Source: Fragilaria crotonensis (lineage: Eukaryota; Bacillariophyta; Fragilariophyceae; Fragilariales; Fragilariaceae). Taken from it: a stretch of DNA of 42,705 nucleotides. The translations under genes and the position numbers were made by a program. The stretch is from positions 1 to 42,705 of the forward strand of contig JAKSYS010000544.1 of the NCBI GenBank assembly GCA_022925895.1. Reading direction: 5' to 3'. Below, piece by piece: positions 1-42,705 of the stretch (its first letter is position 1; every line of letters begins with the position of its first letter). The notes beneath the pieces were generated by a model. It searched no databases. It was given only the letters and a program-made list of their open reading frames with translations, and had not been told where the DNA came from.

Positions 1-96
1 GTTCCTTGTTGCGTCTCGTCGTCGTAGCCGCTTGGAACGAAATGAAAGGGTAGCTGTTGAGTCGTACTATGCCTTTGCTCATTCTTATTTTTACAG

Positions 97-417
97 GGTT
101 GGGGAGAGAATGACCGTGAGGTGTCGTTTACCTTCGGTGGCGATGTCGTCCGACAGTTTCTGAGGAGACACGATTTGGATTTGGTCGTGCGTGCTCATCA
201 AGTGGTTGAAGACGGATATGAATTCTTCGCTGGACGCGAGCTGGTCACTGTCTTCTCGGCTCCGAATTATTGTGGAGAATTTGACAATGCAGGCGCTATG
301 ATGACTGTCGACGACACACTAATGTGTTCGTTTCAAATCTTGAAACCGGCGTCTGCAGCACAGCAGCGTGGCTACGGACGCCCCGGAACGCCAGGACGTG
401 GTCCTGGTGGGAGGTAA
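97..417 (+). CDS. PP1: Protein phosphatase PP1 catalytic subunit, last exon (partial)
   Basis: This is the C-terminal exon of a type 1 serine/threonine phosphatase; the rest lies left of the window. A 3' splice site (TTTTTACAG, ending at 96) precedes GGT TGG GGA GAG, which reads [18 protein letters not shown] in phase 0, as expected after the usual PP1 core. Family hallmarks follow: [13 protein letters not shown] with a metal-site histidine, then [19 protein letters not shown] containing the SAPNYCGEF signature of the beta12-beta13 loop, then MCSFQILKP. The tail is a short Gly/Arg/Pro-rich stretch ending at TAA 415-417. Bases 1-96 look like the end of an intron. A GTG-initiated reading at 121 would be an artefact because the frame continues upstream to the splice site. 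The enzyme dephosphorylates Ser/Thr with regulatory subunits in nucleus and cytoplasm (family knowledge). Confidence 0.93.
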
Positions 418-829
418 TTGAATCAAAAAGGTATTGTACAAAGCCAACTAAGATAGACGACAGATGGCTTAATGTTGTAGGGGGAATGACTCGACCTATC
501 CTGACTCGTAAGTTCGACATCATCTACCGCGCGTCCATTGAGAGTAAAAGTACCGTGGGAGCACAGGAAGCAAACGTCCGTTGCAACTAGAGAGAATCTT
601 GTCCAGAGAATCTGAAATGCTGTAGATGTCTCAAGAACACTTAGTATAGTCTTCCACTGCTGACTTATCTTGTTCAATTGAAACGATCAGAATAGTGTAG
701 TTCAGTAGAGTTCTCTAATTCCAAAAAGCAAGCAGCCGCCTTCTCGATCCTCGCCAACAGTATACGCTACCTGGTACTGGAGTATGATCTTGCGCAATTA
801 GTCTTACTTCGTTTAATCATTCCTTGGCA
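418..829. other. Spacer between the convergent PP1 and ACS genes
   Basis: This is the 3' flank shared by two convergent genes. Short open frames exist on both strands but overlap one another and show no recognisable domain. No repeat or RNA gene was seen. Confidence 0.6.
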
Positions 830-3012
830 TTACTTCTTAATGGCACTCATTTCCTCGATCTTATCAATCAATACCTGCACAATTGACGGATCCGCCAGGG
901 TACTGATATCTCCCAGAGAGTCGGATTCGCCCGACACAATCTTTCGAAGAATTCGTCGCATGATTTTGCCGGATCTTGTCATGGGCAAAGATGGAGCAAT
1001 GCAAATCACATCAGGCATGGCAAACCCTCCGATATCCTGACGCACCAACAGTTTCAATTCCTTGGTCAACTGCGGCGTCTCCTCGAATCCAACACCGAGC
1101 ATGCAAAACGCGAAGATCGACTGTCCCTTAATTTCGTGGGGTTGTCCAACAACGGCTGCTTGTGCAACCGCTTCATGAGCGACTAATGCCGATTCGACTT
1201 CGGCAGTTCCAATGCGGTGGCCGCTGACATTCAACACATCATCTACACGACCAATGATGAAGTGGTAACCATCGGCATCACGATACACCGAATCTCCGGT
1301 GAAGTAATAACCAGGGTACGGCTTGAGATAGGTAATCATAAATCGCTCGTGATCGGCTAAGCAGGTGCGGGCCATTCCAGGCCAGGGAGATTTGATGGCC
1401 ATGACACCCGTCGCTTCGCCATGAAGTTCTTCACCTGTGACAGCATCCAACACAACAGTCTCGATACCATAGAAGGGCAGAGTGCAGCTGCCAGGCTTCA
1501 TCGGGGTGATCCCAGGTAGATTAGTAACAATATGTCCACCCGTTTCGGTCTGCCAATATGTGTCAACCACTGTGCACTTCTCCTTCCCAACCACTTGATA
1601 ATACCACCTCCAAGCTTCTGGATTGATAGGTTCACCGACCGTGCCAAGAATTTTGAGAGATGAGGTGTCGTAACCGTCCAATACGTCGTCACCATATCGC
1701 ATGAGAAGTCGAATGGCGGTCGGAGCGGTGTAGAATTGCGTGATCTTATGACGCTGGACCATGTCCCAATAACGGGCAGGAGTGGGATAGACAGGAGTGG
1801 ATTCAAACATGAAGGTTGTGCTCCCGTTCAAAAGTGGGCCATAGACAACATAAGCTGGCAGAGAGGAGGGTCAGCAAAAAAGTGCATGCAAAGCACCACA
1901 ACATCAAGACACCTGGCGTACTTACAATGACCCGTGATCCATCCACAATCAGCAACGCAAGCAAACAGATCTCCCGGTTGCAAGTCAAAAGTCGTTTTAG
2001 TGGTCAACATGGCGTAAAGAGCATAGCCAGCAGTTGTATGAAGCAACCCCTTAGGCTTTCCAGTGGAACCGCTCGTGTAGAGCAAGAAGAGGCCGTCTTC
2101 CGCATCCATCGGTTCAGGGACAAAGTAAGGACGTTGGACTGCAACCAAGAGATCCATGCGAACGTCTTTGGGTTGCATCTCGTAGGGTGCTTCTTCATGT
2201 GTTGGGTCAAAGAAACGTTCAAAGACGAGAACCTTTTCCAGCAAGTCCTCGCAATCATGTTTCGTCCTTGAATCATTGACGATGTTCTTGAGTTGAATCG
2301 TCTTTCCGGCACGCCTTCCGACGTCTGCAGTGACGACAAATTTGGACGCGGCCGCCGCGATACGCTGAGCCAGCGCCTCACTGGAAAATCCGGCGAAGAC
2401 AACGGAATGAATGGCACCAAGGCGAGCGCAGGCAAGCATGGTCATGAGAAGTTCAGGGATCATCGGCATGTAGATGGTGACAACGTCGCCTTTTCTAACA
2501 CCTTCAGATTTCATTGCATGGGCGATTTGACTGGTCTTGCGGAGCAATTCTGCGTAAGTTAGCTTCCGAATATCATCAGGCTCGTCTCCTTCCCAGACCA
2601 GTGCGATGTCGTCAGCTTTACCGCCCGATACGTGTCGATCGATGGCATTGTAGCAAACGTTAAGCTTTCCTCCCAAAAACCACGCGACATCGCCATGTTT
2701 CAGGCCTCCCTGCAGAACGTCATGAAAAGGCTGAAACCAGGTCAAAAGAGAGGCCTTGTCGGACCAGAACTTCGTTGGATTAGAAATGCTCAACGAATAC
2801 TCAGCTTGATATCGGTCCAAAGCACCAATGCTACTGCCATCGACGACATCGACGCCATTGCTAGTGGACATCGACGATGGCTTGGCTGGGTAAATCTTGT
2901 CCACAACATGGGCGTGAAGATCCTTGGTGGGCGTGGAGGCGTCAGTCACCATTGCGGCTGGTTCACTCATGCTCATTTCTTGACACTCAACACTCGACAG
3001 AGTCTCTAGCAT
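830..3012 (-). CDS. ACS: Acetyl-CoA synthetase (AMP-forming), two exons
   Basis: It converts acetate, ATP and CoA to acetyl-CoA, AMP and pyrophosphate. Exon 1 is 3012-1926 and exon 2 is 1854-830, separated by a 71-bp intron (1925-1855, GTAAGT...CCAG). Splicing joins GWITGH to SYVVYGPLLNG, rebuilding the conserved ACS motif, so the intron is well supported. The product is about 703 residues, normal for the family. Visible motifs are the N-terminal TWFQPFHDVL segment, the AMP-binding P-loop YTSGSTGKPKG, YWQTETGGH, YYFTGDS, and the C-terminal LPMTRSGKIMRRILRK, whose lysine is the catalytic and acetylation site in homologues. The start could be Met1 or Met13/15 (MSMSEPAA); the extra N-terminus is not clearly a targeting peptide. 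There are no frameshifts. Its 5' flank ends about 210 bp before the Harbinger-1 target site. Confidence 0.95.
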
Positions 3013-3224
3013 CGGGGAGCAACGCGTTTTGAGTTGTTACTGTAGCTGTAAATATGGATGAATGTAGACTGGCGACAGATGATTTATGCATACTTTTTTT
3101 ACTCAGAAGTGAGTACCAGGTACCAAGTACTCTACCCACGAGAAACTGCTCCGGTACCGAACAACTTGTGGCTCACGTGCGCAAAGTGTAGGATTCGCAA
3201 AAGCTGATGAGGGTTATGTTGTTA

Positions 3225-3310
3225 GGTCGATGCTTACGTGAACAAAAGAAACACAAAACAAACGGGAGCGTCCCATTTGTCTGTACTTTGTGTAGGAGCT
3301 GCCTTACAAT
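3225..3310. repeat. Left terminal inverted repeat of Harbinger-1
   Basis: Imperfect inverted match to 6368-6443, including ACAAAACAAACGGGA and CTGCCTTACA. It begins directly after TTA 3222-3224. Confidence 0.8.
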
Positions 3311-3425
3311 AGCAAACCGAAAACAAAATAAATGATTCATTCCTTGTATACCGACACGAATAATGCATACCACATTCCACGTGAATCGATATCCCTCCAA
3401 TTTTGAGATCACTGTTGTATCCGCC

Positions 3426-4519
3426 ATGGCATCACACAGCATCCTTACTCAAGATGCCTCGTCTTTAAACAAGAGACAGGATCGCACCAGGAGAGCTGAT
3501 ACGAATGTAACGAAGAAGCTCCTAGCGGAGTTTCAAGGCCTAATTGCTTTCGCGTGCTACGACTCCCTTCAATTAGTCAAGGCGGCACATCAATGACTGA
3601 AACAGTCATGGAGCATTTGATGGCGAAGCTTTGTTTTGGTGAGAAAAATGGCGACCCTGATGTGATGTGCTATGAAGATCAGTTCCTTGGAGGCTTAACA
3701 AGTTCCAGGACTTTTCACCGATGATGTGGACTCCAGGGCATCGAATGGAGCGACTGTCTTGACCATGCTCCGTCTCTTCACCGGCAGTCATCCATCAACA
3801 TATACGTGGGCGAAGGTTCAATTGAAAAGGGTCTTCTTGCAAGGAAAAGTTTGCTCAATGCTACCGCTACTATCAGTGGAAGGACCTTGCTCCGATTGGC
3901 AAAAGAAGTGCTTTGCAACTGTAAGAAGATGATGGCTCTTGTGATGGCTCGCGATTCGCCGTACAAGGATGGATGCTTCCCGTCTGGCACCAATTGGGAT
4001 GACTATGCAAAATGGTGTCTTGTAGCATTCCATAAAAGTGAGATCAGCGGCGGTGTGTATCGAGCAGATAGTGCAAGTACTATGACTAGTAGTACGATTT
4101 GCACAAGCAACGACCGGCAGCAGAAGGATCCAGCAGTACCAGTTGATGCTGGTCAACATGATGTATTGGCCGAAAACGAAGGTGCTGGGAGAGCGTCCGA
4201 ACGACTGAACCTTGATGGCGACGAGCAGGTTGAGTTTACTGATGGCGGTGCAGTTCCTGTCGGATATTTCTTTAAGGGTTTCCTTGCTTGGAGTCTGTGG
4301 GGACTTATTCCGGTAGTGGAGTCGTCAACGACAACAATGAAGTCAACACTGTTTGGCGATACGAAGGTTGACACGTCTTTCGAAGGCACGTTTCTTGGCG
4401 CAACTGGGAGCCTCTTTGGCCAAGAAACCCTCCCTTGGTGGTACAGGGCGTTGAAATTATCAACGAGCAATCTCCGAAATTCCCGATGCGATAACTTGGA
4501 AACCGAAACGACACCATGA
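3426..4519 (+). pseudogene. Harbinger-1 second protein (accessory ORF2), frames broken
   Basis: This is the second gene of the element, transcribed towards the transposase. Reading starts at ATG 3426 (MASHSILTQDASS), runs to a stop at 3594-3596, continues in another frame from ATG 3593 (MTETVMEHLMAKL), meets TGA near 3720, and resumes in the same frame from about 3723 (ATG 3806) to 4519. I recognise no domain. It is not random: KLLAEFQGLIAFACYD and NCKKMMALVMARDSPYKDG match segments of the corresponding gene in Harbinger-2 (KVLKELQGFAGFVAYE; NCKKALAVVLRHDSPYK). Family knowledge says such elements usually encode a Myb/trihelix partner that helps the transposase bind DNA; that role is inference here. 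The last part overlaps antisense with the 3' end of the transposase frame and may not be coding. Confidence 0.5.
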
Positions 4520-6117
4520 CTGCTGTCGTTTCTAATCTGGTCGTCATCAGGAGCAACATCATTTTCTACTTCTTCCTCTTCTACCCAGTTGTCAGCATGG
4601 TAACGCCACCCGCATGAACTTCGATCCATTGTGAGGAAGTCTCGCACTTCAGAAGGAGAAATCAACCTCCGAATGGCACGCGGCATATCTGACAACTCAA
4701 ACTGTCCATTTGCCTCAACTTGCCAATACGACGGTACACCGTTTTGCCATCCAACCGACAATCCGTCAACATCGAGTAGCATATTATGAAGTGCGCAACA
4801 TGTTAACCAGACATTGTCAGCAACTTCCGTGTTATGCATCCGAATCCCAGTTTTTAAAATCCTCCATCGATTCTTCAATATACCAAACGTGCACTCGACA
4901 TCTTTACGTAAAGACTCCAACCATTGTGAGAAACGAATTTCCGATCGACTCGATGAGTTTTTGAAAGGCGGAATGGTTGATGACCACTCTAAGTATCCGT
5001 TGTCCACGATAACGTAGGCTCCTTTCATGCCGATTGTCTTCGTTCCACTCTTGTCCAACAAATCAAAGGTTATCTTTTCATCGAAACTTCCTTTTCGAAG
5101 CTCATCCAGGAAGTGATCAAACCTTGCGAGGGTCTTATCGTTCCACCGACCTGGGTGGCCTGTAGTCGTGTGCAGAATCTGCCTTTTGTGATTTACTGTT
5201 AGATTGTATGTTCGTGTCGTTGCTGCCATTTTGAAACCAAGATGACTCTGCCGAATTTTAAAGGAAACTTTCTCAAGCGGGATGTGGGTTGCATCGGTGC
5301 TACCAATGCAACCTGGGAATCCGGCAATCCTGTACGCGTGCTCGCATTCTCTGATTTCCTCCAAAGATGTAGGCATTCGTATGTACTTTGTATACAGCTT
5401 GCTAGCTCCAAACGCAACAAACTTGTGAAAAAAATCACGATGCACATGGCGGCTGATGAAAGTTGCTTCTTCGACGTCGTCAAAAGTGATCCCTCTACCA
5501 AGGTATCTTAAACTTCCCAACAAGAGAAGTTCTATTGGCGACACTTTCAAGGGCAATGCTTGGCAATTCCTCTGGTGTTGATCGGTCCATCCGGTCCATC
5601 TACAGAACAGCCCCTCGTCATCCTCGTCCTTCAGCATCGACAAAAGATCCAGATATGACTGATATGGCAAACGAAAGCGATTTCGAAATGTCTGAGACCA
5701 CCGAGTGCAATTTGGCTGAGGATTTTGCAAATACAAAATCCACCAAAGACTGAGTGTTGGCGTCAACTTTCGTTTTTTACCTGTTGATGGGTCCACAAAG
5801 TACTTCGGTCTTCGCTTTCGTGACTTCTTGACCCTCGGTGTATTGATAGCTTTCTTGTGATTCAAACTTCTAGCACTCTCCATTTTTGCGCTTGCACACA
5901 AGCACATTAACGTTAAAAGGTAATGTTGCTTTGCCGTATCTTCTTCGTCCTCTCTCCCAAGGAAATCCTCCAGGCGATCCCAATCAAGTGTTCCATCGTC
6001 ATGGTAGCAGGAGTCAATGTCGTCAAAATAATTTACTGGTTCGTCTCCTGTTTCAGAATGAAGGTTCCTCATCAATTGATTAATGATGAGTGCAGAAATC
6101 TTTCGGGAGGAGCTCAT
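4153..6117 (-). CDS. PIF/Harbinger transposase (DDE_Tnp_4), apparently intact
   Basis: This is a DDE nuclease expected to excise and reinsert the element. The frame is open from 6282, but the better start is ATG 6117 (MSSSRKISALIINQL), giving about 654 residues. Order: acidic N-terminal region; basic KKSRKRRPKYF stretch that may be nuclear targeting; helical DNA-binding region (RWSQTFRNRFRLPYQSYLDL, LLLGSLRYLGRGITFDDVEE); catalytic core. All three acidic residues are visible: Asp in GSTDATH (about residue 275), Asp in IVDNGY (about 372) and Glu in RKDVECTFGIL (about 408), followed by RWRIL and CALHN. The closest relative in the window is the transposase of Harbinger-2. The last 80 or so residues (after SWPKRLPV) have no counterpart there and overlap ORF2 antisense, so the true end may be extended by loss of an earlier stop. 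Confidence 0.9.
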   Translation of the reverse strand: MSSSRKISALIINQLMRNLHSETGDEPVNYFDDIDSCYHDDGTLDWDRLEDFLGREDEEDTAKQHYLLTLMCLCASAKMESARSLNHKKAINTPRVKKSRKRRPKYFVDPSTGKKRKLTPTLSLWWILYLQNPQPNCTRWSQTFRNRFRLPYQSYLDLLSMLKDEDDEGLFCRWTGWTDQHQRNCQALPLKVSPIELLLLGSLRYLGRGITFDDVEEATFISRHVHRDFFHKFVAFGASKLYTKYIRMPTSLEEIRECEHAYRIAGFPGCIGSTDATHIPLEKVSFKIRQSHLGFKMAATTRTYNLTVNHKRQILHTTTGHPGRWNDKTLARFDHFLDELRKGSFDEKITFDLLDKSGTKTIGMKGAYVIVDNGYLEWSSTIPPFKNSSSRSEIRFSQWLESLRKDVECTFGILKNRWRILKTGIRMHNTEVADNVWLTCCALHNMLLDVDGLSVGWQNGVPSYWQVEANGQFELSDMPRAIRRLISPSEVRDFLTMDRSSCGWRYHADNWVEEEEVENDVAPDDDQIRNDSSHGVVSVSKLSHREFRRLLVDNFNALYHQGRVSWPKRLPVAPRNVPSKDVSTFVSPNSVDFIVVVDDSTTGISPHRLQARKPLKKYPTGTAPPSVNSTCSSPSRFSRSDALPAPSFSANTSC

Positions 6118-6274
6118 GCTGATGATGCTGATAACCAGACAAGGTAGACTCAAGAATGCAGCTTCTCTACGAGGATAAATGAGACATGAATGGAGTGAAG
6201 TGTGTGGTCCACATGTGATCCGAAGCGAGCGAGGTGCCATCTGGCCCGTTTGCGTGGCCAATTTGTTTTCCGGG

Positions 6275-6443
6275 TTGTTCACAAACGGGACGGGCCCATT
6301 TGTGAAATTTTCAAAAGGAACCCGGTTTCACAAACGGGACGGGACACTTTGTTTTGGGAATGTCCCCTGTAAGGCAGTTATTTCGCAATTGGGACAGTCC
6401 CGTTTGTTTTGTTAGAGTTTTTGTTGGACCGTAAGCAACGGCC
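6275..6443. repeat. Right terminal repeat of Harbinger-1 with subterminal iterations
   Basis: It holds ACAAACGGGACGGG near 6283 and again near 6330, and the inverted form GGGACAGTCCCGTTTGT near 6391, then the terminus ending at 6443. The left end has the related ACAAACGGGAGCGTCCCA. Iterated subterminal motifs of this kind are usually transposase binding sites (inference). Confidence 0.65.
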
Positions 6444-6480
6444 TTATGTTCATCTTTCCTCCTCTACGACGGTACGAGTC

Positions 6481-6504
6481 CCCGTCTGTGTCCCCATTTC
6501 GAGC
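6481..6504 (+). repeat. Left 24-bp terminal inverted repeat
   Basis: Exact reverse complement of 17005-17028. It lies only 34 bp from the right TTA of Harbinger-1. Confidence 0.85.
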
Positions 6505-6810
6505 CGTCCATGCATTTCAAAGCGAACTTCATAGTGAAGGGATATATCTTATGATGTGAATGGAAAAAATATAGCACATGAATACTTTTATATTAATATA
6601 TTTTAACGGCTAAATCACAGATCGATCGATGTTGCGACAGCATAGGAATCTTGGTTTCCCTTTTTTTGGAAAAAAATGTGCTGTTCAAGTTCGAGGATGT
6701 TACTAGCATTTTTGTGTGTCCTTCACACAAAACACACACAAATTTCAAACCAGCCCCATTACCATTCTTGTCCCTCCTACTCTTCTCCTTTGTTCCCCAC
6801 TTTGCATTTT
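6505..6810. other. AT-rich subterminal DNA without a gene
   Basis: Contains AT runs near 6580-6605 and a CACACAAAACACAC stretch near 6723. No gene is visible. Confidence 0.5.
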
Positions 6811-7478
6811 GTTTCTGTAACGCTCACAGTTCACAGAGGAGTCAGGTAAGTTGGGCAATGATGTTTTGCGGTGTTTGTGATGGATGTTTGTTACTATTTT
6901 TTGACGCTTGTTATTTCATTTCATTTTGGCGCGGCTTGTTGTACTGTATGGGACTGCCGCTTGTTTCTGCAACGCTCACAGTTCACAGAGGAGTCAGGTA
7001 AGTTGTGCAATGATGTTTTTGCAGTGTTTGTGATGGATGTTTGTTACTGTTTTTTGATGCTTGTTACTTCATTTCATTTTGGCGCGGCTTGTTGTACTGT
7101 ATGGGACTGCCGCTTGTTTCTGCAACGCTCACAGTTCACAGAGGAGTCAGGTAAGTTGTGCAATGATGTTGTTGCAGTGTTTGTGATGGATGTTTGTTAC
7201 TGTTTTGTTGATGCTTGCTGTTACTTCATTTCATTTTGGCGCGGCTTGTTGTACTACTGTGCCGCTTTTTGTACTGTATGGGACTACCGTTTGTTTCTGC
7301 AACGCTCACAGTTCACAGAGGAGTTAGGTAAGTTGTGCAATGATGTTGTTGCAGTGTTTGTGATGGATGTTTGTTACTGTTTTGTTGATGCTTGCTGTTA
7401 CTTCATTTCATTTTGGCGCGGCTTGTTGTACTACTGTGCCGCTTTTTGTACTGTATGGGACTACCGTTTGTTTCTTGT
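6811..7478. repeat. Tandem repeat, four units of about 152-177 bp
   Basis: The landmark AACGCTCACAGTTCACAGAG recurs at 6819, 6971, 7124 and 7301 (spacings 152, 153 and 177 bp). Each unit contains GAGTCAGGTAAGTTG (GAGTTAGGTAAG in one) and most contain TTGCAGTGTTTGTG, resembling a 5' and 3' splice site 30-40 bp apart. Units 3 and 4 carry extra TACTACTGTGCCGC insertions. Confidence 0.85.
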
Positions 7479-7985
7479 ACTGTCTGGGATCTCGTACTAC
7501 TGCTGCGTGGGATCTCATACTGCTGCGTGGGATCTTGTACTACCGTGCCGTTTCTCGTACTCGTACTGTATGGGATCTTGTACTACTGCTGCATGGGATC
7601 TCGTACTACCGTGTCATTTCTTGTACTGTATGGGATCTTGTACTACTGCTGCATGGGATCTTGTACTACCGTGCCGTTTCTCGTACTCGTACTGTATGGG
7701 ATCTCGTACTACTGCTGCATGGGATCTCGTACTACCGTGTCATTTCTTGTACTGTATGGGATCTTGTACTACCGTGCCGTTTCTCGTACTCGTACTGTAT
7801 GGGATCTCGTACTACTGCTGCATGGGATCTCGTACTACCGTGTCATTTCTTGTACTGGTACTGGGATCTCGTACTACCGTGTCATTTCTTGTACTGTATG
7901 GGATCTTGTACTACCGCGTGGGATCTCGTACTACCGTGTCATTTCTTGTACTGTGTGGGATCTCGTACCGCGTGGAATCTCGTTC
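7478..7985 (+). repeat. Minisatellite cluster A (TGGGATCTCGTAC)
   Basis: Many imperfect units of TGGGATCTCGTACTAC with interspersed CGTGCCGTTTCTCGTAC. All three forward frames stay open across the array, which reflects the repeat's lack of stops rather than coding. Related clusters lie at 9832-10112 and, inverted, at 13140-13350. Confidence 0.85.
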
Positions 7986-7998
7986 AAAACCAAACGGC

Positions 7999-8126
7999 CA
8001 ACGCTCAATGGCGCACTCCAACGCTCGATGGTGCACTCAACCAGCACTCCTAACGTATCATTACTGCGCCATGTATGATTGTCTGATACGTTATGGGCTG
8101 GCGTTGGAGTGCGCCATTGAGCGTTG
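7999..8126. repeat. Nested palindrome, 26-bp outer arms
   Basis: The outer arms 7999-8024 and 8101-8126 are perfect reverse complements. Inside them TAACGTATCA (8051-8060) pairs with TGATACGTTA (8084-8093). A single strand could fold into a long cruciform or hairpin. A diverged direct copy of the first arm follows at about 8019-8038. Confidence 0.85.
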
Positions 8127-8158
8127 CACGGTTCGATGGATGATAGTATCCGACACCC

Positions 8159-8202
8159 GTTGCATACTCACAAGACCGCGTTGCATACTCACAAGACCGC
8201 TG
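8159..8202. repeat. Direct repeat of GTTGCATACTCACAAGACCG
   Basis: The motif is present twice in tandem just downstream of the palindrome and upstream of the dioxygenase-like gene. Confidence 0.7.
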
Positions 8203-8284
8203 CTGGGAAAGGTCCTCCATCCTCACTCAGTGACTTAAAGAGCTTCTCTCATTAATTCAAATAGCTCCCATTTTTACTCATTGA

Positions 8285-9753
8285 CATTGTATGTGGCAGC
8301 AGTAGTGCCGCGACCAATGGTACTTGGACCATGTTGCAAGCTTCATCGTGAAAAAGGTCACTGCTAGCCCCCAGCACATTGTACCTGGTAGCAGTAGCGC
8401 CGAGATCATCGGGAGTGGGAACATGATTCGTAGTTGCGTTGTGAAAAAGGTCACTGCTAGCCATCATGGTAGCAGTAGCACCGAGATCAACGCGACAACA
8501 ATCATGAGGCCTGCTACCGGTGTGAAAAAGGCCACTGCTAGCCATGACATTGTACTTGGTGGCAGCAGTAGCACCGAGATCAATGCAAGTTTCAGCATGA
8601 TGCCTCGTACTGTTGCAAAAAAGGCCACTGCTAGCCATGACATTGTTATAAGTACTAACAGGAGCACTGATGACATCGAATCAAAACGTGGCTTCGAATG
8701 CAAACGTGGCTTCCAACACCTGTACAAGTCAACAACTACAAACTCGAGCCGCAGAGTGAATGAGGCCTACAAGGCTACAGTTAGGAATGGTGCTCCAAAA
8801 AGCAAAAATGCCATGAGACGTGACAAAGCAAAAACGAGAAAGATTGCGTGCCTGACGGAAGTTGTGTCATCAAGTGTTCATGCATTGGGAAGGGCATTTC
8901 TGAGCACTCGACCAGTGTTTTACAGTGGAACCAAAAATAGAACGCTTCCAAACCCAATTCCGAATGGGATTATGTTATCTGCAGTTGAGGATTTGCGTGT
9001 GATTGATACAATTTCTGGTGCTCGAATGTTGTCATCGACCGGAGATACCGTTTTTATTTTGATTCCACGTCATGACGCAATCAAGGACAATACTTATGTG
9101 AAGAGGACATTGATGGCACTGTATGCTCTAGACAAAGGGAAAAAGGGTTTCCGAAGTGAGAGGGAAATCAAGAATCACAGTTGCGGAAGACAATGGGAAG
9201 TACGCAACTGTCGGCTTGAAACCAAGGAGAGGGTCGACAGGCGTATCCGAGTTTTGGCCTGAGAAGTTGGGTGAGACTGATAGAGAGGTGATTAGAAAAG
9301 TAATGAGTAGATGTCAGGAAGTTGCCAAAGGGTATCTACCATCAACTGAAGTCCGAGGACTTCTTTTTGCTCAATTGCTTGGGGGGTGGCAGCAAATAAG
9401 TGGAGTGACATTGAATCCCCTCTGGGGTAGCCTTGCATGTGGGAAGAATTACTATTTGAATTCTCATGTGGATGAAGACTTTTTCTATTCCTTGACAACT
9501 GTTGCTTCGGGAACAGGGAGTGCAAGACAATGATTGTTACATGATGGAAGCCGCCATTTGCAACTACTTTACGTTTGCCGAACAAGGAATTGCTGTGGCG
9601 CTGAGGCCTGGTGACATGCTGATCTTCAATCCGCTTTATCATCACTGCTTGTCGTCACGAACGGCAAGGTATGAAAACGATGATGTCTTCTGCTTGTCTT
9701 TGTATTTGAAAACTGCAGTTGTTGGACAGAATGACAATCGTTTACCTATGTAA
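8285..9753 (+). pseudogene. 2OG-Fe(II) dioxygenase-like protein in the MULE, frameshifted
   Basis: A likely Fe(II)/2-oxoglutarate oxygenase in three successive frames: to about 9140, about 9141-9500, and about 9501-9753. The breaks fall at an A5 run (9140-9144) and near ACTGTTGC (9500-9506). The N-terminus holds four or five degenerate repeats of VKKATASHDIVLGGSSSTEI, then a basic Lys/Arg-rich stretch. The C-terminus has the double-stranded beta-helix signature: HxD in YYLNSHVDEDFFYS, then LRPGDMLIFNPLYHHCLSSR with the second histidine and a nearby arginine. A TET/JBP-type nucleic-acid oxygenase is plausible but the substrate cannot be read from sequence. No clear ATG was found; the upstream frame is also disrupted. 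It converges with the JmjC gene, separated by minisatellite B. Confidence 0.6.
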
Positions 9754-9831
9754 TTTGTTTAATTGTGTTCTTGGTAGCTTGCGTTTGCTATCATCGTCGT
9801 CGCAGTTGTTGTCACTTTGGTTGCAGTCGTC

Positions 9832-10112
9832 CTGGGATCTCGTACCGCGTACCGCGTGGGATCTCGTACTACCGTGCCGTTTCTCGTACTGTATGTGCCT
9901 ATGGGATCTCGTACTATCGCGTGGGATCTCATACCGCGTTGGATCTCATACAACACCGTTTCTCGTACTGCGTGGGATCGTATGGCGTGGGATCTCGTAC
10001 TAGCAACCGCGTGGGATCTCGTACTGTGTGGGATCTCGTACTGTGTGGGATCTCGTACAGCGTGGGATCTCGTACAATTGTACAGTGTGGGATCTTGTAC
10101 AGCGCGGGATCA
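9832..10112 (+). repeat. Minisatellite cluster B (TGGGATCTCGTAC)
   Basis: About fifteen degenerate GTGGGATCTCGTAC units, same orientation as cluster A, in the spacer between the convergent dioxygenase-like and JmjC genes. Confidence 0.85.
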
Positions 10113-10207
10113 AAACATGAGTCACTACAAATATGTGACCATGAGGAACTACAACATGAGTTTGTAATTGATGTTTAATGCATTAAGTACTTCTACTAAC
10201 TTTTTAT

Positions 10208-13025
10208 TCATTTTCTTTTCTTTCGGACGACACTAGCGTGAGTACTTCCAACTCTCTTCTTTCTTACCTTTCTAGTACTCTTTGTCATCTGTTGCGAAGC
10301 ACCTTCACGAAAGTTTGCAACTGCCTCTAAGCGGGGAGAAACCTCGTCAAAGAAAGGAATCCTCTGCATCCCAACTATCTTCCTTGTTGCTGACAGCAGC
10401 TTAGACAACCCGTCATTGCTGAAGAAGCGTTGCTCGATCGAAAAATTTGAGTGACATGTGCAACAGCATTCCTGCCCACCTGCGCACTTTGGGCACAGGT
10501 TTCCTTCATCACAAGAACCCTTATGGGCAGTTGATGCACCAAAAGCTCCAGTGTGATTGAAAGCACTGTTCTGTGCATCAACATTGATGTTCATGACATG
10601 GAACCGACGATGCATTTCCAAGCCATAACACTGGCTGCACACGTTGAAATCCTTTTGTAGCAGCTGCTCACATCCCCAACAGTGCATATATGTGTTTGAT
10701 AACTCATGATAGCAAAGACTGCAAGAGTATCCTGTGTTATCATATGGATCAACAGGAAACACAGACAGATTCTCAGATGTATTCGGCAATTTTGTGGGAA
10801 AACCTCAGCAACCACGCACATTTCATGCCTGATGACGAATTCCAATGATGGCAATAGACCTCGTAGTAAATTCCGATGGAATTCTGGATCCTCAGGCTTC
10901 CCAGCTGATAAATGAGATTCACTTTGAGCACTTTGTTTGAGCAAACACAGTTTGGGGATGCCAAGAGACTGTTTTGGTGGTGCAAAGTTTCTGTTGCGAA
11001 ACGCAGATTCCAGTGTCGACGTCATTTCTCTGTTGATGCCCTCTGCTGTGTGCCCCATGAAGCACCAGTCCCAGGCTATGGAGAAGTTCACCATGTTCTT
11101 GAACTCCAACATCCCCCTTTTGCTTCTGACTTTCTTTTTCCTTAAAATTTCCTTCCTCAGATATGAATGGCAATCATCTTTTGCCAGTGCCTCCAACCCA
11201 AGCTTTCGAAATGCGTGGAACCTACCCTTCCCGATGTGTAAATGTTCACCAGGTCCCAATACCAGAACAACTGGGCAATAGCTATGATAGACAAAAGTGT
11301 TAGTTGACACGCTGAAATGAGGAATGAGAAGTCATAAATACTTACTTTAGTGATTTCATTCGCATGATTTCATCGTTGCCTGGCCACTTGCATAACTTCA
11401 TTCCTTCCTGTGATGATGCACACAACAACGTGAGACTAAAGTGGACTTCAAAGTCGGACAGTGCTGAATTCTCCAAGGAATTATTTGTGGAATCCTTACC
11501 TGTTCCTCATTGTAATGAGGAGTTTTGAAAACATCATCACCAAGAGTATTGAGCATTGCATTTGTGTCGTGCCCCTTAGGCAATCTACGAAGCAGTATAA
11601 CTTCATTATAACCAGATAGGCAAAGATGCCCTGAATCGACTGTCCCAAAACCTAAAACGTGAACTGTCAGTGTGGGCATACGTAGTGCGCCTGCATCATA
11701 ACATTTTATGCTTACCATCTTGGTGAAAGTTCGTGAAGGCCCCTTGGGGAGTTACGTAAAGATTAGGCCCCATGTCAGGTCTAGCAGGTCTTGGCACTGT
11801 GTGTTGCACACATTTCCCCTCCAGGTAAGATCTCGGGGAACAAGAAGTTCTTCATGAAGTGATTAAAGGCAGCTGGAAGTTGAGTTTCCATACGAAAATC
11901 AAGCATATAAATGGTTTCTGTCATGTCCAACTCTTCCTTTCCACCTTCCGAGTTGATGAGATAAAGTTTCTCTTCAACTTCAGTGTTGCTGTGTGACGTT
12001 TCATTTGAAGTACCATCCCTTCCTCGTCGTTTGAGGTATGCAAAGTAATCCCCAATGGTCATGGTCACATCTTTCTTAATCTCCTGGTACTCTTTACACC
12101 CTGTTGCGGGATTGACAACGTAAGCAAAGCGGCGGAAACTGTGGTACCGGTCTGCACCCAACTCGTGTGCCATCCTATCCTGATTCCAACATTCATGTCC
12201 CATGCCATGATAAAGGCCGGAGGTGATGACAGCAATGTCATCACGTTCCATCATGACATAAAGGAACTCTTTTGCTTTCTTAGACAAGTTCATACCATGC
12301 TTGAGGGTTACCCTCAGAATTGAATTCTCTTTGTCCAGATGCCATGTGCATGATGTATCGTCATTGTCTGATATCAATGGCGGCAGAGGTGCAGGGGGTG
12401 GAAGAGGGGGAAGGTTGGAAACATCAGAAGTGTGCACTGCATATTGCCTCCAAGCAATATCTTCCACATAGTAGTCAACAGGGACCCCTGCACCGACGAC
12501 CCCCGCACCAACAGCAGGAGCACCGACAGCAGGAGCCCCGACAGCAGGAGCACCGACAGCAGGAGCACCAACAGCAGGAGCAACACCAGTACCGACAGAT
12601 GGAGCTGGTTCCGCCTCACCTTTTAACACCCAACAGAAGCCAATGTTGTCCAGGAGCTTGACACGGGAAGCCTTCAATAAGCCGTTCCTATACGCTTTTC
12701 TTTGATTGCTCATCCAGTAGCTGAGATGACTCCTGTACTTTGGAACACCAGAAATGCCGTTGGACCTAACAAACTCCTCATAGTCCTGGAATGACTCATT
12801 CCATGTCCTCTCCCGTGCATCCCAATCAAAATTAACAGAATCTAATTTGTCAATTCTGCATTGCCTCAGCTGTCCCTTCTTTTTGTATTCTCGTTGTTTC
12901 CTGACCCATCGACCCAATTGTTGGTTGGAAATATCACTTTTTGCAAACGTCAAGTGCCCATGTGTCTCCTTATATTTCATCATTTCCTTGAATTTCTCAT
13001 TCCATGTGTCATCCAAAAATGACAT
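10208..13025 (-). pseudogene. JmjC-like oxygenase with helicase-associated repeats, four exons, two frameshifts
   Basis: Exons read 13025-11716, 11651-11500, 11407-11346 and 11281-10208, with introns of 64, 92 and 64 bp. The start is MSFLDDTWNEKF. Residues 1-130 are two helicase-associated repeats (W..F..Y...HG....LGRWVRKQRE). A GAPAV repeat linker follows. The JmjC-like core has LYVTPQGAFTNFHQDG with the HxD iron site; splicing then gives FGTVDSGHLCLSGYNEV, and exon 4 gives VLGPGEHLHIGKGRFHAFRK with the second histidine. The C-terminus is cysteine-rich (CSLCYHELSNTYMHCWGCE; CPKCAGGQECCCTCH), probably zinc-binding. One-base shifts occur at about 11795-11823 and at an A4 run, 10790-10793. JmjC enzymes demethylate histones or hydroxylate proteins; the target here is unknown. 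Confidence 0.7.
12505..12590. repeat. 15-bp minisatellite encoding GAPAV
   Basis: Repeats of CACCGACAGCAGGAG and variants inside the JmjC gene, giving a Gly-Ala-Pro linker between the helicase-associated repeats and the oxygenase core. Confidence 0.8.
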
Positions 13026-13139
13026 TGTGGAAACAGACTACAGTCCTTTGAGTTGTCAGACTACAGTCCTTTGAGTTGTCGTTTGTTGTTTGATTGTGCT
13101 TTCATTCCTTTGTGAGCGCGCTGTGTGTCAATAATCAGA

Positions 13140-13350
13140 GTGAGATACTGCGCTGTACGAGATCCCACGCGGTATGAGATCTCACACAGTACGAGATCCC
13201 ATGCGGTACGAGATCCCACGCGGTGGTACGAGATCCCATACAGTACAAGAAACGGCACGGTGATACGAGATCCCACGCGGTAGTACGCGAGCCCACGAGG
13301 TACAAGATCCCACACAGTAAAAGATCCAACGCGGTACGAGATCCCATCCC
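13140..13350 (-). repeat. Minisatellite cluster C (inverted)
   Basis: GTACGAGATCCCACGCGG units, the reverse complement of clusters A and B, in the spacer between the JmjC start and the end of the MULE transposase. Confidence 0.85.
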
Positions 13351-13503
13351 AGTACAATGTACTAAGCTTTTCTACTAGACATGTTTGTCCACAATGTATT
13401 TCTAGGTTGGGGCGTTTCATGTTGCTGGCATCAGCAGAAAGAAACAAGACCCCTAACCAGAAGGGAGGGTAGCTTAGAGTTCAATGAGTAACTGCTTCCT
13501 AAC

Positions 13504-16500
13504 TCAACCTTTACCTCGTTTCTGCGGACTGAGAGATGGCCTCAGTCTTTTGTTCTTCCTTGACTTATCAACTTGAGGAAGACTTGCAAATTCATGTTGT
13601 GCTGTTGCAGCACTCTCCACACGATTCCTCTGCTGGATAAAGCTTGACAACAAGCTCTCCAGGCCCCTTCTCAATTCAAGTGCCATAGCACCGCTCCCTT
13701 GTGCATACGTACTAACTTGTGTATACAATGCCAAGTTGGAGGAGTATACACTTGTCCCCCAACCAATGCAATACTGCTATCACTCTTGTCTTTCCCAGAA
13801 GATGCCGAAATGAACACTTCCTGGGAGCAGCCAGCAGTCATCACTGATATGGAATCTTGGGAAAGGGCAAAGTGTCCTGTTCATGAGTTCCTAGAGGAAC
13901 ATCATTAATGGTTGCCCCACTTTGAACCTGGTAACAATGCAGAAGTACAGTTCTGGTTGTGGGCGCGTAGAAACGTGTCATGCAAGAGATTGTGATTGTT
14001 GTCCACTGTGGGCCCCTCAAAGCAGAACTCAGAAGCCACAGTTCATCAATCTTCTCCTACTTGAATAGGGACCACGTCGTTCTCCATCTCTTGCGCGGTC
14101 ATAAAGGAAAGTCAACATGTCATGTTTGCCATGATAATAAAGATAATCCTTTCTCCACCTAGCCGATGCATGATATGCCGACAGTGTGCCAGAATCAAAG
14201 GAATGGCCATGGGGAGAAATGATGGAAAAATGTGACGACATGTAATCCCAAATCGACTGAAGTAACCACAACTGCACTCAAGATTGATGGCATTACGTAA
14301 CACCATATTCTCTTCAGTTGATGACGCATACATGTGCTCCACCAGTCGAACCTCACGAACCCGAGAAACTGAGGAGTGACTTTGTCAAACTTCGTAGAGG
14401 CAGAATTGGCATCACATTCCTCCACGCCAGGTGAGGAATATCTCCTCTTGAGGAAGGCGTCCGTAGAATTCGTGTCACCAAGTAACAGAGGCGTGCATTG
14501 TATTGATGTGCAAGCAGTTTGGACCCATATTCAGTTAGTACGTCACCAACAATTTGTGGACGCATACTTTTGTAGTCAAGCGCAGAAGCTGCATCAACCT
14601 CCCTCCGGCTCATCTGGCGTGATAAAATGGTAGAGAGCAACACAGGATCGATCTATACCATGGAACGGACGAGGACCCAAAGGATGTCTCTTGATTGTGC
14701 TTGACTCACTTTCCACATTCGAGGTGGTCCTCATGTTGAAGCAGCGGACATGCAATTTATTGGAAAATGAAATGCTCATCTTCCTTGGCGCAATGGACGT
14801 CATCACAAAATTAGTCAAGGCCTCTGCCATCACATTCCCCATGGCAGAAGGGTCAACAACCTCAGCACTTCCAAGGAAGATGTACAAAAGCTTCAATGAG
14901 ATGTCAAACTCATCAGATGTTTCGGGATAGTCGGACAAAGAGTACATCCATTGCTGAACAGCTTCAAATTGTGCCTTACCCAAGGCACTGAGTCTGCCAT
15001 CACTCAGGTGCGAATGTTTGAGGCCTCGATTTATCAAATGCCACATGCACAGCATATGCTTACTGTTCCGCCACGGACTACCACGGTCGCCAATAAGATC
15101 CACAAGGGAATACATCTGAAGATCGCCATCAGTCAAAATAATTTGATTCCGCTCAACAGAGGTACTTCCATGGAGTTGCACAAATGCATCACGGAAGCAC
15201 CAATCAAAAATCCAGCGGCATTGTGATGGTAGAAATGCCTGGAACACACGGACAATTCGGTTCTCAGAAGTCTTCGCTGTCATGACAAGCAAGGGCCGTT
15301 TCTCAGCATTGGTTCCCATGGTAACATCGGCACACAGTGTTTCCGGAAACATACCAAAGATTCGCTGCTGCTGTTTTGATGCCCAAGCTGCACCAAGGAG
15401 CAGCTTTGTATTCCCACTAAGACCAAGCGCTTTTCTCACCGATTCAGCATAGGAAAGAGTTGAAGCATCAGTCTCACGTGAGCAATAATGATTGTGCTCA
15501 GAACTGGATCCCTGTTCCTCCCAGTCCTGATTATAGTGAGAAGCCGGGTGGCTGTATTGTCGTGTACAAGAAGAATGTAATCAAGGCTTTCCTCATTGCG
15601 CAAGTAGTGCACAAGTCTTTCAGCTGGTGATTGACCTAAGTCCACTGCAGTACCGCCACCAGGACCGACCTGATTTCCTCGTGTGCCAGCACACCTCCTC
15701 AGCTGGTCAGAGGAAAGAGAGATGCCAGTTCGCTCCACAATCAGAGCCTGCACAATTGCAGGCTCTGAATTCAGTGAAATGCATTGCCTAGATAACTCAA
15801 GTTCCAATTGCGGCACAGTGTGATACGACAATCGGACATCAGCAGGTTCCTTTTTTTGGTGACCTTCATGGGATTTACACCCTGTCCCATCCGCACAAAA
15901 GTACCAGCGTCCAGCAACGTTGTTGTTAAGGCCATCATTTGGTTCCCAATATAGTGAGAATGCAAATGGACATATTGACTCCTTGTTTGCTGCTGAGGGC
16001 GAATGCGTTTTGACGAACGACCGGAAGACTTGTACTGGTTGATGTTGTTGTCGTTGTTGTTGTCGTTATTATCATTGTCATTGTCGTTGTCATCAATCTT
16101 GTTCCTCAAAAGATCCTTCTTGTCGTCATGAGCTCGAGAGTGCTGACAAAAGAATCGCAGTTTATTCGATGCCTTCTCCCAACCTTTGGATGCCACTTTG
16201 AAACCTGCCTGGGCACATGCCACTGCAATAAATGGGATCACATGCTCTTTTCGGGATGAGGGACTGTTGGAATTAAAGCGACGAGGCAGATATTGACGAA
16301 GGTGCTTGCAATTGTCATCCCGGTTGCTACGCATTCCGGTCCCAATGAAGTCAGCAAGATTAACAGTCCTGATGGACTCATCACCGTCGCCAACTTGAAC
16401 TTCACTGTCACCAACCTGAACTTCACTGTCACCAACCTGAACTTCATCCTCACCAACAACCTGAACTTTGTCCTCACCAACAACCTGAACTTCGTCCTCA

Positions 16501-16607
16501 CAAACCTGCCCTTCAACAAGCTGAACTTCTATAGGAAGAAATTCAGTGACCCATTGTTTATTCACCTCAACAAGAGCAGTAATGCGACTGAGGACAAATG
16601 GATCCAT
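13504..16607 (-). pseudogene. MULE transposase with SWIM zinc finger, multiple frameshifts
   Basis: Mutator-type transposase running inward from the right end of the element. It starts at ATG 16607 (MDPFVLSRITALV). The N-terminus has acidic EVQVGD repeats (16380-16510) and an Asp/Asn run (16040-16100). The DDE core lies at about 15440-14600: FPETLCADVTMGTNAEKRP (first Asp), ILTDGDLQMYSLVDL (second Asp), LCMWHLINRGL. The SWIM finger CSCGYFSRFGITCRHIF is at about 14270-14225, followed by GTLSAYHASARWRKDYLYY. At least five frame changes are needed, one at a T7 run (15851-15857, A7 on the coding strand). The last piece, 13734-13504, is Arg/Lys-rich and may be the C-terminal tail. As sequenced, no functional protein is encoded. 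Confidence 0.8.
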
Positions 16608-17004
16608 TAGTAGTGAAGTAGCTCGTGTGCCCCTCCTTCACAATGGTTGCCCGCAGTCGATCAATTGTTGTTGTGTGCTGTGTTGATCGTGATGTGTTGT
16701 TGTGTGTGCGTTGTGTTGCTTAGTTTGTTTGTTCTCAGTTTTGTGATGAGAGAACCGCGCCAAAAACAAATGACAACAAGAGCAGAGGATGATATATCCA
16801 AGTCACAAAACTTTTTTGAATATCACATCATGCAAGATTCCATTGAGGCAGTTGTAACACATGTATTAAATAACGTCTCACAACCGTAAGTCAAATAGTC
16901 AAAAAAATGAAACGGTAAAAAAACGGCAATTGTATGACATAGACCATATAGTACTTTAATAGTATTTAATTGTACAGTGTAAAATTAATTAGCTGGCTTG
17001 ATGC
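16608..17004. other. Right subterminal region of the MULE
   Basis: Probable transposase 5' flank: GT/TTG-rich from 16660 to 16740, then AT-rich to 16990. No gene is seen. Confidence 0.5.
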
Positions 17005-17028
17005 GCTCGAAATGGGGACACAGACGGG
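17005..17028 (-). repeat. Right 24-bp terminal inverted repeat
   Basis: Exact reverse complement of 6481-6504. Confidence 0.85.
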
Positions 17029-17453
17029 CTCTCTGTTCAAACTTTGTTCATGGCTCCAGGCTCCAGGCTCCAAGCCGTTTTTTGGTGGTGCAGTGTCAAT
17101 GCATACAGTATTTTTGGATTCAAAGTACGGTACAGTACTGTTTAGCGCATAGCGATTGGTCAGCTACGTACTGAGTACTGGAAAACCTTGTACTGTCGTA
17201 CCAATGACCAATGACAGAAGGGGAGCAATGCTGCGTCGTGCTTGCCGTGAGGTGTTTCTACGAGAATTTCCATATAACAACAGCGTTAGGAATACTGTAA
17301 CCAACACGTTATACTGTACGTTTTCGACCGCTCACCGCACATCGATCGAAAAGCCAAATGCTGAGCACCTCACGTATTCTCTTGTAATCACAACTCACTT
17401 CACTCCCTTCCCTTTCAAGTCTACACTCCAGTACAATATAGCAAGTTTCAACC
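17029..17453. other. Upstream region of CCT8
   Basis: Contains GGCTCCAGGCTCCAGGCTCC (short tandem CCAGGCT) near 17052 and several TACTG/GTAC clusters near 17125-17195. A promoter is expected here but no defined element is recognised. Confidence 0.4.
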
Positions 17454-19025
17454 ATGTCATCCATGTCATACAATGCCGCCTCCGGCTTGGGAGGGATGCT
17501 CAAAGACGGTCATAAACACTGGGACGATGCCGTGGTTCGAAACATAACTGCAGCGACCGAGTTATCCACCATGGTTTCCACCTCCTTCGGCCCGTTTGGG
17601 CGTCATAAATTGCTTATCAATCATTTGGATCAAATGAGCGTCACAAGTGATTGCGCCATGATTTTGAAGGAATTGGAAGTGGAACACCCAGCTGCTAAAC
17701 TGTTGGCTTTAGCCAGTCAGAAGCAGAAGGAAGAATGTGGGGATTCGACCAACTTAGTCGTCATGTTTGCAGGGGAGTTGCTGCGCCAAACGCTCACGCT
17801 GATGAAAATGGGTCTTCACGTCAGCGAAGTTCTAGCGGGATATCACATCGCAGCATCGTGCCTCTGGGACGAACTACCAAAATGCGTCACAGCAACTTTG
17901 CCGATCGCAGCACCGGACGAACTGGTTAAGATTGTGGAACCCGTCATGGCGGCAAAGATTTATGGCTCACATGTGGCGTTGGCTCCACTCGTTGTGCAAG
18001 CAGGTCTCTGTGTTCAAACTGAAAAAGGAAAAATCAGCCCGGACTCAGTCCGAACGATTAAGGTCTTGGGTAGCTCAACTGCAGACAGCCGTATGGTGTC
18101 CGGCTATGTCTCGCAACGTCCAGTCGAGACCCTCGAGACGAATGCACTTGATTGTAAAATCGCCGTCTTTGCCTGCGGCATGGAAGCGTCGTCGACTGAG
18201 GCTAAGGGTACGGTATTGATGAAGAACGCGGATGATTTGAAAAACTATAACGCTACCGAAGAACGAAAAATGGAGGAAATCATTCAATCCATTGCCGAAA
18301 CTGGAGTCAAGGTCATTGTTACGGGTGGAAGCGTGAGCGAAATGGCTCTTCACTTTGTTAATCGTAACAAGTTAATTCTCATGAAGCTGGGATCCAAATG
18401 GGAATTGCGACGCCTTTGTCAAGCCGTGGGCGCCACGGCGTTGGTGCGCCTGGGACCACCGACTCCGGACGAGATGGGCTTTGCCGACTCCGTAGCCCCT
18501 CTTCAGCTGGGAAGCAAGACACTGACGGTGTTTGAGAACAAGACGGGCAAATTGGCGACTCTCATCCTTCGAGCATCAACGCACAGCATGCTGCAGGATG
18601 TTGAACGCGCTGTCGACAATGGAATTCACGCTCTCAGTCAAGCGAGCAAGAGTGGTGGCCAGTGCGTTCCAGGAGCGGGGGCGACTGAATTTCATCTCTC
18701 CCAGAAAATCCTTCAGAGAGCTCAAGTCTCTCCGGGCCTGGATCAGTACGCCATTCGGGCCTTTGCCCAAGCTTTGCAGATTGTCCCACGGACTCTCGCT
18801 GAAACCGCTGGCTGGAGTGGTCCAAACACGTTGGCTGATATGGTGGCTTTCGAAGGAGACTTTGTTGGAATTGATTTGGAGAATACTAAGGTTGGAACTA
18901 CCAGCGTTTTGGATCTTCTTGCCACCAAGACTAGTGCCTTCCAGTTGGCTCTCGATGCTGCATTGACTGTCTTGAGGATCGATCAAATTATCATGAGTAA
19001 ACAGTCTGGTGGACCGAAACAGTAG
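17454..19025 (+). CDS. CCT8: T-complex protein 1 subunit theta (CCT8)
   Basis: A subunit of the cytosolic chaperonin CCT/TRiC, which folds actin, tubulin and other proteins in an ATP-driven double ring. The single exon of 523 residues is near the usual subunit length. It starts at ATG 17454 (MSSMSYNAASGLGGML). Theta-type features include INHLDQMSVTSDCAMILKEL, ELEVEHPAAKLL, KGTVLMKNADDL, VVTGGSVSEMALHFVNR, KWELRRLCQAVGATAL, and the C-terminal VLRIDQIIMSKQSGGPK. The nucleotide-binding loop reads GDSTN at about residues 96-100 where GDGT is usual; the catalytic Asp is kept. VPGAGATE replaces VPGGGATE. There are no frameshifts. It converges with the phytochelatin synthase gene about 420 bp downstream. 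Confidence 0.96.
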   Translation: MSSMSYNAASGLGGMLKDGHKHWDDAVVRNITAATELSTMVSTSFGPFGRHKLLINHLDQMSVTSDCAMILKELEVEHPAAKLLALASQKQKEECGDSTNLVVMFAGELLRQTLTLMKMGLHVSEVLAGYHIAASCLWDELPKCVTATLPIAAPDELVKIVEPVMAAKIYGSHVALAPLVVQAGLCVQTEKGKISPDSVRTIKVLGSSTADSRMVSGYVSQRPVETLETNALDCKIAVFACGMEASSTEAKGTVLMKNADDLKNYNATEERKMEEIIQSIAETGVKVIVTGGSVSEMALHFVNRNKLILMKLGSKWELRRLCQAVGATALVRLGPPTPDEMGFADSVAPLQLGSKTLTVFENKTGKLATLILRASTHSMLQDVERAVDNGIHALSQASKSGGQCVPGAGATEFHLSQKILQRAQVSPGLDQYAIRAFAQALQIVPRTLAETAGWSGPNTLADMVAFEGDFVGIDLENTKVGTTSVLDLLATKTSAFQLALDAALTVLRIDQIIMSKQSGGPKQ

Positions 19026-19446
19026 TTCATCTAATCGCAATGATACGCTTGTTGAGTAAGGGAGTCGGGCGGCAACGCTCCGGAACCTGATGGCAGGACA
19101 TTGGAGCATTTGTGAGAAGTAACTGACCAGATGACGAGTGTGTCAAGCATAGCTGAATTAGTTTTGGTTACGCTGAGAAATCTAGTCTAGATTCGCTGTA
19201 GGAATTGCGTTGGCAAGGAAGTTTCAGTTCAAGCTGCGGAACCCGTCAGTCCTGTGGGCGAGACTCTCACTCTGAATCAGGAGGCTCGCTATGGGCTACT
19301 TTCCAAAGGTGTCGCACATAGAAAAGGACGCCACGAGATAGATTAACGTGCAACACGAGTCGACGCAACGGTGGTACGCAATTTTTGTTCGAGGACGTAA
19401 AACTAAATCTGCTTCGTCATCTCACCACTCCTGCGGGGAACATGCT
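19026..19446. other. Spacer between convergent CCT8 and phytochelatin synthase
   Basis: Shared 3' flank. No gene, repeat or RNA gene is seen. Confidence 0.5.
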
Positions 19447-20651
19447 TCAAGACTCTGTTCTCGTCGCACCACCGGAACCAGCTTTCGGTGCCACTTTGCA
19501 GAATTGAACCTTTATTTTTCCAATCGGACAAATGTCAGGCTGCCCCACGAGGGGCACCAGTTTGGCAGGGCGGCGGCGCTCAAGCTTGTGTATGTCGTGG
19601 ACATCATTTCCATTGCTGGTCGCAACGCCATGACGAGGAGGATCAGTCAACAAAAACCAGCCTCGTGATTTCTGTGTAGCCTCATCAATTGGCTGCATGG
19701 CCTGGTACAAATCCTCCACAGACGCCCAATACGGCGGATATTTGAAGCGCGCCACGTCCATGACAAGTACGGAATCTGATTCCGCATGGTAGGCTGCAAT
19801 CGGCGAAAAGTGGCCATCACCAGTTTGACCAAGGCAGCCCTTGAAAAGGAACACACAAGTTTTGTCGCACTGCTGTTGCCTTGCCCAGCAGCGCATGCTA
19901 TTCTCAAATCGTGTCGAAATTCGTTTATCGTATTCGGGCCATTCGGTCGTTTCATAATCACCCGCACTCCCTGGCATTTGGCCAATTGGTTGAATTCCTC
20001 CATTGTGATGCCAGCCCGTCGTATGCGCTCAGCGGAAATGCAGCATTTCGACAAAAGGACGTCTTCGCTTCCAAAATATCTCCACCCGCCCCTCCATCGA
20101 ATTTGAGGATCAACAGACATGCTATTCAAAACCATGACCAGCGTTGTAATGCCGCAAAATGCAGGATCGGATTGGTTTTGAAAGTGTTCCGACAGGGACC
20201 AGTACGGCGAATCGTAATCTTGAGAAGCAGAGAGTGCTTCCAAGAGCATCTGTCGACCTTTGGGGGAAGAAAGACCAATGAGATGACTGGGGAGGACACG
20301 CTTGTGAACCGAATATGTTGGTTCAGGAAGAGGGGGAGGAAGTGGTTGACGGCTTTTCGATTCATAGTACTGTCCACAATTGCATGTTGGGCAATGCTTG
20401 TTATGATTTCCTCCGTGCGCTGAAGTTACATCATCATGGTCGGAATTCGAATTCGAATCATGAGAGTTGTCGTCGGTATCGTCGTATTGGTTGTCAGGAA
20501 GCGACACTGATGAAAGCCTGCGCATGTCATTATGAATGTAAATTCCGTGATTCTTCTTGGTCATGAATACCACGACGGCTTGCACTTGTGAAGCGTGCTG
20601 ATGTCGTTGCATCATTACACTCCTTGCGATGCCCGCTCCACATCTCATCAT
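19447..20651 (-). CDS. PCS: Phytochelatin synthase, apparent one-base frameshift
   Basis: Phytochelatin synthase transfers gamma-Glu-Cys units between glutathione molecules to make metal-chelating peptides. The first frame (20651 to about 19830) has a low-complexity N-terminus with an Asp/Ser/Asn-rich stretch and HCPTCNCG, then LPSHLIGLSSPKGRQMLLEAL and SDPAFCGITTLVMVLNSM, where Cys166 is the expected nucleophile, then WRGGWRYFGSEDVLL. The second frame carries GCLGQTGDGHFSPIAAYH (catalytic His) and VLVMDVARFKYPPYW (catalytic Asp). Joining needs one extra base at about 19829-19830, where TTGGTC would read TTGGGTC. The product would be about 400 residues. Because every catalytic residue and the downstream frame are kept, a sequencing or assembly deletion is as likely as a real mutation. 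Confidence 0.82.
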
Positions 20652-21979
20652 GGTACTGTAGAACTACCTTGGACTCAGAGTACTACAGCAGCTGTGATAC
20701 TGAGAGGTTATGCACTCCGCGTCCTTGAACTCTATAACTCGGTTATCAGAACTCGGAGTACTGTTGATGCGAAACGGTTATCTTTGTCACGATCGACAAT
20801 GGCGTTCATGCATGCATACAGGGTGCCGATGTAGATCTACTCAATTTTCAGCACTTGTACAATGGAAACGGAGGAAAAGGAAAGCGGAACTTCTATTGGA
20901 GAGACCTGAGGCGGATGGCGGAATCAGTTGTGAACTGACAACTGACAGTGACCACTGACCATGCTTCTTGCGTCTACTAGAGTAGTACTTGCACTGTTGT
21001 ACTCTCTAGTAGTGAGCCTGGAAACTTGAAACCTGAACCATGAATCGTGTCCGCGGTCACCGGTCCCAAGTCCAAACCACTCCACCGCACTGCTACGGAT
21101 TACTTCTGTAGTACCTGTACTACATTTTTCGATGAGCGCATGTCTGGTCGCCAGATGGTCCCTGAGATGTGCTTTCTCAAATACTCATTTTGTAGGAGAT
21201 AACACAAAATGTTGACAATACACTCAATTCCAAGTTTATACCTCAGCTTACTGTGCTGGTCACATAATTTCCATTGCTTCCAAACATTAGTTGAGGCCAT
21301 TCATCTTACTTCCAATTCATCTGTATTTTACCAGCAGATGTGTACCATCATTTTATGACTACAATTAACAGTGACTTCAAAATCTCCCAGTGCTGGACAA
21401 TCCTCCATCAGATTTGTTTCCTCTGCATGTCCATCAGTCAACCATTGGGTTTCACCAACCCTAAGTATGTTGGTGGCAAGCATGTACTTGCATTGAAATA
21501 CCAATTACACCAAGTACAAACATGGTTTAATTACATCTCCAAACATTTATCATCTTGTTGTTGAGTGATTGGCTGACTTCAGGTGGAGGGCGGCAGAGAG
21601 AAATTGAGATAGACTGCAAGCAACCTACTTGTTCTGACGCAAAGAGGTAGGTAAGGCCATCAGTATTCACAAAAGTAGGTCACTGATGCCTTAGAGTCAT
21701 GGCTAAAGCCACCAGCATGCTGAGCCACAGGTATGTCCACATCCCACTCGAGATTAGTGTTTAGCGGGGTGGCATCCGATTCCTCTTTGTGCGACAGCAA
21801 CGGTGTCCATGTTAAGGATGGTGCGTTGCGGGTATTGGGATTGTGGCTTTCGTTGTGTGTTGGAGCGTTATGAGTTACAAATATGCCACCTATTCTCCAA
21901 GAAGGATACAGCCACTGCCTCTCGGAAAGGCCCTCTTAAAGTGCTTCCACACAAGCAACATCATTGCAACCGGTCAAGT
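20652..21979. other. 1.3-kb gene-poor spacer
   Basis: No convincing gene. A short imperfect inverted repeat (ACTAGAGTAGTAC ... GTACTCTCTAGT) lies at about 20979-21012. The small open frames show no domain. Confidence 0.5.
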
Positions 21980-23330
21980 TCATCCTGAGTTGATTTTGTA
22001 GCTGGTGCATACACAAGCTTGATGGCACTTCCAACCAGCTGCTCCCTTCCATGTTTTAGCATTCCACACTGCCAATTCTGTCTTTCTAGGACAACCAAAT
22101 GCAGTGTCAAAGCTGCGAAAGTGTTCGGGATTGTCCTTCAACATCTTGAAATGGAGGTCAATCACCTCTTGATGCATTGACTGGAGGTCATCATCAACCT
22201 TGTGCTCCAATGTGCACGGTGGACGACCGACACCAACTGTCTTCAATGCGATTGAGGTATTGTGATGCACGAGTACCGTCACCGGCACAGCTTTGCACCC
22301 AGATGGCTACAGCACTTCTGACTGGGGAGCTCCCGTCCAAGTTTTGACAATCCGCCTCCCCGTTTCAGCATTGCACCCACTTGAGGACTGGTCCCAATAT
22401 GGTTGGCACAGTGCACCATGAATGTAGCTGTAGGAACTGATGCCATCACATAATCATTTGTTTTGAGTCAATTTGTGATGTAAATATTCAGATGCAGATG
22501 CAAAAAGTGAGGGATGAGCTTTTGATTGCATCCTTTGTAGCTTGTTGTGCTTGGGACAATCCGACAAGGGCAACAGCAGTTCACTTGCAGATCCTTCGTT
22601 TCTTATGTTGAAGGCAACAATTGGTTGTTTGTTGTAGTAGCAGTTTGCCTCATTGCACAAGAATGAGGCAGGACCAGCAGCGGGTGTACACATAAATCAC
22701 AATGTCATTCGTAAATGTGTGAAATTTTCTTGACCTTCTGGAGAAGGGAACACACCAACTTGGTAGAAGGATACATTGTCACCAGGGAGCAATCCACGAC
22801 TTTTGCGGAGCTCATTGGCCTTTGCAAGGCACAGTGGTAACCCTTGAATTGGATGTAAGGTAATCAGTTTTGCACCTGGCTCAAGTTGGGTGAGTAAGCC
22901 TGCAACACATTTGTCAACACAAGAACAAATTTTCTTTGGCTCCAAACAAATGCTCATGATATGTTTGTAGTTGTTGCAGAACAACAAGTTTACTTTGTCT
23001 GTAAGAAATTGTCGGTTTTGAGGGTCAGCAATATTTCCCATTCTCAGGCAAACACTTCCTGCACTAGGCATCTGTAAAGGGATGACAGAGGTTAGGCACA
23101 GGTTTTATAAAGGGGAGATGACAGAAAAATGAACAAACTAGGCATCTGTAAAGGAATGACAGAGGTTTGTATGCCAAGGGCCTTCAAAGCTGTTGTGATC
23201 AACAGCATTTGATGACAGTTCATTTGCATTCTTTTCATTGGCATCAACGTCCATGATATAAGCAAACTGTTCACTGTGAGAAACAATTGTCTTGTGCAAA
23301 AGGTTAAATCTGACTTGGTGCATTGGCAAA
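21980..23330 (-). pseudogene. Decayed methyltransferase-like gene (possibly Dot1-like)
   Basis: Coding remnants run leftward. The clearest piece (23071 to about 22725) reads GNIADPQNRQFLTDKVNLLFCNNY, then LTQLEPGAKLITLHPI. This resembles strands 4-5 of class I SAM methyltransferases of the Dot1 kind. A shift at an A4 run (22725-22728) leads to TFTNDIVIYVYTRC, which looks like the closing strand. Downstream frames give FLCNEANCYYNKQPIVAFN and, in one frame interrupted by TAG, CQPYWDQSSSGCNAETG and CPRKTELAVWNAKTWKG, of unknown kind. The SAM-binding motif I was not found upstream; YIMDVDANEKNANEL (about 23260) may be an earlier exon. I infer a dead gene or a TE-borne remnant. Confidence 0.4.
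23063..23168. repeat. Duplicated 31-bp segment with splice acceptor
   Basis: ACTAGGCATCTGTAAAGG and its continuation occur at 23063-23093 and 23138-23168 with one mismatch. On the minus strand each copy reads pyrimidine-rich then TTTACAG followed by ATGCCTAGT, so a 3' splice site appears duplicated. Confidence 0.75.
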
Positions 23331-24454
23331 TTTCAAATTGGCACATCAGGGTTACTGAGCAGTCTTGAATACAAATTGGCGCATTGGAGTGGCTGAGCAA
23401 GATAAGCTTTGGATTGAGAAGCCAACCCTTTCTTTCAATGACAATTTTTGCTGTTGAAGAATTGCAAATCTTGGATTTCAAGCTTAAGACCTTGCATTCT
23501 TTGGATCAAGAAGCGCACACCATATTTCAACTGACATTTTTGATGTTGAGCAATTGTAAAGTTTGGCCAATGTGTCTGTGGAGAATTGGCATGGCTGGCA
23601 ATAAATGGGGTTATTGTAAAATGTTTGAGATCAATAAGGTGTTATAGTAAAAATGTGACAAAGATATCTGGTGCTATTGTAATATTGAGCAATTTTTTTG
23701 TGAAATACCAAAAGGCTTTTCAGTTTATAGAGGGTCCTTAAGTGTGATAGAAAAATGAAAACTTACATGATGTTTTTGTAATTTCCCCATTAATTTGTAT
23801 CTGGTTTAGTTTGATACAGCCTCACCACAAATACTGGCACGTTGGAACTGTTACATTAATGAACCAGGTACTGTGGACTGTGGACTGTGGACGTGCACAG
23901 TGTGAATTGTGGATTCATGACAGTGTTCGTGTGGTCGGTACACAAGTACTGGCCGACGGTAGACTTAAGGTTAGTACGACCTACATCGGAACCCTGGTCA
24001 TGTCACATGTAATAAATGTTGCACTTGTAACAACTTTTTCTGAGTTACGTACGTTATAGATACATATATATAAATGACTTAGTTTTTGTTACAGTGTCAT
24101 ATTTTCTTGTCAATCTATCATATTTTTGTTCAATGGTCATATATTTGTTACAGCGTCATATTTTGTTACAATGTCATATTTTGTTACAGTGTCATATAAA
24201 TATGTATATGACATCTTATTTTAGTACGTACAGTGACTTTAGGTACATGTAACGTTTAATGCTATACGTACCATTGTTGTTTTATTTTGGTACGTTTTAA
24301 AGATGTTTTGGTACATGTACCTTTTTAATTTCACCTCCCCCTTTATTGTATTCAATTTGCCCTTTTGTGGTCATCTCATACATATTTGCCTTGATGCAGT
24401 GGTATATCAGGAAATGCCAAGTACAGGATCTCGGTATGTATTGTACTATCCTTA
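23331..24454. repeat. AT-rich spacer with 18-bp tandem array
   Basis: About six degenerate units of GTCATATTTTGTTACAA occupy 24088-24200. GTACGTAC-type motifs and two TTTTGGTAC copies (24285 and 24306) follow. No gene is seen. Confidence 0.65.
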
Positions 24455-25960
24455 TCACAGTTCAATGAACGCATTGACTATCTCTATATTCCTTTCCAAA
24501 CTTCTTTCTGAATCAGCAATACTTTGCTGCTCATTTGTATTCCCCACACCATTCACCGCCTCCTCTCCATACTTTTGTCGCCGTAGACTTAGCATCACCT
24601 CTTCCTCCGCGTCCATTGCATTCCGACTACTTCTGTCCTCAACAACAATCGAGCATAACTCATTGAATCGAATCACCCCTTCCTCGCTCCAGCCTCCATA
24701 TTCAGAACATCCGACACTGCTCCTAGTGTACTTTCCCATAATCTTCTTTCCTTTTCACCCTGAGGAAGTGGGTTGTGGTACCTTGTAATGTATTTCCCAA
24801 TGTAGTTCTCGTAGAGTAGCAATGCAAAGGCCTCATCAGACACTGTGACAATGTTCTCATTGGTGTTATCATATTTCGCCTCCGATATCCTTGATCTGTA
24901 CTTTTTCTTTGAGCCCCATGCTATCTTCCCAACCACACATTCCAGCAGTTTGCCCGTGAACCATAGGAAGGCAGGCCTCCTTCTCTTCTGGCGTTTGAGA
25001 CTGGCAAAGCTTGCAAAGCATTTCTATGGAATATGGTTCCGGTGTTACTTCATCAGGATGATTTTTTGCCTTCAGTAGGAGCATGCAAGCATCCGACGTT
25101 GCCTGCTCACAGGAGCTTCTCTTCGAGTTGAGACTTCCAAGTACACATGTCTTGTATATTCTGACAAACTTCGTTGGATCTGTTGGTTTCTCAGCATTGA
25201 TGACAACTGCCATGACTTTGTCATAGTACTCTGCGCTCGTGATGAACTTGCACTTCCGGAAGATGTGGCTCTTCACCAATGATTGTATGCGCGACTTCAC
25301 ATGCTTTTTCTGGAGTTGCTTCGCTACTCTGTAGGACAGAGCTCGCCTTCCTGCCGCGCAGAGTGTATGGTTGTTACCGTTGTTCCCGTCATCGTGAATT
25401 TCATCACCATGTTGAAACCTTTCCTGATCAACACCTTGACGCTGCTGCTGCATCAGCTGCCATGCTGCCAATAGCGCCTCTCGGGATGGAGGACTGACGC
25501 CACTGTCATCATGTAAGCGTGCTGCTGCAGTTCCCCCCGTCACCCGTCGATTGCCAAAGGAGGAGTCTAGTTCTCTTGAGTTCCTTCCACCACTTGTTGT
25601 TCGTCGGTTGTGGTTGTCGCTGCCTGAGTTTGGTGGAATGTTTGATGTGTTATTTTCATTCTCACGAGACATGATCGATTCGTCGTCACTGGAATCTGCA
25701 TCGTTGTTGTCCTCACCTTGTCCTCCTGTATGCCCGCTTACACCTCTGAACATTCCATCCTCACACTCGTCATGTTGCCCACGAATTGATTGGCTGCATC
25801 GTGGTTGCAACAACCCGGCACTTGTCAGCTTTGTTGCCGACGTTCCGTTGCATCGTTCAGTTGTCGTGAGGGGATAGGGTACCATCCTGTACGTATCCTC
25901 AATTGACAAAGCGAGGCCTTCGAATTGATTGGCTGCATCGTGGTTGCAACAACCCGGCAC
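24455..25960 (-). pseudogene. Unrecognised transposon-associated protein, frameshifted
   Basis: One gene in three pieces: 25960 to about 24955, about 24960 to 24673, and about 24739 to 24455. The N-terminal part up to about 25770 is simply the edge of the 139-bp array read as protein and may not be translated. Next come an acidic Asp/Ser/Asn-rich linker, a basic segment (AKQLQKKHVKSRIQSLVKSH), a helical region with EACLPM, then SKKKYRSRISEAK and SDEAFALLLYENYIGKYI, and finally a Glu-rich tail (RFNELC, LRRQKYGEEAVN). I do not recognise a named domain; the FALLLYENY stretch looks like a conserved core. Breaks lie at about 24957 and 24705-24720. It is divergent from the dioxygenase-like gene at 26748 across the array. 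Confidence 0.45.
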
Positions 25961-26524
25961 TTGTCAGCTTTGTTGCCGACGTTCCGTTGCATCGTTCAGT
26001 TGTCGTGAGGGATAGGGTACCATCCTGTACGTATCCTCAATTGACAAAGCAAGGCCTTCGAATTGATTGGCTGCATCGTGGTTGCAACAACCCGGCACTT
26101 GTCAGCTTTGTTGCCGACGTTCCGTTGCATCGTTCAGTTGTCGGGAGGGGATAGGGTACCATCCTGTACGTATCCTCAATTGACAAAGCGAGGCCTTCGA
26201 ATTGATTGGCTGCATCGTGGTTGCAACAACCCGGCACTTGTCAGCTTTGTTGCCGACGTTCCGTTGCATCGTTCAGTTGTCGTGAGGGGATAGGGTACCA
26301 TCCTGTACGTATCCTCAATTGACAAAGCAAGGCCTTCGAATTGATTGGCTGCATCGTGGTTGCAACAACCCGGCACTTGTCAGCTTTGTTGCCGACGTTC
26401 CGTTGCATCGTTCAGTTGTCGTGAGGGGATAGGGTACCATCCTGTACGTATCCTCAATCGACAAAGCAAGGCCTTCGAATTGATTGGCTGCATCGTGGTT
26501 GCAACAACCCGGCACTTGTCAGCA
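25783..26524. repeat. 139-bp tandem repeat, five copies plus a partial
   Basis: The phrase GAATTGATTGGCTGCATCG starts at 25783, 25922, 26060, 26199, 26338 and 26477 (spacings 139, 138, 139, 139, 139). Copies are nearly identical, so the array is recent. A diverged unit continues to about 26706 (GTTGCATCGTTCAGTTGTCG). It lies between two divergent genes, a likely promoter area. Period and unit length rule out a CRISPR array. Confidence 0.95.
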
Positions 26525-26747
26525 TTCAAAGCGACAAAGAACAGGGCTTCGAATCGATTGCATCGATTTCACCAACAAGCGAGGCATTCCGATTGATAGC
26601 ATTGTGTCGACCGTCCGGCACTTGCCGACGTTTGGAGCAAAGAAGCCTTCGATCCGTTGCATCGTTCAGTTGTCGTGAGGGGATAGGGTACCATCCTGTA
26701 CGTATCCACGAACACCACGAGGCGAAACTGTAGTAGCTGTGGTGGGC

Positions 26748-29031
26748 CATTTGGTTGTTGCTGACATGGAGACCCACAAGAAGGGCAAGTCTGGTGTCCT
26801 GATCAGTCGGAAGGCACCTGCTTGTGGTGCAACTGATACCGAATCCGACGAGTCCCCCATTTTGGTTCGCAAGCGTAAGGTTTCGACGAATTACAGCGAT
26901 GACTCCGACGATGACGTACCCTCGAGACGGCGGCGTCGCACTACAGCAGTGGAGGTCGTCGGTGGACGTACCTTCCCGGTGAGTTGGCCCGCAAGATCAT
27001 CGCTGGGTACATGAATCCCCGAGTTGTGCCGGGAAATGCCTCTCGCGATCCCGTCCGTCACGATTACTGGTGCAGCCGGCCTCAGGCTGCTGCACTTTTG
27101 GCGAAGTGCATTCCCAGGCATTTGTCGAATGCTTTTGTTGACAGTCTTACTCGTCATCAGGCCAAGTTTGATAATGTTCTTGACGTCGGCCAATGGGGTG
27201 TATTGCCAAATGGAATCCCCCCACGGGCGAAAATCTGTCGTACCTATGTTGCGAATATTCATCTTGCATTCATTGATGTTTTTGGGAAGGACAACGTTTC
27301 TTTGGAAATGTGTGAGCATCCGAATGGCGACCACAGCAAGCGATCAGTTCAATGTCCTTACATACTTGAGATTGCTGTGCTTGACGCTGTGTTGAATCGG
27401 ACAAAGAAGACACCAAGGGTTTTGAAGTCAAAGAAGGCGACTGTCGATACTCCTGTGAAGATGAAGATTACCGATGTCGGTCTGAAGGATCTAAAGCATG
27501 ACACACGCTTTCGTGCTCTCGTTGCTGTTCTTCCAGAGGCTGGCGTATTTTATTGTCACCGTGAGCGGAGGAAGGAATACGTTGGTGTTGCGAATACGCA
27601 CGTTCCAATGGACATCAACTGGCTTCGCATTGTGAAAAACGGAAGTCGCGACAGTTGTTTTGCTTCGGGAGGCTATGTGAAACGACTGTGGGATGGTGAT
27701 GCGGGTGTGTTTGGAAGTGGAAGATTTCGTGTCGTTCTACGGCATTTGCAATTCCTGATAAATTGACTTTGCCATTGGTGCGATGGCCCAACTCCGATCG
27801 ACACTGCCTCAAGACAGTCCATCAGGTGGCTCAATGTGCGGATGAAGATTCACCACGTCTGCCTCCTGACTTTATTGATAACGTTGATCGTTCCGGGGAC
27901 GGAGTTGAGGTACTCCGCAGAGAGTACCTTGACAAGTATGTGAATTCGTCGACGGCGAAGAGGAATTGTCGCCATTATGTGGCAAGATATCTCTACAAGA
28001 ACATTGATCCAAATTCCGTTTGGGTCATCGATCCAAAGTTGACGGAGCCACGGATGTCAATGTGTCGGTGCACATTCGGCACCCCAATGGCGGGGACAAG
28101 GTAGCCCTTGTGAGGATTCTTTGGTCCAAATCCGATACCTTCCCATGCTGTACCAGATTGTGAACGTTTGCTGGGCATGATCCGTGATCATGCTTCAAGT
28201 ATCGGTTCATCACTGAAGAAGGGTGCTGTGGTGCGCTCGAGTTGTGGCGACTGGGGAAAGATGCATGCCATTGGGTCACGTGTTCACTTGAACAAACGTC
28301 GGCGAATTCAGTTTGTTACATCATCAGGTCCTACTGAACAGCGGAAATTGCGCCGGGCGGTCAGGGCAGCTGCTCAACTGCTTGGGGTGACAATTCCAGC
28401 CGTCCTTCGTGTAATGCAGGATGTTGAGGATGATTCCGACATCCTTCCCCAGCATGGAATGGCAGGTGATGGTGAATATGGCAGGGTATCGCACTCCATG
28501 GATGTCAGTGATAAACTGGTGAATGCTTCGCACTACGACGCCAACGATGGATCACAGGGTGCCAGCATCTTCACGGAAGACAGGCCTGGTTCCACCAAGG
28601 ACTGGTATTTTGTTCTGCCGAATGTCTTTGGAAGAAAAAATGGAGAGGGTAAAACCTACAATGGTATGGCGATTCGTCTGACCCATGGTGTGCTTGTAAG
28701 CTGGGATGGCAGGCTCATCAGGCACTGCACGGCAAAGATGGATTGTGCACGTGAGTGTCATGTCTACGGAACCTTCTTTGCTGCCAAGTCGAAGATTGTT
28801 ACTTTTGGGATGGATCGCAAAATCAGAAGACACCTACGCCGGGAGCTCCTAGAGGAACAGAATGGGAAGGCTTCATTGTCTGCTGCCACTGTTGATGATG
28901 TTGTTCCTGACGACGGGTATGTTCCCATTTTTCAGCATTCTGATGACAGCAGTGGCGGTGAATCAGGTGATGATAGTGATTGTAGTGTGGATGAGGAATT
29001 GCGGAGACATTGTTGGCAAGCGCATCATTGA
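26748..29031 (+). pseudogene. Second 2OG-Fe(II) dioxygenase-like protein, frameshifted
   Basis: A plus-strand gene with at least four frame changes. The N-terminus (ATG 26748 in frame with ATG 26739 or 26766, METHKKGKSG) has an acidic and Arg-rich stretch that may be nuclear targeting. The middle holds HDYWCSRPQAAALLAKCIP, FDNVLDVGQWGVLPNG and MCEHPNGDHSK. The C-terminal part (28168-29031) carries the oxygenase-like signature: VNASHYDANDGSQGASIFTE with HxD, DWYFVLPNVFG, then MAIRLTHGVLVSWDGRLIRH with the second His and an Arg. Apparent breaks are near 26970, 27740, 28050-28110 and 28140. The fold call rests on motifs only. A TET/JBP-like role in DNA base oxidation is possible, not shown. It converges with the Plavaka-like transposase. 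Confidence 0.5.
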
Positions 29032-29132
29032 CACGGGACTCTGGGAAGAATCACTCCCCAGGCAAACGTTGCAGTGGCGTCTCATTTTGCGAAACAGAAT
29101 GAGACGATAGCTATGGATGTTACTTCGAAATC

Positions 29133-29650
29133 GTGGAACTCCGCATTCCTAGGAAGGTTTCAAAATCAGCGCAGCCATCATTGATAGTTGCTGAAGAACC
29201 CTGCACCATTCCAAGGACTGTTACAACACTGAAGCCCGCACCGGCACCGAATTTTGCCATTCCTGTTGTTGACAGACAGCAACCAAGATACGACGGGCGT
29301 CGACAAGAACAGAATGTTAGGCGTCCTTGGTCGTTTTTTCATCAGGAGGAGGATAGTAGGCATCATCAACAAGAGGAGGCGACATCAAGAGGGGCGTTGT
29401 CACGGGTGGAGAGACGTCATCATGATGGGCGTCGACGAGAGGAGAGGTGTCGTCAGGAGGAGGATAGGCGTCGTAGTCAGGGAGATGAGGAGAGGCAATG
29501 TCATCATGATGGACGTCGACGAGAAGAGGATGGGCGTCGTCGTCAAGAAGAGGAGAGGTGTTATCTGGAATGGCGTCGCCTCAGAGAAGCGACGCGTTGT
29601 CAAGAAGAAGAGAAGTGTCGTCAAGAACGGCGTCTCCATGCATGAAGAGG
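29133..29650 (+). repeat. Degenerate GTCGTC/GAGGAG low-complexity array
   Basis: Imperfect repeats of ATCATGATGGGCGTCGACGA and GTCGTCAAGAAGAGGAG. Two forward frames and one reverse frame stay open with Arg/Glu-rich or hydrophobic monotone products, so coding is doubtful. Confidence 0.6.
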
Positions 29651-29799
29651 AAATGCCTCGCCAGGTGGGGGCCTTCGTCGCTGGTGGCAGGGTGACGATT
29701 CCACCTACCGTAGTTCTGAAAGTGAAAACTACACGGCCTCCCCCACATTTCGGGAGTCCTACTACTACGGCGATAAATGAAACGAAGTTGTTGATTTGC

Positions 29800-32700
29800 C
29801 TACTTCTTCCTTCCCTTTTTGTTCCTGGTTGTGTGCGATTGGACTACTTTCAGACTTCGCTTTTGCCGCTCTTTATGGGCGGTTGATGGACTTGAACTCG
29901 TTCCACATACGACTTCGTCGCCATCGCCCTTTTCTTCATAACCACTGTCATCGGACTCATACCCACGAGGTCCCTTGACTTTGTGTTCCTGGAACATGAT
30001 GAATGATTCCCATATCTGCGCCCAGTCGCACTGGCGGATTGATAAGAAAATGTAGTCGACGTTGGGAATTGATGGTACACCAACATTTGGAGGGGTATCC
30101 CCAAAGGCATCGGGGATTGCAACAGTTGGTCCGACAATGGAATCCGTATGAACTAGGTACAGGATTGGCTTGTTGCTGTTTGGAATCAGGGATAAACGGA
30201 CCTTGCGAAAGACTGAGAAGTCAAAATCAGCCTTATCCTGGTCCTCGTCAGGAACATGGGGGGTAGTAACGGCATTGTAGGATTCAATGACGGCATAGAA
30301 TCCAGGTTTCACAAAATGGCCACCTTGTTTGGAGTGAGGGAAGTCGATGGTGGAACGTGGCTTGACATTGTGCAAGTCAAGGAAGGTGTGGATGCGGCTT
30401 GTATACAATGTTGTATTGCCACTGCTGTCTTTCCACCTTACAATAACGTGATCGAACCATGGCTTACCATTGTAGTTTGGATGTGCACGGTAGATTTGAC
30501 CTCCGGATTTGGGATGATACTCGGTGTGACAGTGCAACACTTGGGAATCGACGTGCGGGAGACAGTGGGCAGCAAGTGTCTCAAGAACATGAGTGTTGAG
30601 AGGAAACGCATCACTGACGCTATCACGGGATTTCTTACTTGAACGATGACGATGACAACAGGTGTTGCCATTGTCATGCTTGTAAATGATAAAACGTTTC
30701 CCCTTGAGCTTTGCGGTACCTGTGTTTTCTGATGAGGAATTTGTGCTGCCTGTGGTTTCTGCAATTGCTGTGGAAGCTCGATGAATAGCATGATTCTCCA
30801 CATAGCGCATGGCAGCCTGCACCGTGAATGTCTCCGATCGCTTCTGCGTGTTTCGTGTTGTGTCTTTGCAAATGCTTATGTGGCCGGACTCGGCATAGGA
30901 GCTATTCATGACCTCGGGGACTCCAAAGTTTAGGATGTCATCTTGAATGTGGAGAACAAGATGGGTCTTGATGGTGTTACTGTACATCTTGCCGGAAAGA
31001 CGAGGGGCGACGAAGTGAAGATAACGCATCAAGTGCGAAGTGGCGTACACTGACTTTACAACAGAGGAACGTCGAATCTCGGGTTGCTTCAACCATGAAT
31101 GCCACTCCAGCAACGAACTGAGCAAGGTCTTCCAATCGTCGACAAAACCTGGGTTGGACAGTGTTTTGTCCTTCTCTCTGTTTTGCTGATGCACGAGAGA
31201 GACGAAATATCTCCTGAAACGAGAAGTGTAAAATGAGATGAGCATGACAAACAAGCACCCGGCATATTCGTGACCGGGTATGTTTGCGGTGCTGGAGAAG
31301 CCTTTCTTTGTGGTTGTTGATGGGACATCACGATCGCTATGTCGTCCCAGACATTGGTTGATGTCCATCAGAAGGGTGTCGTACTGATGGGCTTTGTCAC
31401 TATCCTTGCCGATTTGAATGAAGAAAGAATCAACAACATTCTTGAACCAACCGATCAGAATTAAGTGTAGGATTTCTCCTGGACATGCACCAAATATACC
31501 GCGATCATTGTGGAGACCGAATCGCACATTATCAAATGCATTCTTCAGATACTGTTGAGACATTGCCTTAAGTGCGGAATGTTCTGCTCCCGAACCAGCT
31601 TGTTGATGATGCGGGGTTTGCGGTGGGGAAATTGCGGGCCTTCGAATATCCAGATAACAAGGTTGGGCATTCGCATGTTCGACAGAGCTGTGCAACTCCG
31701 GCAGTGCGAGACTTGAAGTGTCCACAGAGGCCATCGTGACCTTCGGTGTCTCCAATTATGAATGGTATGTAAGGATGAAGGACAACTGGGAAAGATTTTC
31801 CACGGAAACTCAGGTTCCATTTCAAGCCTGTGCGCTGGAGATCAAGATATCCAGATTCGCGAAGTATACAGTCGATCTGCATATGGTACTCATTCAGACG
31901 CCATGCAGCATCCGACACGTCTTTTGTTGCATAATTTCTGGGAAGTGGTTCGGTACCTGTGGGCTGGGGCGATCACTTGACGCAGAGTTCCGATGGTGAA
32001 TTGGGGAAGTGTTAATGAAACCAAGGACACGCATTGCAAGCGGTGTTTTTCGCACATCATGCTTCATCAATCCATATGACACAACAATGGGTTCAAGCGA
32101 CAAACGTCCACCACCACCAATGTCACAGGTAGTCTTGTCAATTGCTAAGATGCACGGGAGGAGCATATCTTCTTCGTTCTTGATTAATTGATCATATGTT
32201 CTCGAATATGACAAACCAGTGTTTATATCAGAAATCACTGCAGTCTTGGGCTTTGCAAAGGGATTGCAATTTGGATCGTTGTCGTCATTGAAAATGTAGT
32301 GCTGATCTTGATTGAGATCGGGACAGGAAAGAAAAGAACCGAATATTGAGTGTGCACTGAAGTATACAACTTCCACGAAACACTTAGAATAGGGAAGATA
32401 CAACTCCTTCACATGTGGCTTGAGGGAGTCACAATCCCCACGAACTTTGAGCTTATCGATGACCGTCTTTCGGGAGCTTATTGGTACATCACGAAATACA
32501 TGTCCTTGTGAACAAGACCTAGACGCCCACTTCATTATCTCATCATATGCTATCATTGGGGCGCGAAGTCTCTTGAGAGTTTGCAGGAGGTCGACCTGAA
32601 CCTTCTCCTCCACTGAAAACAATGAAAGAGATAGCCCATCGTTGAGCGATTCAGAGTGAACAACAAATGCATCAAGAATCGAGGTGTCTGGAACAGCATC

Positions 32701-33177
32701 GGTGATGGTATTGACAGGAGGCACGGTGGCCGGATGTTCGTCATCAGCAGCCCAAGCAGACAACTGGTTGCAAACAGCACTTTCATCATAAGAATCGTCA
32801 TGTGCAACAGGAAAATCCTCTTCATCAACAGCATCATCATCGTTGGGAATATCTTTAGATGGGAGAAGCACATCTGTATCCTCTGAGAGGGAAGAGAGCA
32901 TCTCGTTGACCTTCAAAGCACCATTCATTGAGTGGATAAAGTCAAAATTTGATAGCCTTCCATCATTATGCCTACGATTGGTAGAAGACTCCATGGAAGG
33001 GAACAGCACTTGTTGTCGAGTTGGATTCAGCTCGCTTGCATAGTCCAAAGAACACTGAGGGTTTCGGGCAAAGTGACGGGAAAGACCCATGGGACCTGCA
33101 ACGACAACACGACCGCAGGAATTGCATTGATCCTTCTCAGGTGAAAAGGCAAAGCCTTTGCAAGAGCGAGAGGTCAT
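29800..33177 (-). pseudogene. Plavaka-like (CACTA-related) transposase, at least three frameshifts
   Basis: Start at ATG 33177 (MTSRSCKGFAFSP). The N-terminus has a zinc-finger-like CNSCGRVVVAGPMGLSRHF. The core shows ILAIDKTTCDIGGGGRLSLE (first catalytic Asp region), MRVLGFINTSP, then YIPFIIGDTEGHDGLCGHF with LCRTCECP, and KAMSQQYLKNAFDNVRFGLH with FGACPGEILHLILIGWFKN. This order matches Plavaka/Tnp2-type transposases. The 5' frame ends at 31894; the GDTEGHD part is in another frame (31918-31568); the C-terminal half returns to the first frame. Breaks are at about 31965-31980, 31638-31650 and 31568-31580. The C-terminal 300 residues include WAQIWESFIMFQEH and a Lys/Arg-rich end. The frame continues upstream of 33177 but that stretch has no similarity to a domain. 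Confidence 0.75.
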
Positions 33178-34199
33178 GATGAAAGCACCAATGATCGAGA
33201 ACGAGGAATGAAAACTAGTCCCAGACTCAAAACAAAAATTGGCGGGAAGGCAAGCCAAGGTGTAACATGGATGTATGGATCGTAACAACAACGGACAAAA
33301 AAGGCACACTTGATTTGTTGACATTTCAGTTGATAAAAGCTCCAGAGAATTCAAATACTAAGTAGGCATTAAATATAATACGATGGTGACAATGCACATG
33401 GGTGTACACTAATAAATGTGGAATGTGTACCAAAATGTTACAAAACTATAGACTTTTTGTACCAAAAAAGAGTGGGTGTAAAACCCGCAACCTTCCGATG
33501 TAGAAGTCTAGTGTTGGACTTGACAGGTGAGGAAGCGAACCTGACGGATCGTCCAGCTTTGGGCAATAATGTTTTGTAGACATACACCATGGCGGTAGAT
33601 TTGTTGATACAAGGATGTAGAAATGTAGGGAACTAAGTAGTAAAGGCCTTAACTGTTTTTGGTTTGTGGAAATTATAAGTTAAATTAAGGATGAAAAGTG
33701 AAGGTGAGACTAGCAACATTAGTTGGAGTCTCACAAATGAAGTGTTGTCTTAGTCCCACTTCCTGAGTGGTGTTTGGGAAGTGTTCTTGTCCATAGTAAA
33801 AAGAGTGTTGTTGAAGTTATCAACAACACTCATGATTTGAATTACTTAAGGAGTGATTCAAAACATTTTTGTGTTGCAGACCGGTACTTAGAGAGTTCTG
33901 ATTCTCAGAATTCTACTGGAACGGGTCGCGGACAGACTAAGAAGATAAAGGACTGTCTACTGTATTACCGTATGGTGTTTAACCTTACAGTAAGTACGAG
34001 AGACTGTGTGACAGAGTGACAGTAGATTCCTAGCAATTCAACATAAACTCCGAGAGTACAATTGTACACCATTATGTTGACATACCATAAAATCGGAGGA
34101 AGTCAGCAGCGTGCATTGTGTCAAATATCATCACTCCTGGAGTGATGTCCACTTGCAGCACTCCCCTGGTCGCTTCGATAATAGAACCATGATCTGCCG
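33178..34199. other. Spacer right of the Plavaka-like block
   Basis: AT-rich to about 33480. A degenerate tRNA-like 3' half on the minus strand lies near 33475-33545 (see rejected items). No gene is recognised. Confidence 0.4.
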
Positions 34200-34946
34200 A
34201 TGTCGACAACTGTGTCACACTGTAGTGTTCCTCTCATTTCATGTCTAGCTCTCAGTGGTAGAGGTGTTTCCTTCCTTCAGTCACCAACGTTGTCTCGAAA
34301 GAGTCGCGTCGCGTTAAATGACGACAATGGGAAATGCAAGGGCTGGAGGGCCAGCACTCTGCACGGGTCTCGACCGTACGTCCCAGACGGTCTGACACCG
34401 GAAGAGTATAGTCAGATCAAGAAGAAGGAACGAGAGAAAATGGCCAAGATGGATTTTGGTGCATTCGGACCTCGCTTTCGTAAAGATGTGCGTCCCGGAG
34501 GAGATTGGTTTCTCATGAGTTCTCTTTGGACGACTGGATTTCAGACGAATGCGTCTTCCCCCGATGCACTCCCTCCCGACGGGCCTGTGGCGCGACTGTG
34601 GTCTCTCATCCGACGGTATGGTCTGTCATTATTCCTCTCGCGCATGCTATTGGAAATCATGTTTGCAACGGCGGCCATGGTTCGAACGTCGTCATCGTTA
34701 CAGACAATGCCTCTTGTTGCGATTGGCGAATCCCTCCAATTCTTGATCGCTCGTACATATGCTAGTCTTCTTTGGAAGTCGCAGTGCCTCAAGTTGGCCA
34801 TGGCGTGTGCCTTCACGGTTCCCGCTCACAAGTTTATCAATTACGTGAATCGGCGATGGCTGTGGTCACCAGCTCGGACGTTTATTACCGCCGTTGTCGC
34901 AGCGTTACTTTCTCATGTCATGTTTGGGATGTTTCTACTAGAGTAG
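34200..34946 (+). CDS. Conserved-looking membrane protein, possibly plastid-targeted
   Basis: A single exon of 248 residues from ATG 34200 (MSTTVSHCSVPLISCLALSG). The first 40 residues are Ser/hydrophobic then basic. GVSFLQSP recalls the ASAFAP-type cleavage site, with Phe after the signal peptide, used for import into diatom-type plastids. Residues 58-105 are charged and look conserved (YVPDGLTPEEYSQIKKKERE, FGPRFRKDVRPGGDWFLMSS). The second half has three hydrophobic stretches: about 140-160 (LSLFLSRMLLEIMFATAAMV), about 198-212, and 228-247 (ITAVVAALLSHVMFGMFLL). I cannot name a function. The targeting idea rests on one motif; a signal-peptide predictor would decide. Confidence 0.65.
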   Translation: MSTTVSHCSVPLISCLALSGRGVSFLQSPTLSRKSRVALNDDNGKCKGWRASTLHGSRPYVPDGLTPEEYSQIKKKEREKMAKMDFGAFGPRFRKDVRPGGDWFLMSSLWTTGFQTNASSPDALPPDGPVARLWSLIRRYGLSLFLSRMLLEIMFATAAMVRTSSSLQTMPLVAIGESLQFLIARTYASLLWKSQCLKLAMACAFTVPAHKFINYVNRRWLWSPARTFITAVVAALLSHVMFGMFLLE

Positions 34947-35208
34947 TAATCTGTGGTAGTATATAGCATTGCACACTATGCTTGTTCAGCATCGTTGATA
35001 CCTGCATCCAGCGTAGCAAGCGAGCCGTCAGATGGGTTACAAGGTTGTGGAATGCAATAGGTACACGATGCTGTGGTACAATGGCCAGTAATACAAATGC
35101 GTATCTAGTCATTTCTTATATCTACTAACGCTGGTTCATTGCAGTGTTCTCCAAATACATGCAACTTATCGTAGTGATCCTCGTCCAGACCTACAAGTCA
35201 TTCTCGAT

Positions 35209-35634
35209 TCAGGCGTTGTCTTGGTCGTCACCAGCAGGAGAAAAGAGGGCTTCGACGTCAGGACCGGTCATTTCTAGGTTCCCTTCATTGTTGATAAGGA
35301 CGGAGGTCATCAAGGGCATAGCGTTGGAAATGAAACTTTCAGCTTGACGGAGGTGAGGAGGTGGCATCATGCGGGTGGACGTGAAGCGCGTGAAGTGAAC
35401 TTTGGCTTGAACATCCGAAATTTCGTCGTCCACAATCATGCCGCCCAGCATGCGATTGCCGGCTTGAAAGGCGGCCTTGAAGCCATCTGCTTCAAGAATC
35501 AACGAGAGAGTTACTTCTCCAGGAGGAACTTCCACGGCTGATCCTCCACGTGACGCTGATTTCAATATCCAGTCTCCGGCGAGGTCAGCGCTTGCAATTG
35601 TCATAATTAGAGCCAGAAGTAGTGTTCGAATCAT
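35209..35634 (-). CDS. Small secreted META/HslJ-like protein
   Basis: 141 residues from ATG 35634. The N-terminus MIRTLLLALIMTIASADLAG is a typical signal peptide with likely cleavage after ASA. The frame is open further upstream to 35973, but that part is not protein-like. The mature part is one META/HslJ-like domain: LAGDWILKSASRGG, FKAAFQAGNRMLGGMIVDDE, FTSTRMMPPPHLRQAESFI, LINNEGNLEMTGPDVEALFSP. It is paralogous to the C-terminal domain of the next gene (36229-37152): both have GxW, GN, a Met-rich MMxPPxLRxxESFI motif and an L..G.L final strand. META domains occur in bacterial HslJ and in eukaryotic stress- or virulence-linked proteins (family knowledge). The exact role is unknown. Confidence 0.7.
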   Translation of the reverse strand: MIRTLLLALIMTIASADLAGDWILKSASRGGSAVEVPPGEVTLSLILEADGFKAAFQAGNRMLGGMIVDDEISDVQAKVHFTRFTSTRMMPPPHLRQAESFISNAMPLMTSVLINNEGNLEMTGPDVEALFSPAGDDQDNA

Positions 35635-36228
35635 TGATGCGATGGCGTGCGACGTTATGCGGTCGGGAGCGTGATATGGAATGTAAATTGTCTGATGTCT
35701 TGAAATGATGTCAAAGGTCAACAACTGACAATTGAGAAGCGAACAACGATTCAAGGAAGCCGGGAAGGGAAAAGAGTCGTGCTGCGTATATATGCCTGAA
35801 ACGGAACCTGTAGCAATCGTGCTGAGTGTTGGGTTGCTGCTATTTTTCTCGCATACATAGCGACAACCATGACTCGAATCCGGTTTGGTCGAGTTAATTA
35901 GATGAACTGGCGTGTATTGGCTATTTCGGGGTTGACGGTACGTGTAGTTCGTAGTGCGTGTCCCAAGTACCAAGTCTATAGCTAGCGTACGGTACGAAGT
36001 CTATCCTCAGTAAGATAGTACGAGTACTACAGTAGGCAGTAAACCTAACAGAAGTTTACGACTGCACATCGCACATTCCAAGTCTTTTGCCCGGCTTCTG
36101 CGAACAGGGAACCGGGTCGCTCTACAGGTACTGTACCATCTTCGACTATCGGTAGAGTTCTCCTTTTTTCAAAATTCAACATGTCAACACGCAAGGGTTG
36201 CCACTACATCAGCAACGCCTACTGTAAC
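35635..36228. other. Spacer between the two META-domain genes
   Basis: Contains the 5' flank of the secreted META gene and several GTAC/TACGAG motifs near 35960-36030. No gene is seen. Confidence 0.4.
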
Positions 36229-37152
36229 CTAAATTCGGTAGCTGGGCAAGGCAAGTGGATCCCGTGGATTCCGTTCCCAGACCGCCTTCTTGCTTCCATT
36301 CCGAAGGATCAATTTACCGTTTGAAAGCTTCAACGAAGTGGCATTCAACCCGCAAATGAACGACTCAACCTCACGCAAAACTGGCGGAGTCATCATTAAA
36401 CCAGTAATCATGGAACCCATTTTAATGGTCAGAGTGTCTCCATGCTCATCGAGAATCGTCGCGCTTCCAGAGATTGGATTCCCCACCTTAAAGGCAAATT
36501 TGAGGGTTGCCTGGTCCCTCCACAGTTCCATCGTGGCAGGACGCCCAGGCATTGTCACAGCAGTACCATTGTCGTAAACAGCCTTAACAAGCTTCCACGG
36601 TCCAGCCATTGCAAGATCCTCTGTAACATACAGTTCTGGGGGTGGCAATTCCTCGGGGATTTCAAATCTTAATTTGGCGTCGCCAACAACACTAAGGCAA
36701 GGACAGTAAATCTGTGAGGACTGATTTTCGACGACAAATCCAGTTCCCAACGATTTTCCGTTTTTATAAAAGATCAATTCCACATTTTCCGACGTTGTTA
36801 TCACTCGCACTCCCACTGAATCTCCACTTCCGAAGCGAGGTCCCCAATTGACTGACAAGGCGGCTGACCCATTCGTTAGATTTCCATTATAAAACATACC
36901 AGCAATGTTCCACCCGGGCTGAAATTCACCAGGCTTGACGATCCCCACACTCAAGGATTCAGTCATTTCCTGAATGAGCACTTGAAAATAATAGTCTGGT
37001 CTGGGGGTTTGCAGGTCCAATAGAACGTTGAATGGAGTGCCATCGTCTCCTCCAAGCACATTGAGGACTGTGGCGTCCTGAACTTCGATCGAAGCACCAT
37101 CCTTGCCATCTCCAATCCAATTCATGGTGGTACCGAACAGATTGTTACTCAT
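36229..37152 (-). CDS. SPRY domain fused to a META/HslJ-like domain
   Basis: 307 residues from ATG 37152 (MSNNLFGTTMNWIGDGKDG); ATG 37227 would add 25 residues with little character. Residues about 50-170 form a SPRY/B30.2-like fold: DYYFQVLIQEMTESLSVGIV, WNIAGMFYNGNL, FGSGDSVGVRV, ELIFYKNGKSLGTGF, YCPCLSVVGDAKLRFEIP. Residues about 185-300 form the META-like domain: MAGPWKLVKAVYDNGTAV, LKFAFKVGNPISGSATILDE, ITGLMMTPPVLREVESFICG, LILRNGSKKAVWERNP. SPRY domains bind proteins. There is no signal peptide, unlike the paralogue downstream, so a cytosolic role is likely. Both genes lie on the minus strand about 600 bp apart, consistent with duplication and domain fusion. Confidence 0.75.
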   Translation of the reverse strand: MSNNLFGTTMNWIGDGKDGASIEVQDATVLNVLGGDDGTPFNVLLDLQTPRPDYYFQVLIQEMTESLSVGIVKPGEFQPGWNIAGMFYNGNLTNGSAALSVNWGPRFGSGDSVGVRVITTSENVELIFYKNGKSLGTGFVVENQSSQIYCPCLSVVGDAKLRFEIPEELPPPELYVTEDLAMAGPWKLVKAVYDNGTAVTMPGRPATMELWRDQATLKFAFKVGNPISGSATILDEHGDTLTIKMGSMITGLMMTPPVLREVESFICGLNATSLKLSNGKLILRNGSKKAVWERNPRDPLALPSYRI

Positions 37153-37626
37153 CTTCCAATTATTATTATGATAGGTGAGCAATGGACAACTTCTATTGGT
37201 GATAAGGGGGTACAGGTGGTGTCTCAAAGAGTTCTCGACGTGTTCTCAACGTTCGTGAAGTTGATGATTTTAAGAACTAAGAACAAATGGAGAATCCATA
37301 TGAATCTCAGTAGCGTTGAGTTAACGGTATAGTCGCCCAAATTGCTAATCGTGCGAAATTGGATGTTCGATATGGTTCTGTACTGCCGGTACTTGTAGCA
37401 CGTGACGCTATGGGGTTGCGGGAAACACCAACCACGGTAAGACCTGTCCCGCAACCCCAGAAAATTTACAGGTACTCGTACTCGTACGCCGAGAGCCGAG
37501 ACCGGTACATACTGTTCTGGTAAGCTGATATTCTTAGTGCAGTACGCTGGTGTGCTTGGCACTTAACGGCAGCACTAAACTGGGTCGAGTGCACGCATCA
37601 AACCTCTAAACAGCATTGTACAGTAC
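37153..37626. other. Upstream region of the SPRY-META gene with a hairpin
   Basis: GGGGTTGCGGGA (37412-37423) pairs with TCCCGCAACCCC (37447-37458) as perfect 12-bp arms around a 23-base loop. GGGGTTGCGGGAA recurs alone at 42566. No gene is seen. Confidence 0.6.
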
Positions 37627-37629
37627 TTA

Positions 37630-37705
37630 GGGCCACCCTTATGAGATTTTTTTTGACAGATACAGAAACGTTTCTGTTTCTGTTACTCAAAATTACCACC
37701 CTTGT
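37630..37705 (+). repeat. Left terminal repeat of Harbinger-2
   Basis: Starts GGGCCACCCTTATGAG right after TTA; subterminal echo CCACCCTTGTGAG at 37692. Confidence 0.9.
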
Positions 37706-37981
37706 GAGCAGAAAACGAGTTACGGGAAAAAGTTCTTTTCTGTTTGGATGCGCCCCATATCCCAAATCCAATCAGATACCACTTCGGTTTCTGATCGTGC
37801 AACAGAAACCATTTTGGAAAAACAGAAACCGAATAAACATCAATGGGATTCGAGATTCCCTCGGATACCGTCATATTTTGCGCGATATCACTGTAGTGTA
37901 CAAAGTAAATTAATTCCATCACACATCGGAGATCATTTCATTTGATTGTACACTTGAGCGCCATCATCGTTTCCAAGAACA

Positions 37982-39784
37982 ATGTCAAGTCCATTTGATA
38001 GATTCTCGACCTCAAATTGGTTCAGCATAACCGATTGGAGCAGTAGTAGTACATCTGCTACTGCTGGTGCGGGAACGCAAGATGCCGAATTCTCGAAAAA
38101 ACGGGCGCGCGCAAACGACTACGATGACGAAGTTCTGGTCATTATTGCATTGGCGGGAAATTGTAATGATGAACAAGATGACGATGCTGAGCCTACCATA
38201 GAGCTCCAGTACAATGATTGCAACACCCCCATCAAACGAAGAAGGATATCGAGGAATGGATATGCAAGATGGCCGAACCCTGATGGTTCCTATATCAGAC
38301 TCGTTCCACGGAATTCATATTGGTACAAAGCGTACATTGAGTATCCAGATCGAGAGGACAAGACTTTCCATAAGAAATTCCGCCTCAGATTTCGCGTCCC
38401 CTATGCTGAGTTTGAAGAGCTTGCTGCATCATTGGAACACGTTGATTGTTTCAGTCGTTGGCACGATGGACCAATCAATGCCTCACGAGTCAGATCAGCG
38501 CCAATTTCATTGCTTGTATTAACTTCACTTCGATACATGCGGCGCGGACTGACATTTGACGACGTGGAAGAGGGTAGTTGGATCAACGCCGAAGTCATCC
38601 GAGTGTTCTTCCACATATTTACGCATACGGGGGCAGTATTGTATGACAAGTACGTTCGTTCCCGGAGACTCATGCCGATGCTCAATCACGGGAGTACCAA
38701 CTTGCAGGTTTCCCAGGTGCTGTTGGTTCAACAGATGCAACACACGTATTGATTGAGCGTTTGAGTGCCGCTGCAATCACATATTGGCTTCAAAATGGCA
38801 CATACTGCCAGAACGTATAATGTGACGGTAAATCATCGTCGGCGAATCTTGACGTCGACAAAAGGCCATCCGGCAAGGTGGAACGATAAAACACTTGCCA
38901 CATTTGATGACTTCATGCAAAAGATAAATGATGGCACCATTTTGGATGATGTCTGTTTTGAATTATATGACTTTGACGACGACGACCCTGGTGAAGTGAT
39001 CAAGCGAACTTACCGTGGTGCATGGCTACTGGTAGACAATGGCTACCACTCTTGGGCAACTACAGTCCCTCCGATAAAAACAACGAACAAAAAAAGTGAA
39101 ATTAGATTTTCTTCCTGGCTGGAATCGATGCGGAAAGACGTGGAGTGCACGTTCGGGATATTGAAAGGCAGATGGCGTATTCTCAAATCGGGAATAAGAG
39201 TATCGGGAACTGAGTGTCCAGACAATATCTTTTTGACGTGCTGTGCCTTGCACAACAAGCTTCTGGAGGTTGACGGACTTGACAAGGAATGGAGGAATGG
39301 AGTTTCGAGTGATTGGGAGGGCATCATTGGGGAGATGTCAGTTGCCGACGGCACTGCTGCTGGGACTACTGCAGCAGCCACCAGCACAGCAAGAAATGAC
39401 AATGGTACTCCTACGATGGCGGCAACTAGGAATAGTACTGATGGCGGTAGTGGTGACAACGCCAGTTCTACGGAGAGCAGCAACACACTGCCTAATGCAA
39501 TCCACCGTCTGCTGAATCCAGCCGTCTCACGACATGATGGTAATAGTACAAGTGCTTGTACTACTACTGCTGGTGACGAAACAGCGCAGGAGCAGACAAT
39601 GGAACAGCTCGATGGTGGACCAGCAGCAGTGCGAACTGTGGGTGGTGTTCACATTGTTAGACACCTAAGTTTGCCCTTCTTCCGATCGAAGTTGGTTCGC
39701 CATTTTGATATCGCATTCAAGAGGAATGAGGTGCAATGGCCTCGTCACTTGAAACGAAAGAACCCACCAGCTGCAAATTTGTAG
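37982..39784 (+). pseudogene. PIF/Harbinger transposase 2, two compensating frameshifts
   Basis: Starts at ATG 37982 (MSSPFDRFSTSNWFS). The N-terminal DNA-binding region matches Harbinger-1 (FRVPYAEFEELAASL, LTSLRYMRRGLTFDDVEEGS). The frame then leaves register at about 38690 and ends at TGA 38750-38752; the same frame resumes before 38765 with HIGFKMAHTARTYNVTVNH. In the shifted frame, 38692 to about 38765 reads YQLAGFPGAVGSTDATH, so the first catalytic Asp lies in the out-of-frame segment. The second Asp (LLVDNGYHSW) and the Glu (RKDVECTFGILKGRWRIL) are in frame. The C-terminal part has a Thr/Ala/Ser-rich linker and ends in KRKNPPAANL. As sequenced, the enzyme lacks its first Asp and is split by stops. 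Confidence 0.88.
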
Positions 39785-40051
39785 TACAGCTTCAGAAGCC
39801 CACTCGGATTACGCAGTCGACATCGATGCTCTTCTTACTTGATAATATATTTAGTACTATATATACTATGATCCTACTAGTAGTACTTATAAGTACTTGC
39901 TTGATCATCGTCCTCTCGCGTATGCAATACTACTAGGAAGCTGCTACATTGTCGGCGACATCGTTGTTGTCGTCGCCACCATCATTGATCCTGGTGTTGC
40001 AATTAGGAGTTGCGGTAAAAACGCTAGTACTTGCAGCTGGCGAAGAAATAG

Positions 40052-41555
40052 TCAAGTCCACCAGAACATTGTTGTAAAGTTTGTGAAAGCCTTCCTTGGT
40101 GCTTCGGGAGAACTCGCAACTGCGATGGCCTGCTGTTTGAGCTGGAGCTTTGACGCAGCATCAATAATTGATTGCTCCGACTGCAAGAGCTCGTCGAGTG
40201 CACTTCCAAGCTCTCGATGAAGTACTTTGAGATCCTTCATGTAAACAGCCCAATCAGGGTCATCGCTGCTTGTATTCATGATCATAAATTTCAACTCCTC
40301 GATAAGTACTTTTTTTTGGCCACCTTGCTTGTGTGCATGGCCACATCCGATCGCTCAAGTCACTACGCTCACGGTTGTTGATCACAATTTTTGATTGAGC
40401 CATTGCAGCAATCTGGAGTTGTTGGTTAATAGTATAGTCGTTGCTGGCACTGGTGCCTTGCTGGTTGCCAGAACGGTGCATCGAACTGTCGGTAGCACTG
40501 CCAGCCTCTTGCTTCACTTCAACCTTCTTGTTCAATTTCTTCTCCTCGGTTGCGCTTCTCTTCCTCTTTGAGACGGATACGCTGCCTGACGAGTCATGCC
40601 CACCGCTTGTGCAACTGTTGCCTTTGGCTGTGTCATGATCAGATGCGATTGGAGTGCCTCATATCCGGGTGAACAATCGGACCGCAACGCAAAGACCAAA
40701 ATCCAGGAAACACATAATTGACCGGCATCAACAAAGCAGCATCAGCAGAGGAAGCACAGCAACGGCTTCCTCTGTATATCCCAAGTCAGCACTCGCATTG
40801 GCTGTTTCCTGATTGCACAAATCAACGCTGGCATCGCCTGCAGAAGCTCTCGTTTTGCTCTCCCCTCACCCACCTTGTTGTTCTTTTTGTTGTTCCGGCT
40901 ACTTTGCGGTCGTGGACGATGCTCTTGGCGACAATGCCACGTACATTTTCTGTCGTACGTACAGAAAGTAGTCCTCAATGCACATTCACGGAAGAAGGCC
41001 AGTCGATGCGTAGCTCTTGTACGGACTGTCATGACGAAGAACGACAGCTAATGCTTTCTTGCAATTCTTGAGGATGTCTTTTGAGCGAATAAGGGCGTCC
41101 TTCCCTTGATGCCAGAATCAAACGCCTTGTCAGTCAATCCTGATGCCAACATGGTTGACAATTTCAATCCATTGGTACCTCCAACAACAATTTTCTTGTC
41201 CCCCAAGACAATGAAGCTCGGGTTTCATCACAAGGACCAATCCTGTCGGTGTTGGTGATCGCAGCAAATTCTCTCCTCCTCCTCTGCCAACAGATGCACC
41301 AACCACACTGTTCTGTAGGAACTCTTCATTGTAAAGCCCTGCAAATATGCCAAGTCCTCTGACAAGCTGATCTGCCAAACCAATGGAATCGCTGTCAGTA
41401 GGGTCGCCAAAATAATGCTCCTCCATTTGATTCTCCATAGTGGCACTTGTCATCGCGTCACTCATACAGCAAGCTTCATATGCCACAAAGCCTGCAAAAC
41501 CCTGAAGTTCTTTGAGAACTTTTACCACTGAACTTGGTGGTACTCATAGCCATGA
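40052..41555 (-). pseudogene. Harbinger-2 second protein (accessory ORF2), frames broken
   Basis: Convergent with the transposase. A start is possible at ATG 41552 (MSTTKFSGKSSQ). Coding pieces: VLKELQGFAGFVAYEACCMS, MENQMEEHYFGDPTDSDSIG and GLGIFAGLYNEEFLQNSVVG (about 41528-41290), then SKDILKNCKKALAVVLRHDS and PYKSYASTGL (about 41080-41005), then 40535-40260 with a Gln/Ser-rich stretch and 40294-40052 with a helical segment (LHRELGSALDELLQSEQS). It aligns in pieces with ORF2 of Harbinger-1. Several frame changes are required. No domain was recognised; a DNA-binding helper role is inferred from the family only. Confidence 0.5.
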
Positions 41556-41814
41556 CGATGATGATGTGTTGGTCTTGAGGTGTGTGTGTGACTGTGGTGT
41601 TGTGATGAATTGGATTGCGCGCCGCCCATGATGTGTGTTTCTGAGGTATGCGAATGGAGATGACTCGCTCGACTAAGTTTTGACTCGTACGACTACTGTG
41701 TTTGTGTTTCTGCAAAGTGCTTTTCTCACAAGGGTGCATCAGCACAAAAAAAAAAGTCAAAAACAGAAATGTTTCTGTTTCTGCGGAAAAAAATCTCATA
41801 AGGGTGGCCCTTAG

Positions 41815-42526
41815 GGCCACCGTTACGTAATTACATTTCACGAAAACGAGAAGTTTTGACTTCTCGTTCATGCAAAATGCTCGTCCCCACCGTTACGTAA
41901 AAAGCAGTCCACAAATACAAAAACATCAAGTCGACTGAGTCAAGATAGGAATCTTGATGTGAAACACATGTATGTTCCAATTGTTCGCTCCATCCTAGTC
42001 GTACCTGTGTAGTGGGTACGTCTACAGATACAGTAAAGTTGTACGAATTGGAACCAAAAATTATTAGATCGTCGCTCATCGAAATCCGACAATGACGACC
42101 ATTTTGACAATGTTCCTCATGTAGAACCACCACAAACCACCGCACTAGCATCGATTGTCGTTTCTACGGCATGCAATGGTAGAAACGACGTCTTCATCTG
42201 ATCATTATCTGGCGAGAAACCACGTTCATGTTTGATGCCAGCAGTGACAGTAGACAGTAGCATCTGTCAACAGGGCGAGTTAAACGCACATAGCAGTAGA
42301 CCTACCAGAAGAATCCAGAATCTTGAGATATTTCGAGGAAAGGCTGTGTTTTTCGCGGATCAGCGAAAACCTCGGCGATTTTTGTTGCCACGATGGGGAT
42401 GAGGCGATCTGAGTGATTTCCTGAAAGTTTTTGGGGACCCGTTTTTGTACGTAACGGTGGTAAAATGGACCCTCGAAAACGAAAAAGTTTTCGTTGTCGT
42501 GAAATGTAATTACGTAACGGTGGGCC
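41815..42526. mobile_element. 712-bp non-autonomous Harbinger-like element (MITE)
   Basis: Flanked by TTA at 41812-41814 (shared with Harbinger-2) and 42527-42529. The terminal inverted repeats match at 29 of the first 30 bases (GGGCCACCGTTACGTAATTA on the left; GGCCCACCGTTACG on the right read inward). CCACCGTTACGTA recurs inside each end, at 41888 and, inverted, at about 42447-42460. No coding frame with a domain is present. The shared start GGGCCACC with Harbinger-2 suggests related transposases could move it. Confidence 0.9.
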
Positions 42527-42529
42527 TTA

Positions 42530-42705
42530 GAACTGTACACGCAATGAAGTTTTTGAATTCTCCTCGGGGTTGCGGGAAGTGCGCTGTTGGTTTGCTGCCT
42601 AAACAGTCGAAGTCTATGCTCATGATTTTGTGTCAATTACCATTAGCTACCCTAAAGTAAAATCTTACATTTATAAGCACGTAAGTATCCTAAAGATTAT
42701 GGGAG
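42530..42705. other. Right flank, no gene seen
   Basis: Contains one copy of GGGGTTGCGGGAA at 42566-42578, the arm of the hairpin at 37412. Confidence 0.4.

What the first reader, a model, noticed from the sequence alone, without database searches (positions are those of the whole stretch)
8285..13025. Two different Fe/2-oxoglutarate oxygenase genes (JmjC and HxD-type dioxygenase) inside one transposon
The JmjC gene has FHQDG and a downstream GRFH; the other has NSHVDED and NPLYHHCLSSR. JmjC enzymes can erase histone methylation, and TET/JBP enzymes oxidise methylated or unmodified bases. Plant VANDAL MULEs carry anti-silencing proteins and fungal KDZ transposons are linked to TET/JBP genes. 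A transposon encoding both kinds of eraser would be a self-protecting system against host silencing, which I do not know to be described.
Basis: partly seen in the sequence, partly recalled or inferred. Interest (0 to 1): 0.85.

Follow-up and report, generated by a model that had tools for sequence, protein, structure and literature searches.

The report
Diatom transposon with two oxygenase-like genes
A recently active jumping gene in what is very likely a diatom carries, besides its own mobility gene, a captured histone-demethylase-like gene and a second, strongly conserved enzyme-like gene shared by other jumping genes in that genome; both may help such elements escape silencing, though neither activity is shown.

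Summary
Window 6476-17033 is one 10.56 kb Mutator-like (MULE) transposon with 24-bp inverted ends. It holds an HxD-motif gene (+), a JmjC-like gene (-) and a MULE/SWIM transposase (-). Seven other copies, complete or deleted, were found; the host is very likely a diatom. The JmjC-like gene is a captured relative of a host gene on contig C203: 52% identity and matching introns. Its profile aligns to canonical JmjC with the iron ligands in register, but Pfam JmjC does not call it and the usual 2OG lysine aligns to Asn. The HxD protein has no Pfam or NCBIfam match over cut-off and is not TET/JBP by Pfam. Its single-sequence fold failed, so its oxygenase nature rests on conserved H-x-D...H motifs. 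It is a real element gene: 55 loci, 32 within 7 kb of a MULE match (0.7 expected), dN/dS 0.06-0.17 where measurable, and it has moved between MULE and helicase-type elements (p-AU 0.004). JmjC was found in this one family only. Dual anti-silencing is the likeliest function, but inferred. It resembles fungal TET/JBP-carrying transposons and VANDAL/VANC.

The parts
6476..17033 (.). complete MULE-type transposon, 10,558 bp (family F1)
   Evidence: five other copies begin and end at the same positions in unrelated flanks; no target-site duplication visible by eye in the printed flanks of six copies
6481..6504 (+). left terminal inverted repeat, 24-bp core
17005..17028 (-). right terminal inverted repeat, 24-bp core
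6809..7475 (.). tandem repeats of 153/177 bp near the left end
7485..7983 (.). minisatellite (unit resembles TGGGATCTCGTAC...) upstream of the HxD gene
   Evidence: at most a candidate protein-binding array
8306..9753 (+). HxD-motif gene (putative Fe/2OG oxygenase): basic N-terminal part, then NSHVDED ... RPGDMLIFNPLYHHCLSSR; two apparent frameshifts in this copy
   Evidence: dN/dS
9833..10111 (.). minisatellite between HxD and JmjC genes, same unit (limits approximate)
10208..13025 (-). JmjC-like gene: helicase-associated (HA) domain matched twice, JmjC-like core (FHQDG ... GRFH), Cys-rich C-terminal part; three GT-AG introns; two apparent frameshifts in this copy
13142..13357 (.). minisatellite upstream of the JmjC-like gene, inverted relative to the other arrays (limits approximate)
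13490..16637 (-). MULE transposase (MULE/RNase H-like and SWIM domains), broken into several ORFs here; longer ORFs of 697 and 399 aa in copy C12
   Evidence: left limit estimated from the C12 alignment

Best explanation
Shown: window 6476-17033 is a recently mobile MULE that carries two accessory genes. One (HxD) is an exchangeable accessory gene of several transposon families of this genome, kept under strong purifying selection. The other is a JmjC-like gene of the same lineage as a host gene, captured with its introns and joined to HA domains (DNA-binding-type by general knowledge, not tested). Inferred: both products are Fe(II)/2-oxoglutarate oxygenases made for the element's own benefit. 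The JmjC-like protein would be brought to element DNA by its HA domains and remove repressive histone methylation; the HxD protein would oxidise a silencing mark on DNA (or RNA) of the element or its transcripts. Together they would keep the transposase gene expressed.
For: Element limits and TIRs. Few substitutions between copies, so recent movement. HxD at 55 loci, 32 within 7 kb of a MULE match against 0.7 expected, though loci of one family are copies of each other; in the DNA-level set 24 of 40 had a MULE partner, 23 of them downstream and in opposite orientation. HxD lies inside a second TIR-bounded MULE of 12.1 kb. HxD dN/dS 0.06-0.17 in 8 of 10 family pairs, dS saturated in 2 and above 1 in all. 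H-x-D present at 17 of 17 loci found by a neighbouring motif, distal His 20 of 20, Arg 19 of 20. HxD tree joins MULE family F1 with helicase family F2 at 99/99 and rejects one MULE clade, p-AU 0.004 (two long branches flagged). JmjC-like protein: HA domain E 5e-16, absent from the whole host relative; core aligned with five canonical JmjC of the same genome, E 7.6e-4, ligands in register, against E 0.27 for prolyl-hydroxylase-type domains. 13 PF00145 matches in the genome.
Against: No oxygenase fold shown for HxD: single-sequence model pLDDT 32.6; profile comparisons with JmjC and P4H give E about 0.1 and 0.5; no match over cut-off in Pfam, none in NCBIfam, one weak unnamed PHROG. Its Arg lies only 5 residues after the distal His, closer than I recall for 2OG binding. 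Two F5 loci read (C786, C57) have lost the stretch with H-x-D by internal deletion. JmjC-like protein: not called by PF02373 at E up to 10; 2OG-lysine position holds Asn in element and host gene (role of the lysine recalled); hhalign probability only 25%; found in one family, no copy whole as assembled, C197 with a deletion and a stop at its start; selection on it as an element gene not shown. No expression, methylation or activity data.
Confidence: 0.42

Rival explanations
1. HxD is the functional accessory enzyme (an oxidiser of DNA or RNA), while the JmjC-like gene is a passenger captured Pack-MULE fashion in one family, without a role for the element.
For: HxD is in at least five families under strong constraint; JmjC was found in one family and is partly deleted in most copies; no copy is whole as assembled; the captured gene keeps the introns of its host relative.
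Against: The JmjC frame is open over about 818 codons in copy C197 after splicing, at 52% identity to the host gene, and is joined to an HA domain that the host gene lacks. An unused passenger should decay, unless it was captured recently from another lineage.
Confidence: 0.33
2. HxD is not an oxygenase but a conserved DNA-binding or structural transposition cofactor whose H-x-D and H motifs are coincidental.
For: No profile or structural support for the oxygenase fold; basic N-terminal part; conservation extends well beyond the motifs; Arg spacing atypical.
Against: H-x-D, a GIAVALRPGDMLxFNPxYxHC segment and 59 residues between the two His, which resemble 2OG oxygenases as I recall them, are nearly invariant; a marginal Cupin_2 match on the same segment in one member (E 0.24, below cut-off).
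Confidence: 0.2
3. The two genes sit together by nested insertion or chimeric assembly and are not one element.
For: The region is repeat-rich and indels are common.
Against: Five further copies on other contigs keep the same order between the same ends, with different internal deletions, several cutting inside JmjC; another MULE family has HxD within its TIRs too.
Confidence: 0.03

Closest known systems
TET/JBP-carrying DNA transposons of fungi (Kojima 2025, PMC12730594: abstract, section 4.2 and passages seen)
   Same: diverse DNA transposons share an HxD-motif enzyme gene that moves between unrelated transposon types and is mostly intact; proposed to counter silencing
   Different: HxD here matches no TET/JBP model, the host is very likely a diatom, the carriers are MULEs and a helicase-type element, and one family adds a JmjC-like gene. 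The paper's listed carriers include no MULE; it has no hit for MULE, Mutator, diatom or JmjC, and names MuDR only for VANDAL and SET-carrying families in the passages seen
MULE-Diatoms, group 37 of Dupeyron et al. 2019 (PMC6446971: passages and part 2 of section 6, with half of its table, seen)
   Same: diatom MULE, SWIM transposase, no TSD
   Different: listed with one ORF and TIRs of 123-124 bp; here three genes and inverted ends of 24 bp (32 bp in family F4)
VANDAL MULEs with VANC anti-silencing protein (passages of PMC6446971; listings and starts of abstracts of PMC5735166 and PMC10398659)
   Same: a MULE with an accessory gene beside the transposase; minisatellite arrays here could be binding sites
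   Different: VANC is described as a sequence-specific anti-silencing protein; an oxygenase is not mentioned in what I saw; relation not tested
KDM4-like JmjC genes of endogenised giant viruses in Amoebidium (PMC11244446, passages seen)
   Same: host-derived JmjC gene carried by a silenced invader
   Different: virus, KDM4-type JmjC; no HxD partner mentioned in the passages seen
SET-domain MULEs and HarbingerS of Phytophthora (PMC6446971 table; PMC12730594 introduction passage)
   Same: stramenopile transposon with a histone-modifying domain
   Different: methyltransferase, not oxygenase

Membership tests
MULE superfamily | MULE/RNase H-like transposase domain with SWIM zinc finger | tested here: met
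   PF10551 6.6e-7 and PF21056 2e-7, both over cut-off, in the window; SWIM 5.3e-4, just over cut-off, in copy C12
MULE superfamily | terminal inverted repeats | tested here: met
   24-bp perfect TIR
MULE superfamily | 8-11 bp target-site duplication | tested here: not met
   none visible by eye in the flanks of six F1 copies or two F4 copies; PMC6446971 lists diatom MULEs as 'No TSD and not indicated'
JmjC | match to PF02373 | tested here: not met
   no match at E up to 10 for the spliced protein or for the core of the host relative
JmjC | H-x-D/E ... H iron ligands at JmjC positions | tested here: met
   profile alignment E 7.6e-4 (one comparison), probability 25%, both ligand sites in register
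JmjC | 2OG-binding Lys (recalled) | tested here: not met
   aligned residue is Asn
JmjC | demethylase activity | not testable with these tools
   needs enzyme assay
TET/JBP | match to PF12851 | tested here: not met
   no match in HxD proteins; none in the genome at E 0.1
TET/JBP | H-x-D and distal His | tested here: met
   17 of 17 and 20 of 20 loci; shared by the whole superfamily, so not diagnostic
Fe/2OG oxygenase superfamily (HxD protein) | double-stranded beta-helix fold | tested here: inconclusive
   single-sequence model unusable, pLDDT 32.6; profile comparisons gave no support but are weak tests
VANDAL/VANC anti-silencing | accessory protein that lowers methylation of its own element | not testable with these tools
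   needs methylation data

The most novel reading that the evidence does not exclude
Transposons of this diatom share a transposon-specific Fe/2OG oxygenase family outside TET/JBP that oxidises a silencing mark on nucleic acid, and one recently active MULE has paired it with a captured, DNA-targeted JmjC histone demethylase: a two-layer eraser kit against host silencing in a single mobile element.
Probability: 0.28. Interest if true: 0.87.

Novelty: new variant of a known kind. Interest (0 to 1): 0.62.

Why it matters
Silencing erasers on transposons are described in fungi and anti-silencing proteins in plants. A parallel system in diatoms, with a protein family that the profile libraries used here do not recognise and that hops between unrelated transposons, would suggest that this counter-defence arose more than once and could reveal a new nucleic-acid-modifying enzyme. 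The pairing with a captured JmjC-like gene makes a test possible: whether a transposon attacks both DNA and chromatin marks. The HxD protein alone is worth a structure, because it is under strong selection and its chemistry is unknown.

Tried and rejected
Rejected: TET/JBP membership of HxD by Pfam. A host origin for HxD: the only long-frame weak match, C394 (E 0.024), is an acidic stretch of what looks by eye like a SNF2-type gene and was taken as chance. Nested insertion. JmjC as a general partner of HxD: no JmjC match in 11 loci of other HxD families; beyond F1 the protein search found only the C203 gene and one short match on C132.

Led nowhere: single-sequence AlphaFold of the window HxD; PDB sequence searches; PHROGs and NCBIfam; viral and prokaryote collections gave no confirmed relative. 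The nature of the helicase-type elements and of the gene called 'GNAT-like' in my notes (a guess; Pfam finds nothing over cut-off) stays open.

Rows dropped before counts: the rows with E above 0.001 were left out and matches closer than 3 kb were merged; the tool calls such counts lower bounds, and the MULE query was the F1 transposase, so other MULEs may be missed. Of the 23 HxD loci without a MULE match, 5 were read; all 5 had the helicase gene or part of it, Pfam being run on two. The other 18 were not read. In one search indels inside the minisatellites were left out.
Full report
What is there. The genome holding the window is 62.1 Mb in 881 contigs, and the window is contig C497. Nineteen matches to the silicon-transporter family, 18 over cut-off and the best at 4e-193, make a diatom by far the likeliest host (that this family marks diatoms is recalled, and it is not wholly confined to them). 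Comparison with sibling copies shows one element from 6476 to 17033. It ends in a 24-bp perfect inverted repeat, found at 38 sites with up to two mismatches while the reversed control pattern has none. No target-site duplication is visible by eye in the printed flanks of six copies. The transposase has MULE and SWIM domains. Dupeyron et al. list diatom MULEs with SWIM and 'No TSD and not indicated' (PMC6446971, table part seen), so this agrees with known diatom MULEs.

Copies. Family F1 has eight copies found: C497, C197, C12, C31, C108, C739, C39 and C355; for seven both ends were found. The window copy is the only one without internal loss. C197 lacks window 12985-15363, C12 lacks 11377-12575, C31 lacks 11418-14348, C108 lacks 10881-15358, C739 lacks 10774-15460; C39 keeps three identified pieces and C355 only 12970-17033. 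HxD DNA is in 6 of 8. JmjC DNA, whole or part, is in 7 of 8, and C355 reaches its first codons. Aligned pieces differ by 2-20 substitutions but by many indels, which points to recent spread and probably to uncorrected read errors. As assembled no F1 copy has HxD or JmjC whole. HxD is open over 411 residues through H-x-D in C12, and over 236 residues with both H-x-D and the distal His in C197. JmjC in C197 has lost its first codons and has a stop before residue 40. Whole HxD frames stand at 5 of 13 loci of other families checked (L012, L013, L016, L044, L045; the last two were fetched because one search showed an open frame).

The HxD gene. Related genes are found at 55 loci, in at least five sequence families (my grouping). 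In F1, F4 and F5 they lie beside a MULE transposase, in F2 and F3 beside a helicase gene (five loci read: Pfam DEAD and Helicase_C over or at cut-off in L013 and L012, like ORFs in L011, L014, L015). Of the 55 loci, 32 have a MULE match within 7 kb, 0.7 expected by chance; many loci are copies of one another, so these are not 32 independent events. In the DNA-level set of 40, 24 had a MULE partner and 23 of these were downstream and opposite. F4 is a 12.1 kb element with 32-bp inverted repeats, no visible TSD in two copies, and HxD inside. Between families dN is 0.18-0.35 and dN/dS 0.06-0.17 in 8 of 10 pairs, with dS saturated in two and above 1 in all, so the ratios are rough. H-x-D is kept at 17 of 17 loci found by a neighbouring motif, the distal His at 20 of 20 and the Arg at 19 of 20; the F5 loci C786 and C57 have lost the H-x-D stretch by deletion. 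The tree puts F1 (MULE) with F2 (helicase) at 99/99, and holding all MULE-borne copies together is rejected, p-AU 0.004; two long branches were flagged. So the gene, or what surrounds it, has been exchanged between element types, as Kojima reports for TET/JBP in fungi (PMC12730594, abstract). F3 and F4 also share an upstream gene of unknown kind.

Is HxD an oxygenase? Not shown. No Pfam family is over cut-off (best E 0.022, unrelated), NCBIfam gives none, PHROGs one weak unnamed family. No credible PDB match by sequence (best E 0.054, unrelated), no PF12851 in the genome at E 0.1. Profile comparison gives E about 0.1 with JmjC and 0.5 with prolyl-hydroxylase-type domains, but the two control families did not find each other either (E 0.17), so the test is weak. 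The single-sequence fold failed. For it speak the conserved motifs, the 59-residue spacing, and the segment GIAVALRPGDMLxFNPxYxHC, which resembles the distal-His strand of such enzymes (recalled). I put the oxygenase reading at about 0.7.

The JmjC-like gene. Spliced from copy C197 it gives an open frame of 818 codons, without the first 39 residues of the window gene, with introns of 64, 92 and 64 nt, an HA domain matched twice and a Cys-rich tail. Its only substantial relative in the genome is the gene on C203, which lies beside the host gene TRAPPC13; one short match lies on C132. Over 617 codons identity to C203 is 52%. Two introns fall at the same place and phase, the third within one residue in a gapped stretch (C203 then using a GC donor), and the host gene has one more. 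It was therefore very likely captured from that gene lineage with introns. HA is absent from the host gene. Aligned with five canonical JmjC domains of this genome, FHQDG and the GRFH His fall on the iron-ligand positions, E 7.6e-4 for the one comparison, probability 25%; the same profile gives E 0.27 with prolyl-hydroxylase-type domains. Pfam JmjC calls neither it nor the host core, and the usual co-substrate Lys (recalled) is Asn in both. No JmjC match was found in 11 loci of other HxD families.

How it likely works. Shown: recent movement, capture, constraint on HxD, exchange of HxD between elements. Inferred: HxD modifies a silencing mark on nucleic acid; the JmjC-like protein, held on DNA by its HA domain, acts on histones. 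The genome has 13 matches to C5-DNA methyltransferases, so 5mC is a possible target. Arrays of a short repeat stand before the HxD gene, between the two genes, and inverted before the JmjC gene; F4 and F5 have other arrays on both sides of HxD that match better inverted than direct in F4. These could be binding sites.

Known or new. Known relatives in kind: VANDAL/VANC and SET-domain MULEs (PMC6446971, passages), TET/JBP in fungi (PMC12730594), a DNA-methyltransferase gene in a brown-alga Sola element (PMC12477816, passages), KDM4-like JmjC in endogenised giant viruses (PMC11244446, passages). A diatom MULE with a JmjC-like gene plus an HxD gene outside TET/JBP was not seen in the listings, which cover open-licence papers and show only the top rows. 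I call it a new variant of a known kind.

Noticed in passing
window 28114-29031 (+): ORF with SHYDAND ... LTHGVLVSWDGRLIRHCT, resembling another HxD-type dioxygenase by eye; no Pfam match over cut-off. It lies near a weak Plavaka transposase match at 31897-33357 (-) (E 5e-5, below cut-off), so a second transposon here may carry its own oxygenase-like gene.
   Followed up: partly
L011-L015 (C588, C269, C592 twice, C84): Elements with a large helicase-type protein and Cys-rich parts beside HxD; transposon class not identified.
   Followed up: partly
L013, L015, L016, L017, L019 left of HxD: An upstream minus-strand gene shared by helicase-type family F3 and MULE family F4, nothing over cut-off in Pfam.
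   Followed up: partly
C152:62921-63127, C173:28107-28313, C626:17045-17245, C218:496655-497456, C207:100949-103924: Short paired copies of a variant of the F1 inverted repeat, likely non-autonomous (MITE-like) elements.
   Followed up: no
window 4153-6327 (-) and 37958-39784 (+): Two DDE_Tnp_4 (Harbinger-type) transposases, the second matched in its 38765-39781 part.
   Followed up: no
window 17442-19025 (+): TCP-1/cpn60 chaperonin gene (PF00118, 5e-127) about 400 bp from the right end of the element.
   Followed up: no
C39:22038-38546: F1 ends 16.5 kb apart with only three F1 pieces identified in the part read, so probably a copy with foreign DNA inside.
   Followed up: no
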